Source: Streptomyces sp. NBC_01198
Lineage (GTDB): Bacteria > Actinomycetota > Actinomycetes > Streptomycetales > Streptomycetaceae
Length of the DNA: 64,000 nucleotides
NCBI RefSeq assembly: GCF_036010485.1
Contig: NZ_CP108568.1
Coordinates: 5,091,001-5,155,000 of the forward strand
Direction of reading: 5' to 3'
The notes below the pieces were generated by a model. That model was not told the origin of the DNA, ran no database searches, and saw nothing but the letters and a program-made list of their open reading frames with translations. The position numbers and the translations under genes are program-made. Each line of letters starts with the position of its first letter. The stretch's first letter is position 1. Shown here piece by piece: positions 1-64,000 of this stretch.

Positions 1-708
1 GAAGGCCGCGAGTGCAAAGAACATGATCACCAGGTCGAGCAGCGCGATCCGGCTCATCACGAACTCCAGGCCGTCCACCGCCATCAGCAGCCCGGCCAGG
101 CAGCCCAGCGCGGTGGAACGGAACAGCCGCCGCCCGATCCGGCACAGCATCAGCACCGCCAGGGTGCCGAGCACGGCCATCATGAAGCGCCAGCCGAAGG
201 GGTTCATGCCGAACATCCACTCGCCGACCGCGATCACCCACTTGCCGGCCGGCGGGTGCACCACGTAGCCGGGTGCGTCGGACAGCGGGATCGTCTGCGG
301 ATGGCCCAGCAGGTCCGGGTTGGTGATCTTGGCGTCCGGCCAGGTGCCCTCGTAGCCGAACTGCAGCAGCGACCAGGCGTCCTTGGCGTAGTACGTCTCG
401 TCGAAGACGACCTCGCGGGGCGTGCCCAGGTGCCAGAAGCGCAGCGCGCCCGCGAAGACCGCCACCAGAACCGGGCCGAGCCAGCCGGAGATCCTGGCCA
501 GCAGGTAGGAGACCTCCTGGCTCGCGCCCAGCGAGCGCCACATCTTCGTACCCGGCTCGGGGAACGGCGGCACCAGGCGCTCGCGGGTGTCGGTCCGCGG
601 CCTCTCCGCGTAGCCGAACCTGCGCAGCCGTTGCGCCCAGGGGCTCGGATGCGGCTGTTCCAGAACAGCCTCTGCGGCCCGGTCCTGCGTCGCGGTCTCA
701 CTCGTCAC
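1..708 (-). CDS. pmt: Dolichyl-phosphate-mannose protein O-mannosyltransferase (partial, 5' part)
   Basis: This is the N-terminal 236 residues of a GT39-type protein O-mannosyltransferase. The gene runs off the left edge of the window. The translation from the GTG at 708 has a soluble, charged N-terminus of about 55 residues, then a first membrane segment (SGWLGPVLVAVFAGALRFW). It continues with the family signature FDETYYAKDAWS, whose acidic DE pair is catalytic in this family, and HPPAGKW. Further hydrophobic helices follow. The enzyme transfers mannose from polyprenyl-phosphate-mannose to secreted proteins at the membrane. It is divergent from rsmI, an arrangement usual in Streptomyces. 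TACGAT at 720-715 lies 6 bases before the start, so the transcript is probably leaderless. The family call is firm; the C-terminal part cannot be seen. Confidence 0.9.
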   Translation of the reverse strand, partial: MTSETATQDRAAEAVLEQPHPSPWAQRLRRFGYAERPRTDTRERLVPPFPEPGTKMWRSLGASQEVSYLLARISGWLGPVLVAVFAGALRFWHLGTPREVVFDETYYAKDAWSLLQFGYEGTWPDAKITNPDLLGHPQTIPLSDAPGYVVHPPAGKWVIAVGEWMFGMNPFGWRFMMAVLGTLAVLMLCRIGRRLFRSTALGCLAGLLMAVDGLEFVMSRIALLDLVIMFFALAAF

Positions 709-714
709 CGGCCC

Positions 715-720
715 ATCGTA
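715..720 (-). promoter_or_regulatory. Probable -10 box of pmt (leaderless type)
   Basis: TACGAT on the minus strand ends 6 bases before the GTG start of pmt, which would place the transcription start at or next to the start codon. No convincing Shine-Dalgarno sequence is present. No clear -35 box was recognised. Confidence 0.45.
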
Positions 721-856
721 GGGAACGCCTCTGAAAATGTGATGAGGTCGGCGCCCGGCGCCCCTTTTTGTCCGTAAACCCGGGCGTCTGCTCCCGGCCC
801 GGCCGGTGCTCGCGGGCGGGGACCGGCGCGGTCGCCGCGGGTGGGAAGCTTGGGCG

Positions 857-1720
857 GTGACCACGCAAGCCGCAGGCGTCCTCGTACTGGCCGGAACTCC
901 CATCGGCGACCCCGCGGACGCCCCGCCGCGGCTCGGCACCGAGCTGACCGGCGCCGACGTCATCGCCGCCGAGGACACCCGGCGGCTGCGGCGGCTCACC
1001 CAGGCGCTGGGCATCGAGCCGACCGGCCGGATCGTGTCGTACTTCGAGGGCAACGAGGCCGGCCGCACGCCCGAACTGGTCGAGGCGCTGGCCGGCGGTG
1101 CCCGGGTGGTGCTGGTCACCGACGCCGGCATGCCGTCGGTCTCCGACCCCGGCTACCGGCTGGTCGCCGCTTGCGTGGAGCGCGGCATCACCGTCACCGC
1201 GGTGCCCGGGCCCTCCGCCGTGCTGACCGCGCTGGCCGTCTCCGGGCTGCCGGTGGACCGCTTCTGCTTCGAGGGCTTCCTGCCCCGCAAGGCCGGCGAG
1301 CGGCTGGCCCGGCTGCGCGAGGTCGCCGCCGACCGCAGGACGCTGGTCTACTTCGAGGCCACGCACCGCATCGACGACACGCTCGCGGCGATGGCCGAGG
1401 TCTTCGGCGGTGAGCGGCGCGCGGCGGTGTGCCGCGAGCTGACCAAGACCTACGAGGAGGTCAGGCGCGGCCCGCTGGCCGAACTGGCCCGCTGGGCGGC
1501 GGAGGACGGTGTACGCGGCGAGATCACCGTCGTCGTCGAGGGCGCGCCGGCGCCCGGCCCCGCCGACCTCGACCCCGCCGAGATCGTCCGCCGGGTCGCG
1601 GCGCGCGAGGCGGCAGGCGAGCGGCGCAAGGAGGCCATCGCGGCGGTCGCCGCGGACGCCGGGCTGCCCAAGCGGGAGGTCTTCGACGCGGTGGTCGCCG
1701 CCAAACACGGCGCCGTGTGA
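857..1720 (+). CDS. rsmI: 16S rRNA (cytidine(1402)-2'-O)-methyltransferase RsmI
   Basis: This 287-residue tetrapyrrole-methylase-fold enzyme 2'-O-methylates C1402 of 16S rRNA using S-adenosylmethionine. Family motifs are clear: VLAGTPIGD near the N-terminus, AAEDTR, VTDAGMPSVSDPGY and VPGPSA, then FLPRKAGER and a C-terminal helical domain ending near KREVFDAVVAAKH. The frame is open from 806, but the GTG at 857 is chosen because homologous sequence begins with VTTQAAGVLVLAG; the ribosome binding site there is weak. It is divergently transcribed from pmt. Length is normal for the family. Confidence 0.93.
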   Translation: MTTQAAGVLVLAGTPIGDPADAPPRLGTELTGADVIAAEDTRRLRRLTQALGIEPTGRIVSYFEGNEAGRTPELVEALAGGARVVLVTDAGMPSVSDPGYRLVAACVERGITVTAVPGPSAVLTALAVSGLPVDRFCFEGFLPRKAGERLARLREVAADRRTLVYFEATHRIDDTLAAMAEVFGGERRAAVCRELTKTYEEVRRGPLAELARWAAEDGVRGEITVVVEGAPAPGPADLDPAEIVRRVAAREAAGERRKEAIAAVAADAGLPKREVFDAVVAAKHGAV

Positions 1721-1976
1721 GACCTCGTGAGACCCCGGGGGACCCCCTTTCCGGGCCGGCGCACAGGGAGTTCACAGCAGTCCCCGGCGCTATGAGCAGC
1801 GTCACAGGGACTAAACCGAGGGCTCGGCAAAGCAATACCGGCCATCCCCCTCATAGATCCCAAATCTGGCTCAAGAGTCGTCCACGCCTGCTGCGGCCGC
1901 CCGGTGCGGGGCGTTCGCTGGGGCGAGGGAAGTCCCGGTCCGGGCGCCGCGCCCGGAGGGCACGCAGGAGCTGCAC

Positions 1977-2372
1977 ATGAGCGACACCAGGGGAAGCGGG
2001 CCCAGGGCGCCGCGGCCCGCCGCCGGACCCGGCACGGACGTCGTGCACGAGGCGTACTCCTTCGCCTGCATGAACTGCGGGCACGGCTGGGAGCAGGCCT
2101 ACGAGATCGAGCACCACGTCGACACCGCCGGCCGCTCCTACGTGACCTATCTCGCCGACGGCACCCTGGTGCCCTCCCCGCTGACCCACCCCACGTGCGA
2201 CAACTGCGAAGGGCACCGGGTGCGCATCATGCCGCCCGGGCGGGTCGCCGGAGTGGCCGCCGCCGGGCCCGCGGCGCGCCGGGCGGCGCAGGGTGCGGCG
2301 GGGCCGTCGCACCACTGGCCGTCACTGCACTTCCCGCACCGCAGGCGCGGGGGTGAAAAAGCGGGGGAATGA
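1977..2372 (+). CDS. Small zinc-ribbon protein of unknown function
   Basis: This 131-residue protein has two CxxC pairs, CMNCGHGW near residue 31 and CDNCEGH near residue 75. They frame a short beta-rich segment (ADGTLVPSPLTHPTC), as expected for a single zinc ribbon. The tail is basic and alanine/arginine-rich with HHWPSLHFPHRRRGG and no membrane helix or signal peptide. The ATG is preceded by GGAG at 1967-1970. It lies between rsmI and tatD. I recognise it only as a conserved type of Streptomyces hypothetical protein. The zinc ribbon suggests nucleic-acid or protein binding, but no function can be assigned. A three-unit tandem repeat begins at its stop codon. Confidence 0.8.
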   Translation: MSDTRGSGPRAPRPAAGPGTDVVHEAYSFACMNCGHGWEQAYEIEHHVDTAGRSYVTYLADGTLVPSPLTHPTCDNCEGHRVRIMPPGRVAGVAAAGPAARRAAQGAAGPSHHWPSLHFPHRRRGGEKAGE

Positions 2373-2434
2373 ACGCCGCCTTCCGCAATGGGCGCCGTCT
2401 TCCCGCAATGGACGCCGCCTTCCCGGTCCGCGGC
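2368..2434 (+). repeat. Three tandem copies of an approximately 20-bp unit
   Basis: Units begin with AATG at 2368, 2387 and 2407 and share the core AATGgaCGCCGcCTTCCcGC with few mismatches. A further AATG follows at 2435. The first unit overlaps the TGA stop of the zinc-ribbon gene. The array ends about 60 bases before the tatD promoter. No hairpin or open frame explains it. It may be a replication-slippage array or a cluster of binding sites. Confidence 0.7.
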
Positions 2435-2491
2435 AATGTGCCCCCGTTCCGGCGACCGGGTCCTCCGGCGCCGGCCATCCGGGCCGGTCCC

Positions 2492-2497
2492 TAGGAT
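2492..2497 (+). promoter_or_regulatory. Probable -10 box of tatD (leaderless type)
   Basis: TAGGAT ends 6 bases before the tatD ATG and there is no Shine-Dalgarno sequence in the gap. This is the spacing expected for a leaderless transcript. No obvious -35 element was seen. Confidence 0.5.
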
Positions 2498-2503
2498 CGG
2501 GGC

Positions 2504-3379
2504 ATGCCAGACAGGGACAGCAAGAAGACGACGTCGCGGGCGGCGCAGCCGGCACCGCCGGCGCCCGAGCCGCTGCGGGTCGCGGTCGCCGACTCCCACA
2601 CCCACCTCGACATGCAGTCGGGCAGCGTCGCGGACGCCGTCGCGCAGGCCGCGGCGGTCGGCGTCGACACGCTGATCCAGGTCGGCTGCGACCTGGCCGG
2701 ATCGCGCTGGGCCGCGGAGACCGCCGCCGCCTGGGACCGGATCTGGGCCACGGTGGCGCTGCACCCGAACGAGGCGCCACGGGTGGCGGGCCGCGCCGCC
2801 GCCGGCGGCCGGGCGGGGCTGGACGCCGAGATCGACGCCATCGACGCGCTCGCCGCACTGCCGCACGTCCTCGGGGTCGGCGAGACCGGCCTCGACTACT
2901 TCCGCACCGGGCCCGACGGGGTCGAGGACCAGCAGCACTCCTTCCGGCGGCACATCGACATCGCCAAACGCCACGGCAAGGCGCTGGTCATCCACGACCG
3001 GGACGCCCACGCCGATGTGCTGCGCATCCTCGCGGAGGAGGGGGCGCCCTCCACGGTGGTCTTCCACTGCTACTCCGGCGACGCCGAGATGGCCGGAGTC
3101 TGCGCCGAGCACGGCTATTACCTGTCCTTCGCCGGGACCGTCAGCTACAAGTCCGCGCAGAACCTGCGGGACGCGGTCGCCGTCGCCCCGCGCGACCTGC
3201 TGCTGGTCGAGACCGACGCGCCGTTCCTGACCCCCGTGCCCTACCGCGGGCGGCCCAACGCGCCTTACCTCATTCCGGTCACGCTGCGCGCGATGGCCGC
3301 GGCCAGGGGCGAGGACGAGGACCAGCTCGCGGCCGCCGTCGCCGCCAACACCGCACGGGCGTTCGGTTACGACACGTGA
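2504..3379 (+). CDS. tatD: TatD family metal-dependent hydrolase / DNase
   Basis: This 291-residue TIM-barrel amidohydrolase carries every metal-site motif of the TatD family. They are SHTHLD, GETGLDYFR (the acidic residue after the GE pair), HDRDAH, FHCYSG and the terminal ETDAPFLTP. TatD proteins are cytosolic 3'-5' DNases linked to DNA repair and turnover; the exact substrate here is not visible. The first 28 residues are a lysine, proline and alanine-rich extension absent from shorter homologues. The gene starts the conserved actinobacterial series tatD-rpfB-rsmA-ispE. Confidence 0.93.
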   Translation: MPDRDSKKTTSRAAQPAPPAPEPLRVAVADSHTHLDMQSGSVADAVAQAAAVGVDTLIQVGCDLAGSRWAAETAAAWDRIWATVALHPNEAPRVAGRAAAGGRAGLDAEIDAIDALAALPHVLGVGETGLDYFRTGPDGVEDQQHSFRRHIDIAKRHGKALVIHDRDAHADVLRILAEEGAPSTVVFHCYSGDAEMAGVCAEHGYYLSFAGTVSYKSAQNLRDAVAVAPRDLLLVETDAPFLTPVPYRGRPNAPYLIPVTLRAMAAARGEDEDQLAAAVAANTARAFGYDT

Positions 3380-3425
3380 GGTGAATGCGGGTTTCCGCCA
3401 CTTTTAGGCTTTAAGGTCCGGCGTC

Positions 3426-4580
3426 GTGAGCATTCACCTGGCTGGACGCGCGCGCAAGCTCGTACCGCAGACCCTCGTCGTCGCGGTGCTCGCCGGCGGC
3501 GCCGGGGCGTATGTGGTGGCCGACAAGACCGTACGGCTGAGCGTCGACGGCCGGCCGCGGACGGTCCACACCTTCGCCGCCGACGTCGCCGGCGTCCTGC
3601 GGCAGCAGCACCTCACGGTCGGCGGCCACGATATCGTCGCCCCCGCGCCCGGCCACCGGCTGCACGACGGCGACGCCGTGGCCGTACGCTACGGCCGCCC
3701 GGTCACCCTCACGCTCGACGGCCGGCAGCGCCGCGTCTGGACGACGGCGACCACCGTGGCCACCGCGCTGCGGCAGCTCGGCGTACGGGCGGACGGTGCG
3801 CAGGTGGACGCCTCGCGGAGTGCCGCCATCGGGCGGCTCGGGCTCGCGCTGTCCGTGCGCACGCAGCGCCGGGTCACGGTGGTGGCCGACGGCCGCGCGC
3901 ACCTCGTCCGCACGCACGCGGTCACCGTCCGCGGAGCCGTCGCGGAGGCCGGCCTCGTCCTCGGTCCCGAGGACACGCTCTCGCCCGCCGCGTCCGCCTT
4001 CCCGAGCGACGGCCTGACCCTGACGGTCGTCCGGATCAGGACCGCGCGGTCCGTGCGCCGGGAGCCGGTGCCCTACCGGGTCGTACGGCACCGTGACCCG
4101 TCGCTGCGCCGCGGATCCACCGTCGTGGACGTGCACGGGCGTCCGGGGGTGCGCGAGGTCCGCTACGCCGTCGTCACGGCCGACGGCGTCCCCCGCTCGA
4201 CCCGTGTCCTGCGCAGCCGGGTGACGCGGCCGCCGGTCACCGAGGTGGTGCGGGTCGGCGGGTCCGGCTCCCCGTCGCGGTCGTCGCGGCCGTCGCGGTC
4301 CACACCGTCCGCACGGGCCACACGGTCTTCCCGCGCGGCCGGGGGGCTGGACTGGCACGGCCTCGCCCTGTGCGAGTCGGGCGGGCGTGCGCACGTCGTG
4401 GACCCGTCCGGGCGGTACGGCGGGCTGTACCAGTTCGACACGCGGACCTGGCGGAGCCTCGGGGGCCAGGGGCGGCCGCAGAACGCCAGCCCCGCCGAAC
4501 AGACGGTCCGCGCACAACGCCTCTACGCCACGCGTGGCGCCTCGCCCTGGCCGACGTGCGGCCGCCACCTCTTCGACTGA
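3426..4580 (+). CDS. Resuscitation-promoting factor with DUF348 and G5 domains (RpfB-type)
   Basis: This 384-residue secreted muralytic protein follows the RpfB plan. A short cytoplasmic segment and one hydrophobic signal/anchor (about residues 13-32) are followed by three DUF348-like repeats (about 33-205) and a G5-like domain (about 206-280). A serine/arginine-rich linker leads to a C-terminal Rpf catalytic domain (about 307-384). The catalytic glutamate is E317 in CESGG, and the later [12 protein letters not shown] motif is intact. Such enzymes cleave peptidoglycan and help dormant cells or spores resume growth. The GTG at 3426 is chosen because the signal anchor follows directly. TAGGCT (3405-3410) and TAAGGT (3412-3417) are possible -10 boxes. 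It lies 79 bases before rsmA, as rpfB does in mycobacteria. Confidence 0.9.
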
Positions 4581-4646
4581 CCCCGGCTGCGCCCGGACGC
4601 CGGCCGGGGAGATCCCTGGGGGGTCGGGGGCGTCGGGGAGAACGAT

Positions 4647-4652
4647 TAGCCT
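4647..4652 (+). promoter_or_regulatory. Probable -10 box of rsmA (leaderless type)
   Basis: TAGCCT ends 7 bases before the GTG start of rsmA and no Shine-Dalgarno sequence intervenes. This suggests rsmA has its own leaderless transcript, besides any read-through from the rpf gene. Confidence 0.4.
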
Positions 4653-4659
4653 AGGGCGC

Positions 4660-5517
4660 GTGAGTGGCACTGAGAGCGACGCCCTGTTGGGCCCGGCCGA
4701 CGTCAGGGAGCTGGCAGCGGCGCTCGGCGTGCGGCCGACGAAGCAGCGCGGGCAGAACTTCGTGATCGACGCGAACACCGTACGCAGGATCGTGCGGACG
4801 GCCGGAGTCAGGCCCGACGACACGGTCGTCGAGGTCGGTCCCGGGCTCGGCTCCCTCACGCTCGCCCTGCTGGAAGCCGCCGCACACGTCACCGCGATCG
4901 AGATCGACGACGTGCTGGCCGCCGCGCTGCCCGCGACCGTCGCGGCCCGGCTGCCCGGCCGGACCGGCCACTTCGACCTGGTCCACGGCGACGCCATGGC
5001 GGTCACCGAGCTCCCGGGCCCGCCGCCCACCGCCCTCGTGGCCAACCTGCCGTACAACGTCGCCGTCCCCGTGCTGCTGCACATGCTCGCGACGTTCCCG
5101 GGCATCGAACGCACCCTCGTCATGGTGCAGTCCGAGGTCGCCGACCGGCTCGCCGCGGGGCCGGGCAACAAGGTCTACGGTGTGCCCTCGGTGAAGGCCA
5201 ACTGGTACGCCGACGTCAAGCGGGCCGGCGCCATCGGGCGCAGCGTCTTCTGGCCCGCGCCCAACGTGGACTCCGGGCTCGTCGCCCTGGTGCGGCGCGA
5301 CCCGCCGCGTACGACGGCGAGCCGGCAGGAGGTCTTCGCCGTGGTGGACGCCGCCTTCGCCCAGCGCCGCAAGACCCTGCGGGCCGCGCTCGCCGGGTGG
5401 GCCGGGTCCGCCGCCGCGGCGGAGTCCGCGCTGGTCGCCGCCGGAGTGTCGCCGCAGGCCCGCGGCGAGGCGCTGACCGTCGAGGAATTCGCCGCCGTCG
5501 CAGAGCACAAGCCGTAG
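4660..5517 (+). CDS. rsmA: 16S rRNA adenine(1518/1519)-N6-dimethyltransferase
   Basis: This 285-residue KsgA/RsmA enzyme dimethylates the two adjacent adenines in helix 45 of 16S rRNA during small-subunit maturation. Motifs are clear: [10 protein letters not shown] at the N-terminus, the SAM-binding [19 protein letters not shown]-like TAIEIDD, the catalytic NLPYNV (motif IV), and the C-terminal [13 protein letters not shown]. The GTG at 4660 gives the usual N-terminus; upstream codons in the same frame belong to the tail of the rpf gene read in another frame. The ispE start lies 23 bases after the stop, so the two are likely co-transcribed. Confidence 0.95.
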
Positions 5518-5540
5518 CCGTCGATGAGGAGCCCCCGCCC

Positions 5541-6446
5541 GTGACCGCCGTCACCGTCCGCGTGCCCGCCAAGGTCAACGTCCAGCTCTCCGTCGGCGGC
5601 CGCCGCCCCGACGGCTTCCACGACCTCGCCACCGTCTTCCTCGCCGTCGGGCTCTACGACCAGGTCACCGCCACCCCGGCGGACGGGCTGCGGATCACCG
5701 CCGCCGGGCGGGACGTGGCGGGCATCCCGCTCGACGCGACGAACCTCGCGGCCCGGGCGGCGGTCGCGCTCGCCAAGCGGTACGGCGTCGAGCCGGACGT
5801 GCACCTGCACATCGACAAGGACATCCCGGTGGCCGGCGGCATGGCGGGCGGGTCCGCCGACGCGGCGGGCGCGCTGGTCGCCTGCGACGCGCTGTGGGGA
5901 CTGGGCGCGCCCCGGAATGAGCTGATCGCGCTGTGCGCGGAGCTGGGCAGCGACGTGCCGTTCTCCCTGGTGGGGGGCGCCGCGCTCGGGACCGGGCGCG
6001 GGGAGATCCTGACGCCGCTGGAGGTCGGCGGGGAGTTCCACTGGGTCTTCGCCGTCGCCGAGGGGGGTCTGTCGACGCCGGACGTCTACCGGGAGTGCGA
6101 TCGCCTGCGGCGGGCCGGTGGGGGGAGTGACCTCGCCGCGAACCTGCCCGCGCCTGCCGCGGACCCGGCGCTCGTCGCGGCGCTGCGGGAGGGGTCCGCC
6201 GTCGCGCTCCGCGCCGCGCTGTCCAACGACCTGCAGGCCGCGTCCGTCGGCCTGCGGCCCGCTCTGGCCGGCACGCTCGCGGCGGGCCTCGGTGCGGGGG
6301 CGCTTGCCGCGCTCGTCTCGGGGTCCGGCCCGACCTGTGCGTTTCTCCTGCCGTCGGCGGCGGGGGCCGCGGCGCTCGCCGCGACGTTCCCTCCGGGCTC
6401 GGCCCACCCGGCCGTCTCGCCGGCCCCGGGGGCCACTCTCCTCTGA
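5541..6446 (+). CDS. ispE: 4-diphosphocytidyl-2-C-methyl-D-erythritol kinase
   Basis: This 301-residue GHMP kinase phosphorylates CDP-methylerythritol in the MEP route to isopentenyl diphosphate. Visible motifs are VRVPAKVNVQL (substrate site with the conserved lysine), RPDGFHDL, the ATP loop PVAGGMAGGSADAAGAL and GSDVPF. The C-terminal VSGSGPTCAFLL is GHMP motif 3. A good ribosome binding site (GAGGAG, 5526-5531) precedes the GTG at 5541. It is the last gene of the tatD-rpfB-rsmA-ispE series. Confidence 0.95.
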   Translation: MTAVTVRVPAKVNVQLSVGGRRPDGFHDLATVFLAVGLYDQVTATPADGLRITAAGRDVAGIPLDATNLAARAAVALAKRYGVEPDVHLHIDKDIPVAGGMAGGSADAAGALVACDALWGLGAPRNELIALCAELGSDVPFSLVGGAALGTGRGEILTPLEVGGEFHWVFAVAEGGLSTPDVYRECDRLRRAGGGSDLAANLPAPAADPALVAALREGSAVALRAALSNDLQAASVGLRPALAGTLAAGLGAGALAALVSGSGPTCAFLLPSAAGAAALAATFPPGSAHPAVSPAPGATLL

Positions 6447-6512
6447 ACACCGGCTGCGCCGGGCTTTTCGGTCGACCGCCACGTGCGGTGGCGCCGCTGC
6501 TTTCCCGCCGCT

Positions 6513-6548
6513 GTGGCTTGTCGCGCCGTTCCCCGCGCCCCTGAAAAA
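6513..6548 (+). repeat. Streptomyces-type dispersed intergenic motif
   Basis: The stretch contains GTTCCCCGCGCCCCTGAAAA preceded by GTGGCTTGTCGCGCC. This closely resembles a short motif that I recall as frequent in Streptomyces intergenic regions. Its function is not known to me. It may mark a transcript end after ispE. Confidence 0.55.
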
Positions 6549-6624
6549 CGCTCACCCTCTGCGGCAGCGGCCCCCCTGGCAGGGACCAACCCCCGACGGT
6601 GGAAGACGCAGGCCCCAAGGCGTG

Positions 6625-6654
6625 TGGGGGTACCCCCAGGCGGAGCGCTGGGGG
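6625..6654 (+). repeat. Overlapping palindromes (alternative hairpins)
   Basis: TGGGGGTACCCCCA (6625-6638) is a perfect 14-bp palindrome. Its right half also pairs with a downstream arm: CCCCCAG (6633-6639) and CTGGGGG (6648-6654) around an 8-base loop. The two structures exclude each other. The element may be a terminator for ispE or a dispersed repeat. A related imperfect palindrome occurs at 37071-37088. Confidence 0.6.
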
Positions 6655-6825
6655 AGAACGGAGCGCTCGGCCCCCACCGGGCCGCAGGTGAGCACGCCAC
6701 GGCAAGGGGGGAAGCCCGGGCGGCGGAGGCGGCGAGCGCCCCCGGGGGTGGTCGGGGGGAAAAGGGGGGCGGCGGGGGCGATTAGGCTGAGGGGAGTTGT
6801 TCCCCTGCGCTTGGAGAGACGAGAA

Positions 6826-8619
6826 GTGGCCGTCAACCTGGTCAACGTCGAAGCCGTCGGCAAGACGTACGGCACGAGGGCGTTGCTGGACGCCGTCTCG
6901 CTGGGCGTGTCCGAGGGGGACCGGATCGGGGTCGTGGGGCGGAACGGGGACGGCAAGACGACCCTCGTGCGGATGCTCGCGAAGCTGGAGGAGCCCGACG
7001 CGGGACGCGTGACGCATCAGGGCGGCCTGCGGCTGGGCGTGCTGACGCAGCACGACAGCCTGGATCCGGCGGCGACCGTGCGGCACGAGGTCGTCGGGGA
7101 CCGGGCGGACCACCAGTGGGCGGGGGACGCCCGGATCAGGGACGTGCTGACCGGGCTGTTCGGCGGGCTGGACCTGCCGGGGTTCCCGGCGGGGCTCGAC
7201 ACGGTGATCGGCCCGCTGTCGGGCGGCGAGCGGCGCCGAATCGCGCTGGCGAAGCTGCTGATCGACGAGCAGGACCTGATCGTGCTGGACGAGCCGACCA
7301 ACCACCTGGACGTGGAGGGCATCGCCTGGCTGGCGGCGCATCTGCGGGCCCGCAGGTCCGCGCTGGTGGTGGTGACGCACGACCGCTGGTTCCTTGACCA
7401 GGTGTGCACCCGGATGTGGGACGTGCAGCGCGGCACGGTCTACGAGTACGAGGGCGGTTACAGCGACTACGTCTTCGCCCGGGCCGAGCGCGAGCGCATC
7501 GCCGCCACCGAGGAGACCAAGCGGCAGAACCTGGTCCGCAAGGAGCTGGCGTGGCTGCGCAGGGGTGCCCCGGCGCGTACGTCGAAGCCGCGGTTCAGGA
7601 TCGAGGCGGCGAACGCGCTGATCGAGGACGTGCCGCCGCCGCGTGACACCGCGGAGCTGATGAAGTTCGCCAACTCCCGTCTCGGCAAGACCGTTTTCGA
7701 GCTGGAGGACGTGACGGTCACGGCCGGGCCGAAGCAGTTGCTGCGGCACATCACCTGGCAGCTCGGCCCGGGTGACCGGGTCGGCCTGGTGGGCGTGAAC
7801 GGCGCGGGCAAGACCTCGCTGCTCAAGGCGCTCGCCGACGCCGCGGTGAGCGACGGGGACGTGCAGCCGGCCGCGGGCCGGGTCGTGGTGGGCAAGACGG
7901 TGCGGCTGGCGTATCTGTCGCAGGAGGTCGCGGAGCTCGACCCGACCTGGCGGGTCCTGCAGGCGGTGGAGGCGGTGCGGCAGCGGGTCGACCTGGGCAA
8001 GGGCCGGGAGCTGACGGCGGGCCAGCTGTGCGAGAAGTTCGGCTTCACCAAGGAGAAGCAGTGGACGCCGGTCGGCGACCTGTCCGGTGGTGAGCGCCGC
8101 CGGCTGCAAGTGCTGCGGCTGCTGATGGACGAGCCGAACGTGCTGTTCCTCGACGAGCCGACCAACGACCTGGACATCGAGACGCTGACCCAGCTGGAGG
8201 ACCTGCTGGACGGCTGGCCGGGGTCGATGGCGGTGATCAGCCACGACCGCTACTTCCTGGAGCGCACCACCGACCGGGTCTTCGCGCTGCTCGGCGACCA
8301 GAGCCTGCGGATGCTGCCGCGCGGGGTGGACGAGTATCTGGAGCGCCGCCGGGCGATCGCCGAGGCCGCGGCGCCGCCGGCGCCGGCGGCCAGGGAGAAA
8401 CCGGCCGGCGACACCCGGATGGCGAAGAAGGAACTGCAGCGGATCGAAAGGCAGTTGGACAAGGTCGGCGACAAGGAGAAGGTGCTGCACGCGCGGATCA
8501 CCGAGCACGCGACCGACTTCGCGAAGGTCGCCGAAATCGACGCGGAGCTGCGGGCGTTGCGCGAGGAGCGCGAGGACCTGGAGATGCGCTGGCTCGAACT
8601 GGCCGACGACGCAGGGTAG
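6826..8619 (+). CDS. ABC-F family ATPase, Uup-like
   Basis: This 597-residue protein has two ABC ATPase cassettes and no membrane domain, as in ABC-F proteins that act on the ribosome. Cassette 1 has GRNGDGKTT, LSGGERRRIALAKLL and LDEPTNHLD. Cassette 2 has GVNGAGKTS, LSGGERRRLQVLRLL and LDEPTNDLD. The linker between them carries basic helices. The final 70 or so residues (from MAKKELQRIERQLDK) form a charged coiled coil like the DNA-binding C-terminus of Uup, which argues for the Uup branch over EttA. The GTG at 6826 follows GGAG and gives the expected N-terminus VAVNLVNVEAVGKTYG. The substrate role is inferred. Confidence 0.88.
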   Translation: MAVNLVNVEAVGKTYGTRALLDAVSLGVSEGDRIGVVGRNGDGKTTLVRMLAKLEEPDAGRVTHQGGLRLGVLTQHDSLDPAATVRHEVVGDRADHQWAGDARIRDVLTGLFGGLDLPGFPAGLDTVIGPLSGGERRRIALAKLLIDEQDLIVLDEPTNHLDVEGIAWLAAHLRARRSALVVVTHDRWFLDQVCTRMWDVQRGTVYEYEGGYSDYVFARAERERIAATEETKRQNLVRKELAWLRRGAPARTSKPRFRIEAANALIEDVPPPRDTAELMKFANSRLGKTVFELEDVTVTAGPKQLLRHITWQLGPGDRVGLVGVNGAGKTSLLKALADAAVSDGDVQPAAGRVVVGKTVRLAYLSQEVAELDPTWRVLQAVEAVRQRVDLGKGRELTAGQLCEKFGFTKEKQWTPVGDLSGGERRRLQVLRLLMDEPNVLFLDEPTNDLDIETLTQLEDLLDGWPGSMAVISHDRYFLERTTDRVFALLGDQSLRMLPRGVDEYLERRRAIAEAAAPPAPAAREKPAGDTRMAKKELQRIERQLDKVGDKEKVLHARITEHATDFAKVAEIDAELRALREEREDLEMRWLELADDAG

Positions 8620-8769
8620 TCGGCGGCCGTGGCGGTTGCCGGGCCGGGCGGGGGAGAACGTGTAGCGGGCCGGTAACGGAACAGCGGCGGCCCATGGGGG
8701 CAACGGTGCCGGGTGGTAGAAAGAATTTCCGCCAACCCGAACCAAACATGAGTTCAAAGAGGTCCGCTG

Positions 8770-10560
8770 ATGTCGCAGCCGCCCCCGCCGCCAGGCAACC
8801 CGCCCGAGTTCGGGAAGTCGTCAGACGGAGCGGTACCGCCCCCGCCGGTTCCTCCACAGCAGCAGCCGCAGCAACAGCCGCCGCAGCAACAGCCGTCGAC
8901 CCCGCCCCCGCCGCCCGGATACGGCTATCCGGCGCAGGCCCCGCCACCGCCGGCCGGCGGTTACGGCTACCCGGCCGCAGGCGCGCCGCCGGCCGCCGCC
9001 AACCCGTACGCGCAGCCGGTGCCGCCCGCGCAGAACCCGTACGCGCAGACACCGGCCCCGGCGGCGTACCCGCAGCAGCAGGTGCCGCCGCCCCCGTACG
9101 CCGGCGCCCCGCCTCCGCCGTACGCGGGCGCCCAGCCGCCGCCGTATCCGAGCCAGGCGCAGTACGGCCAGGTGCCACCGCAGGGGCCCTACGGCTACCC
9201 GGGGCAGCCGCAGTATCCGGGCGGTCCCGGTGGCGGGCGGTCCACCAACAAGCTGCTGATCGTCGTCGCGGCCGTGGTGGCGGCGGTGCTGGTGATCGGC
9301 GGCGGTGTCTTCCTGGCGACCAGGAGCGGCGACCACAAGCCGGGGCCCAAGCCGACGGCGCAGTCAAGCAGCGGCGGCCCGACCACCGCACCGCACTCCG
9401 CCGATCTGCAGTTCGGCTGGGACAAGCCGGCCGACCCGGTCGCCGAGAAGGACAACCTCAAGTACGTCTTCGGGATCTGGTTCACCGACAAGTACGTGGT
9501 CAAGAGCGAGATCAACAAGGTCGTCGCCTACGACGTCACCACCGGCAACCCGGCCTGGACGCTCGCGGCCCCCTCGCGTGGCGACTGCTCGGCGGCCAAG
9601 GACACGTATCAGAACCTGGCCGCGATCCAGTTCGGCCCCAGCTGCAACCAGGTGATGGTCTTCGACCTGACCACCGGGACGCAGAAGTGGACCGCCACGC
9701 TGCCCGGCGGCACCGGCAGCAAGACCGACTTCGACTACTCGCAGATGGCGATCAGCGGGGACACGCTCGGCGTCGACTGGCTGAGCGGCTCCATCGGCTA
9801 CCGGCTGTCCACCCAGGCGATCCTGTGGCAGGGCGGCAACGGGGACTGCGAGGACGACGGCTACGCCGGCGGCAGCCAGTTCGTGGTGATCGTCAACTGC
9901 GACTACAAGACCTACAAGGTCCAGGCCATCGACCCGGACAACCACGGCAAGGCGAAGTGGTCCTGGGAGGCGCCGAGCGGCACCGAGGTCAACGCGATCG
10001 TGTCCACCGACCCGGTGGTGGTGGTGCTCGGCACCGAGAACAGCAACGCCACCGACATCGTGACCGTCGCGGACGGCCGGATGCAGTCCAGGATCTCGCT
10101 GGGCACCGACAAGTACGACATCTCCGTCGGCGACAACGGCGCCCAGGACGTGCACAACGTGCTGGTCAGCAAGGACACCGTCTACCTGACGCTGCGCAGC
10201 CAGGGCGACAGCAAGGGCCAGGTGCTGAGCGGGATCGTCGCCTTCAACACCAGTGACGGCAAGCAGAAGTGGGTCGCCAAGCCGGCCGACAAGCAGGCCA
10301 TCCAGGGCCTGGACTTCGTGGACGGCCAGGTGCTCGCCGTGGAGCCGCCGGACTACGACGTGGCGGGGCAGCTGGTCACCATCGACCCGGCGACCGGCGC
10401 GATGAAGAAGTTCGCGACGTTCGCCGACGGCGCCCACGACCACATCGACCTGTCCGATCTGGAGAACTACCCCTACTGGCACAACGGCCACTTCTACGTG
10501 GCCGCGCACACCGTCTACGAGGGCAACGACGACGAGAAGTATCTGATCGACTTCCACTGA
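8770..10560 (+). CDS. Membrane-anchored protein with proline-rich N-terminus and PQQ-like propeller
   Basis: This 596-residue protein begins with a cytoplasmic proline, glutamine, glycine and tyrosine-rich region (residues 1 to about 155, with many PPYAGA and PYAQ units). One transmembrane helix (LLIVVAAVVAAVLVIGGGVF) follows. A large extracellular domain comes next whose recurring units such as VVAYDVTTGNPAWTL, MVFDLTTGTQKW and VAFNTSDGKQKW are typical of PQQ-like beta-propeller blades. Blade proteins of this sort are usually scaffolds or sensors, and no catalytic residues are seen. The ATG follows AAAGAGG at 8756-8762. A hairpin terminator lies directly after the stop, so the gene is probably monocistronic. 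The function is unknown. Confidence 0.85.
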   Translation: MSQPPPPPGNPPEFGKSSDGAVPPPPVPPQQQPQQQPPQQQPSTPPPPPGYGYPAQAPPPPAGGYGYPAAGAPPAAANPYAQPVPPAQNPYAQTPAPAAYPQQQVPPPPYAGAPPPPYAGAQPPPYPSQAQYGQVPPQGPYGYPGQPQYPGGPGGGRSTNKLLIVVAAVVAAVLVIGGGVFLATRSGDHKPGPKPTAQSSSGGPTTAPHSADLQFGWDKPADPVAEKDNLKYVFGIWFTDKYVVKSEINKVVAYDVTTGNPAWTLAAPSRGDCSAAKDTYQNLAAIQFGPSCNQVMVFDLTTGTQKWTATLPGGTGSKTDFDYSQMAISGDTLGVDWLSGSIGYRLSTQAILWQGGNGDCEDDGYAGGSQFVVIVNCDYKTYKVQAIDPDNHGKAKWSWEAPSGTEVNAIVSTDPVVVVLGTENSNATDIVTVADGRMQSRISLGTDKYDISVGDNGAQDVHNVLVSKDTVYLTLRSQGDSKGQVLSGIVAFNTSDGKQKWVAKPADKQAIQGLDFVDGQVLAVEPPDYDVAGQLVTIDPATGAMKKFATFADGAHDHIDLSDLENYPYWHNGHFYVAAHTVYEGNDDEKYLIDFH

Positions 10561-10564
10561 CGGC

Positions 10565-10585
10565 TGCGCCGGCCCGGCCGGCGCA
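10565..10585 (+). terminator. Hairpin terminator after the PQQ-propeller gene
   Basis: TGCGCCGG and CCGGCGCA form a perfect 8-bp stem with a 5-base loop, beginning 5 bases after the stop codon. It has no U-tract, as is common for actinobacterial terminators. Confidence 0.55.
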
Positions 10586-10791
10586 CCCGGCGTCCACCCG
10601 CGCGCCCCCTGCCGGCAGGCAGTCCGGAATTCCCGGAAATTTCTGCCGGTTCGGGGCGCGCGGCCATGGGGCAAGCGTGTAGCTTCGCGGCCTGGGACCA
10701 TACCGCTCGGGGGCGCGGTTGGGACCGGTTCTGGCGCGGTATGGACAGGGAACGGGGGCGGCGGCGGAGCGGACCCCCGGGGGGATGGGGG

Positions 10792-11478
10792 ATGGCCGAC
10801 ATGGGCGTACGCCTCGTCGTGGTCGACGACCACCGGCTGCTCGCCGAGGCGTTGGCCTCGGCGCTCAAGCTGCGGGGACACCGCGTGCTGGCCGCGTCCG
10901 CGCCGGCGGGCGGGGCGGCGGAGCTGGTGCTGACCCGTTCCCCCGAGGTGTGCCTGTTCGGGACGGCGGCGCCCGCGGAGCCCGGCGCCTTCGACACGGT
11001 CGCCAGGATCAGGCGGGAGCGGCCCGGCGTCGCGGTGGTCGTGCTCGGCCCGGTGCCCGACCCGCGGGGGATCGCGGCGGCCTTCGCGGCCGGCGCGTCC
11101 GGCTACGTACGGCACGACGAGCGCATCGAAGGCGTGGAGCGGGCCATGGCCAAGGCCAGGGCCGGCGAGGTCGCGGTGGCGCAGCCGCTGCTGCAGGGCG
11201 CCTTCGCCGAGCTGCTCAACCCGGCGCAGCAGCCGGACGACGAGGGCACGCGGCTGCTCGAACTGCTGACCCCGCGCGAGATCGAGGTGCTGGTGCGGGT
11301 CGCCGAGGGCGAGGACACCCGGCTGATCGCCGCCGGGATGCGGATAGCCCCCAGCACCGCGCGCACGCATGTGCAGCGGGTGCTGATGAAGCTGGGGGTG
11401 GGCTCCCGGCTGGAAGCGGCGGCGCTGGCCGCCCGCACCGGCCTGCTCGACCGCGCGGCGGCCCCGGGACCGCGCTGA
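10792..11478 (+). CDS. Atypical LuxR-family response regulator lacking the phosphorylation site
   Basis: This 228-residue protein has a receiver-like domain (about 1-125) and a C-terminal LuxR-type helix-turn-helix (LTPREIEVL to SRLEAAALAAR). The acidic pair DD(H) at 12-14 is kept. The phospho-acceptor strand reads PEVCLFGT, so the aspartate is replaced by glycine at residue 57. The conserved threonine strand reads VVVLGPV and the lysine position reads GYVRHDE. The receiver therefore probably does not accept phosphate in the usual way, and activity may depend on ligand, partner or level. The ATG at 10792 is preferred over upstream in-frame starts because the conserved domain begins at once after a G-rich ribosome binding site. 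No kinase gene is adjacent. Confidence 0.85.
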   Translation: MADMGVRLVVVDDHRLLAEALASALKLRGHRVLAASAPAGGAAELVLTRSPEVCLFGTAAPAEPGAFDTVARIRRERPGVAVVVLGPVPDPRGIAAAFAAGASGYVRHDERIEGVERAMAKARAGEVAVAQPLLQGAFAELLNPAQQPDDEGTRLLELLTPREIEVLVRVAEGEDTRLIAAGMRIAPSTARTHVQRVLMKLGVGSRLEAAALAARTGLLDRAAAPGPR

Positions 11479-11483
11479 GCGCA

Positions 11484-11503
11484 CCGGCCGCCCGCGCGGC
11501 CGG
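11484..11503 (+). terminator. Hairpin terminator after the atypical regulator
   Basis: CCGGCCGC and GCGGCCGG form an 8-bp perfect stem with the loop CCGC. It starts 5 bases after the stop codon and separates the regulator from the gal operon. Confidence 0.5.
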
Positions 11504-11685
11504 CCAGCCGCCGTCAGTCCCCCGCCCCCGCCCGGCCGCCGTCCGTCCGGCCCCCCGCCCCGCGCGGACGACTGGTCAGCGCGCCGGTTCGCTCCGCCGC
11601 CGGCCGCGGCAGTCACTCATCTGTTCGGCTTTGTTTGTTTGTGCCCGAAACGGACGCGGCTTTCCATAGCGCTCACGAAGTCAAC

Positions 11686-11760
11686 TTGACCTGCCCTCGC
11701 GCATTGACTGCACTGTTGTGTCATGATTCATTGTGTGCGGTTATGTTGGGTGATTGTGGT
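11686..11760 (+). promoter_or_regulatory. Probable gal operon promoter with repeated TTGTG elements
   Basis: This is an unusually AT-rich patch just before galT. TTGACC (11686-11691) and TTGACT (11704-11709) are candidate -35 boxes, with TCATGATTCATTGTG downstream. TTGTG occurs at 11716, 11731 and 11754, and TGATT at 11724 and 11751. Streptomyces gal operons are known to have a galactose-inducible promoter with short repeats as operators. The match here is by arrangement only, and the exact start site cannot be fixed. Confidence 0.5.
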
Positions 11761-11776
11761 GTGAGGGGTCTGCAGG

Positions 11777-12829
11777 GTGAAGAAGACGACGACCCGGCTC
11801 GCGGACGGCCGCGAACTGATCTACTACGACGCCGACGACACGGCAGACACCGTCGTCCGTGACGCCGTCGACCGCCGTCCGCTGGAGCCCGTCGCCACCC
11901 ACTCCGAGCTGCGCCACGACCGCCTGCTGGGCGACACCGTGGCCATCGCCTCGCACCGCCAGGGCCGCACCTACCACCCGCCGGCCGACGAGTGCCCGCT
12001 GTGCCCCTCGCGGGAGGGCCGGCTCAGCGAGATACCCGACACCGACTACGAGGTCGTCGTCTTCGAGAACCGCTTCCCCTCGCTGGCGGGCGGCGCCGGG
12101 CGCTGCGAGGTGGTCTGCTTCACCTCCGACCACGACGCCTCCTTCGCCGACCTCACCGAGGCCCGCGCCCGCCTGGTGCTCGACGCCTGGATCGACCGCA
12201 CCCGGGAGCTGTCCCAACTGCCGGGCGTCGTCCAGGTCTTCCCCTTCGAGAACCGCGGCAAGGAGATCGGCGTCACCCTCGGCCACCCGCACGGCCAGAT
12301 CTACGGCTACCCGTTCGTCACCCCGCGCACCTCCCTGATGCTGCGCTCCCTCGCCGAGCACCGCGAGCGCACCGGCCGCAACCTCTTCGACGACGTGCTC
12401 GCCGACGAGACCGCCGACGGCCGGCGGATCGTGCTGGCCGGCGAGCACTGGACCGCGTTCGTCCCGCACGCCGCCCACTGGCCGTACGAGGTGCACCTCT
12501 TCCCGCGCCGCCGGGTGCCCGACCTGCTCGCGCTGGACGAGGAGGCGCGCGCCGAATTCCCGCGCGTCTACCTGGAGCTGCTGCGCCGCTTCGACCGGAT
12601 CTTCGGCCCCGGCCAGCCGCCCACGCCGTACATCTCCGGCTGGCACCAGGCGCCCTTCGACGAGCCGGCGCGACGCGAGTTCGGGCTGCATCTGGAGCTT
12701 TTCACGATTCGCCGCACATCGGGCAAGCTGAAGTTCCTTGCGGGGTCCGAATCGGGCATGGGCGCGTTCATCAACGACGTGCCGCCGGAGGCCGCCGCGC
12801 TGCGACTGCGAGAGGTAGCGAGCCAGTGA
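11777..12829 (+). CDS. galT: Galactose-1-phosphate uridylyltransferase
   Basis: This 350-residue HIT-superfamily enzyme swaps galactose-1-phosphate and UDP-glucose to give UDP-galactose and glucose-1-phosphate in the Leloir pathway. It carries the zinc-type cysteines ECPLCPS near residue 74, the FENRFPSL strand, and the active-site [11 protein letters not shown], in which the second histidine becomes uridylylated. The C-terminal GWHQAPF segment is also typical. The GTG at 11777 is the only start giving the full N-terminus. Its stop overlaps the galE start by 4 bases, so the three gal genes are translationally coupled. Confidence 0.96.
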
Positions 12830-13806
12830 GTGAGAGCCCCAGGAAGCTGCTGGTCACCGGTGGAGCCGGATACGTCGGTTCGGTGGTCGGCGCCCATCTG
12901 CTGGCCGCCGGGCACCAGGTGACGGTGCTCGACGACCTGTCCACCGGCTTCCGCGAAGGGGTGCCGGACGGCGCGGACTTCGTGGAGGGCCGGGTCCAGG
13001 ACGCGGCCAAGGTGCTCGACGGCTCCTATGACGCGGTGCTGCACTTCGCCGCGTCCTCGCAGGTCGGCGAGTCGGTCGCCGACCCGGCGAAGTACTGGCG
13101 CAACAACGTCGGCGGCACCCTCGAACTGCTCGACGCCATGCGCGAGTCACGGGTCCGTACGCTGGTCTTCTCCTCCACCGCCGCCACCTACGGCGAGCCC
13201 GCGCACGTCCCGATCACCGAGGACGCCGTCACCGCGCCCACCAACCCCTACGGCGCCACCAAGCTCGCCGTCGACCACATGATCGGCGGCGAATGCGCCG
13301 CTCACGGCCTGGCCGCGGTGTCGCTGCGGTACTTCAACGTGGCGGGCGCGTACGGCAGGTACGGCGAGCGGCACCACCCCGAGTCGCACCTGATCCCGCT
13401 GGTCCTGCAGGTCGCCCAGGGCCGCAGGGACGCCATCGCGGTCTACGGCGAGGACTACCCGACACCCGACGGCACCTGCCTGCGCGACTACATCCACGTC
13501 GCCGACCTCGCCGAGGCGCACCTGCTGGCGCTCGACCACGCGGCCGCGGGCGAGCACCTCATCTGCAACCTCGGCAACGGCAGCGGGTTCTCCGTCCGCG
13601 ACGTCATCGACACCGTGCGGCGCGTCACCGGGCACCCGATCCCGGAGACCGCCGAGCCGCGCCGGGCCGGCGACCCCGCCGCGCTGGTCGCCTCCGCCCA
13701 GCGCGCGCACGACCGGCTCGGCTGGTCGCCCACCCGCACCGACCTCGCGGACATCGTCCGCGACGCCTGGACCTTCGCCCAATCCCTCGGGGAGGACGCA
13801 CGATGA
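12826..13806 (+). CDS. galE: UDP-glucose 4-epimerase
   Basis: This 326-residue short-chain dehydrogenase interconverts UDP-glucose and UDP-galactose. It has the NAD-binding [11 protein letters not shown] at the N-terminus, [11 protein letters not shown] (catalytic Ser/Thr region), [11 protein letters not shown] with the YxxxK pair, LRYFNVAGA and the GDPAALVAS tail motif. The GTG lies inside the galT stop (GTGA overlap), and its own stop overlaps the galK start. It is the middle gene of galTEK and also supplies sugar nucleotides for cell-surface glycans. Confidence 0.96.
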
Positions 13807-14933
13807 CGGACCTCGGCATAGCTTTCAAGGACGTCTTCGGGCGGGCGCCTGAGGGCAGTTGGGCCGCACCCGGACGGGTGAACCTGATCGGCGAGCACAC
13901 CGACTACAACGACGGGCACGTGCTGCCCTTCGCGCTCCCGCAGACCACCAGGGCCGCCGTCGCGCGCCGCGACGACGGCCTGCTGCGGGTGCACTCCGCC
14001 GACATGGACGGCGGCGCCGTCGAGCTGCGGATCGACGACCTCGCCCCCGGTGTCGCGGCCGGCTGGGCCACCTACCCGGCCGCGGTGCTGTGGACGCTGC
14101 GCGAAGCGGGGCACCCGGTCGGCGGCGCGGACATCCACTACGAGAGCACCGTCCCGGTCGGCGGCGGCCTGTCCTCCTCCGCCGCGCTGCAGGTGGTCAC
14201 CGCGCTCGCCCTCGGCGACCTGCACGGTGTCGAGATGAGCCGGCAGGATCTCGCACTGCTCTGCCAGCGCTCGGAGAACGTCTACGTCGGCGCGCCCGTC
14301 GGCGTCATGGACCAGACCGCGTCCGCGTGCTGCACCGAGGGCCACGCGCTGCACCTCGACGTACGCGGCCTCCAACAGCGCCAGGTGCCGCTGGACCTGG
14401 CGGGCCAGGACCTGACGCTGCTGGTGGCCGACACCCGGGTCAAGCACGCCCACTCCGACGGTGCCTATGCCGCGCTGCGGGCCGGCTGCGAGGCCGCGGC
14501 CGCCGAGCTCGGCCTGTCCTCGCTGCGCGACCTGCCGGCCGGCGGGCTGGACGCGGCCCTGGACGCACTCGCCGACGAGCGGCTGCGCCGCCTCACCCGG
14601 CACGTCGTCACCGAGAACGCCCGCGTCGAGGAGGTCATCGGCCTGCTCGACGCCGGGCGCATCCGGGACATCGGGCCGGTCCTCACCGCCGGCCACCGGT
14701 CGCTGCGCGACGACTTCCAGGTGTCCTGCCCGGAGCTCGACCTCGTGGTCGACACGGCGCTGGCGGCCGGCGCGCTCGGGGCCAGGATGACCGGCGGCGG
14801 CTTCGGCGGCTCCGCGGTGGTCCTGGCGGGCGCGGCCGACGCCGCAGCCGTCACCGCGGCCGTGCAGGCCGCGCTCCCGGCTGTCCGCGTCTTCCCGGCC
14901 ACTCCGTCACCGGGCGCGTACCGGCTTTCCTGA
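13803..14933 (+). CDS. galK: Galactokinase
   Basis: This 376-residue GHMP kinase phosphorylates galactose with ATP, the first step of the Leloir pathway. It shows the galactokinase signature [15 protein letters not shown], the ATP loop [23 protein letters not shown] and the C-terminal [11 protein letters not shown]. It overlaps galE by 4 bases (ATGA). A hairpin overlaps its stop codon and closes the operon. Confidence 0.96.
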
Positions 14934-14948
14934 CGGATCGTCGGAAAG
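14925..14948 (+). terminator. Terminator overlapping the galK stop codon
   Basis: CTTTCC and GGAAAG flank GACG-gat-CGTC, giving a 10-bp stem with a single bulged T and a 3-base loop. The stop TGA (14931-14933) lies inside the left arm. Confidence 0.5.
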
Positions 14949-15229
14949 GTACGGACCACAGACCCGGAAACGGCACTGGAACGTGCTCCGAAAAGCCCCT
15001 GCTGACGCTGTTGAGCCGCCCGGACGGGCAACTTCCGCCAAGACGGCGCCAATCTCCGGGGAAGCCCCTACGCTTTTCCCACAGCGCCGGTGGGGGCCGG
15101 CGCTCATCAGGGGGCGAGACGCACGGGATTCGGCATCCGTGACCGGGGCGGCGGCCCCGCCACGGGTGCCGGATCCCACGCGATGACGCCCCGCCACTGG
15201 GGGAGAGCCGTACAGCGGGAGTGGTGTCC

Positions 15230-16027
15230 GTGGGACGAATCCGCGTGCTCGTCGTCGATGACCATCGCATCTTCGCCGAGTCGCTCGCCGCCGCACTCGC
15301 GGCGGAATCCGACGTCGACGTGTCAGCGGCGGGCAGCGGGCCCGCCGCTCAGCGCTGTCTGGACCGCGCCGCGGTCGACGGCAGGCGCTACGACGTCCTG
15401 CTGGTCGACGCGGACCTGGGCACAGGTCCGCGCGACCGGCCCCAACTGGCCGCCGTGCCGCCGCTGTCGGAGCAGCGCCGCGTCGAGCCGCGCGACCCCG
15501 TCATCGACGGCCTCGCGCTGGTCGAACGGGTCCGTGCCGAGCACCTGGGCACCCGTACGGTGGTGCTGGCCGAGCGCGACGACCCGCACCGCGCCGCGTG
15601 CGCGCTGCAGGCGGGGGCGTCCGGCTGGGTGGCCAAGGACTGCTCGCTGTCCCGGCTGCTGGCCGTGGTGCGCGGGGTGCTGCGGGACGAGACGCATCTG
15701 CCGCCCGCCCTGCTGACCGGCGTCCTGCGCGAGCTGACCGCGGCCCGCAGGCACCGCACCGAGAGCGAGCAGCTGGTCGAGTCGCTGACGCCGCGCGAGC
15801 AGGAGGTGCTGCGCTGCATGGTCGCGGGCCTCGGCCGCAAGGCGGTCGCCGAGCGGCTGTTCCTGTCCCCGCACACGGTCCGCACCCACATGCAGAACGT
15901 GCTGGGCAAGCTCGGCGTGCACTCCACGCTCGCCGCCGTGGCACTGGCCCGGCGGGCCGGTGTGGGTCCGGTGGAGCTGGTCCCCTCAGCCGGGGATGTT
16001 GTCGAAAGGCGCGGTCAGCTGTCGTAG
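15230..16027 (+). CDS. LuxR-family two-component response regulator
   Basis: This protein of about 265 residues has a receiver domain with DDH at 10-12, the acceptor aspartate D60 in YDVLLVDADLG and the lysine in GWVAKD. A LuxR-type helix-turn-helix (LTPREQEVLRCM to HSTLAAVALARR) follows. A hydrophilic insertion of about 28 residues follows the acceptor strand and is unusual. Three in-frame GTG codons (15221, 15224, 15230) compete; the last has the best spacing to GGGAG at 15217-15221. No kinase gene is adjacent. Its last 42 bases overlap the end of the convergent tamR gene. Confidence 0.85.
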   Translation: MGRIRVLVVDDHRIFAESLAAALAAESDVDVSAAGSGPAAQRCLDRAAVDGRRYDVLLVDADLGTGPRDRPQLAAVPPLSEQRRVEPRDPVIDGLALVERVRAEHLGTRTVVLAERDDPHRAACALQAGASGWVAKDCSLSRLLAVVRGVLRDETHLPPALLTGVLRELTAARRHRTESEQLVESLTPREQEVLRCMVAGLGRKAVAERLFLSPHTVRTHMQNVLGKLGVHSTLAAVALARRAGVGPVELVPSAGDVVERRGQLS

Positions 16028-16483
16028 CAGCGCCGCCAGTTCGGCCCGCTGGGCCTGGCTGAGCTCGCCCAGGATGGCGCGTTCCTGGGCGAGCAGGCCG
16101 GCCAGCGCCCGGTCGGCGCGGTCCCGGCCGGCCGGGGTGAGCCTGACCAGCACCCCGCGCCGGTCCGAGGGGTCGGGCAGCCGTTCGACCAGCCGCTTCT
16201 CGGCGAGGCGGTCGATCCGGTTGGTCATCGTGCCCGAGGTGACCAGCGTCTGGGTGAGCAACTGGCCCGGCGAGAGCTGATACGGCGTCCCCGCGCGGCG
16301 CAGCGCGGTGAGCACGTCGAACTCCCAGGGCTCCAGGCTGTGCTCCGAGAAAGCCAGCCGCCGGGCCCGGTCCAGATGCCTGGCGAGCCTGCTGACCCGG
16401 CTGAGCACCTCAAGCGGCTCGACGTCGAGGTCGGGGCGCTCTCGGCGCCATGCAGCGACCAGCCGGTCGACCTCGTCCTCCAT
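15986..16483 (-). CDS. tamR: MarR-family regulator, probable TamR
   Basis: This 165-residue winged-helix protein has the MarR DNA-recognition region LLTQTLVTSGTMTNRIDRL and the wing DPSDRRGVLVRLTPAGR. It is divergent from tam, and this arrangement matches the Streptomyces TamR/Tam pair. TamR in Streptomyces coelicolor represses tam and is relieved by trans-aconitate, citrate and related metabolites (established knowledge). A 14-bp palindrome lies in the shared spacer. The ATG at 16483 gives the expected start MEDEVDRLVAAWRRERPDL. The 3' end overlaps the convergent response regulator by 42 bases. Confidence 0.88.
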   Translation of the reverse strand: MEDEVDRLVAAWRRERPDLDVEPLEVLSRVSRLARHLDRARRLAFSEHSLEPWEFDVLTALRRAGTPYQLSPGQLLTQTLVTSGTMTNRIDRLAEKRLVERLPDPSDRRGVLVRLTPAGRDRADRALAGLLAQERAILGELSQAQRAELAALLRQLTAPFDNIPG

Positions 16484-16518
16484 GGAGATCAGTGTAATAG
16501 GTCTGTCGATATGAAGTC

Positions 16519-16532
16519 TCTTGACATCAAGA
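16519..16532. promoter_or_regulatory. Probable TamR operator
   Basis: TCTTGA-CA-TCAAGA is a perfect 6+6 inverted repeat with a 2-base spacer, midway between tamR and tam. TTGACA at 16521-16526 inside it could be a -35 box, which would fit repression by occlusion. MarR proteins bind palindromes of this size. Assignment to TamR is by position. Confidence 0.65.
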
Positions 16533-16618
16533 TATCGATGGGAGGAGCCTGGAAGCGGAAGGCAGAACGTCGCCCTCCGTTTCGGCAGCGGTTCCGTACC
16601 ACCCAGGGAGTACGAACG

Positions 16619-17440
16619 ATGCACGCAGCCCCGACGTGGGATCCCCACCAGTATCTCCGGCACGCGACCCACCGCACCCGCCCGTTTCTCGATCTCCTCA
16701 CCCGGATCAACGGACTGCCAGGCGGTGACAGCCCCCGGATCGCCGACGTCGGCTGCGGCCCCGGCAACGTCACGGCGCTGCTCGCCGAGCGCTGGCCGGC
16801 CGCCCGTATCACCGGGCTCGACAGCTCCCGCGAGATGCTGGCCGCGGCCGCCGACCACGCCGGGCCCACCCCGGGCGGCGGCACCCTGGACTTCCGCCGG
16901 GCCGATGCCGCCGAGTGGACGCCGGACGAGCCGTACGACCTGATCGTCTCCAACGCCGCGCTCCAGTGGGTGCCTGGCCACGCCGACCGCTTCGGCGACT
17001 GGCTCGACCACCTCAGCCCCGGCGGCGCCCTGGCCTTCCAGGTCCCCGGCAACTTCACCGCGCCGAGCCACGCGCTGCTCGCCGAGCTGTGCGACACACC
17101 GCAGTGGCGCGGCCGGCTGGACGGGCACGGCCGCCGCTACGTCCACATCCTCAGCCCGGCGGAGTATCTGGAACGCCTCACCGTGCTCGGCTGCCAGGAG
17201 GTGGACGTCTGGGAGTCCACCTACGTGCAGCTGCTGCAGGGCGAGGACCCGGTGCTCGAGTGGACCAAGGGCACCGCCCTGCGCCCGGTGCTGACCGCGC
17301 TCGACGACGACCCGGGCGCGGCGCGCGAATTCGTCGGCCAGTACCGCGACCTGCTGCGCAAGGCGTATCCGCCGGGGCCGCACGGCACGGTCTTCCCCTT
17401 CCGCCGGATCTTCGCCGTCGCCAGGACCGCGGGCGGCTGA
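16619..17440 (+). CDS. tam: trans-Aconitate 2-methyltransferase
   Basis: This 273-residue class I SAM-dependent methyltransferase has the SAM loop IADVGCGPGNVTALL, the acidic end of strand 2 in GLDSSREML, and the motif LIVSNAALQWVP. The C-terminal region (WESTYVQLLQGEDPVLEWTK) matches the Tam family. The enzyme methylates trans-aconitate, a spontaneous isomer of cis-aconitate that inhibits aconitase. GGGAG at 16606-16610 precedes the ATG. Divergence from the MarR gene supports the function. Confidence 0.92.
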   Translation: MHAAPTWDPHQYLRHATHRTRPFLDLLTRINGLPGGDSPRIADVGCGPGNVTALLAERWPAARITGLDSSREMLAAAADHAGPTPGGGTLDFRRADAAEWTPDEPYDLIVSNAALQWVPGHADRFGDWLDHLSPGGALAFQVPGNFTAPSHALLAELCDTPQWRGRLDGHGRRYVHILSPAEYLERLTVLGCQEVDVWESTYVQLLQGEDPVLEWTKGTALRPVLTALDDDPGAAREFVGQYRDLLRKAYPPGPHGTVFPFRRIFAVARTAGG

Positions 17441-17449
17441 CCCCGCCGG

Positions 17450-17480
17450 CCGCCCCCGCGCCCGTCAGGGCCGGGGGCGG
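17450..17480. terminator. Strong hairpin between convergent tam and the membrane-protein gene
   Basis: CCGCCCCCG pairs with CGGGGGCGG (9 bp), then a single bulged C, then GCCC-gtca-GGGC. It lies 10 bases after the tam stop and 20 bases from the stop of the convergent gene, so it may serve both. Confidence 0.65.
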
Positions 17481-17499
17481 ACCGCTCCGGGTCCGGCGG

Positions 17500-18018
17500 C
17501 TACAGCGTGAGGAAGGCGCCCACCACCAGGGCCGCGCCGAGGGCGCCGAAGGTCCAGGCGGTGCGGCGCATGCGCAGGCCGCCGGCCAGCACGACGGCGG
17601 ACAGCAGCAGGGCGCCGCCGAAGGGGACCCAGGCGAAGAGGATGCGGCCCCATCCGGCCCTGACCACCTTGTCGGTGCCCGGCTTGACGGCGACGGGTAT
17701 TCTCGCGCCGACCGTGTGCCGGATCGGCAGGCTGACGGTGACCCGGTCGCGGGCGACGGCCGTGCCCTTGGGGGCGAAGGGCCCGGTGCAGACGGAGTCG
17801 CCGCAGCTGACCAGCGTCATCGTGCCGCGTTCGCGGCCCTTGGTGAGCATCACATGCTGGGCGGTCCGCCAGGAGTCCCAGGCGCCGGACACCAGCAGCA
17901 GCGCCACCACCACGGTGACACCGACCGCCCGCGCCAGCAGCACCAGTCCCCAAGCGCCCTCCGCCACCCGGCGGGAACGGCTCCGTTTGACCATGCGGGC
18001 GATCTTTGGCCATGGCAT
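17500..18018 (-). CDS. Small integral membrane protein of unknown function
   Basis: This 172-residue protein has a basic N-terminus, one transmembrane helix (about 28-46, VVVALLLVSGAW at its end) and an outside domain of about 75 residues with a cysteine pair (SCGDSVCTG). Two further helices follow near the C-terminus (ILFAWVPFGGALLLSAVVLA and FGALGAALVVGAFLTL). I do not recognise a family. The start is uncertain: ATG at 18018 or ATG at 17994 (MVKRSR). A 9-bp inverted repeat flanks both codons. It lies downstream of pth on the same strand. Confidence 0.65.
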   Translation of the reverse strand: MPWPKIARMVKRSRSRRVAEGAWGLVLLARAVGVTVVVALLLVSGAWDSWRTAQHVMLTKGRERGTMTLVSCGDSVCTGPFAPKGTAVARDRVTVSLPIRHTVGARIPVAVKPGTDKVVRAGWGRILFAWVPFGGALLLSAVVLAGGLRMRRTAWTFGALGAALVVGAFLTL

Positions 18019-18034
18019 GCCGTCCGGTCAAACG
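17984..18034 (-). repeat. Inverted repeat flanking the start codons of the membrane-protein gene
   Basis: CGTTTGACC (17984-17992) and GGTCAAACG (18026-18034) are perfect 9-base inverted arms separated by 33 bases. Both candidate start codons lie between or next to the arms. The transcript could fold into a stem-loop that encloses the translation start; alternatively the arms are paired binding sites. Confidence 0.6.
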
Positions 18035-18056
18035 TGGCAGTCCCGGGGGGCCGCGG

Positions 18057-18650
18057 TCAGCTGTTGTAGGTGCCCTGCGCGCGCTCCAGGCCGTCCGCGA
18101 TCAGCGCCTCGACCGCGTCGGCGGCGCGGTCCACGAACCAGTCCAGCTCCTTGCGCTCGGTCGCGGAGAAGTCCTTGAGCACGAAGGCGGCCACGTCCAT
18201 CCGGCCGGGCGGGCGGCCGATGCCGGCCCGCACCCGCAGGTAGTCGGGGCCGAGCGACTTGGTGATCGACTTCAGCCCGTTGTGGCCGTTGTCGCCGCCG
18301 CCGAGCTTGAGCCGCAGCGTGGGGTAGGGGATGTCCAGCTCGTCGTGGACGGCGATGATCCGCTCGGTGGGCACCTTGTAGAAGTCCCTGAGCGCGGTCA
18401 CCGGCCCGCCGGACAGGTTCATGAACGTCATCGGCTTGGCCAGCACCACCCGGTGGCTCGCGGGTCCCGGCGGGCCGATCCGGCCCTCCACGACCTGGGC
18501 CTGCGCCCTGCCCGACCGCTTGAAGCGCCCGCCGATCCGCTCGGCCAGCAGGTCGGCGACCATGAAGCCGATGTTGTGCCGGTTGGCCGCGTATTCGGGC
18601 CCCGGATTGCCCAGGCCGGCCACCAGCCAGGGCGCTGTGCTGTCGCTCAT
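18057..18650 (-). CDS. pth: Peptidyl-tRNA hydrolase
   Basis: This 197-residue enzyme frees tRNA from peptidyl-tRNA released by stalled ribosomes. It has the family motifs [20 protein letters not shown] (including the catalytic histidine), [10 protein letters not shown], the catalytic aspartate in HDELDIP, and [12 protein letters not shown], then GIGRPPGR. It is downstream of rplY, the usual actinobacterial order. The ATG at 18650 starts the conserved domain after only seven residues. Confidence 0.95.
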
Positions 18651-18787
18651 CCACGTCTCCAGGTCTCGGGCGGGCGGGTCTGCGGGCAGGTCTGCGGGCG
18701 TCCCCGGCGGGCCGCGACGGAACGCACGGCCGCCGCCGCACCCCGCAGGGTACGACGGCGGCCGGGAGGCTGGCCGGGAGTGCCGGG

Positions 18788-19414
18788 TCAGGCCTCTTCG
18801 GACTCGGCGTCCTCGGCGGGGGCGGCGGCCGCGTCCTCGGCGGCCTCCTCGTCCTCGGTCTCGTCGACGGCCTCGGCCTGCGCGGCCACGACCTGGATCA
18901 CGACGGCGTCCTCGTCGACGGCCAGCGTGGTGCCCTTGGGCAGCGTGATGTCCTTGGCGAGGATGGAGGCGCCGGCCTCCAGGCCCTCGACGTCGACGGT
19001 GACACCCTCGGGGATGTGGGTGGCCTCGGCCTCGACCGGCAGGGTGTTGAGCACGTGCTCGAGCAGGTTGCCGCCGGGGGCCAGCTCGCCCTCGGTGCTG
19101 ACCGGGATCTCGACGGTGACCTTCTCGCCGCGCTTGACCGACAGCAGGTCGGCGTGCTCGATGAAGCCCTTCAGCGGGTCGCGCTGCACGGCCTTGGGGA
19201 TGACCAGCTCGGACTTGCCGTCGATGTCCAGCGCGATCAGGACGTTCGCGGTGCGCAGCGCGAGCAGCAGCTCGTGGCCGGGGACGGAGACGTGCTTGGG
19301 GTCGGCACCGTGGCCGTAGACGACGGCGGGGACCTGGTTGGAACGGCGGATCCGGCGGGCGGCGCCCTTGCCGAACTCGGTGCGCAGCTGGGCGACGATC
19401 TTGACCTCGGACAT
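18788..19414 (-). CDS. rplY: 50S ribosomal protein L25 / general stress protein Ctc
   Basis: This 208-residue long-form L25 (TL5/CTC type) binds 5S rRNA in the large subunit. The N-terminal L25 domain (about 1-95: [29 protein letters not shown]) is followed by the C-terminal beta domain (about 96-180). A low-complexity acidic, alanine-rich tail from about 180 is typical of actinobacterial members. GAGGAG at 19428-19423 supports the ATG at 19414. It lies between prs and pth in the same orientation. Confidence 0.95.
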
Positions 19415-19632
19415 GAGGTTCACTCCTCGTGGTGGCAGACGGTACGGTCGCCCGGCCCCGACGGGCCGATCCACAGTTACGAGGAGCGCGTCGATTACGG
19501 AGCCGGGTCCGGACCGACGAACGTCCGGGGCCTCCCTCGCCGAGCAACGCGGACAGCGTAACCGGCGGGGAGGCCCCGGACGAAATCGATCGGCGGCCCG
19601 CCGTGGCGGCGGACCGGTTCTGCGGCGCGGCC

Positions 19633-20610
19633 TTACTGCGAGTCCTCGAACAGGCTGGTCACCGAGCCGTCCTCGAAGACCTCGCGCACGGCGTTGGCGA
19701 TGGTCGGCGCCATCGACAGCACGGTGATCTTGTCGAGGTTCAGCTCGCCGGGGGTCGGCAGCGTGTCGGTCAGGATGAACTCGCTGACCTTGGAGTTCTT
19801 CAGCCGGTCGGCGGCGGGCCCGGACAGCACGCCGTGGGTGGCGGTGACGATGACGTCCTCGGCGCCGTTGGCGAACAGCGCGTCGGCGGCGGCGCAGATC
19901 GTACCGCCGGTGTCGATCATGTCGTCGACCAGGACGCAGACCCGGCCCTTGACGTCGCCGACGACCTCATGGACCTTCACCTGGTTGGCGACGTCCGGGT
20001 CGCGGCGCTTGTGCACGATCGCGAGCGGGGCGCCGAGCCGGTCGCACCAGCGGTCGGCGACCCTGACCCGGCCGGCGTCCGGCGAGACGACGGTCAGCTT
20101 GTTGCGGTCGACCTTGGAGCCCACGTAGTCGGCCAGTATCGGCAGCGCGAACAGGTGGTCGACCGGGCCGTCGAAGAAGCCCTGGATCTGGTCGGTGTGC
20201 AGGTCGACGGTCAGGATGCGGTCGGCGCCGGCCGTCTTGAACAGGTCGGCGATCAGCCGGGCCGAGATCGGCTCGCGGCCGCGGTGCTTCTTGTCCTGCC
20301 GGGCGTAGCCGTAGAAGGGGACGATCACGGTGATGCTGCGCGCCGAAGCCCTCTTCAGGGCGTCCAGCATGATCAGCTGCTCCATGATCCACTGGTTGAT
20401 GGGTCGGGTGTGGCTCTGGATCAAAAAGCAGTCGGCGCCGCGCGCCGACTCCTGGAACCGCACATAGATCTCGCCGTTGGCGAAGTCGAAAGCCTTGGTC
20501 GGCACCAGCTCGACGCCGAGTTCCCGTGCCACCGCCTCCGCCAGATCGGGGTGGGCGCGGCCGGAGAAGAGCATCAACTTCTTCTCACCGGTCGTCTTGA
20601 TCCCGGTCAC
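19633..20610 (-). CDS. prs: Ribose-phosphate pyrophosphokinase
   Basis: This 325-residue enzyme makes phosphoribosyl pyrophosphate from ribose-5-phosphate and ATP for nucleotide, histidine and tryptophan synthesis. It has [12 protein letters not shown], the flexible-loop region [16 protein letters not shown], the metal/substrate motif [18 protein letters not shown] and the PRPP-binding [12 protein letters not shown]. The GTG at 20610 follows GGAG and gives [17 protein letters not shown]. It is downstream of glmU. Short direct repeats lie in its leader. Confidence 0.95.
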
Positions 20611-20624
20611 TGCACCGTCTCCTT

Positions 20625-20645
20625 GGTGTTCGACTGGTGTTCGAC
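20625..20645 (-). repeat. Tandem 10-11 bp repeat next to the prs ribosome binding site
   Basis: On the plus strand GGTGTTCGACT is followed directly by GGTGTTCGAC. In the prs transcript this reads as two tandem GTCGAACACC units immediately before AAGGAG. A role in translation or operator binding is possible but unproven. Confidence 0.6.
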
Positions 20646-20753
20646 ACAGCGCCGCCCCGAAGTGGGCGTGCTGGCGGAATTGTGTGCACCCCACACGGTA
20701 CGCCCCCTCCGGCGCATCCGTGCACCTCGGAGGGGTTGATGAGACGGCCCTCA

Positions 20754-20817
20754 CTCACCCGTTCGACGACGTGTGCGGGGCCTGCGGAAAGGCGCGGCTC
20801 ACCCGTTCGAAGACGTG
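20754..20817 (-). repeat. Direct repeat of 20 bp in the glmU-prs spacer
   Basis: CTCACCCGTTCGACGACGTG (20754-20773) and a copy with one mismatch (20798-20817) are 44 bases apart, start to start. They lie just downstream of the glmU stop. No open frame or hairpin explains them. Confidence 0.65.
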
Positions 20818-20840
20818 GCCGCGCCGCCCGCAGCGGCAGG

Positions 20841-22286
20841 TCACTCGGCCGGCTTGGCACGCTCCGCGGCCTGCGCGGCAGCGCTGCCCGGGCGCTTGCG
20901 GGCGACCCAGCCCTCGATGTTGCGCTGCTGTCCGCGGGCCACCGCGAGCGACCCTGAGGGCACGTCCTTGGTGATCACCGAGCCGGCCGCCGTGTAGGCG
21001 CCGTCGCCGACCACCACCGGTGCGACGAACATGTTGTCGGATCCGGTCTTGCAGTAACTGCCGATCGTGGTGTGGTGCTTGGCCTCCCCGTCGTAGTTGA
21101 CGAAGACGCTGGCCGCGCCGATGTTGGTGTGATCGCCGATGGTGGCGTCACCCACGTAGCTCAGGTGCGGCACCTTGGTGCCGTCGCCGATCGAGGCGTT
21201 CTTCATCTCGACGTAGGTCCCGGCCTTGGCGCCCCGGCCGAGCCTGGCGCCGGGCCGCAGGTACGCGTACGGTCCGACGTTCGCCTCGGGGCCGATCTCC
21301 GCCTCCTGCGCCACCGCGTTCGACACCCGGGCGCCCTCGCCGACCACCGTGTCGGTGAGCGTGCAGTTGGGGCCGACCTCGGCGCCCGAGGCCACCCTGG
21401 TGCCGCCGAGCAGCTGGGTGTTGGGGTGGATCACGGTGTCGGGTTCGAGCACCACATCGGCGTCCAGCCAGGTGGACCCCGGGTCGACGATGGTGGCGCC
21501 GTCCAGCATGGCCCGGTGCAGCAGCCGGTCGTTGAAGACCCGGCGGGCCTCGGCCAGCTGCACCCGGTTGTTCACCCCGGCGATCTCCCGGTGGTCCGGC
21601 GCGGTGTAGGCGCCCACCCGGTGGCCGTCCTCGCGCAGGATCGCCAGGGTGTCGGTCAGGTACTCCTCGGCCTGCGAGTTGTCCGTGGTGATCTTGGTCA
21701 GCGCCTCGGAGAGCAGCGCGGCGTCGTAGGCGTAGACCCCGGAGTTGATCTCGCTGATGGTCTGCTGGTCGGGGGAGGCGTCCTTCTGCTCGACGATCGC
21801 GGTGACCTGGCCGTCGGTCAGGTCCCGCACGATCCGCCCGTAGCCGGTCGGGTCGGGGACCTTCGCGGTCAGCACCGTCACCGCGTTGCCGTCGGCCTGG
21901 TGCGCGGCCACCAGCGTGGCCAGCGTCTCCGCGGTCAGCAGCGGGGTGTCGCCGTAGGTCACCACGACGGTGCCGTCGGGCGTGACGCCCTGCGCGGCCA
22001 GCTCGTCGAGGCCGACGCGGACCGCGTGGCCGGTGCCGTTCTGCTTCTCCTGCACGGCGGTCAGCGCCGCCGGGTCGGCGGCCGACAGGTGCGCGGCGAC
22101 CTGGTCCCGCCCGTGTCCGACGACGACGACGAGCTGTTCCGGGTCCAGGGCGCGGGCCGCGACGACCACATGGCCGAGCAGCGAGCGGCCGCAGATCGGA
22201 TGCAGGACCTTCGGGGTGGCCGACTTCATGCGAGTGCCCTCACCCGCGGCGAGGACGACGACGGCAGCCGGGCGTGTGGCGCTCAC
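20841..22286 (-). CDS. glmU: Bifunctional UDP-GlcNAc pyrophosphorylase / glucosamine-1-phosphate acetyltransferase
   Basis: This 481-residue enzyme performs the last two steps to UDP-N-acetylglucosamine for peptidoglycan. The N-terminal uridylyltransferase (about 1-235) has VVVLAAGEGTRMKSATPK, GHGRDQV, the TYGDTPLL motif and the GVNNRVQLAEA linker. The C-terminal left-handed beta-helix (about 255-455) has many hexapeptide repeats and NASIGDGTKVPHLSYVGDA. The GTG at 22286 with AGGAG upstream is preferred over the longer ATG frame at 22319. The gene lies just downstream of tRNA-Gln and upstream of prs, a usual Streptomyces order. Confidence 0.95.
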   Translation of the reverse strand: MSATRPAAVVVLAAGEGTRMKSATPKVLHPICGRSLLGHVVVAARALDPEQLVVVVGHGRDQVAAHLSAADPAALTAVQEKQNGTGHAVRVGLDELAAQGVTPDGTVVVTYGDTPLLTAETLATLVAAHQADGNAVTVLTAKVPDPTGYGRIVRDLTDGQVTAIVEQKDASPDQQTISEINSGVYAYDAALLSEALTKITTDNSQAEEYLTDTLAILREDGHRVGAYTAPDHREIAGVNNRVQLAEARRVFNDRLLHRAMLDGATIVDPGSTWLDADVVLEPDTVIHPNTQLLGGTRVASGAEVGPNCTLTDTVVGEGARVSNAVAQEAEIGPEANVGPYAYLRPGARLGRGAKAGTYVEMKNASIGDGTKVPHLSYVGDATIGDHTNIGAASVFVNYDGEAKHHTTIGSYCKTGSDNMFVAPVVVGDGAYTAAGSVITKDVPSGSLAVARGQQRNIEGWVARKRPGSAAAQAAERAKPAE

Positions 22287-22360
22287 AGGGGAGACTCCTG
22301 GGCTTCGATTGCGGGACACCCGCAGGATAGCGAGGCCTTCCCGCCTACGACCACGTACTG

Positions 22361-22431
22361 CTCCGCCGCCAGGATTCGAACCCGGACTTAAGGCACCAAA
22401 AGCCCCAGTGCTGCCATTACACCACGGCGGA
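22361..22431 (-). tRNA. tRNA-Gln (anticodon UUG)
   Basis: A 71-nt cloverleaf can be folded on the minus strand. The acceptor arms TCCGCCG and CGGCGGA pair perfectly, and the D arm is GTGT...GCAC. The anticodon stem GGGGC/GCCTT includes two G-U pairs, with loop TTTTGGT giving anticodon TTG. The T arm CCGGG-TTCGAAT-CCTGG is intact. The discriminator is G and CCA is not encoded. It precedes glmU on the same strand. Confidence 0.93.
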
Positions 22432-22597
22432 TCAACTCGGCCCTCCCGGCATCGCGTCGAGCAGGCCGGCCGGTCGCTCCCATCATGCCGTACCCGGCGG
22501 GGTGGACGCGACGGAGATCAGGGTAGAGATCGTTGGGCACAGGCCCGACACGGTCCTGTCGGCCGCCGTGCACCGCTGCAATACTTACGGCGGCGTA

Positions 22598-22613
22598 GGT
22601 TACGGACGTAACC
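22598..22613. promoter_or_regulatory. Palindromic operator candidate upstream of the desaturase
   Basis: GGTTACG-GA-CGTAACC is a perfect 7+7 inverted repeat, 42 bases before the desaturase ATG. A weaker related sequence (TTACGGCGGCGTAGG) overlaps its left side. The adjacent TetR regulator is the natural candidate to bind it, to control the desaturase operon by acyl-chain signals. Confidence 0.6.
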
Positions 22614-22655
22614 ACAGATAACAGCCCCCCACTTCCACATCCCCGAGGGACACAC

Positions 22656-23651
22656 ATGACCACACAGCCGGACGTGATCACCGAGTCCCGGGAACCGGAT
22701 CCCGGGACGTCAGGAGAGGAATCGGATTTCAAGGCCACCCTCGGTGGCGAGAGCAAGCGCTCGATCGAGCAGATCGCGCTGCTGATCTTCATCTGCATTC
22801 CCTTCGTGGCGCTGGCCGCCGCCGTGCCGCTGGCGTGGGGCCGCGGCATGAGCTGGCTCGACCTCGGCCTGATGGTGGGCATGTACTACCTGGGATGCCA
22901 CGGCATCACCATCGGCTTCCACCGGCACTTCACCCACAGCTCGTTCAAGGCCAGCAGGCCGCTGAAGATCGCGCTGGCGATCGCCGGGTCGATGGCCGTC
23001 GAGGGCCCGATCGTGCGCTGGGTCGCCGACCACCGCAGGCACCACAAGTTCAGCGACGCGGAAGGCGACCCGCACAGCCCCTGGCGCTACGGCGAGACGC
23101 TGCCCGCGCTGATGAAGGGCCTGTGGTGGGCGCACATGGGCTGGCTCTTCGACGAGGAGCAGACCCCGCAGAACAAGTACGCCCCCGACCTGATCAAGGA
23201 CCCAGCGATCCGCCGCATCTCCCGCGACTTCTGGATGTGGACGGCGATCTCGCTGCTGCTGCCGCCGCTGGTGGGCGGCCTGGTCACGATGTCATGGTAT
23301 GGGGCCTTCACGGCCTTCTTCTGGGGTTCGCTCGTTCGGGTGGCTTTGCTGCACCACGTGACCTGGTCGATCAACTCCATCTGCCACGCGGTCGGCAAGC
23401 GGCCGTTCAAGTCGCGTGACCGCTCGGGCAACGTGTGGTGGCTCGCGGTGCTGTCCTGCGGCGAGTCGTGGCACAACCTCCACCACGCCGACCCCACCTG
23501 TGCCAGGCACGGGGTGCTGCGCGGCCAGATCGACTCCAGCGCCCGGATCATCCGCTGGTTCGAGCTCGCCGGCTGGGCCACCGACGTCCGCTGGCCGACC
23601 GCGGAGCGGATCGCCGCCCGCCGTAAGGAAGACGTCAGTGAAGCGGCATGA
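22656..23651 (+). CDS. Membrane acyl-CoA/acyl-lipid delta-9-type desaturase
   Basis: This 331-residue integral membrane di-iron desaturase inserts a double bond into saturated acyl chains to tune membrane fluidity. The three histidine boxes are intact: HRHFTH (89-94), HRRHH (126-130) and HNLHH (273-277). Four transmembrane segments are visible (about 40-60, 66-82, 104-120 and 195-230). Regiospecificity cannot be read from sequence. The upstream region has a palindrome, and a TetR gene begins 7 bases after the stop, so the two probably form an operon. Confidence 0.92.
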   Translation: MTTQPDVITESREPDPGTSGEESDFKATLGGESKRSIEQIALLIFICIPFVALAAAVPLAWGRGMSWLDLGLMVGMYYLGCHGITIGFHRHFTHSSFKASRPLKIALAIAGSMAVEGPIVRWVADHRRHHKFSDAEGDPHSPWRYGETLPALMKGLWWAHMGWLFDEEQTPQNKYAPDLIKDPAIRRISRDFWMWTAISLLLPPLVGGLVTMSWYGAFTAFFWGSLVRVALLHHVTWSINSICHAVGKRPFKSRDRSGNVWWLAVLSCGESWHNLHHADPTCARHGVLRGQIDSSARIIRWFELAGWATDVRWPTAERIAARRKEDVSEAA

Positions 23652-23658
23652 TTGATCC

Positions 23659-24345
23659 GTGACCGACGGCAGAGACGACAGGGCGACGACGACCCCCCAG
23701 ACACCCTCGGGACCCGGCCCGCGCCGCACGCGCCGGGTCCGCATGACCGGCGAGGAGCGCCGCGAGCAGCTGCTCGACATCGGTCGGACGCTGTTCGCGG
23801 AGCGAGGTTTCGAGGGCACCTCCGTCGAGGAGATCGCCCACAAGGCCGGCGTGTCCAAGCCGGTGGTCTACGAACACTTCGGTGGCAAGGAGGGCCTGTA
23901 CGCCGTCGTGGTCGACCGGGAGATGCGCCGGCTGCTCGACATGGTCACCGGCGCCCTCACCGGCGGCCACCCGCGCGAACTGCTCGAACAGGCCGCCTTC
24001 GCGCTGCTGGACTACATCGAGCAGTACACCGACGGCTTCCGCATCCTGGTCCGCGACTCGCCGGTCGCCCAGTCCACCGGCACCTTCGCCTCGCTGATCA
24101 GCGACATCGCCACCCAGGTCGAGGACATCCTCGGCCACGAGTTCAAGCAGCGCGGCTTCGACCCCAAGCTCGCGCCGATGTACGCCAAGGCCCTGGTGGG
24201 CATGGTCGCCCTGACCGGCCAGTGGTGGCTGGACGCCCAGCATCCCGACAAGGCCGAGGTCGTCGCCCACCTGGTGAACCTGTCCTGGAACGGCCTGTCG
24301 GGCTTGGAGCCCAGGCCCCGGCTGATCGGCCACCGCAAGAACTGA
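23659..24345 (+). CDS. TetR-family regulator, probable regulator of the desaturase
   Basis: This 228-residue protein has an N-terminal helix-turn-helix (about 30-80: REQLLDIGRTLFAERGFEGT, then EEIAHKAGVSKPVVYEHFGGKEGLY). A C-terminal all-helical ligand/dimer domain follows. The GTG start is 7 bases after the desaturase stop, which suggests co-transcription and feedback control. The likely ligand is a fatty acyl-CoA, inferred from context only. The first 30 residues are a Thr/Pro-rich extension. Confidence 0.88.
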   Translation: MTDGRDDRATTTPQTPSGPGPRRTRRVRMTGEERREQLLDIGRTLFAERGFEGTSVEEIAHKAGVSKPVVYEHFGGKEGLYAVVVDREMRRLLDMVTGALTGGHPRELLEQAAFALLDYIEQYTDGFRILVRDSPVAQSTGTFASLISDIATQVEDILGHEFKQRGFDPKLAPMYAKALVGMVALTGQWWLDAQHPDKAEVVAHLVNLSWNGLSGLEPRPRLIGHRKN

Positions 24346-24392
24346 CCGCCGCGCGGCACACCCGGCGCGGCACACCGCCCGCCGGAACGGAC

Positions 24393-24427
24393 CGCCGCCC
24401 CCGGCCCTCATGGGCGCGGGGGCGGCG
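24393..24427. terminator. Strong hairpin between convergent tetR and ppc
   Basis: CGCCGCCCCCG pairs with CGGGGGCGGCG (11 bp), with a bulged G and an inner GCCC-tcat-GGGC. It lies between the two convergent stops and may serve both genes. The layout is nearly the same as the hairpin at 17450-17480. Confidence 0.65.
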
Positions 24428-24460
24428 CTCTGCCCGCGGCCGGTCGGGCCGCCAGGCGGG

Positions 24461-27217
<2,757 letters not shown>

Positions 27218-27434
27218 AGGTGCGGCTCCTTGTGCAGGGGAAGTGGACGGCGTACTCGCGGACCGCGCTGTCCGGCCGTTCCAGGATAGGTCGCGGCCCC
27301 TCCGCCGAGACGGTCAGCCCATCAGGCGGACACCGCGTCCCGCCGCCGGCACCGCCCGGTGCACGGCGGGAGACCCGCCGGTGACGCCCCGGTACCCGGC
27401 CGGTATGCGCCCGGTGCGCCGCCCCGGCACCGCA

Positions 27435-27440
27435 TACGCT
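27435..27440 (+). promoter_or_regulatory. Probable -10 box of the histidine kinase gene (leaderless type)
   Basis: TACGCT ends 7 bases before the ATG at 27448 and no ribosome binding site is present between. Confidence 0.4.
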
Positions 27441-27447
27441 GGACGCC

Positions 27448-28836
27448 ATGAGTACGACGGGGGCGCACGTACCGGACGACGGTGCCGGGGGAGGTGCGGC
27501 GGCCGCCATCGCAGTGGTGCTGCCGCGCCGCCCCGGCGTGTGGTGGTGGCCGCGGCGGCGCGGCTTCGTGCTGGACGTGGCACTGGCCGCGGTCTCCGCG
27601 ATCGAGTGCGCCTTCGAGGGGGCCACCTTCGCCGACCGCACCGGGATCGTCACCGGTGCGGGCGCGCTGCTCGGCGTGCTGGTCGGCACGGTCCTGGTGC
27701 TGCGCCGGCGCTGGCCGGTGGCGGTGGTGCTGGTCAGCATCGCCATGACGCCGGCCCAGATGGGCTTCCTGCTCTCCCTGGTCGGCCTCTACACGCTGGC
27801 GTCCTCCGAGGTGCCGCGGCGGATCACCGCGGTGCTGGCCGGGATGAACGGCTTGGGCACCATGATCGTCGCCTTCCTCCAGTTCCACGACAACCTGGGC
27901 GACCAGGACGGCGGCAGCTCGCTGCGGATGCCGCTGACACTGGTCGTCGCGGCGCTCATGGCGCTCGGCCTGACCGGTCCTCCGGTGCTGCTCGGCCTCT
28001 ACGTACGCGCCAGGCGCCGCCTGGTGGAGAGCCTGCGGGAGCGGGCCGACGGTCTGGAACGCGAACTCGAACTGCTCGCCGAGAAGGCCGCCGAGCGGGC
28101 CGAGCGGGCCAGGGCGGAGGAGCGGACCCGGATCGCCCGCGACATGCACGACGTCGTCGCGCACCGGGTGAGCCTGATGGTCGTGCACGCCGCCGCGCTC
28201 AAGGCGGTCGCGCTCAAGGACCCGCAGAAGGCGTCGGCCAGTGCGGAGATGCTCGGCGACATGGGGCGGCAGGCCCTCACCGAACTGCGCCAGATGCTGG
28301 GCGTGCTGCGTACCGCCGCGGCGCCGGTGGTGGTCGCCCCGGCCATGCGGGCCGACGCCGTGCGGGTGGACATCCGGCCGGACACCTCGCAGGCGCGGCA
28401 GGCCGGGGCGGACCCGGCGGGCGCGCCCGGCCCCGGGGCGGACGGGCCCACGCTGGCGCTGCTCGCCGCCCTGGTCGAGGAGTCGCAGGCCGCGGGAATG
28501 GCCGTCGAGCTGACCGTCGAGGGGTCGCAGCGGCCGTGCGGGGCACGCATCGAGGCCACCGTCTACCGCGTCGTGCAGGAGGCGCTCACCAACGTGCACA
28601 AGCACGCGGCGGGCGCCAAGGCGGTCGTACGGCTGGCCTACCGGGAGGCCGAAGTCGCGGTCCTCATCACCAACGGCCCTTCCGACGGCTCCGCGCAGAC
28701 CGCGCTGCCCAGCGGCGGGCACGGTCTGCTCGGCATGAAGGAGCGGGTCACCGCACATGGCGGCGGATTCGCCGCCGGGCCCACCTCGGACGGCGGCTTC
28801 CGCGTCTCGGCCATGGTCCCGCTGCGCGGCGTCTGA
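27448..28836 (+). CDS. Orphan sensor histidine kinase (NarL-partner type)
   Basis: This 462-residue kinase has an N-terminal membrane sensor of about four helices (about 40-180). A coiled coil (about 190-225) follows, then the HisKA_3 dimerisation box RIARDMHDVVAHRVSLM, where H234 is the predicted phospho-acceptor. The C-terminal HATPase has EALTNVHKHAAGA and GGHGLLGMKERV. Kinases of this group pair with LuxR-type regulators, but none is adjacent; the two in this window lie 11-17 kb away, and one of them lacks the acceptor residue. Signal and partner are unknown. Confidence 0.88.
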   Translation: MSTTGAHVPDDGAGGGAAAAIAVVLPRRPGVWWWPRRRGFVLDVALAAVSAIECAFEGATFADRTGIVTGAGALLGVLVGTVLVLRRRWPVAVVLVSIAMTPAQMGFLLSLVGLYTLASSEVPRRITAVLAGMNGLGTMIVAFLQFHDNLGDQDGGSSLRMPLTLVVAALMALGLTGPPVLLGLYVRARRRLVESLRERADGLERELELLAEKAAERAERARAEERTRIARDMHDVVAHRVSLMVVHAAALKAVALKDPQKASASAEMLGDMGRQALTELRQMLGVLRTAAAPVVVAPAMRADAVRVDIRPDTSQARQAGADPAGAPGPGADGPTLALLAALVEESQAAGMAVELTVEGSQRPCGARIEATVYRVVQEALTNVHKHAAGAKAVVRLAYREAEVAVLITNGPSDGSAQTALPSGGHGLLGMKERVTAHGGGFAAGPTSDGGFRVSAMVPLRGV

Positions 28837-28844
28837 CCCGGCGG

Positions 28845-29753
28845 CTACTGCTCCTCGGGCGGGGTGGTGTGGCGCCCGGTGAGGGTGGCGAGGGTGGAGC
28901 GGACGTGGGCGAGGTGGGCGCGGATCTCGTCGCGGTGCTCCTCGTGGGCGCGCAGCGAGCGCTCGCTCTCCCGCCGGACCCGCTCCTCGTGCAGCCGTGC
29001 CTGCGACAGCATCGAGGCGGCCCGCTGATCGGCCTCCTCCTGCTGGGTGCGCAGCGCCTCCTCGGCGGCGGCCCGCTCTTTCTGCGCCGCGTCGAGCCGC
29101 CGCTCGGCGTCGGCCAGGAGCGCGCCGAGCCGGCTGTCGACGCCGGCCTCGTGCTCGGCGAGTTCGTGCCGCAGGGTGTCCAGGCGCCCCTGCCGCTCCT
29201 TCTCGGCCTCGGCGGTGCTGCGGTCGACGTCCTGCCGCATGGCGTCCAGCGTCTGGCCCGCCTCGCCGCGCAGGGCGTCCGCCTCGGCGCGGGCCTGGCC
29301 GAGGATCTCGGCGGCGCGGCTGCACGCCTCGTCCAGCATCCGCTCGGCGTGGTCCTCGGCCGCGGCCAGCCGGGCGGAGGCGGCGGCACGTGCCTCGTCC
29401 TGGAGGGTGCGGCGGGCGGTCTCCGCGGCGTCCCTGGCGTACTGCGCCTCGACCTCGGCGCGTTCGCGTACGGCCTCGGCCTCCTCCTCGACCAGCCGCA
29501 TCAGTTCCAGCGCGCCGGGGCCGAGCGTCTCGTAGTTCTCCGGCGGGAGGGCGCCGACCTGTTCGCGCAGGGCCGCGCATTCCGCGTCCATCTCGTTGGC
29601 GAGGACGGTGAGCCGGGCGGCGCGCTCCCAGGCGGCGTCGCGGTCCTCGGAGAGTTCCTCGAGGTAGCGGTCGACCTGGTCGGGGCGGTAGCCGTGGCCC
29701 CGCCCGCGCGTCTGCTGGAAGCCTGTTGACGATGCGGTCGTGTTGCTGCTCAT
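28845..29753 (-). CDS. Long coiled-coil protein (DivIVA-like N-terminus)
   Basis: This 302-residue protein is almost wholly coiled coil, rich in alanine, glutamate and arginine. Its N-terminal motif RGHGYRPDQVDRYLEEL resembles the membrane-targeting start of DivIVA-type proteins. Similar Streptomyces proteins are often annotated as cellulose-binding protein, for which I see no carbohydrate-binding motif. A cytoskeletal or polar scaffold role is inferred. AAGGGG lies upstream of the ATG at 29753. The upstream region (29770-29870) is unusually AT-rich and likely holds its promoter. It is convergent with the histidine kinase with an 8-base gap. Confidence 0.75.
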   Translation of the reverse strand: MSSNTTASSTGFQQTRGRGHGYRPDQVDRYLEELSEDRDAAWERAARLTVLANEMDAECAALREQVGALPPENYETLGPGALELMRLVEEEAEAVRERAEVEAQYARDAAETARRTLQDEARAAASARLAAAEDHAERMLDEACSRAAEILGQARAEADALRGEAGQTLDAMRQDVDRSTAEAEKERQGRLDTLRHELAEHEAGVDSRLGALLADAERRLDAAQKERAAAEEALRTQQEEADQRAASMLSQARLHEERVRRESERSLRAHEEHRDEIRAHLAHVRSTLATLTGRHTTPPEEQ

Positions 29754-29882
29754 CCGTCTGCCCCTTTTACCGGTGGCGTACCGCTGCTGCCCCTCGCCGT
29801 TCCCTCGCTACCTATTTATGGCTTATGACCGAATTGTACGAGCTACGACACTCCGACTGTTCTCCTACCCGGAAAACGCCGG

Positions 29883-29924
29883 AGGGCCGGGCGGAAGGAC
29901 ACATCCGTCCTTCCGCCCGGCCCT
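29883..29924 (-). terminator. 18-bp perfect hairpin terminator after the deaminase-SUKH gene
   Basis: AGGGCCGGGCGGAAGGAC and its exact complement flank the loop ACATCC. It lies about 40 bases beyond the stop of the minus-strand gene ending at 29966, so it closes that operon and insulates the coiled-coil gene. Confidence 0.8.
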
Positions 29925-29965
29925 TGGGCGGGCGCCGCGGTGAACCGTCGGGTCCGCCCCGGCTG

Positions 29966-32626
29966 TTACAGCAGCCCGTCCCACATCTGCTCGATCAGCA
30001 CCGACCACCAGTTGTCGGGCGAGGCGATCGCCGCCGGGTCCTGCGCCGCCAGCGCGGCCTGGAAGTCGACCGTCCAGTGGCCCGCCTGCTCGGGGGTCAG
30101 CCCGATCCGCAGCCGCCACATCCGGCCGAGCAGCGCCAGGCTGCGGGCGAACTCGGGCAGGCTGGAGTTCACGAACTGCGGTGCCGCGGGCGGCGAACCC
30201 GCGGGCCCGCCCTCCAGCGGCAGCGCCACGATGTGCGCGGTGCCGTACTGCACGCACAGCTGGCGCCCGAAGTCGTTGCCCATCACCAGATACGAACCCG
30301 CGTCCGCGGCCGGCTGCACCCCGCGGGAGGCGGCCAGTTCGGCCAGCGTCGGCACCGGCTGGCCGGGCTGGGCCTGCGCCCAGAAGAACGGCCCGAAGTC
30401 CACCGGCAACCCGGCCCACATCAGGGTCTGCGCCACGATGTCGGGCACCCCCTGCCGGGAGACGGCCCGCTGGTCGAAGCGGAAGATCCCGGGCGGCCCG
30501 AAGGCGCCCGCCAGCTCCTGCCCGATCACGTCGAGCCCGACCGGCGGCACCCGCAGTACGGTGTGCGGGTCGGGCATCGGCACCCGCTGCGGCTGCGGGC
30601 GGGCGGGAGCGCCCGCCACCTGGTGCAGTTCGCCCTGGTGCGTCAGCAGGTGCTGCACGCCCTGCCGGCGGCTCGCGTGGTCCCGCCCGTAGGGCGCGGT
30701 GTGGCTGATCCGCACCTGCGGCCAGGTCTCCCTGATCATCCGGGTGCAGTAACCGCCGGGCAGGTCGCAGGACTCCAGTTCGGTGTGCAGTTCGAGCACC
30801 TGCTCAGGGCGCACCCCGGCCGACCGCAGCTCGTGCAGGATCTGCCACTCCGGATGGGGGGTGCCGGGCGCGGAGCGCCTGATGATCTGCTGCTCGCTGC
30901 CGTCCTGGCCGCGGTAGCGCAGCACCGCCATGTAGCCGGGCCCCACCGTCGGCACGCCGGCCGGCGGCTGCGGATAGCCGTAGCCGGGCGCGGGCGGCGG
31001 CGCGGCGGGCCCGCCGGCGTAGGGCGGCGGGGGCGGCGGAGCGCCGCCACCGGGAGCGCCGGCGAAGGGCCCCGGCGGCGGGGGCGGCGGAGCGCCGCCC
31101 AGCGCGGGTCCGGCGACGGCGGGTCCGGCGAGCATGGTGGCCGCGTAGTGCGGGTCGTTGCTCGCGGGGGGCGGCGTTGTGCCGGGGGCGCCTCCGTAGG
31201 GCGGCGGGGGTGGTGGAGCAGCGGGGCTGCCCCCGTAGGGCGGCGGAGGTGGTGGCGCACCGGCGCTGCCTCCGTACGGCGGCGGGGGTGGCGGGGTGCC
31301 GGGGGTACCCGCGTAGGGCGGCGGGGGTGGCGGGGTGCCGGGGGTACCCGCGTACGGCGGCGGGGGTGGCGGTGTGCCAGGAGTCCCGGCGTAGGGCGGC
31401 GGGGGCGTGCCGCCGCCGGGAGTTCCGGCGAAAGGGATGTGGGGCGGGTTGCCGCCGCCTCCGGCGAGCATGGTGGCCGCGTAGTGGGGGTCGTTGCTCG
31501 CGGGGGACGGCGGTGTGCCGGGGGTCCCTCCGTACGCCGGCAGCGGCGGTGTGCCGGGAGTCCCGGCGTAGGGCGGCGGGGGAGTACCGCCCTGCCGGGA
31601 CGGGGGAGCCGGCGGCACGTTGCCGCGGACCGCCTTGGCCGTCTCAAGGCCCGCGATGTCCGCGGTACTTCCGGGTCCGCTGCCTGGGCCTGCGCCCTGA
31701 CCGCCCGCGGACGGCGGGGGAAGGGGGACGCCGGGGCCGCTCGGCGGCGGGTAGGCGGAGCCGCCCACGGTGTGCGGCACCCCGCCGCGCGCCGGCGGAG
31801 GCGCCTGCTCGGGCGTGCCGCTGCCGCCGGGCAGCAGGTCGGTCCGCTCCTCGGCGGCGTCGGGCCGCGGCGCCTGCGGCGGCAGGTCCGCGCCGACCGG
31901 CGGTGCGAAGACGGTGGCCGGGACCGGCACCGACTGCCCCCCGCTGGAGCCGCTGACCGTCTTGCCCGCCCAACTGTCGCCTTCCTGCGGCCCGTTGTGC
32001 TCGGGGACGGCGGCGGGCCGCCGGACGTAGTCGACGCCCCCCGATCCCTCGGACGCGGCGGCAGGCCGCTGCCGGTCGGGCTCCTGGGGCGTGCTCTCCG
32101 CGGCGGCCGGCCGCCGGTAGCCGATCCGGCCCGCGGATTCCCCCCCGCCGGACGGCGTACTCGTGCCGCCGGACGGCGTGCTCGTGCCGGAGCCGGCATC
32201 GGCATCACTGCCGGCGCGGGCGGTCGCGGCGGCGCTGTCCTGCCTGCGGTCCGGGATGCCCATCCGGTCCGCCGCGTCCTGCAGCCACTGCGGCGGGCTC
32301 AGCAGGAAGGACGTCGCCTCCAGGTCGATGCGCTGCGGCGGTTCCGGCGCCGCGTCGTTAGGCACAGCGCCGTACTCCTCCTCGTAGCGGCGGATCAACT
32401 CGCCGATGGGCAGGGCGGGCCACAAGGTGGCCTCCCCGCTGTCGCGGGCGATGACCACCCGTATGTCGCCGCCGTCGTCCGCCGAGGGGCCGCCCTCGCG
32501 CGGCTCCGACCAGATGACGAAGCCGAGGTCGAACTCGCGCACCCGGATCTCGCGGTGCTCGTAGGGCGGCACGCCGCCGTTGATCCAGTGCTCCGCGCGC
32601 TCCTGCGCCTGAGCGAAAGTCACCAT
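29966..32626 (-). CDS. Deaminase-like protein with C-terminal SUKH-4-like domain and proline-rich linker
   Basis: This 886-residue multi-domain protein has no signal peptide or membrane helix. Residues 1-90 (FAQAQERAEHWING, FVIWSEP, GEATLWP) resemble small immunity-type domains of the Imm35/YrhB sort. Residues 90-340 are a disordered linker. Residues 340-560 are Pro/Gly-rich with tandem YAGTPGTPPPPPP units and a duplicated SNDPHYAATMLAG. Residues 565-665 look like a nucleic acid/nucleotide deaminase, with HPEW (591-594) and CDLPGGYC (620-627) as candidate zinc/catalytic motifs. Residues 690-886 resemble SUKH-4. It starts 7 bases after the WHH-SUKH gene, so both are probably one operon. Activity and target are unproven, and the deaminase subfamily is not assigned. 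Confidence 0.75.
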   Translation of the reverse strand: MVTFAQAQERAEHWINGGVPPYEHREIRVREFDLGFVIWSEPREGGPSADDGGDIRVVIARDSGEATLWPALPIGELIRRYEEEYGAVPNDAAPEPPQRIDLEATSFLLSPPQWLQDAADRMGIPDRRQDSAAATARAGSDADAGSGTSTPSGGTSTPSGGGESAGRIGYRRPAAAESTPQEPDRQRPAAASEGSGGVDYVRRPAAVPEHNGPQEGDSWAGKTVSGSSGGQSVPVPATVFAPPVGADLPPQAPRPDAAEERTDLLPGGSGTPEQAPPPARGGVPHTVGGSAYPPPSGPGVPLPPPSAGGQGAGPGSGPGSTADIAGLETAKAVRGNVPPAPPSRQGGTPPPPYAGTPGTPPLPAYGGTPGTPPSPASNDPHYAATMLAGGGGNPPHIPFAGTPGGGTPPPPYAGTPGTPPPPPPYAGTPGTPPPPPPYAGTPGTPPPPPPYGGSAGAPPPPPPYGGSPAAPPPPPPYGGAPGTTPPPASNDPHYAATMLAGPAVAGPALGGAPPPPPPGPFAGAPGGGAPPPPPPYAGGPAAPPPAPGYGYPQPPAGVPTVGPGYMAVLRYRGQDGSEQQIIRRSAPGTPHPEWQILHELRSAGVRPEQVLELHTELESCDLPGGYCTRMIRETWPQVRISHTAPYGRDHASRRQGVQHLLTHQGELHQVAGAPARPQPQRVPMPDPHTVLRVPPVGLDVIGQELAGAFGPPGIFRFDQRAVSRQGVPDIVAQTLMWAGLPVDFGPFFWAQAQPGQPVPTLAELAASRGVQPAADAGSYLVMGNDFGRQLCVQYGTAHIVALPLEGGPAGSPPAAPQFVNSSLPEFARSLALLGRMWRLRIGLTPEQAGHWTVDFQAALAAQDPAAIASPDNWWSVLIEQMWDGLL

Positions 32627-32633
32627 GTCCGGC

Positions 32634-33647
32634 TCACCCCTCCACCGCTGCCGCGGCGGCGAAACCGCCGTCGACCATCAGGTTCGCGACCGTCTCCAGC
32701 TCCGGCGGATTGCCCGCGAGCCGCAGCAGGAAGGCGTCGACCGAGTCGCCGCACGGCAGCAGCAGTTCGGCCACCCGGTCGGCCGGGCTGTCCCAGCGGT
32801 CGCCGTCACGCGCGTCGTCGTAGGCGCAGAACCACACCGAGCCGGCGCCCTCGCCCTTGACCTTCACCGCGAGCAGCCCGCCCTGGATGTAGGCGATCGC
32901 CAGGTAGTCCTTGGTGAGGTGGTCGCGCAGGCACTTGTTCACGTAGACCAGGTCGTTGGCCGCCGCGGTGTCGCGGACGGTGAAGAACGGCTGGTCGATG
33001 AGCAGTCCCAGCTCCGGGTCCAGCGCCACCCCGCGGGGCGCGCAGCCGCCCGCCGCCTTCAGGAAGGCCCGGTAGGACCCCGGCAGCCGGTAGCCCAGCT
33101 CCTCCTCGACGTCCCGCACCTGCGTCTCGCTGACCGCCACCGGGTCCTTCGGCAGCGCGAAATGCACCGGCCGGGTCTCCTGCAGCGGCCGGGTGCCGCG
33201 CTTGTCGTGGTCGGCGACGGACTCCGCGAGCCCGCCGTGGTGCCGCAGCAGCGCCTTGACCTCGGTGGGGACCAGTTCCAGCCGCCGCGAACCCGGCACG
33301 TGGTGCCAGGTCCAGCCGTGCGGGGTGGCCACCGGGGGCAGGCTGCCCCACAGCTCGTGGCCCGAGGCGTGCAGCGCGGCGTTCGCCGAGACGTAGTCGG
33401 TCAGCCGCAGTTCGTCGATGCCGAAACCCTGGGGCGGCTCGGCTATCTCGGCCGCCGCGCGGGCGTAGGGCGAGAAGTCGGGGTGGCCCTCGTCGTCGAT
33501 CCACACCCCCTGCGGGTGGCGGCCGGCCCGTAGCGGGTCGGGGAAGTGCACGACCTGCCCGGCGTAGGCCGCGTTCGGCGGCGCGGTCCGACCCCCCGCT
33601 CCGGGGTCGGGAGGCGCTGCCCCCAGCCCTTGCCGACCTGTCGTCAT
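32634..33647 (-). CDS. WHH-type HNH nuclease domain fused to a SUKH-1 (SMI1/KNR4) domain
   Basis: In this 337-residue protein, residues 28-140 match the WHH variant of the HNH/EndoVII nuclease fold: a GHPDFSPYA strand, then GWTWHHVPG (W114, H115, H116) and LELVPTEVKALLRHHGG (H136, H137). Residues 173-310 form a SUKH-1 domain (VEEELGYRLPGSYRAFLKAAGG, then LLIDQPFF). WHH domains are usually toxin tips and SUKH domains their immunity proteins; here both are in one chain without an export signal. AGGGGGC precedes the ATG, and TAGGCT at 33689-33684 (minus) is a likely -10 box. Whether the nuclease is active is not known. Confidence 0.78.
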   Translation of the reverse strand: MTTGRQGLGAAPPDPGAGGRTAPPNAAYAGQVVHFPDPLRAGRHPQGVWIDDEGHPDFSPYARAAAEIAEPPQGFGIDELRLTDYVSANAALHASGHELWGSLPPVATPHGWTWHHVPGSRRLELVPTEVKALLRHHGGLAESVADHDKRGTRPLQETRPVHFALPKDPVAVSETQVRDVEEELGYRLPGSYRAFLKAAGGCAPRGVALDPELGLLIDQPFFTVRDTAAANDLVYVNKCLRDHLTKDYLAIAYIQGGLLAVKVKGEGAGSVWFCAYDDARDGDRWDSPADRVAELLLPCGDSVDAFLLRLAGNPPELETVANLMVDGGFAAAAAVEG

Positions 33648-33683
33648 GACTGCTGCCCCCTGGTACGTACGGGTGATGACGAC

Positions 33684-33689
33684 AGCCTA
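33684..33689 (-). promoter_or_regulatory. Probable -10 box of the WHH-SUKH / deaminase-SUKH operon
   Basis: TAGGCT on the minus strand, 36 bases before the ATG at 33647, is the best promoter-like hexamer in the spacer. The -35 side is weak. It lies downstream of a hairpin that should stop read-through from the lipoprotein gene. Confidence 0.4.
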
Positions 33690-33744
33690 GGGCCTGTTGT
33701 CCTGGCCTGTCGCAGGTGCGCTGACCGGCCCTTTGCTCAGCTCG

Positions 33745-33761
33745 CGGGCGGGTGCCGCCCG
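33745..33761 (-). terminator. Hairpin terminator after the 246-residue lipoprotein gene
   Basis: CGGGCGG and CCGCCCG form a 7-bp stem with a 3-base loop, 25 bases beyond the minus-strand stop at 33787. It separates the lipoprotein gene from the WHH-SUKH operon. Confidence 0.45.
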
Positions 33762-33786
33762 GTGGCCGCCGCGGCTGCCGCCGGGG

Positions 33787-34527
33787 TCAGCCGCCCTTGG
33801 CCGCGGTGCGCAGTTTGTCGACCTGTTTGACCGGGATCGTGCGGCGCAGCGTCGCCGGCGTGTGGTCGGCGCGCACCGTCTCGAAAGCCGCGGTGGTGTC
33901 GCCTGCCCTGACCACCGTGACCAGCACCTGGCCCGCGATGCCCTTGGCCGTGTCGCCGATCGTGTAGGAGACCTGCTGGTCGCCCAGCCCCGGCGTGGTG
34001 GGCGCGGGTTTCACCGCGAAGTGGGTGGTCACGCCGCTGCGCACCAGGGCGTAGTCGTGACAGGCCGTCACCGCGGCGGTCAGCTCGTCCAGGACGGTCC
34101 TGGCCACCCCCACCTTGTAGGACGCGATGACGGTCAGTGAGATCGCCTTGGCGCCCTTGTCCTTGTCCGTGGTGTCGGTGACCATCGCGCCGGTGTAGAC
34201 CTGCCGCGGGTGCGCGGGCTGGCTGCTCCACTGGTCGACCACCGGCTGGCACGCCGCCACGTCCGCCTTCTGCGCGGGGCCGAGCAGCTGGTCCTTGCTG
34301 GCGGCCGGCAGCACCTGGACGTGCGGCAGGTCGGAGGAGGTCAGCAGGGCGGAGGTCAGCTTGGCGATGGGCACCGCGCCCGACGCCTTCACCGGCCCCG
34401 GCTCGTCCTTGCCGCCGCCGTCGCCATCACCGCCGCAGCCGGCCGTGAGCACGAGAGCGGGCAGCAGCGCGGCGGCGGCCACGGCCCGCCTACCGGTCAG
34501 TAGGCGATGGTCTGCGCGTATCGGCAT
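33787..34527 (-). CDS. Lipoprotein, paralogue of the next gene
   Basis: This 246-residue protein has a signal peptide and the lipobox LTAGC, with C31 the predicted lipidation site, followed by a GDG-rich spacer. The mature part has VAACQPVVDQWSSQPAHPR and VTACHDYALV, so it has two spaced cysteines besides C31. Its overall plan is shared with the 244-residue lipoprotein upstream (ACQPLADITSSNPTIHR there). The fold may be of the PknH extracellular sensor type, but this is a guess. AGGGGA precedes the ATG. It sits between two nucleic-acid toxin-like loci. Function is unknown. Confidence 0.8.
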   Translation of the reverse strand: MPIRADHRLLTGRRAVAAAALLPALVLTAGCGGDGDGGGKDEPGPVKASGAVPIAKLTSALLTSSDLPHVQVLPAASKDQLLGPAQKADVAACQPVVDQWSSQPAHPRQVYTGAMVTDTTDKDKGAKAISLTVIASYKVGVARTVLDELTAAVTACHDYALVRSGVTTHFAVKPAPTTPGLGDQQVSYTIGDTAKGIAGQVLVTVVRAGDTTAAFETVRADHTPATLRRTIPVKQVDKLRTAAKGG

Positions 34528-34694
34528 CGATGCGATCCCCTGTGTCGTGTCCGTCCCGGCGTCCCACGGGCGACGGCGATCCCACGGGCGGCGGCCCGTT
34601 GCCGCGCGACTTTACGGCAACCGGGCCGCCCCTTCCGCTGTGGGGCTGCTCACAGCAGGCCCGCCTGTCCGACGGGCTGCGGCGCCGCCGCGGG

Positions 34695-35429
34695 CTACTT
34701 CCTGGCCGCGAGCGCCGCCTTGAGCTTCTCGCTCTGCTTGCGCGCCACGTCGATGGGCAGCGGGCCCGCGCCGCCGCTGGACTTCACCGACAGATACGCG
34801 GTCACGGTGTCGCCGGTCTGCACGACGGCCACCAGCGCGGCACCGGTCTTCTTGTCCGCCGTGTCGGTCATCAGATAGGACACCGACGCGTCGCCGGTCG
34901 GCACCGCCGGCCCCTTGCTGATGGTGAAGGGCGTCTTCGTCCCCGTGCTGTCGGTGGCGGTGAAGCTCGTGCAGCCGGCCAGCGCGGTCCGCACCGAGTC
35001 GATCACCTTCTTCGCGTCGCCCGGCGCGTGGCTGGCGACCAGCATCTGGTTGATCACGTCGGGGGTGGCACTGGTGGTCGCGGTGGTCTTGGCGAAGGCC
35101 GCGCCGATGAACGCCATCCGGTGGATCGTCGGATTGCTGCTGGTGATGTCGGCCAGCGGCTGGCAGGCCGGCTTGTCCGCGGTCAGCGTCGAGGTGTCGG
35201 AGGAGTCGGCGGTCTGCGACGGCTGGATGGTCCAGCCGGGCACGTCGGAGTCGGTGACCAGGGCCTTGCTGAGTTGCGCGGTGGTCAGCGGCGCCTTGCC
35301 GCTGAGCACGGTCGCGGTGCCGTCCGGGGCCTTGGTGGAGTCCGGCGCATCGGAGGAGGACGAGCAGGCGGCGGCGAGCAGCAGTGCGGGGAGCGCTGCC
35401 GCGGCCAGACGGAGCCGGGTCTTGTGCAT
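34695..35429 (-). CDS. Lipoprotein, paralogue of the preceding gene
   Basis: This 244-residue protein has a signal peptide and lipobox (LLAAACSSSSD), then an acidic Ser/Thr-rich spacer. The domain has ACQPLADITSSNPTIHRMAF and a later LAGCTSFTATDS, matching the two cysteine positions of the neighbouring lipoprotein. The two genes look like a tandem duplication with substantial divergence. The start is ATG 35429; GTG 35438 is an alternative. The C-terminal stretch is lysine-rich (VARKQSEKLKAALAARK). No enzyme motif is seen. Confidence 0.8.
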   Translation of the reverse strand: MHKTRLRLAAAALPALLLAAACSSSSDAPDSTKAPDGTATVLSGKAPLTTAQLSKALVTDSDVPGWTIQPSQTADSSDTSTLTADKPACQPLADITSSNPTIHRMAFIGAAFAKTTATTSATPDVINQMLVASHAPGDAKKVIDSVRTALAGCTSFTATDSTGTKTPFTISKGPAVPTGDASVSYLMTDTADKKTGAALVAVVQTGDTVTAYLSVKSSGGAGPLPIDVARKQSEKLKAALAARK

Positions 35430-35837
35430 CGAGGTCACATTCCCTGGTTCGGCGGTGTGGGGGGACCCGCGGGCGCGGGCCGACTGTCGATCCTCCCCGC
35501 CCCGATGCCCCGCGTCCATGCCGGGCCGGACGCTGTGTCCCGGCTGTGCGGACCGCCGGGCTGCCGGGTGCGGCGGCGTGTACGCGGGGTAGCCGCTCGC
35601 GAGGGGGCCCGGACCCCCGTCCTGGCGGTTTCATGCGCTCCGGACTGGGAGTTCATGTGTTCGGCGTGTACGCGCTGTGCCTGCTGTGTCGGCGTTCGGT
35701 CACCCGACGGTGACATGGCCCACACACAATGGGCGCGGGGACGCGTTCGGCTTTCCCATCGCGTGGCGCGTTTGGCAGTCTGATCAACATACGGGGGATC
35801 GCCGCCCGGCGGGCGGACGGAGGGATGCACGGAAAAC
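35430..35837. other. 408-bp divergent intergenic region
   Basis: No supportable gene lies here. It separates the minus-strand lipoproteins from the plus-strand YwqJ/SUKH-3 pair and must hold promoters for both. The part from 35630 to 35800 is less GC-rich than its surroundings. Short open frames here have poor codon patterns. No convincing -10/-35 pair or palindrome could be fixed. Confidence 0.5.
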
Positions 35838-36350
35838 ATGACAACTCACTTTCCGCCGGCCGGGGCCACCGACCCCAGGCTGAACTGGAGCGAGCCCCGG
35901 CACCGGGAGGGACCCCCGCCGCTGCTGCACCGCAGGGACGGCATCCTGCCCGCGGTGGCCGCCGCGCTGTCCATCCGCGACGAGGTGCTGACCTGCACCG
36001 GTGCCAAGGGCGACCAGCCGCCCGTCCTGCATCCGATCGTGCAGGAGTTCCTCGACGCGCTGCCTGCCGTCCAGCGCGAGCGCTTCACCGGCCGGTGCGC
36101 GGAACCGGTGCTCATCTCGCGGCACCTGGCCGAGGTCGAGGCCCATCGCGGCAAGCGCGCCTCGCGCCGCCCGCTGACCCAGAGCGAGGCGCGCAAGGCG
36201 CTGCGCGGGGCGAAACTGACGGCCCGCCGGATACGCGAGGACGGCGACCCGGCGCACGGCGCCTACGCCCCGCCGTGCCGCTCCTGCGGGCCGCTGCTCG
36301 CGCACTTCGGGGTCCGGGCGGTCGACCCCGCGGCAGAAGAGGGGGAATGA
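35838..36350 (+). CDS. YwqJ-family putative deaminase
   Basis: This 170-residue protein has the two zinc motifs of the YwqJ deaminase family: FTGRCAEPVLISRHLA, with C87-A88-E89 as the first ligand/catalytic pair, and APPCRSCGPLLAHFGV, with C147 and C150. The N-terminal 45 residues are variable. YwqJ deaminases are best known as C-terminal toxin domains of secreted polymorphic toxins. This one is a stand-alone protein without signal, WXG or RHS regions. The SUKH-3 gene starts 7 bases after its stop, which is the pattern of a toxin and its immunity protein. Activity on nucleotides or nucleic acids is inferred. Confidence 0.8.
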   Translation: MTTHFPPAGATDPRLNWSEPRHREGPPPLLHRRDGILPAVAAALSIRDEVLTCTGAKGDQPPVLHPIVQEFLDALPAVQRERFTGRCAEPVLISRHLAEVEAHRGKRASRRPLTQSEARKALRGAKLTARRIREDGDPAHGAYAPPCRSCGPLLAHFGVRAVDPAAEEGE

Positions 36351-36357
36351 ACGCCCC

Positions 36358-36849
36358 GTGACCGTCAGTGTGCGTTTCCCGGTCGGCGTCGACACCGCGC
36401 TGCGGGCCGGCGGCTGGGAGCCCGGCCGGTGGGACATCAAGCAGGCCGAGGACTGGGCCGATCTGCTGCGCGGGCACGTCTCGCCCGCCGGGCACCGGCA
36501 CGCCGTCTTCCCGGCCGCCGTCGAGGCGTGGGCCGAATTCGGCGGCCTCGCGTATCCGGCCGCCTCGGGGCCGGGACGGCTGGTCGCGCCCAGCGCGGTC
36601 ACCGTCGACCCGCTGCTCGGCCTGCACATGGCGCGAACCTTCGCCGACCTCGGCCGGGCGCTGGAGACCGAGGTCAGCCCGCTCGGCGAGGAGCCGGGCT
36701 CCGGCGCCCTGCTGGCCATCGACGCCGAGGGCCGGGTCTACGCCATCGACCACGCGGGGGACTGGTACGTCGGCCCCGACATCGACCTGGCCCTGGCCGC
36801 CCTGATCGGCGGCGGCCGCACCGTACGGCTCACGCTCGCCGCGCACTGA
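36358..36849 (+). CDS. SUKH-3 family immunity-type protein
   Basis: This 163-residue protein has the SUKH-3 pattern: LRAGGWEPGRWDIKQAEDW, AAVEAWAEFGGLAYP, TVDPLLGLHMA, LETEVSPLGEE and LLAIDAEGRVYAIDHAGDWY. SUKH-3 proteins usually bind and block a partner nucleic-acid-active toxin. The GTG at 36358 is 7 bases after the YwqJ-type gene, and the two are almost surely one operon. It is the third SUKH-type domain within 7 kb. Binding to the adjacent deaminase is inferred. Confidence 0.82.
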   Translation: MTVSVRFPVGVDTALRAGGWEPGRWDIKQAEDWADLLRGHVSPAGHRHAVFPAAVEAWAEFGGLAYPAASGPGRLVAPSAVTVDPLLGLHMARTFADLGRALETEVSPLGEEPGSGALLAIDAEGRVYAIDHAGDWYVGPDIDLALAALIGGGRTVRLTLAAH

Positions 36850-37184
36850 GCCGGCCGCGACCCGCGCGACCGGGACCGTTTCCCGGCCGCGGCCTGCGCG
36901 ACGGCGACCGGTTCCGGGCCCTCCGGAACCGGTGCGCGGTCACTGTCCCTTACCCCGGTATGACGCGCGCACGGCCGTCCCCTAAGGGGAGGCACCTACT
37001 TTGGGGGCGGCCAGGTTCGTACCGGCGGATGACGTTCTGGCCTTACGCGTTCCATACGGTCATAGGGCGGGGTGGGGATACCCCCACCAGCAAGACGGAG
37101 ACCTTCCCCATCGTGCCGCACGGCGGACTCCAGCAGGCTGATGTACACCACAGCAGCCCGATCCACGACGACACAGGAGACACA
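36850..37184 (+). other. 335-bp intergenic region before the ABC exporter
   Basis: It contains no supportable gene. The first 100 bases are GC-rich and repetitive (GACCGG motifs). The middle (37030-37075) is more AT-rich with GTTCCATACGGTCATAGG, a plausible promoter. GGTGGGG-ATA-CCCCCACC at 37071-37088 is an imperfect palindrome and could be an operator or hairpin. GGAG at 37176-37179 is the ribosome binding site of the exporter ATPase. Confidence 0.5.
37071..37088. promoter_or_regulatory. Palindrome upstream of the ABC exporter
   Basis: GGTGGGGATACCCCCACC pairs over 7 or more bases around a short centre. It lies just after the likely promoter, about 97 bases before the ATPase start. It is of operator size, but no regulator gene is adjacent. 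Confidence 0.4.
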
Positions 37185-37973
37185 GTGACAACGGCAGTGA
37201 CGATTCCCAAGGCCGGGGGCAACGGAGGACGTTCGGCTGTTGCCGCTGCGGGGCGCTCGGTGACGAAGTCGTACGGTGCGGGCGAGACCCGGGTCGTCGC
37301 GCTGGACGCGGTCGACGTGGACATCGTCCGCGGCCGCTTCACCGCGATCATGGGCCCCTCCGGTTCCGGCAAGTCCACCCTCATGCACTGCCTCGCCGGG
37401 CTCGACACGGTCACCGACGGCCGTATCTGGATCGGCGACAGCGAGATCACCGGCATGAAGGACAAGAAGCTCACCCAGCTGCGCCGGGACAAGATCGGCT
37501 TCATCTTCCAGTCCTTCAACCTGCTCCCCACCCTCAACGCGGCGGAGAACATCACGCTGCCGATGGACATCGCGGGCCGCAAGGTCGACAGCGAGTGGTT
37601 CGACCGGGTCGTGGAGACCGTCGGCCTGGCCGGCCGGCTCAAGCACCGCCCGACCCAGCTCTCCGGCGGCCAGCAGCAGCGGGTGGCCGTCGCCCGCGCC
37701 CTGGCCGCCCGGCCGGAGATCATCTTCGGCGACGAGCCGACCGGCAACCTCGACTCGCGGGCCGGCGCGGAAGTCCTCGGCTTCCTGCGCCGCTCGGTCG
37801 ACGAGCTCGGCCAGACCATCGTGATGGTCACCCACGACCCGGTCGCCGCCTCCTACGCCGACCGCGTCCTCTACCTGGCCGACGGCCGGATCGTGGACGA
37901 GATGGCCAACCCCACCGCCGAGTCCGTCCTTGAGCGGATGAAGTCCTTCGACGGGCGCGGGAGGACCTCATGA
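37185..37973 (+). CDS. ABC exporter ATP-binding protein (MacB/LolD-type)
   Basis: This 262-residue ATPase has Walker A GPSGSGKST, the Q-loop FIFQSFNLLPTLNAAENI, signature LSGGQQQRVAVARAL, Walker B IIFGDEPTGNLD and the H-loop VTHD. The DEPTGNLDS and NLLPTL motifs are typical of the MacB/LolD/FtsE group that partners FtsX-like permeases. The GTG at 37185 follows GGAG. It overlaps the permease start by 4 bases. Mechanotransmission or export of a cell-envelope substrate is likely; the substrate is unknown. Confidence 0.93.
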   Translation: MTTAVTIPKAGGNGGRSAVAAAGRSVTKSYGAGETRVVALDAVDVDIVRGRFTAIMGPSGSGKSTLMHCLAGLDTVTDGRIWIGDSEITGMKDKKLTQLRRDKIGFIFQSFNLLPTLNAAENITLPMDIAGRKVDSEWFDRVVETVGLAGRLKHRPTQLSGGQQQRVAVARALAARPEIIFGDEPTGNLDSRAGAEVLGFLRRSVDELGQTIVMVTHDPVAASYADRVLYLADGRIVDEMANPTAESVLERMKSFDGRGRTS

Positions 37974-40540
37974 CCGTCCTCAAGACCTCGGTGCGCAACT
38001 TCTTCGCGCACAAGGGCAGGATGGCGCTCTCCGCGATCGCCGTCCTGCTGTCGGTGGCCTTCGTCTGCGGGACGCTGGTCTTCACCGACACCATGACCGC
38101 CACCTTCGACAAGCTCTTCGGCTCCACCGCCTCCGACGTCACCATCAGCGCCAAGAAGGTGGACGACGCCCAGGCCACCGGGATGCCGGACCCGGTGCCC
38201 GCCTCGCTCCAGCAGAAGCTGCTGCACGTGCCCGGCGTCGCCAAGTCCGACCCCGACGTCACCAGCCAGGACGTCACCGTCGCCGACGCGAAGAACGACA
38301 AGATCAGCCCGTCGTCCGGCGCCCCGACCATCGTCAGCAACTGGGACCCGACCGAGACCAAGGCGGTGGAGATCTCCTCCGGCCACCTCCCGCAGGGCTC
38401 CGGCCAGGCGGTGCTGGACGCCGACACCGCCAAGAAGCACCACCTGAAGATCGGTGACACGCTGCGGGTCATCGCGGCCCCCGGCGACTTCAAGGTCGCC
38501 ATCTCCGGCATCGCGACCTTCAAGACCACCAACCCCGGCGCGGCCGTCGTCTACATCGACACCGCCACCGCCCAGGCCAAGCTGCTCGGCAACCCGACGC
38601 AGTACACCGGCTTCGGCCTCACCGCCGCCGCCGGCACCACCGACGACCAGCTCAAGCAGAACGTCAGGGCGGCCATCGGCAGCGGCTACACCATCGACAC
38701 CGCGGCCGAGACCAAGAAGAAGGACCAGGACGACCTCGGCGGCTTCCTGAACTTCATGAAGTACGCGATGCTCGGCTTCGCCGGGATCGCCGTGCTGGTC
38801 GGCATCTTCCTGATCGTCAACACCTTCTCCATGCTGGTCGCCCAGCGCACCCGGGAGATCGGGCTCATGCGGGCCCTTGGCTCCAGCCGCGGGCAGGTCA
38901 ACAGATCGGTGCTGATCGAGGCGGTGCTGCTCGGCGTCACCGGCTCGGTGCTCGGCGTCGGCGGCGGCATCGGACTGGCCATCGGGCTGATGAACCTGAT
39001 GGGCAAGGTCGGCATGAAGCTCGACACCTCCGAGCTGACCATCAAGGCCACCACGCCCATCATCGGTCTGGCCATCGGCGTCGTCGTCACCGTGGTCTCC
39101 GCCTACATCCCGGCCCGCAGGGCGGGCAAGATCTCCCCGATGGCCGCGCTGCGGGACGCCGGCACCCCGGCCGACGGCAGGGCCGGACGGATCCGCGCCG
39201 CGATCGGCGTCCTGGTCTGCGCGGCCGGCGCCCTGGCCCTGGTCGGCGCGGGACAGGCCGACAAGGCCTCCTCCGGCGGCAGCCTGCTGGGCCTGGGCGT
39301 GCTGCTCACCCTGGTCGGCTTCGTCATCGTCGGCCCGCTGCTCGCCGGTGTGATCGTCCGCGCGGTGAGCGCGGTCGTGCTGCGCTTCTTCGGCCCGATG
39401 GGACGCCTCGCCGAGCGCAACGCGCTGCGCAACCCCCGGCGTACCGGCGCCACCGCCTCCGCGCTGATGATCGGCCTGGCCCTGGTGGCCGGCATGTCGG
39501 TGGTCGGCTCGTCCATGGTGGCCTCCGCCAACGACCAGCTGGACAAGTCGGTGGGCGCGGACTTCATCATCCAGGTCGGCAACAACGGCGACCAGACGCT
39601 GACGCCCGCCGCCGAGAAGGCGCTGAGCGCGACGAGGGACATCCAGCACTTCACCCACTACACCATCGTCAACGCCAAGCTCACGCTGCCGTCCGGCGCC
39701 ACCGTCAAGACCGACCTGAGCGCGGCGGACCCGACCTACCCGCAGGACCTGGAGCTCAAGACCGTCCAGGGCAAGCTCGCCGACGCCTACGGCAAGGACG
39801 CGATGTCGCTGCCCGAGGGCTTCGCAAAGGACAACGGCGTCAAGCTCGGCGACGAGCTGACCGTCCTGATGACCGGCGGCCGGCCCGCACACCTCAAGGT
39901 CGCCGCGATCACCAGCGACGACACCACCATCGAGCACGGGACGAAGTTCACCAACATCGCCACCGCCCGCAGCTACCTGCCCGCGGACAAGATGCCCGGC
40001 GACTTCATGATGTTCGGCAAGGCGGTGGACGGCAAGGAGAAGCAGGCCTACGCCTCGCTCAAGGCCTCGGTGAAGGCCTACCCGCAGATCGACGTCCGCG
40101 ACCAGGCCGACTACAAGGACCTGATCCAGAGCCAGGTCAACCAGCTGCTCTACATGATCTACGCGCTGCTCGGCCTCGCGATCATCGTCGCCATCCTGGG
40201 CGTGGTGAACACCCTGGCCCTGTCGGTGGTCGAACGCACCCGGGAGATCGGCCTCATGCGGGCGATCGGCACGTCGCGGCGCCAGCTGCGCCGGATGATC
40301 CGGCTGGAGTCGGTGGTCATCGCCCTCTTCGGGGCGCTGGTCGGCCTCGGGCTCGGCCTGGGCTGGGGCGCCACCGGGCAGAAGGTGCTGGCGTCGCAGG
40401 GGCTGGGAATCCTGCAGATCCCCTGGGTGACGATCGTCACCGTCTTCATCGGATCCGCCGTGGTCGGCCTGCTGGCCGCCCTGCTCCCCGCCTTCCGGGC
40501 GGGCCGGATGAACGTCCTGAACGCCATCGCCACCGACTAG
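37970..40540 (+). CDS. ABC exporter permease with two FtsX domains
   Basis: This 856-residue permease has an N-terminal helix, a large extracytoplasmic domain (about 45-255), and a first FtsX block of three helices containing VAQRTREIGLMRALGSSR. A central pair of helices, a second extracytoplasmic domain (about 515-715) and a second FtsX block with VERTREIGLMRAIGTSRRQL follow. The duplicated EIGLMRA motif marks a fused tandem permease, common in actinobacteria. It is translationally coupled to its ATPase by an ATGA overlap and followed by a strong hairpin. The substrate is unknown. Confidence 0.92.
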   Translation: MTVLKTSVRNFFAHKGRMALSAIAVLLSVAFVCGTLVFTDTMTATFDKLFGSTASDVTISAKKVDDAQATGMPDPVPASLQQKLLHVPGVAKSDPDVTSQDVTVADAKNDKISPSSGAPTIVSNWDPTETKAVEISSGHLPQGSGQAVLDADTAKKHHLKIGDTLRVIAAPGDFKVAISGIATFKTTNPGAAVVYIDTATAQAKLLGNPTQYTGFGLTAAAGTTDDQLKQNVRAAIGSGYTIDTAAETKKKDQDDLGGFLNFMKYAMLGFAGIAVLVGIFLIVNTFSMLVAQRTREIGLMRALGSSRGQVNRSVLIEAVLLGVTGSVLGVGGGIGLAIGLMNLMGKVGMKLDTSELTIKATTPIIGLAIGVVVTVVSAYIPARRAGKISPMAALRDAGTPADGRAGRIRAAIGVLVCAAGALALVGAGQADKASSGGSLLGLGVLLTLVGFVIVGPLLAGVIVRAVSAVVLRFFGPMGRLAERNALRNPRRTGATASALMIGLALVAGMSVVGSSMVASANDQLDKSVGADFIIQVGNNGDQTLTPAAEKALSATRDIQHFTHYTIVNAKLTLPSGATVKTDLSAADPTYPQDLELKTVQGKLADAYGKDAMSLPEGFAKDNGVKLGDELTVLMTGGRPAHLKVAAITSDDTTIEHGTKFTNIATARSYLPADKMPGDFMMFGKAVDGKEKQAYASLKASVKAYPQIDVRDQADYKDLIQSQVNQLLYMIYALLGLAIIVAILGVVNTLALSVVERTREIGLMRAIGTSRRQLRRMIRLESVVIALFGALVGLGLGLGWGATGQKVLASQGLGILQIPWVTIVTVFIGSAVVGLLAALLPAFRAGRMNVLNAIATD

Positions 40541-40564
40541 CCCCGCGGCGGCGGAACCTCGCCC

Positions 40565-40600
40565 CGGCCCCGGCACGCCCTCCCGGCGTCGCCGGGGCCG
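40565..40600 (+). terminator. Terminator after the ABC exporter operon
   Basis: CGGCCCCGGC pairs with GCCGGGGCCG (10 bp), with a single bulged C and an inner ACGCC-ctccc-GGCGT. It lies 25 bases after the permease stop. Confidence 0.65.
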
Positions 40601-40747
40601 CTCCCTTCCCCGGGGGAGGCGTACCGGGAGTGCGGGCGGGCCGGAGGCCGTACGCTGGAAGGACCCCCCGGCCCGTGACACGTGTCGGGCGGTTGGCGTT
40701 GCCCGCGCGGCGGCGCCCCCTCACGCACCCCCCGGGACGGAATCTGT

Positions 40748-44287
<3,540 letters not shown>

Positions 44288-44376
44288 CCCCCGCACGTCC
44301 CTCTCCCCCCTATTCCATCCCTTGCCGTCCCTGCCCCTCCTCGCCCCCGGCCGGCGACCGTCACCTCCCCCGCGGT

Positions 44377-44382
44377 TACAGT
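44377..44382 (+). promoter_or_regulatory. Probable -10 box of the TolB-like gene (leaderless type)
   Basis: TACAGT ends 6 bases before the GTG at 44389 and no ribosome binding site is visible. Confidence 0.45.
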
Positions 44383-44388
44383 GCGGGC

Positions 44389-45342
44389 GTGACGATCACC
44401 GGTGCGGGGACGAACGTACGGCCGCTGGCCGCCGGGCAGCGCGCCCGGCTGCTGGTCGGCGACATCGAGGGCGGCGAGCCGCGGCTGGTCCACGAGACCG
44501 CGGACAGCGCCCTGGAAGCGCCGAACTGGTCCCCGGACGGCCGCTGGCTGGTCGTCAACCAGGACGGGCTGCTGCTGCGGATCCCCGCCGACGCCTCCCA
44601 CGGCGACGGCGTGCTGCCCGAGGTCATCGACACCGGCGGCATCACCGACGCCAACAACGACCACGTGCTCTCACCGGACGGCGCCACCCTCTACCTGTCG
44701 GCAGGCGACGGGCACATCCACGCGGTGCCCTTCACCGGCGGCCCCGCCCGCCGGGTCACCAACGACCGCGCCCCCGGCCCCTTCCGGCACTTCCTGCACG
44801 GCGTCTCACCGGACGGTCTGACCCTGTCCTACGTCGGCGTCGAGCCCCACGGCGGCGACGAGTGGGGCTACCGCAACATCTTCACCCTCCCGGCCGCAGG
44901 CGGTCCCGACACCCGGCTGACCGACAGCCCGGCTCCCGCCGACGGCCCGGAATTCACCCCGGACGGCGACTGGATCCTCTTCAACTCCGAGCACGGCGCC
45001 ACCACCCCGGGCCACGCCCAGCTCTTCCGGATGCGCCCCGACGGCTCCGAGTTGACCCGGCTGACCTGTGACGAACGCGTCAACTGGTTCCCCCATCCCT
45101 CCCCCGACGGACGGCACATCCTCTACATCAGCTTCCCGCCGGGCACCGAGGGCCACCCCGCCGACCGCGACGTCGTGCTGCGCCTGCTGGACCCCGCCGG
45201 CGGCGCCCCGCGCGACCTGGTCGCCTTCTTCGGCGGCCAGGGCAGCCTCAACGTCAACAGCTGGTCCCCCGACAGCCGCCACTTCGCCTACGTCGACTAC
45301 CCGGTGGACTCCGCGGCCGACTCCCGGACGGGCGCCGCCTAG
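44389..45342 (+). CDS. TolB-like beta-propeller protein
   Basis: This 317-residue protein is built of WD40/TolB-type repeats with the recurring signature W/xSPDGRxL: APNWSPDGRWLVV, HVLSPDGATLYLS, GVSPDGLTLSY, FTPDGDWILFNS, HPSPDGRHILYIS and NSWSPDSRHFAYV. That makes about six blades. There is no signal peptide, so it is probably cytosolic, unlike periplasmic TolB. Such proteins are often scaffolds or peptidase-like relatives, but no catalytic domain is attached. Its stop overlaps that of the convergent DUF2079 gene by 4 bases. Confidence 0.85.
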   Translation: MTITGAGTNVRPLAAGQRARLLVGDIEGGEPRLVHETADSALEAPNWSPDGRWLVVNQDGLLLRIPADASHGDGVLPEVIDTGGITDANNDHVLSPDGATLYLSAGDGHIHAVPFTGGPARRVTNDRAPGPFRHFLHGVSPDGLTLSYVGVEPHGGDEWGYRNIFTLPAAGGPDTRLTDSPAPADGPEFTPDGDWILFNSEHGATTPGHAQLFRMRPDGSELTRLTCDERVNWFPHPSPDGRHILYISFPPGTEGHPADRDVVLRLLDPAGGAPRDLVAFFGGQGSLNVNSWSPDSRHFAYVDYPVDSAADSRTGAA

Positions 45343-46937
45343 TTCCGCCGCAGGATCACGTAGCCGTCCTGGTTGGCTATCTCCGTGTACGTCGAGCCCG
45401 GATGCAGCTGCGTGCCGTAGGTCAACGGGTCCGGCACCCAGCCGCTGGAGTTGTCCAGCGCGATGTACTGCGGCACCACTCCGGTCGCGCCGCCCACCCA
45501 GTAGACGGTGGTGCGGTGCACCAGCCGGCTTATCGGCCCGACGTTCGCCTCCACGGTGGCGCCGTCGGGTATCAGGTCAAGCACCTTCTCCACCGCCTTG
45601 GTGCGCGCGTCGACCTTGTAGGTGTCGCTGTGGCTCAGCGACGCCAGCGGCAGTGACAAGGTCAGCACCATCGCCGCTCCCACCGCCGCGGCCGGCACCC
45701 CGGACGCGTACGACCGCAGCCAGGGCAGCGGGCTCCGCTTGAAGCGGTCCGCCGCGTCCACCAGGGCCAGGAAGATCACCGGCATCAGCACCGCGCTGTA
45801 GTGCCAGGCCGTGCCCCAGTTCTCCGGGTAGTGCGACAGGAACCGCCATCCGATGGTCGGCAGCGCCGCCACGATCAGCGGCGACCGCAGCGCCAGCAGC
45901 CCGCTGGTCGGCAGCAGCATCCACAGCAGCGTGCGCACCGCGGTGCCGAACGGGATGCGCCCCGTCATCGTGCCGTCGCCGTTGATGTGGTTGAACGCGT
46001 CGTAGCCGGGGCCGTGGAAGGCGGGGATCAGCACCCCGAGTGCCAGCGCGGACGCCGCCACTCCGAAGCCCATCAGCCCGATCGCCCAAGGCCCGTAACG
46101 CTGTGCGTCGCTCAGCGGCGCCTCCACCTGGTCACCTCCTCCCGATGTCCCGTCCTGCTCCGTGATGTCCGGTCCGGCACGGTCGCCCGCGACCGTGCCG
46201 GCCGGCTGCCGCTCACCCGCCGCCTGCGCCGGGACGGACGTCTCCGGCTCCGCCGGCTCCCGGGTGCGCCACCAGACGATCGCGCCGATCACCGCGGCCG
46301 TGACGCCCATGTCCTCCTTGACCAGCACCAGTGGCAGCGCCCACCACATCGCCGCGGCCCAGCGCCTGCGGAGCACCGCCTCCAGCGAGAAGGCCAGCAG
46401 CGGCATGGCGAACGCGACCTCGTGGAAGTCGAAGTCGACCGCCCGCTGCACCCCCCACGACAGCCCGTACGCGACCCCCACGGCCAGCCCGCGGCCCCGC
46501 CCGAGCAGCAGCCCGGCGCCCCGGGTGACCGGGATCACCGACAGCGCGAACAGCAGCGCCTGGGCCACCAGCAGGGTCGCCGGGGTCGGGAAGACCCGGT
46601 AGAAGGGGGCGATCAGCGCCGTGATCGGGCTGAAGTGGTCGCCGAGCGCGTTGAACCCCGGGCCCTTCAACGCAGTGGTCGGCGCCTGCAGATGCGCGTA
46701 GCCGCGGACCGCCTGCTCGAAGATGCCCAGATCCCAGGACATCGTCAGCATCCGCCGATACCGGGTCAGCGACAGCAGGACGTAGGCGACGAAGAAGACG
46801 GCACCCAGCAGGTAGGGATCCGGCCGCGTCCCCGCGATCCGCTCCCGCAGCCCGGAAAGGGCGGTCAACCCTGGTGCGGCGGTGCGTGGCACGGCCTCGC
46901 CGCTCTTCTGCGGTATGACGGCCTCGGCCCTGTCCAT
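45339..46937 (-). CDS. DUF2079 polytopic membrane protein (paralogue 1)
   Basis: This 532-residue membrane protein has about ten helices. The DUF2079 signatures are strong: SWDLGIFEQAVRGYAHLQAP, GDHFSPITALIAPFYRVFP, VDFDFHEVAFAMPLLAFSL and PLVLVKEDMG, then WRFLSHYPENWGTAWHYSAV. Relatives resemble GT-C glycosyltransferases, and acidic residues in SWDLG and HE could be catalytic, but no substrate is known. Residues about 230-275 are a hydrophilic insertion (Glu/Gly/Thr-rich) absent from the paralogue at 52357. A membrane glycan-transfer role is inferred. Confidence 0.85.
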   Translation of the reverse strand: MDRAEAVIPQKSGEAVPRTAAPGLTALSGLRERIAGTRPDPYLLGAVFFVAYVLLSLTRYRRMLTMSWDLGIFEQAVRGYAHLQAPTTALKGPGFNALGDHFSPITALIAPFYRVFPTPATLLVAQALLFALSVIPVTRGAGLLLGRGRGLAVGVAYGLSWGVQRAVDFDFHEVAFAMPLLAFSLEAVLRRRWAAAMWWALPLVLVKEDMGVTAAVIGAIVWWRTREPAEPETSVPAQAAGERQPAGTVAGDRAGPDITEQDGTSGGGDQVEAPLSDAQRYGPWAIGLMGFGVAASALALGVLIPAFHGPGYDAFNHINGDGTMTGRIPFGTAVRTLLWMLLPTSGLLALRSPLIVAALPTIGWRFLSHYPENWGTAWHYSAVLMPVIFLALVDAADRFKRSPLPWLRSYASGVPAAAVGAAMVLTLSLPLASLSHSDTYKVDARTKAVEKVLDLIPDGATVEANVGPISRLVHRTTVYWVGGATGVVPQYIALDNSSGWVPDPLTYGTQLHPGSTYTEIANQDGYVILRRN

Positions 46938-47073
46938 CGTCGTCCTCCCGAGGAAGCGGGGTCGGGGTCTGCCGGAAAAGATACGGGACGGGACTGTGCT
47001 CGCGGGACCCGTGGGGAGGCCCGGGCATCCCGCGGCCTCTTTGGACCGCCACCCGTGCCCGCCCGGCCCTCCT

Positions 47074-47102
47074 CGCCCGGCCGGTCAGCCGCCGGCCGGG
47101 CG
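47074..47102 (-). terminator. Hairpin terminator after the duplicated-domain lipoprotein gene
   Basis: CGCCCGGCCGG and CCGGCCGGGCG form a perfect 11-bp stem with a 7-base loop, 11 bases beyond the minus-strand stop at 47114. Confidence 0.65.
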
Positions 47103-47113
47103 CGGCGCCGGCG

Positions 47114-47809
47114 TCAGTCGGTCTTCGTCCACTTGCCGCAGCCCGAGGTCTTGAAGTAGGCGTCGCGGCTGCCGATGGTGACCACGCCCTTCCCGGTGAC
47201 GTTGTCGTTCGCCGCTATCGAGTCCACATCGTGCAGCGCGTCCTTGGTGCGCTCCCAGTAGCAGGCGTCCCCGCCGCTGGTCTTGTAGGTGCCGGCGGCT
47301 ATGTCGGTGCCCACCTTGAACATGCCGTCGCCGGGCATCGACGTCTTCGGCGCACCGCTCTTCTCGGCGCCGGCCGCGAACCAGTCCTTGCAGTCGGTCG
47401 TCTTGAAGATCTTGTCCGTCTTCTTGATCGTCACGTAGCTGCTGCCGGTGACGTTGTCGTTGGCCAGGATCGAGTCCGTCCCGCCCTTGGCGTCCTTGGC
47501 GCGCTCCCAGTAGCACATGCCGTCGTCGTTCCCGCTGGTCCTGTAGGTGCCGGGCTGGATGTCGGTGCCGACCTGGAAGGTGCCGTCGCCCTTGAAGGCC
47601 GGCTTGACCGCCGGCTTGCCCTCTTTCTTCTTGGCTGCCGCCGACGCGGGCGCGGACGAGGCGGTGCCGCCCGCCTTGCCGCCGGTCGAGCCGGCGGAGG
47701 CGGCCGAGGAGGCGGAGTCGTCCGCGGGACCGCAGGCGGCCGCGCCGACAGCGAGGACGCCGGCGACGGTGCCTGCGGCGGCGAGCCGGACGAGAGACGT
47801 CTTGGACAT
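47114..47809 (-). CDS. Lipoprotein with two tandem copies of a small domain
   Basis: This 231-residue protein has a signal peptide and lipobox (AVGAAACGP), then an Ala/Ser/Lys-rich linker. It ends in two copies of a domain of about 65 residues. Each begins GDGxFxVGTDI, then GTYxTSG, a CYWER motif, DSIxANDNVTG, and a second cysteine near the end (KTTDCKDW and KTSGCGKW). The paired cysteines probably form a disulphide in each copy. The start is at 47809 rather than the longer frame at 47866, since MSKTSLVRLAAAG is a proper signal peptide. It is divergent from the methyltransferase-like gene. No enzyme function is apparent. Confidence 0.83.
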   Translation of the reverse strand: MSKTSLVRLAAAGTVAGVLAVGAAACGPADDSASSAASAGSTGGKAGGTASSAPASAAAKKKEGKPAVKPAFKGDGTFQVGTDIQPGTYRTSGNDDGMCYWERAKDAKGGTDSILANDNVTGSSYVTIKKTDKIFKTTDCKDWFAAGAEKSGAPKTSMPGDGMFKVGTDIAAGTYKTSGGDACYWERTKDALHDVDSIAANDNVTGKGVVTIGSRDAYFKTSGCGKWTKTD

Positions 47810-48009
47810 GGGATTTCCCCCCAGTGTTCGGCGGGCCTCGATGGCCCTGTGAACCGTTGTCACCATGAGAGCATTCGACTGTTAACCGAGTCAACGGGAA
47901 ATCTCGAACGAGTGATGTTCACGCCGTGAAGGGGTTCGCCCACGATCGCTGGGTATGCTCGCTCACACGAACACGTCGAACGCGGACGAACCGGGGGAAG
48001 GAGAAAACC

Positions 48010-50067
48010 GTGCCCGAGCACGCGAGTGAGGTGACAGCGGCGGGAATCGCCAGGCTGGCGGGTGTCGGAAGGGCCGCCGTCAGCAACTGGCGCCGACGCC
48101 ACGACGACTTCCCCCGGCCCGTCGGTGGCTCAGACACCAGTCCCACCTACGAGCTGACGGCCGTCGAGCGCTGGCTCCACGAGCAGGGCAAGCTCCCCTC
48201 CGTGCCGCCGCACGAGCGGCTCTGGCAGCGGGCCGACAGCCACCCCGACGGCGTGCCGGCCGCGTTGCGCATCGCCGGATCCCTGCTGATGGTCATGCAG
48301 GGGGACCCCGCGCTCTCCGTCAGCTACACCGCCGCGACCGACGACGAGCTCGCCGCCCGCCTGCCGGCCGAGATGGAGACGGCGCTGGCCGCCCGATTCG
48401 GCCCCGAGCACCCGGTGCACCTGCCGGACAGCCTCGACGACGCCGTGCCGCTGCTCCGCACCACCGCGAAGTTCGCCCAGGACACCGGCCCTGCCCAGAC
48501 CTACGAGTTCCTGTTCGGCCGCTATCTGGACGCCAACCCGCGGCAGTTCACCCTCACCCCGCAGGGCCCGGCCGAGCTGATGGCCGCGCTCGCCGGCGAC
48601 CGTCCCGGCCGCGTGCTCGACCCCGCAAGCGGCAGCGGTGCGCTGCTGCGCGCCTCCTCGGCCACCGAGTCCGTGTACGGGCAGGAGATCGACCCCGAGC
48701 TCGCCTCGCTCACCGCGCTGCGGCTCGCCATGGCCACCGACCCGGCCGTCAGCATCCGGATGAGCTCGGGCGACAGCCTGCGCGAGGACGCCCACCGCGA
48801 GCTGACCGTCGACACCGTGCTCTGCCACCCGCCCTTCAACGACCGCAACTGGGGCCACGACGAGCTGGGTTACGACCCGCGCTGGGAGTACGGCTTCCCG
48901 GCCCGTACCGAGTCCGAGCTGGCCTGGCTGCAGCACTCGCTCGCCCATGTCCGCGACGGCGGCACCGTCGTGATGCTCATGCCGCCGGCCGCCGCGTCCC
49001 GCCGGTCCGGCCGCCGGGTCCGCGCCGACCTGCTGCGCAGGGGTGCGCTGCGCGCGGTCGTGGCGCTGCCCGCGGGAGCGGCCCCGCCGCACGGCCTGCC
49101 GCTGCATCTGTGGGTGCTGCGCAAACCGGACCCCGACCGGCGTCCCCCCGGGGAGCTGCTGGTCTTCGACGCCGCCGGAATACCGGAACACGGCGCGGAG
49201 AAGGCGCCCTGGTACGCCGTCAGCGCCGCGGTTCTCGACACGTGGGCGGGCTTCGACCTGCACGGCTCGGTGCCTGACCGCCCCGGGGTCAACCGGACGC
49301 TGCCGGTGATCGAGCTGCTCGACGACGACGTGGACGTGACCCCGGCCCGGCATCTGCCACCGCCCACCGCCGAAGGGGGCGCGGCCGCGCTGGAGTCGGT
49401 GCGTGACCGGCTGGCGCAGACCCTGCGCCGCACCGCGGAGATAGCCCCCGCACCTCCGGCGGTCGGCGAGCCCGCCCGCTGGCCGACCACCACCGTCGGC
49501 GAACTCGCGCGGGCCGGCGCCCTGCTGATGCGGGCTGGCGGCGGAGGCACCGCCCCGGCGGACGGTTCGGCCGCGGGCCACGCCGTGCTGACCGAGCACG
49601 ACGTGGTCGTCGGCGGCGAACCGACGGGGCTGCTCCCGCCGGGCCGGCCGGACGGCACCGTCGAGGAGCCGGCGCTCGTCGAGGAGGGCGACGTGGTGGT
49701 GCCGGTCCTCGGCGGCGGCGCGGTGGCCCGGGTGGTGGACGGCGCCGCGGCCGGCGCCGCGCTGGGGCGCAACGTGTATCTGCTGCGCCCGGACACCACC
49801 GCCCTCGACCCGTGGTTCCTCGCCGGGTTCCTGCGCGGCACCGCCAACAACCGTCAGGCCAGCAGCTTCGCCTCGACCTCCACCAGGCTCGACGTGCGTC
49901 GGCTCCAGGTGCCGCGGCTGCCGCTGGCCGACCAGCGGCGGTACGGGGAGCGCTTCCGCACGCTGGCGGCGTTCGAGGAGACGCTGCGTCAGGCCACGCA
50001 GCTCGGCGACCAGCTCGTCCGGGGCCTCTACGACGGACTGACCGACGGGACGGTGCGTCCCGGATAG
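48010..50067 (+). CDS. Orphan N6-adenine DNA methyltransferase-like protein (HTH + M + S-like)
   Basis: This 685-residue protein has an N-terminal helix-turn-helix (about 8-52, AAGIARLAGVGRAAVSNWRRR). An HsdM-like methyltransferase domain (about 155-430) has SAM motif VLDPASGSGALL (about 202-213) and a motif IV reading LCHPPFNDRNWGHDELGYD. Motif IV is normally (N/D)PP(F/Y); here the first residue is histidine (H273). The C-terminal part (about 490-685) resembles a type I specificity half with LRGTANNRQA and VPRLPLADQRRYGERFRTL. No restriction subunit is nearby. AAGGAG precedes the GTG at 48010. It may be a regulatory or inactive methylase rather than a defence enzyme. Confidence 0.8.
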   Translation: MPEHASEVTAAGIARLAGVGRAAVSNWRRRHDDFPRPVGGSDTSPTYELTAVERWLHEQGKLPSVPPHERLWQRADSHPDGVPAALRIAGSLLMVMQGDPALSVSYTAATDDELAARLPAEMETALAARFGPEHPVHLPDSLDDAVPLLRTTAKFAQDTGPAQTYEFLFGRYLDANPRQFTLTPQGPAELMAALAGDRPGRVLDPASGSGALLRASSATESVYGQEIDPELASLTALRLAMATDPAVSIRMSSGDSLREDAHRELTVDTVLCHPPFNDRNWGHDELGYDPRWEYGFPARTESELAWLQHSLAHVRDGGTVVMLMPPAAASRRSGRRVRADLLRRGALRAVVALPAGAAPPHGLPLHLWVLRKPDPDRRPPGELLVFDAAGIPEHGAEKAPWYAVSAAVLDTWAGFDLHGSVPDRPGVNRTLPVIELLDDDVDVTPARHLPPPTAEGGAAALESVRDRLAQTLRRTAEIAPAPPAVGEPARWPTTTVGELARAGALLMRAGGGGTAPADGSAAGHAVLTEHDVVVGGEPTGLLPPGRPDGTVEEPALVEEGDVVVPVLGGGAVARVVDGAAAGAALGRNVYLLRPDTTALDPWFLAGFLRGTANNRQASSFASTSTRLDVRRLQVPRLPLADQRRYGERFRTLAAFEETLRQATQLGDQLVRGLYDGLTDGTVRPG

Positions 50068-50160
50068 TTGTCCACAGGTCGTGGAGGAAGCGTCGCGGCG
50101 TGTCCGTTGCGGCCGATACGCTCTCGATCAGGCAACCGCTTCGACGACCAGGAGCATCAG

Positions 50161-50790
50161 ATGTACGGCCCCGGCATCGCCCCGCCGCAACCCCGCCCCG
50201 CCGGGCGTGCGACCGTGCTCTGGCTGCGCGTGCTCTTCACCGCTCTGCCGGTGCTGTCACTCGGCTTCCTCGCGTGGGGCTCGCTGCTGCGGCTTGCCCT
50301 GGTGCGCAAGAACCCGCTGGACTGGGCGCTGATGGTGATCGACATCGTCGCGATCGTCGTCGGCTACACGCTGGTCGGGCTGGCCCACGACAACACCGAC
50401 ACCTGGCAGTCCAACGCGGGAACGTTGACGGTGCTGGTGTGCATGTTCGGCACCCCCGCCTACTTCCTCGTGATGGACATCAGGGGCAAGGGGCCCCGGC
50501 CGGCCGGCTACACGACGCCGACCGGATACCCGCCGAATCCGTACGCGACCGGGTACGGCCCGGTGCCCGCGCCGATGGGCGCGGGTCGGGAGCAGGGCGG
50601 GATACCCCGGTCCGCGCCGATGCAGAGCCAGGCGCCGACCCCGACCCCGACGCCCACCCCGATGCCGCCCCACACGCCGATGCCCGCCCGGCCGCCCGTG
50701 TCCGGGCAGTCCCCGGCGCCGCGGATCGACCAGGTGCGGGCCGAGCTGGACGAGTTGAGCGACTACCTCCTCAAGGAGGAGGGCCGGTGA
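50161..50790 (+). CDS. Small membrane protein with proline-rich tail
   Basis: This 209-residue protein has about three transmembrane helices (about 15-42, 52-72 and 84-106). A cytoplasmic Pro/Thr/Met-rich region (TPTPTPTPMPPHTPMP) follows, ending in the amphipathic motif RIDQVRAELDELSDYLLKEE. The ATG at 50161 has GGAG six bases upstream. Its stop overlaps the kinase start by 4 bases, so it is translationally coupled to the kinase and is a likely partner or substrate. Confidence 0.8.
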   Translation: MYGPGIAPPQPRPAGRATVLWLRVLFTALPVLSLGFLAWGSLLRLALVRKNPLDWALMVIDIVAIVVGYTLVGLAHDNTDTWQSNAGTLTVLVCMFGTPAYFLVMDIRGKGPRPAGYTTPTGYPPNPYATGYGPVPAPMGAGREQGGIPRSAPMQSQAPTPTPTPTPMPPHTPMPARPPVSGQSPAPRIDQVRAELDELSDYLLKEEGR

Positions 50791-52328
50791 TCGGTCGGCT
50801 CATCGCCGGCCGGTACGAACTGTCCACCGTCATCGGCCAGGGCGGCATGGGCCAGGTGTGGACGGCGTACGACCGGCGGCTCGACCGTCGGGTCGCGGTG
50901 AAGCTGTTGCGGCCCGACAAGGTCGCCGGCGGTGACGACGCCGACGACCTGCGCCGGCGGTTCGACCGGGAGTGCCGGGTCACCGCCCAGGTCGACCACC
51001 CGGGCCTGGTGACCGTCCATGACGCGGGGGCGGACGGCGACGAGCTGTATCTGGTGATGCAGTACGTGGAGGGGGCCGATCTCGGCGACCATCTCGCAGA
51101 GCACGAGCCGTATCCGTGGCCGTGGGCGGTGGCGGTGGCGGCGCAGTTGTGCGCCGTGCTGTCGGCGGTGCACGCGGTGCCGATAGTCCACCGCGACCTC
51201 AAGCCGCGCAATGTGATGGTCCGTCCGGACGGCACGATCACGGTGCTCGACCTGGGGGTGGCGTCGGTGATGGACACCGACACCACCCGGCTGACCCACA
51301 CCGGTTCGCCGATCGGCAGCCCGGCGTACATGGCGCCGGAGCAGGCGATGGGCGGCGCGGTCGGCCCGCGCACCGACCTGTACGCGCTCGGCGTGCTGCT
51401 GCACGAACTGCTCAGCGGCAATGTGCCGTTCGCCGGCACCACGGCGCTCGGCGTGCTGCACCGGCACCTGTACGAGGCGCCCGTGCCGCTGCGGCAGTTC
51501 CGGCCGGAGGTGCCCGAGCCGCTGGAGTCCCTGGTGCTGCGGCTGCTCGGCAAGGACCCGGAGCACCGGCCCGCCGGCGCGCTGGACGTCTACCGCGAGC
51601 TGGCCGCGCTGCTTCCGCCGCCGCATTCGGCGCACCGGGCGCCGGGGCCGCTCGACCCGACGCGGCCCTTCCTGCGGCCCCAGGCGCCCTGGCCCGAGCA
51701 CGCCGCGGCACCCGCTCCCGCCGTGGCCGCACCGGTGCCGCCCCCGCTGCCGGCGCAGGCGCCGCGGCGCGCCGACCTGGCGGCGGCCGTCGACGAGGTC
51801 AAGCGGTTGCTTGACGCCGGCCGGATCACCCAGGCCGTCGACCTGCTCGGCGGCATCATCCCGGCCGCCGCGGAGAAGCACGGCGAGCACTCGCCGGTCC
51901 TGCGCGCGCTGCGCAAGCAGTACGCGGCGACGTTGATGGAGGACGGGCAGTATCGCCGGGCGCTGCCCGAACTGCGGCTGCTGTCAGAGGAGTTCGCCGC
52001 GCAGTACGGCGGCGCCGACCGCCAGGCGCTGCAGTTCCGCTACGAGGCGGCCCAGTGCCTGGAGCAGCTCGGCGACCCCAGGGCCGCGCTGTCCGAATAC
52101 CGCGTGCTGCTGCCGTACTTCGAGCAGTACGCCGCCACCAGCCCCGGCACCCCGCTGGACATCCGCCGCAGGACGGCCCATCTGCTGCTGTCCGTCGGCG
52201 ACCCGGCGGCCGCCCGCGACGTCCTCACCCGGCTCCTCTACGACGCCGACCGCGTGCACGGCCCGCACCACCCCTTCCCCGCCGAGATCCGCAGGACCCT
52301 GGCCTGGCTCGGCCAGGTCCAGGCGTGA
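50787..52328 (+). CDS. Soluble Ser/Thr protein kinase with C-terminal TPR-like region
   Basis: In this 513-residue protein, residues 8-275 form a Hanks-type kinase: glycine loop GQGGMGQVW, VAVKLL with K39, HRDLKPRN (D137, N142), metal-binding LDLG (D155), and MAPEQ (E185). These residues are intact, so it should be active. A Pro/Ala-rich linker (about 275-330) leads to TPR-like helices (about 335-513: DEVKRLLDAGRITQAVDLL, YAATLMEDGQYRRALPELR, YEAAQCLEQLGDPRAALSEY, LLLSVGDPAAARDVL). No transmembrane helix or PASTA repeat is present. The coupled membrane protein upstream may recruit it to the membrane. The target is unknown. Confidence 0.9.
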   Translation: MIGRLIAGRYELSTVIGQGGMGQVWTAYDRRLDRRVAVKLLRPDKVAGGDDADDLRRRFDRECRVTAQVDHPGLVTVHDAGADGDELYLVMQYVEGADLGDHLAEHEPYPWPWAVAVAAQLCAVLSAVHAVPIVHRDLKPRNVMVRPDGTITVLDLGVASVMDTDTTRLTHTGSPIGSPAYMAPEQAMGGAVGPRTDLYALGVLLHELLSGNVPFAGTTALGVLHRHLYEAPVPLRQFRPEVPEPLESLVLRLLGKDPEHRPAGALDVYRELAALLPPPHSAHRAPGPLDPTRPFLRPQAPWPEHAAAPAPAVAAPVPPPLPAQAPRRADLAAAVDEVKRLLDAGRITQAVDLLGGIIPAAAEKHGEHSPVLRALRKQYAATLMEDGQYRRALPELRLLSEEFAAQYGGADRQALQFRYEAAQCLEQLGDPRAALSEYRVLLPYFEQYAATSPGTPLDIRRRTAHLLLSVGDPAAARDVLTRLLYDADRVHGPHHPFPAEIRRTLAWLGQVQA

Positions 52329-52356
52329 GGGCGGCGGGAACACGGCCGCGGCCTGC

Positions 52357-53877
52357 TCAGTCGCGCCGCAGCACCACGTAGCCGCCGGCGTCGGCGATCA
52401 GTGAGTAGCGGGCCTGCGGGTGCAGTTGCAGGGCGTAGCCGACGGGGTCCTGGAGCCAGTCGGAGCGGTTCTCGAACGCCAGGTAATCCGGCGCCCGGTC
52501 GCCGGTCTGCCCGACCCAGTAGACGGTGGTGCGCCGCACCAGGCGGCTGAGCGGCCCGACGTTCGCCTCCACCGTGGCACCGTCGGGGATCGCGGCGAGG
52601 GCCCGCTTGGCGGCCCTGGTCGGGGCGTCGACCTGATAGGCGACCCGGTGCGTCAGCCCGGCCAGCGGCAGTTGGGTGCTCAGGGCGAGTGCGGCGCCCA
52701 GCATGACGGGCGGCACCGCCCGGACGAAGGAGCGCAGCCACTCCGGCGCCCAGCGCCGGCCCGGGGCACCGAGCAGCGCCGCGCGGTCCACCGCGGCGAG
52801 GAAGACCACCGGCATGAGCACGGCGTTGTAGTGCCAGGCGGTGCCCCAGTTCTCCGGGTAGTGGGACAGGAAGCGCCAGCCGAGCGTCGGCACCACGACC
52901 AGCAGCAGCGGCGAACCGAGCGCGAGCAGCCCGCCGGCCGGCAGCAGGATCCACAGCACCGTGCGCAGCGCGGTGACCACCGGGACGTGGGCGGTGATGG
53001 ACCCGTCGCCGTTGATGTGGTTCAGGGCGTCGTAGCCGGGGCCGTGGAAGGCCGGGATGAGCCAGCTGACCTCCCAGGCCGAGGCGACGGCGCCGAAGAC
53101 CGCCAGGCCGAGCGCCCAACTGCGGACGAAGGAGCCGCCTTTGGCGCCGCGCACGGTGTCGTGGCCGGCCCGCAGCCACACCACCGCGCCGATCATCGCG
53201 ACCGCGGCGCCCATGTCCTCCTTGACCAGCACCAGCGGCACCGCCCACCCCATCGCGGTCCGCCAGCGCCGCCGCAGCACCGCGGCGAGGGAGAAGGCCA
53301 GCAGCGGCACGGCGAAGGCGATCTCGTGGAAGTCGAAGTCGACCGCCCGCTGCACCCCCCAGGACAGCCCGTAGGCGGCGCCCAGGGCCAGCCCGCGGCC
53401 GCGGTCGAGCAGGTGCGCCGCGGCGCGCGTCACGGGCACCACCGAGAGTGCGAACAGCAGCGCCTGGGCGACCAGCAGGGTCGCCGGGGTGGGGAAGACC
53501 CGGTAGAAGGGCGCGATCAGGGCGGTGATCGGGCTGAAGTGGTCGCCGAGCACGTCGAAGCCCGGCCCCTTGAGGTCGGCGACGGGTGCGTGCAGATGGG
53601 CGTAACCGCGCACCGCCTGCTCGAAGATGCCCAGGTCCCAGGACATCGTCTCCATGCGGCGGTAGCGCGAGAGCGACAGCGCCGCGTAGAGGGCCAGGAA
53701 GCCGGTGGCCAGCAGCCACGGGTCGAGGCGGGCCGGCAGCCGCCACCGCCGCACCGCCGCGGGCGCGGCCGCCGGCCCGGTGGCCGTCCGCCGTGCGGGC
53801 ACGGTCGCGGCGATGTCCCGCAGCCCGGACTCCTGGGCCGGCAGTACGGCCTCCGCACTGTCCCTGTCGCCGTCCAT
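52357..53877 (-). CDS. DUF2079 polytopic membrane protein (paralogue 2)
   Basis: This 506-residue protein is colinear with the DUF2079 protein at 45339-46937 and shares long identical stretches such as GDHFSPITALIAPFYRVFP, YGLSWGVQRAVDFDFHE and FLSHYPENWGTAWHYNAV. It lacks that protein's hydrophilic insertion. About ten helices are predicted. GGGAGGA precedes the ATG at 53877. It is convergent with the kinase gene with a 28-base gap. It is probably a GT-C-like transferase by topology; the substrate is unknown. Confidence 0.85.
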   Translation of the reverse strand: MDGDRDSAEAVLPAQESGLRDIAATVPARRTATGPAAAPAAVRRWRLPARLDPWLLATGFLALYAALSLSRYRRMETMSWDLGIFEQAVRGYAHLHAPVADLKGPGFDVLGDHFSPITALIAPFYRVFPTPATLLVAQALLFALSVVPVTRAAAHLLDRGRGLALGAAYGLSWGVQRAVDFDFHEIAFAVPLLAFSLAAVLRRRWRTAMGWAVPLVLVKEDMGAAVAMIGAVVWLRAGHDTVRGAKGGSFVRSWALGLAVFGAVASAWEVSWLIPAFHGPGYDALNHINGDGSITAHVPVVTALRTVLWILLPAGGLLALGSPLLLVVVPTLGWRFLSHYPENWGTAWHYNAVLMPVVFLAAVDRAALLGAPGRRWAPEWLRSFVRAVPPVMLGAALALSTQLPLAGLTHRVAYQVDAPTRAAKRALAAIPDGATVEANVGPLSRLVRRTTVYWVGQTGDRAPDYLAFENRSDWLQDPVGYALQLHPQARYSLIADAGGYVVLRRD

Positions 53878-54182
53878 GCGCGGGTCCTCCCTTCGCGTCG
53901 GCGGCCCCGCCATGCTCCACGGCTCGCCCGATCCGCCCCGGTTCGGGGTGTCACCAGCTTGACCACGGTGAGGGCCGGTCCCGATCGCGGCACGCCGACA
54001 TTGATCCGGTCGCCGCAGTCGGCGGCAGTGGCGGTGTCCGGGGAGCCGTAGTCTCCGCCGCTGGGGGAAGGCAGTTGACAATATGTTCTTCCGTTCTTCG
54101 CATCGCCCGCCGCACCCGGCCGGGCGACCCGCCACCACCTGACCCGGCCCCGGGACTCCCGGACGACCTTTGAGAGGCGCAG
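53878..54182. other. 305-bp divergent intergenic region
   Basis: It lies between the minus-strand DUF2079 gene and the plus-strand nuclease gene. TTGACA at 54075-54080 is a perfect -35-like hexamer in an AT-rich pocket (ACAATATGTTCTT), but no good -10 lies 17-18 bases downstream. GAGAGG just before 54183 serves the nuclease gene. No gene or palindrome could be supported. Confidence 0.45.
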
Positions 54183-54923
54183 ATGGCGCACACAGCGCAC
54201 ACGAACACCAGGGCCGCACGCACCCTGGTCTGCACGGCGGCCCTCGCCGTCGCCCTGGGCGGCACCCTGGCGGGCTGCAAGGACCCGACGGTCGACGCGG
54301 GCACCGGCAGTTCCTCGTCCTCCGGCGCGAGCGCCCCGAGCGGCCACGCGGGCAAGGGCAGCGCCCTGGCCGCGGTCGGCGACCTGACCGTGAAGGGCCG
54401 GGCGCCGAAGACCGGTTACTCGCGGGACCGCTTCGGTCCCGCATGGGCGGACACCGACCACAACCACTGCGACACACGCGACGACATACTCAAACGCGAC
54501 CTGCGCCAGACGTCGTTCCGGGACGGCGCGAAGAAGTGCATCGTGACGTCGGGGACGCTCGCCGACCCCTACACCGGCAAGAAGATCACCTACACGCGCG
54601 GTGCGAGCAAGGTCGACATCGACCATGCCGTGGCCCTGTCCGACGCCTGGCAGAAGGGCGCCGCACAGTGGAAGGACGACAAGCGGGAGGACTTCGCCAA
54701 CGACCCGCTCAACCTGCTGGCCGTCGACTCGTCGACCAACCGGCGCAAGAGCGACGGCGACACCGCCACCTGGCTGCCGCCGAACGCCGCCTACCGCTGC
54801 GACTACGTGGCGCGGCAGGTCGCGGTGAAGAAGAAGTACGGCCTGTGGGTGACCTCAGCCGAGCGCGACGCCATGCGCAAGGTGCTGGGCGGCTGCTCCG
54901 ACGAGAAGCTGCCGACCGGCTGA
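54183..54923 (+). CDS. Secreted HNH-type nuclease lipoprotein
   Basis: This 246-residue protein has a signal peptide with lipobox GTLAGC (about residue 31), a Ser/Gly-rich spacer and a C-terminal HNH domain of the GmrSD-C/DUF1524 sort. Motifs are GYSRDRFGPAWADTDHNHCDTRDDIL, DIDHAVALSDAWQKGA (the DH pair and a later histidine-like site) and NLLAVDSSTNRRKSD (the N). Such proteins are cell-surface or secreted DNases for nucleotide scavenging or for DNA released by lysis. A hairpin terminator follows the stop. It is not a restriction subunit despite the shared domain. Confidence 0.88.
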   Translation: MAHTAHTNTRAARTLVCTAALAVALGGTLAGCKDPTVDAGTGSSSSSGASAPSGHAGKGSALAAVGDLTVKGRAPKTGYSRDRFGPAWADTDHNHCDTRDDILKRDLRQTSFRDGAKKCIVTSGTLADPYTGKKITYTRGASKVDIDHAVALSDAWQKGAAQWKDDKREDFANDPLNLLAVDSSTNRRKSDGDTATWLPPNAAYRCDYVARQVAVKKKYGLWVTSAERDAMRKVLGGCSDEKLPTG

Positions 54924-54932
54924 TCCGCCGCC

Positions 54933-54959
54933 CGCCGGCCCGCGGACGGCGGGCCGGCG
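54933..54959 (+). terminator. Hairpin terminator after the nuclease gene
   Basis: CGCCGGCCCGC and GCGGGCCGGCG form an 11-bp perfect stem with a 5-base loop, 9 bases after the stop codon. Confidence 0.65.
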
Positions 54960-55089
54960 CGGGACGTGCCGCGGCGGCTGTGCGGATCCTGTTGGCCGGA
55001 GTGCTGGCTATCGGCACCCCAGGATCAATATCCTCGTGCTCGATCATCACATCAGCATCGTGAGGCTTGTTCCCTGCCGGGAGGCACCC

Positions 55090-55743
55090 ATGGTCCGCCG
55101 CCGCACCGCCGTCTCGATCGCCGCAGCCGCCCTGCTGCTGGCGTCCCCCGCTCTCACCGCGTGCGGGTCGGGACCGGCGCAGCCCGGCGCCGCGGCCGTG
55201 GTCGGCCGGCAGCGGATCACCGTGTCCACCCTGCAGGACAAGGTCAACGAGGTGCGGGCGGCGCAGGCCGCCTCCCCGCAGGCCGCCCAGCTGGTCGCGG
55301 CGGGCGGCAAGCTGTCGACCCAGACGCTGAGCATGCTGGTGCAGAACACCGTCATCGAGCGGGCCGCCGCCGACGCCGGGGTGACGGTCAGCGACGACGA
55401 GGTGCAGCAGCAGCACGCGGCCGCGCTGCAGCAGTTCGGCGGCAGCGAGCAGGCACTCGACGCGGCGCTGCTGCAGCAGTACGACATCGTCCCGGCCGGC
55501 GCCGACAGCTTCTTCCGAACGAACGCGCTGGTCGGCAAGCTGATCGTGAACCTGGGCTTCCAGCCGGGCAGCGACGGCGGGCAGGCCGCGATCGTGAACG
55601 CCATCGCCAAGACCGCGACCGGCCTGGGCGTGAAGATCAACCCGCGCTACGGCGCCTGGGACGCCAAGAAGGCGATCATCGGTGACGCCAGCGACCCGTG
55701 GGTGGTCACCAGGACCCCGGGCTCGGCCGCGCCGGCGGCGTGA
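55090..55743 (+). CDS. SurA N-terminal-domain lipoprotein (chaperone-like)
   Basis: This 217-residue protein has a signal peptide and lipobox LTAC, then AAVVGRQRITVSTLQDKVNEV, the hallmark start of SurA-type chaperone domains. A helical body rich in Gln and Ala (LSMLVQNTVIERAAADAGV, DEVQQQHAAALQQF) follows. The C-terminus (NPRYGAWDAKKAII) is typical of actinobacterial members. No peptidyl-prolyl isomerase domain is present, so it is probably a folding helper for exported proteins. An AGGAT-caat-ATCCT palindrome lies at 55021-55034, upstream. It sits directly before mazG, the common Streptomyces order. Confidence 0.85.
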   Translation: MVRRRTAVSIAAAALLLASPALTACGSGPAQPGAAAVVGRQRITVSTLQDKVNEVRAAQAASPQAAQLVAAGGKLSTQTLSMLVQNTVIERAAADAGVTVSDDEVQQQHAAALQQFGGSEQALDAALLQQYDIVPAGADSFFRTNALVGKLIVNLGFQPGSDGGQAAIVNAIAKTATGLGVKINPRYGAWDAKKAIIGDASDPWVVTRTPGSAAPAA

Positions 55744-55765
55744 CGCCGTTGTCCGACCCGCGAGG

Positions 55766-55771
55766 TACGTT
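55766..55771 (+). promoter_or_regulatory. Probable -10 box of mazG (leaderless type)
   Basis: TACGTT ends 6 bases before the GTG at 55778, with no ribosome binding site between. Confidence 0.4.
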
Positions 55772-55777
55772 CAAGGG

Positions 55778-56842
55778 GTGAACGACCTCGACGACACCGC
55801 AGGCGCCCCCGGCCGGCTGATCCTGCTCACCACCAGCCATCGGGTGGCGCCCGGCCAGCTGTCCTGGCCCGCGTGGCAGACGCTGCGCGGCGCCGACCGG
55901 GTGCTGTGCGCGGACCCCGACCACCCGCAGTTGCCGTTCCTGCGGGAGGCGGGCGTGGCTGTCGAGGTGGCGGCGCCCACCGGCCGCGAGCTGGCCGAGG
56001 CGACGGCCGGCGGCCGCACGGTCGTCTATCTGCCCGCGGGCGGCGGAGAGGGCGACCGGGCCGTCACCGACGAGCTGGCCAGGCTCGGCGGCTCGGGCCG
56101 GGTCGCGATGCCCGACCTGGAGCTGCTGCCCGGTTCCTACGATCTGCCGGGCGCGCGGCTGCTCGACCTGGTGCAGGTGATGGACCGGATCAGGGCCGAG
56201 TGCCCGTGGAGCAGCCAGCGCACCCACGAGGAGCTGGCGAAGTACGGCATCGAGGAGATGTACGAGCTGGTCGAGGCGATCGAGGAGGGCGACCGGGACG
56301 CGGTGCGCGAGGAGCTGGGCGACGTGCTTCTCCAAGTGGTCTTCCACGCGGTGATCGCCGAGGACGACCCGGACGAGCCGTTCGGGATCGACGACGTGGC
56401 CGCCGGCCTGGTGGCCAAGCTGGTGCACCGGCACCCGCATGTCTTCGGCGACGAGATCGCCGAGACGCCCGAGCAGGTGCGGGCCAACTGGATACGGCTC
56501 AAGGGCGTCGAGAAGTCCCGCGAGTCGGTCACCGACGGCGTCCCGCCGGCGTCCCCCGCGCTGGCGCTCGCGGCCAAGCTCGCCGGCCGTGCCCGAGAGG
56601 CGGGCCTGCCGCTGCCGGCCACCCCGCCGGTCCCGCTCGACGGCGACGAGACCGCGCTCGGCGACCATCTGCTGGCCGAGGCCGCCGCGGCCCAGGCGGA
56701 GGGTATCGACCCGGAAGCGGCGCTGCGGCACGCCGCACGCCGCTACCGCGCGGCCATCCGCGCCGCGGAGGCCGAAGCGAGGGGCACGACGGCGGCCGGG
56801 GGCGGGACCGGGGCGGCCGGGCAGCACCCTCAGGAGCAGTAG
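55778..56842 (+). CDS. mazG: Nucleoside triphosphate pyrophosphohydrolase MazG
   Basis: This 354-residue enzyme hydrolyses (d)NTPs to NMP and pyrophosphate and cleans damaged nucleotides. The MazG core is at about 130-240: LVQVMDRIRAECPWSSQRTH, then EEMYELVEAIEEGD and EELGDVLLQVVFHAVIAED, which carries the metal-binding EExxE and ExxD residues. VFGDEIAETPEQV and a C-terminal helical extension follow. The first 115 residues (LILLTTSHRVAPGQLSWPAW) resemble only the start of a tetrapyrrole-methylase fold, as if a YabN-type fusion had been reduced. It is probably leaderless. Confidence 0.92.
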   Translation: MNDLDDTAGAPGRLILLTTSHRVAPGQLSWPAWQTLRGADRVLCADPDHPQLPFLREAGVAVEVAAPTGRELAEATAGGRTVVYLPAGGGEGDRAVTDELARLGGSGRVAMPDLELLPGSYDLPGARLLDLVQVMDRIRAECPWSSQRTHEELAKYGIEEMYELVEAIEEGDRDAVREELGDVLLQVVFHAVIAEDDPDEPFGIDDVAAGLVAKLVHRHPHVFGDEIAETPEQVRANWIRLKGVEKSRESVTDGVPPASPALALAAKLAGRAREAGLPLPATPPVPLDGDETALGDHLLAEAAAAQAEGIDPEAALRHAARRYRAAIRAAEAEARGTTAAGGGTGAAGQHPQEQ

Positions 56843-56853
56843 CGCCGGTCACG

Positions 56854-56859
56854 TACGGT
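56854..56859 (+). promoter_or_regulatory. Probable -10 box of the P450 gene (leaderless type)
   Basis: TACGGT ends 6 bases before the ATG at 56866. A G-rich run lies in the gap and could alternatively act as a weak ribosome binding site. Confidence 0.35.
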
Positions 56860-56865
56860 CGGGGG

Positions 56866-58155
56866 ATGACCGAGCCCGCCGCGATGCCCGAGCTGTTCAC
56901 CTGGGAGTTCGCCACCGACCCCTACCCGGCGTACGCCTGGCTGCGCGAGCACGCCCCGGTGCACCGCACGACGCTGCCCAGTGGCGTCGAGGCCTGGCTG
57001 GTGACCCGGTACGCCGACGCCCGGGAGGCGCTGGCGGACCCGCGGCTGAGCAAGAATCCGGTGCATCACGCGGAGTCGCCCGGCGCGCGCGGCAAGACCG
57101 GCATCCCGGGGGAGCGCAGCGCGGACCTGATGACGCATCTGCTCAACATCGATCCGCCCGACCACACCAGGCTGCGCCGCCTGGTGTCCAAGGCGTTCAC
57201 CCCGCGCCGGGTGGCCGGCTTCGGCCCGCGGGTGCAGCAGCTGACGGACCGTTTCGTGGACGGCTTCGCGGCGCGTGGCGAGGCCGACCTGATCCACGAC
57301 TTCGCCTTCCCGCTGCCCATTTACGCGATCTGCGACCTGCTCGGGGTGCCGGCCGAGGACCAGGACGACTTCAGGGACTGGGCCGGGATGATGATCCGGC
57401 ACGGTGGCGGCCCGCGCGGCGGTGTGGCTCGTTCGGTCAAGCGGATGCGCGCGTATCTGGTCGAGCTGATCCACCGTAAGCGCGCGGAGCTGGCCGCCGG
57501 AGCGGGCGCGGGCGCGGACGGCGGCCCGCCCGACGACCTGATCTCCGGTCTGATCAGGGCCGGCGACCACGGCGAGCACCTGACGGAGAACGAGGCCGCC
57601 GCGATGGCCTTCATCCTGCTCTTCGCCGGGTTCGAGACGACGGTCAACCTCATCGGCAACGGCATGCACACCCTGCTGACGCACCCGGGCCCGCGCGCCG
57701 AGCTGCAGGCGTCCCTCGCCCGCGGCGAGAGCGCGCTGCTGGAGAGCGCGGTGGAGGAACTGCTGCGCCACGACGGCCCGGTGGAGCTGGCGACATGGCG
57801 TTACGCGACCACCGCGCTGACCCTCGGCGGCCGGCCGGTCGCGGCCGGCGACCCGGTCCTCGTGGTGCTTGCGGCCGCCGACCGCGATCCGGCGCGCTTC
57901 GCCGCGCCGGACACGGTCGACCTCGCGCGGGCCGACAACCCGCATCTGGGGTACGGCCACGGCATCCACTACTGCCTGGGCGCCCCGCTGGCCCGGCTGG
58001 AGGCCAGGACCGCACTGGCGACGCTGCTCACCCGGCTGCCGGACCTGCGGCTCGCCGCCGAGCCCGCCGACCTGCGCTGGCGCGGCGGCCTGATCATGCG
58101 TGGGCTGCGGGCGCTGCCGGTGGCCTTCACGCCCGAGGCGGCACAGCGGAACTGA
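56866..58155 (+). CDS. Cytochrome P450 monooxygenase
   Basis: This 429-residue soluble bacterial P450 has the I-helix FAGFETTVNLIGNG with the conserved acid-Thr pair, the K-helix ExxR in EELLRHDG, and the meander region ADRDPARF. The heme loop GYGHGIHYCLGAPLARLE holds the cysteine ligand. The plan is like CYP107-type enzymes of Streptomyces. No ferredoxin or reductase gene is adjacent, and there is no biosynthetic cluster around it, so the substrate is unknown. It lies 23 bases after mazG. Confidence 0.93.
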   Translation: MTEPAAMPELFTWEFATDPYPAYAWLREHAPVHRTTLPSGVEAWLVTRYADAREALADPRLSKNPVHHAESPGARGKTGIPGERSADLMTHLLNIDPPDHTRLRRLVSKAFTPRRVAGFGPRVQQLTDRFVDGFAARGEADLIHDFAFPLPIYAICDLLGVPAEDQDDFRDWAGMMIRHGGGPRGGVARSVKRMRAYLVELIHRKRAELAAGAGAGADGGPPDDLISGLIRAGDHGEHLTENEAAAMAFILLFAGFETTVNLIGNGMHTLLTHPGPRAELQASLARGESALLESAVEELLRHDGPVELATWRYATTALTLGGRPVAAGDPVLVVLAAADRDPARFAAPDTVDLARADNPHLGYGHGIHYCLGAPLARLEARTALATLLTRLPDLRLAAEPADLRWRGGLIMRGLRALPVAFTPEAAQRN

Positions 58156-58349
58156 CCGCACGTCAGGGCCGTGACCCCGACGTGACGAGCGCTACATCGA
58201 CTTGTGATCCCCGGGCCAACAACGCTACGTTCTGCGGTCAACGCGAGGCACGCACGGCTCGCGGGACGCGCCGGTCCTTACGGTGCGTGGCAGTTGCCGG
58301 TGACGGCGGGCCGCGCGGGCGCGTAAAGGCTGTGAGGAAAGGCGACCGC

Positions 58350-59363
58350 ATGCTCTCGTCAGGGAACGGCAGGCACCGACGTCCCCGCCAGGCCCCAGCG
58401 GCCATGGTGACGGTCGCGGCGACCGGCGCAGGACTGGCGCTGCCCCTGCTGGGCGCGGGCGCGGGTGCCGCGCACGCCGCGGACGCGAGCACCTGGGACA
58501 AGGTCGCGGTCTGCGAGACCGGCGGCCTGTGGAGCGCCGACACGCACAACGGCTTCTACGGCGGCCTCGCCATCACCCAGGACACCTGGAGCCAGTACGG
58601 CGGCACGGCCTACGCCCCGCGGCCCGACCTGGCCTCCCGGTCGCAGCAGATAGCCGTGGCCGAGAAGATCCTGGCCGACCTCGGCCCCGACGCCTGGCCG
58701 GGCTGCGAGAAGGGCACAGGACTGCTCAAGGACACCGGCACGCCGGACGTGGACCCGGGCAGCACCGCCACCGCGACCCCGGCGCCGACCACCCCCGCCG
58801 ACCCGGCCGACCCGGGAACCCCCGCGGACTCCGGCACGCCCACGACCACCCCCGCCGATCCGTCGGCGCCGGCCACGCCGGCCGATCCGGCTACGCCGAC
58901 CACCACCGCGCCGCCGTCGGCAAGTACGCCCGCCCACCCCGGTACGGGCTCGGTGCCGCCCAGCGCGGTCGCCCACCCCGGAACGGCGCACGGCACCCCT
59001 CCGGCCGCTCCCGCCGACCCCGCGGCCCCCAGCGCGCCCACGGACGGGAGCGGGCGTCACGCCCGCCCGTACAGCCCCTCCGACGAGGCGCTGGCAGCGA
59101 CCGACCGGGCGACCCGTACCGAATCCTCCGCGGTCACCGCGAACGTCGCGGATGCCAACGACACGGTCACCACCGGCAATACGGACACCGGCGCCGATAC
59201 GGACCCGGGTACGTACAAGGTCGGCGCAGGCGACTCGCTGTCCGGGATCGCGTCCGGCCATGATGTGGCGGGCGGCTGGCACCGGCTCTACGACGTCAAC
59301 CACCAGCTGATCGGCGACAATCCAAACCTCATCAAACCCGGACAGATTCTCAGCCTGGGGTGA
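58350..59363 (+). CDS. Resuscitation-promoting factor with C-terminal LysM
   Basis: This 337-residue secreted muralytic enzyme has a signal peptide (about 1-43, ending AHA) and an Rpf domain (about 46-120: TWDKVAVCETGGLWSADTHN, with catalytic E56, and GFYGGLAITQDTW). A long Pro/Thr/Ala/Asp linker (about 128-285) and a LysM peptidoglycan-binding motif (about 287-336: TYKVGAGDSLSGIASGH) follow. GAGGAAAGG before the ATG at 58350 fixes the start; the longer open frame upstream is the shadow of the P450 gene. It lies next to rpfA, which has the same plan. No ydaO-type leader was seen for this copy. Confidence 0.9.
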   Translation: MLSSGNGRHRRPRQAPAAMVTVAATGAGLALPLLGAGAGAAHAADASTWDKVAVCETGGLWSADTHNGFYGGLAITQDTWSQYGGTAYAPRPDLASRSQQIAVAEKILADLGPDAWPGCEKGTGLLKDTGTPDVDPGSTATATPAPTTPADPADPGTPADSGTPTTTPADPSAPATPADPATPTTTAPPSASTPAHPGTGSVPPSAVAHPGTAHGTPPAAPADPAAPSAPTDGSGRHARPYSPSDEALAATDRATRTESSAVTANVADANDTVTTGNTDTGADTDPGTYKVGAGDSLSGIASGHDVAGGWHRLYDVNHQLIGDNPNLIKPGQILSLG

Positions 59364-59638
59364 ACGCCGGCTGCCGGGAGGCCGAACAGCCGTGCCGGGC
59401 AAGCCCGGTGACAAAACGGACGTACGGTATTTCCGTGCCCTGCGGCGATGTGACAAGCCTCTCTCCGGAGCTGTGACCGGCTGCTCGCTCGCTGCTGAGC
59501 TCCGGCCGTCCGACCTGCGGGTTCTTCCACTCCCCGAATCCCGGACGGCAGTTGGCGCCCGAAACGCGAGTGTTTGTTCAACCGGGCCCCCTGTGCTTAA
59601 CGTCTAAACGCTCGCCACAGCGGGCCCCGCCGGAGCGG
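59364..59638 (+). other. Promoter region upstream of the rpfA riboswitch
   Basis: No gene is supportable here. A small CCGGG-CAAG-CCCGG hairpin (59395-59408) may end the previous transcript. The part from 59550 to 59620 is more AT-rich (GTGTTTGTTCAACC, GCTTAACGTCTAAACG) and is the likely rpfA promoter zone, just before the riboswitch. Confidence 0.5.
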
Positions 59639-60567
<929 letters not shown>

Positions 60568-60589
60568 CCGCCCGGCGGGAACCTCACCG

Positions 60590-60643
60590 ACCGGCCGGTC
60601 ACGCGGCCCGCCCTCGGGGGCGCCGCGTGCCCGGCCGGTTTTC
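60590..60643 (+). terminator. Long hairpin terminator with T-run after rpfA
   Basis: ACCGGCCGG pairs with CCGGCCGGT, then a mismatch, then CACGCGGC pairs with GCCGCGTG, with a GC-rich loop. The right arm runs into TTTT. It is 22 bases after the stop and is one of the few U-tailed terminators in the window. Confidence 0.75.
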
Positions 60644-60692
60644 CGTCTCAGGGGCCGGGCCGGGAACCGGCACGGGCACCCGGGGCGGTTAG

Positions 60693-62018
<1,326 letters not shown>

Positions 62019-62026
62019 CACCGCAC

Positions 62027-62047
62027 GGCCGTACGCGGTACGGCCGG
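62027..62047 (+). terminator. Hairpin terminator after eno
   Basis: CGGCCGTAC and GTACGGCCG form a perfect 9-bp stem with a 3-base loop, 8 bases after the stop. Confidence 0.55.
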
Positions 62048-62218
62048 CGCCGCACGGCAGGGCCGAGGCGGCCGGGGGAGCGCCCCCGCGCCGGTGCGTC
62101 CCCGCCCCCGGTTCCTCACCGCGGGCGGGGACGTACCGGCGTACGGACGGACGGGGCAGTATGTTCGGTCCCGCAGGACGTGCGTGCGTCCTGCCGGACG
62201 TACGAGGGGAGCGACGGC

Positions 62219-62752
62219 GTGGGGTCCGACCGGTTCTCCACCGCGGCCCGGCTCAAGGCCATCGGGCAGGAGGCGCACGCGCGGGTCTATCGTGCCGCCG
62301 CGGCCCGGCGCCCGGCCCGCCGCAACAAGCTCACCGGACGCGCGGCGCTGCTCGCGCTGGTGCTGTGCGCCCTGGTGATCGCCCTCGCCTATCCGATGCG
62401 GCAGTACATCGCGCAGCGTTCGGACATCGCCGACCAGCGCCGCGAGGCGCAGCAGGCGCACCAGAAGGTGGAGCAGCTGCGCGAGCAGAAGGCACGCTGG
62501 CAGGACCCGGAGTACGTCCGCACCCAGGCCCGCAAGCAGCTGCACTATGTGATGCCGGGTGAGAACGGCTACTCCGTGGCCAGTCCAGCGCCCACCGGCG
62601 ACACGCAGGGCGCGGCGGGGGCGAAGCGCAAGAGCGCCGGCAGCCCCGGCGACGACGGCGGCCAGGCGGCCGCGGCCGCGCACCGGCCCTGGTACGCGAA
62701 CCTGTGGGACGGCGTGGACCACGCCGACGCGGCGGCACCGCCACGGCAGTGA
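62219..62752 (+). CDS. Septum formation protein DivIC/FtsB family
   Basis: This 177-residue protein has a basic cytoplasmic N-terminus (about 1-43), one transmembrane helix (about 44-62, LLALVLCALVIALAYPM) and an external coiled coil (about 65-105: RREAQQAHQKVEQLREQKA). The DivIC signature WQDPEYVRTQARKQLHYVMPGE follows, then a disordered tail. FtsB/DivIC links FtsL and FtsQ in the division complex. GAGGGGAG precedes the GTG at 62219. A GCAGGACG/CGTCCTGC hairpin (62173-62194) lies in its leader. It is downstream of eno, as in most actinobacteria. Confidence 0.92.
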   Translation: MGSDRFSTAARLKAIGQEAHARVYRAAAARRPARRNKLTGRAALLALVLCALVIALAYPMRQYIAQRSDIADQRREAQQAHQKVEQLREQKARWQDPEYVRTQARKQLHYVMPGENGYSVASPAPTGDTQGAAGAKRKSAGSPGDDGGQAAAAAHRPWYANLWDGVDHADAAAPPRQ

Positions 62753-62854
62753 GCGACGGGCGGACGGAGCGCGCCGCACCGCCCCGCCGCCCGTGACCAC
62801 CGCCCTGCCGACCGGGCACAGATCCAGAGACGGCCACCAGACACAGAACGGCAC

Positions 62855-63493
62855 ATGAACACCTCCCAGCAGAATCCCACCCCCGTCAGCCCGGCGGACG
62901 CCGCCGCCGTCCAGGCGCAGCTCGGCCGCCCGCCGCGGGGGCTGCGCGCGGTCGCGCACCGCTGCCCGTGCGGCAATCCCGACGTGGTCGAGACGCAGCC
63001 CCGGCTGGAGGACGGCACGCCCTTCCCGACGCTGTACTACCTGACGTGCCCGCGCGCCGCCTCGGCGATCGGCACGCTGGAGGCGGAGGGCGTGATGAAG
63101 ACGATGACCGCGCGCCTGGCCGAGGACGCGGAGCTCGCGACCGCCTACCGGGCCGCCCACGAGGACTACATCGCGCGCCGGGACGCCGTCGAGGTGCTCG
63201 ACGGCTTCCCCAGCGCGGGCGGCATGCCCGACCGGGTCAAGTGCCTGCACGTGCTGGTCGGCCACGCCCTGGCGGCGGGCCCCGGCGTCAACCCGCTGGG
63301 CGACGAGGCGCTGGCGATGCTGCCGGACTGGTGGGCCAAGGGGCCGTGCGTCCCGTTGCGGCAGGACGCAGAAGCAGCCGACGCAGCAGAAGCAGCCGAA
63401 CCAGCCGGCGCCGCGGCCCCCCGGGACACCCGAAGCACCGGCAGCACCGGCACCGGCACCACCGGCACCGGATCGACCGAGGAGACCTCATGA
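62855..63493 (+). CDS. DUF501 family protein
   Basis: This 212-residue protein has the DUF501 core (about 15-170). It shows VQAQLGRPPRGLRAVAHRCPCGNPDVVET, TPFPTLYYLTCPRA, the SAGGMPDRVKCLHVLVGHALA motif, and VNPLGDEALA. Cysteines in HRCPCG, LTCPRA and VKCLH with nearby histidines could hold a metal. The C-terminal 45 residues are an Ala/Glu then Gly/Thr low-complexity tail. The function of DUF501 is not known to me; it is almost always beside eno-divIC and ppx in actinobacteria. Its stop overlaps the ppx start by 4 bases. Confidence 0.9.
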   Translation: MNTSQQNPTPVSPADAAAVQAQLGRPPRGLRAVAHRCPCGNPDVVETQPRLEDGTPFPTLYYLTCPRAASAIGTLEAEGVMKTMTARLAEDAELATAYRAAHEDYIARRDAVEVLDGFPSAGGMPDRVKCLHVLVGHALAAGPGVNPLGDEALAMLPDWWAKGPCVPLRQDAEAADAAEAAEPAGAAAPRDTRSTGSTGTGTTGTGSTEETS

Positions 63494-64000
63494 CGACCCG
63501 CGTCGCCGCCGTCGACTGCGGCACCAACTCGATCCGGCTGCTGGTCGCCGACGTGGACCCGGCGACCGGCACGCTGAAGGACCTGGACCGGCGGATGCGG
63601 ATCGTCCGGCTCGGCCAGGGCGTGGACCGCACCGGACGGCTGGCGCCCGAGGCGCTGGAGCGCACCTTCGCCGCCTGCCGCGAATACGCCGAGGTGATCA
63701 GGGAGCACGGCGTCCCGGCGTCCCGCGTCCGCTTCGTCGCCACCTCCGCGTCGCGGGACGCGGAGAACCGTCACGACTTCGTGCGGGGCGTGGTGGACCT
63801 GCTGGGCGTGGAGCCCGAGGTGATCACGGGCGACCAGGAGGCGGCGCTGTCCTTCGCCGGGGCCACCCGTGAACTGGCCGGGCGCCAGGACCTGCTGACG
63901 CCGTATCTGGTGGTCGACATCGGCGGCGGGTCGACGGAGTTCGTGCTCGGCGCCGACGCGGTGACGGCGGCACGGTCGGTGGACATCGGCTGCGTCAGGT
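63490..64000 (+). CDS. Ppx/GppA exopolyphosphatase family protein (partial, 5' part)
   Basis: The first 170 residues are visible; the gene runs off the right edge. The translation starts MTTRVAAVDCGTNSIRLLVAD (phosphate-1 motif). It continues with RIVRLGQGVDRTGRL, RFVATSASRDAENRH, EVITGDQEAALSF and the phosphate-2 motif YLVVDIGGGSTEFVLG. Members hydrolyse polyphosphate or pppGpp. It is translationally coupled to the DUF501 gene (ATGA overlap). The choice between exopolyphosphatase and pppGpp phosphatase cannot be made from this part. Confidence 0.92.
   Translation, partial: MTTRVAAVDCGTNSIRLLVADVDPATGTLKDLDRRMRIVRLGQGVDRTGRLAPEALERTFAACREYAEVIREHGVPASRVRFVATSASRDAENRHDFVRGVVDLLGVEPEVITGDQEAALSFAGATRELAGRQDLLTPYLVVDIGGGSTEFVLGADAVTAARSVDIGCVR

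Follow-up and report, generated by a model that had tools for sequence, protein, structure and literature searches.

The window, that is, the whole 64,000-nucleotide stretch of Streptomyces sp. NBC_01198 DNA analysed here, contains between mfd (40682-44287) and the enolase gene eno (60738-62018) a gene for a DNA methylase-like protein, whose parts and conserved neighbours are as follows:

47114..47866, minus strand: divergent upstream gene, no Pfam match, part of the orthologous loci
48010..50067, plus strand: methylase-like coding sequence, 685 amino acids, GTG start
48028..48186, plus strand: winged helix-turn-helix (HTH), residues 7-59, seen in the AlphaFold model, with weak MerR-type matches (BldC, CarA, BmrR)
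48496..49176, plus strand: N6_Mtase domain, residues 163-389 (Pfam PF02384, 4.5e-29; match to the PacII M chain)
48619..48639, plus strand: SAM-binding motif I, DPASGSG, residues 204-210
48826..48837, plus strand: motif IV, HPPF (NPPF in relatives), residues 273-276, located by alignment to solved M subunits
49522..49929, plus strand: target-recognition-like (S-like) region, approximately residues 505-640, assigned from PADLOC Specificity_I models and conserved like the methyltransferase domain
49924..50046, plus strand: long C-terminal helix, residues 639-679, from the secondary structure of the model
50161..50790, plus strand: conserved downstream gene, 209 amino acids, hydrophobic stretches by eye, no Pfam match
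50787..52328, plus strand: Ser/Thr protein kinase with a TPR-like C-terminus (Pkinase, 2.6e-44)

The GTG start at 48010 is backed by seven full-length orthologues, all equal in length. On either side of the module lies a DUF2079 membrane protein (45339-46937 and 52357-53835, both on the minus strand), and a protein with a GmrSD restriction endonuclease C-terminal domain is encoded 4 kb past the methylase-like gene (54183-54923, plus strand). Elsewhere in the window, an ORF on the minus strand (29966-32626) carries both a SUKH-4 immunity domain and an XOO_2897-like deaminase domain, and a SUKH-3 protein lies at 36358-36849.

An earlier reading of these letters, made from the sequence only, had proposed an orphan methylase-like protein with a usable SAM site, HPPF in place of (N/D)PPF, an N-terminal HTH and an S-like C-terminus. 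Each of these features was recovered. The PF02384 score was 102.2 bits against a cut-off of 20.4, and the M-domain fold and motif I are those expected of an N6_Mtase protein; only motif IV departs from the (N/D)PP(F/Y/W) pattern. This motif reads VLCHPPFNDRNWG, and the HMMER alignment with the M subunits of PacII and M. mazei places H273 (codon CAC, 48826-48828) where N stands in NPPF. This genome encodes two further N6_Mtase proteins, one with NPPF and the other with NPPY. In the predicted structure (mean pLDDT 86.8), the HTH is modelled as a MerR-type winged helix with a beta wing, with weak PDB matches (best E 0.05, Z ~6), and two PADLOC Specificity_I models (2.3e-5 and 3.1e-5) match at residues 552-673 (~550-673 overall). 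The accessible text of the MmeI structure paper describes the OD1 atom of Asn481 as accepting a hydrogen bond from the adenine N6 group, and NPPF as absolutely conserved in 341 aligned members (PMC4833311). This agrees with the earlier claim that the first residue of motif IV normally holds the adenine amino group.

The closest structural relatives of the catalytic part are M subunits of type I enzymes of the gamma class (HsdM, PacII M1 and M. mazei MM_0429), which share the M-domain fold, the N-terminal helical part and the SAM loop with the window protein. The PacII M chain (7vru_A) matched model residues 65-453 with a Z score of 31.9 (rmsd 4.4, 379 aligned residues, 21% identity). In comparison with these subunits, the window protein adds the HTH and a recognition region in the same chain and has HPPF for NPPF, and no R subunit was found. 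A single-chain methyltransferase from Vibrio vulnificus YJ016 (7eew) matches from the M domain to the C-terminal helix (model residues 66-685; Z 25.9, 539 aligned residues, 14% identity), leaving the HTH unmatched; the overall rmsd of 30.7 means that the domains superpose in separate pieces and not as a rigid whole. HTH-methyltransferase proteins of actinomycete type I-like loci (PADLOC MTase_I model PDLC03037) belong to the same family as the window protein, which scores 2.3e-127 with this model, while an NPPY member (L146) scores 4.1e-239. These proteins keep NPPY, and their recognition region diverges, unlike that of the HPPF clade. Next to two NPPY members (L068 and L088), PADLOC detected genes for a type I methylase or of restriction or defence type. 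The HTH had been taken as a sign of a regulator. This argument did not survive: the HTH is family-wide and also occurs in the NPPY members of restriction-modification loci, and for this reason it is no evidence of a regulatory role by itself.

We found HPPF to be a clade-wide trait, broader than first stated. It was read in all 18 closest orthologue loci, in 28 of 28 further Streptomycetaceae loci and in 80 of 80 named loci (73 Streptomyces, 3 Actinacidiphila, 3 Kitasatospora and 1 Streptacidiphilus); these sets share species, and one of the 80 readings was made by eye where the pattern missed the motif. Such invariance among 80 named orthologues is not due to chance. The closest proteins by identity are those of Actinacidiphila species (84-92%). 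Some match at E 0.001 was present in 44 of 61 genomes (60 relatives and the genome itself). In a sample of 293 genomes of the order, 224 had a match at 1e-40, and at least 150 listed places, by hand count, reached orthologue strength (E 1e-168 or better), corresponding to about half of the sample. The phylum-wide search recovered the family at 1e-60 in only 7 of 296 genomes; hence the family is chiefly one of this class. We also considered an origin from mobile elements and rejected it. Phage records gave 5 weak tblastn matches, none covering 80% of the protein, and just 2 of 224 matches to plasmid records reached a coverage of at least 80%; the best of the plasmid-record matches lies in a Nonomuraea record of 11.85 Mb, which we read as a chromosome.

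The HPPF proteins are under purifying selection, with a dN/dS of ~0.11-0.21 across seven within-genus pairs (0.033/0.31 to 0.093/0.45). In 81 Streptomycetaceae sequences, the residues H273, P274, P275, F276, N277, R279, W281 and G282 never vary, and neither do D204, P205, A206, G208 and G210 of the SAM loop, Q225 and D255. If the protein were a functionless remnant of a restriction-modification system in decay, this could account for the loss of the catalytic residue and for the many changes of motif IV in the family. This reading is disfavoured by the selection data: the frame is open in all orthologues read, dN/dS is low, the core residues are invariant and the neighbours are fixed, leaving it very improbable.

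The recognition region of the HPPF clade is conserved to the same degree as the catalytic domain, unlike that of restriction-modification relatives. At a methyltransferase-domain identity of 60-70%, its mean identity was 0.71 (minimum 0.60, 286 pairs), compared to 0.45 (minimum 0.27, 32 pairs) in an NPPY/NPPF group that includes members adjoining type I restriction genes. Kinase-linked DPPF members were less conserved in this region, with values of 0.43-0.53 at M-domain identities of 0.5-0.8 (seven pairs). A second NPPF group (L071, L090, L091 and others) reached 0.64 at 0.6-0.7 (11 pairs), so that this comparison cannot separate all canonical members from the HPPF proteins.

Motif IV varies widely across the actinomycete family. 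Among 136 family ORFs, for which only every third of the loci L031-L058 was included, we counted 61 HPPF, 23 NPPF, 10 NPPY, 7 DPPF, 7 DPPV, 5 SPPF, 4 APPF, 3 QPPS, 2 QPPT, 2 NLPF, 2 GPPS and ten singletons. With 54 Streptomycetaceae HPPF orthologues set aside, the canonical (N/D)PP(F/Y/W) was present in 40 of the remaining 82. The family tree comprised 86 rows (84 with a motif label) picked from the 136 ORFs and two outgroups, without close duplicates, the bulk of the HPPF orthologues and several nearly identical relatives; the trees are of a quick kind, with SH-aLRT as the sole support and several long branches flagged. Parsimony counts, which carry no direction, give at least 19 changes at the first residue of motif IV, at least 14 of the canonical motif and five between H and non-H, with H arising in about five places. 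The HPPF clade has a support of 100. Its sister is a QPP clade from another family of the same order (union SH-aLRT 95), in which motif IV is QPPS or QPPT and the aromatic residue is also gone. In four of these QPPS/QPPT orthologues (L061, L062, L064 and L065, out of L061-L065), the opening part of the recognition region lacks approximately 50 residues. A further branch (L077-L086), mostly of 550-aa proteins, carries DPPV, DPPA, DPPS or DPPT; its member L081 has a type IIG enzyme, a GajB-like helicase and a REase_II match in its vicinity. Genome G034 contains two family copies near both ends of one contig, and locus L138 has two nearby members (6525-8429 and 12800-15280), one with SPPF and one with HPPF.

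As a control outside the family, we read motif IV in 17 N6_Mtase domains drawn from 30 loci, a PF02384 sample skewed to the best-scoring matches, after dropping 12 in which motif IV or motif I was unreadable by pattern and one family member (L284); N was present in 16 and A in one. A Streptomycetaceae N6_Mtase protein outside the family (L295) has APPF at this place.

An active orphan methylase is a real rival, since everything around the active site is conserved. In this reading His would replace Asn, and the enzyme, perhaps controlled by the kinase, would modify adenine or a different base at a single conserved site across Streptomycetaceae. The SAM motif, HPPF, F276 and the recognition region are all kept, and the invariance of HPPF, F276, N277 and the SAM loop in 81 of 81 sequences is what an active enzyme bearing a changed residue would show as well. 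About five independent origins of H also suit this rival, since H could be functional in those places, yet AAC or GAC becomes CAC in a single step. Kinase-linked relatives with DPPF exist as well and may be active. The rival has to contend with the direct role of Asn in the MmeI structure (PMC4833311, in its accessible text), the near-universal N outside the family and the sister clade, which has the same neighbours and QPPS or QPPT without the aromatic residue. Overall, we regard an active His enzyme as a possible but rather unlikely reading.

The published methylomes do not settle this question. The accessible text on S. roseosporus reports one clear m6A motif, CGACNNNCTCC, given by prediction only to the 718-aa protein SroLm1 (PMC9240718), which would support an active methylase; SroLm1 may or may not be an orthologue of the window protein. 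The S. coelicolor methylation papers, as far as their text was accessible, concern cytosine methylation (PMC10148868; PMC6135851). According to a review table, an Mrr enzyme of S. coelicolor acts on m6A DNA (PMC3874153), which lowers the likelihood that a common enzyme sets m6A throughout the genome, although this is weak evidence. In their accessible parts, a paper on conflict systems does not mention methylases (PMC7159879) and a TagR paper says nothing about gamma-class methylases (PMC10269677). Titles and abstracts of the methylome, inactive-methylase and kinase literature, with incomplete journal coverage, yielded no paper on the window protein. Likewise, we found no PMC paper for SCO3104, which may be the S. 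coelicolor orthologue, or for five neighbouring tags.

The 209-aa gene was present in 78 of 80 named loci, at a median of 156 bp after the methylase-like gene. For the divergent upstream gene, a similar one occurs in 23 of the 80 named loci and in two sister-clade loci (L064 and L065). The GTG of the kinase gene overlaps the stop of the 209-aa gene by 4 bases, 0.7 kb downstream of the methylase-like gene. A downstream kinase was found in 77 of the 78 named loci with enough DNA, a count that omits L216 and L222, which lie at contig ends; the exception, L268, has neither the kinase nor the 209-aa gene. In the kinase tree, the kinases beside HPPF and QPP members form sister clades (99), matching the methylase-like tree and showing that the kinase has been co-inherited with the methylase-like gene in both clades. 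Kinases also adjoin five DPPF members and GPPS/APPF members, as they do the QPP members, and in four kinase-linked DPPF members (L099, L150, L157 and L162) a PP2C phosphatase gene lies upstream. We asked whether a nearby kinase gene marks the loss of motif IV and discarded the idea: several members with a canonical motif (NPPF, NPPY or DPPF) have a kinase gene within ~1 kb, for NPPF and NPPY members sometimes on the opposite strand, and the kinase thus does not track motif loss.

The pairing of a methylase-like gene with a Ser/Thr kinase gene is reminiscent of two anti-phage systems. In BREX type 2, PglX occurs with the kinase PglW, and in MADS, MAD2 occurs with the kinase MAD6; the other core components are PglY and PglZ in the former and MAD3, 4, 7 and 8 in the latter. 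For MADS, no pertinent paper was among the matches listed. The window module could be a reduced, kinase-coupled anti-phage system of this design with the methylase-like protein as DNA sensor. PADLOC models for mad2 (5.4e-22), mad5 (3.7e-5) and mad1 (1.8e-3) match the protein, the kinase matches MAD6 at 8.4e-42, and several relatives adjoin restriction or defence-type genes. The only NCBIfam match of the protein, MAD2, is below threshold. The kinase, however, is far closer to PknB models (1.9e-87). The window module differs from both systems in this kinase and in the loss of motif IV, and Pfam scans of neighbouring proteins turned up no further MADS or BREX component. The fixed position between mfd and eno, the tree history shared by the methylase-like gene and the kinase, and a recognition region that is not diversifying also argue against a defence function, which we consider improbable. 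As the sequence-only reading had claimed, no restriction nuclease partner was detected among the 15 other window proteins scanned.

Taken together, our results favor, with a probability of roughly one half, a former type I-like methylase that has been kept as a SAM-binding, sequence-specific DNA-binding protein, linked to the kinase and no longer methylating adenine. The replacement of Asn by His (by Gln in the sister clade, with the aromatic residue lost), while the gene, its neighbours and the recognition region were kept, fits SAM and DNA binding without adenine methylation. The earlier suggestion of a methylase turned regulator thus gains from the QPP sister clade with the same neighbours, the fixed recognition region and the co-inherited kinase, and loses its HTH argument; a new specificity, the other suggestion made there, is still a possibility. 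The ancestor would have been a single-chain type I-like adenine methyltransferase composed of the HTH, the M domain, one target-recognition domain and the C-terminal helix, which probably dimerises. The Asn or Asp that positions the adenine amino group would have been lost on the branch ancestral to Streptomycetaceae and the sister family. From these data we infer with good confidence that the HPPF protein binds specific DNA, most likely one fixed sequence; that it still binds SAM is nearly as credible, and a loss of adenine methylation is likely, if slightly less so. The protein would then serve as a sensor or regulator on DNA, its activity tied to the downstream Ser/Thr kinase. Because of its co-inheritance, we place the kinase as the partner, and this functional link is plausible but more tentative.

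We thus classify the methylase-like protein as a probable type I-like pseudo-methyltransferase with a link to a kinase. A more specific and rather speculative version would make this dead methylase the SAM-sensing DNA-binding output or scaffold of a dedicated kinase, with the same exaptation recurring in actinomycetes through other motif IV residues. The distinction matters because family models label the protein a DNA methylase and about half of the genomes sampled in its order encode it. Should it lack methylation activity, the "orphan m6A methylases" assigned in antibiotic-producing bacteria would need re-examination, and a kinase-coupled regulator would have been overlooked. If it does methylate, His can stand in for a supposedly essential Asn, which would alter the interpretation of motif IV in enzymes of this kind.
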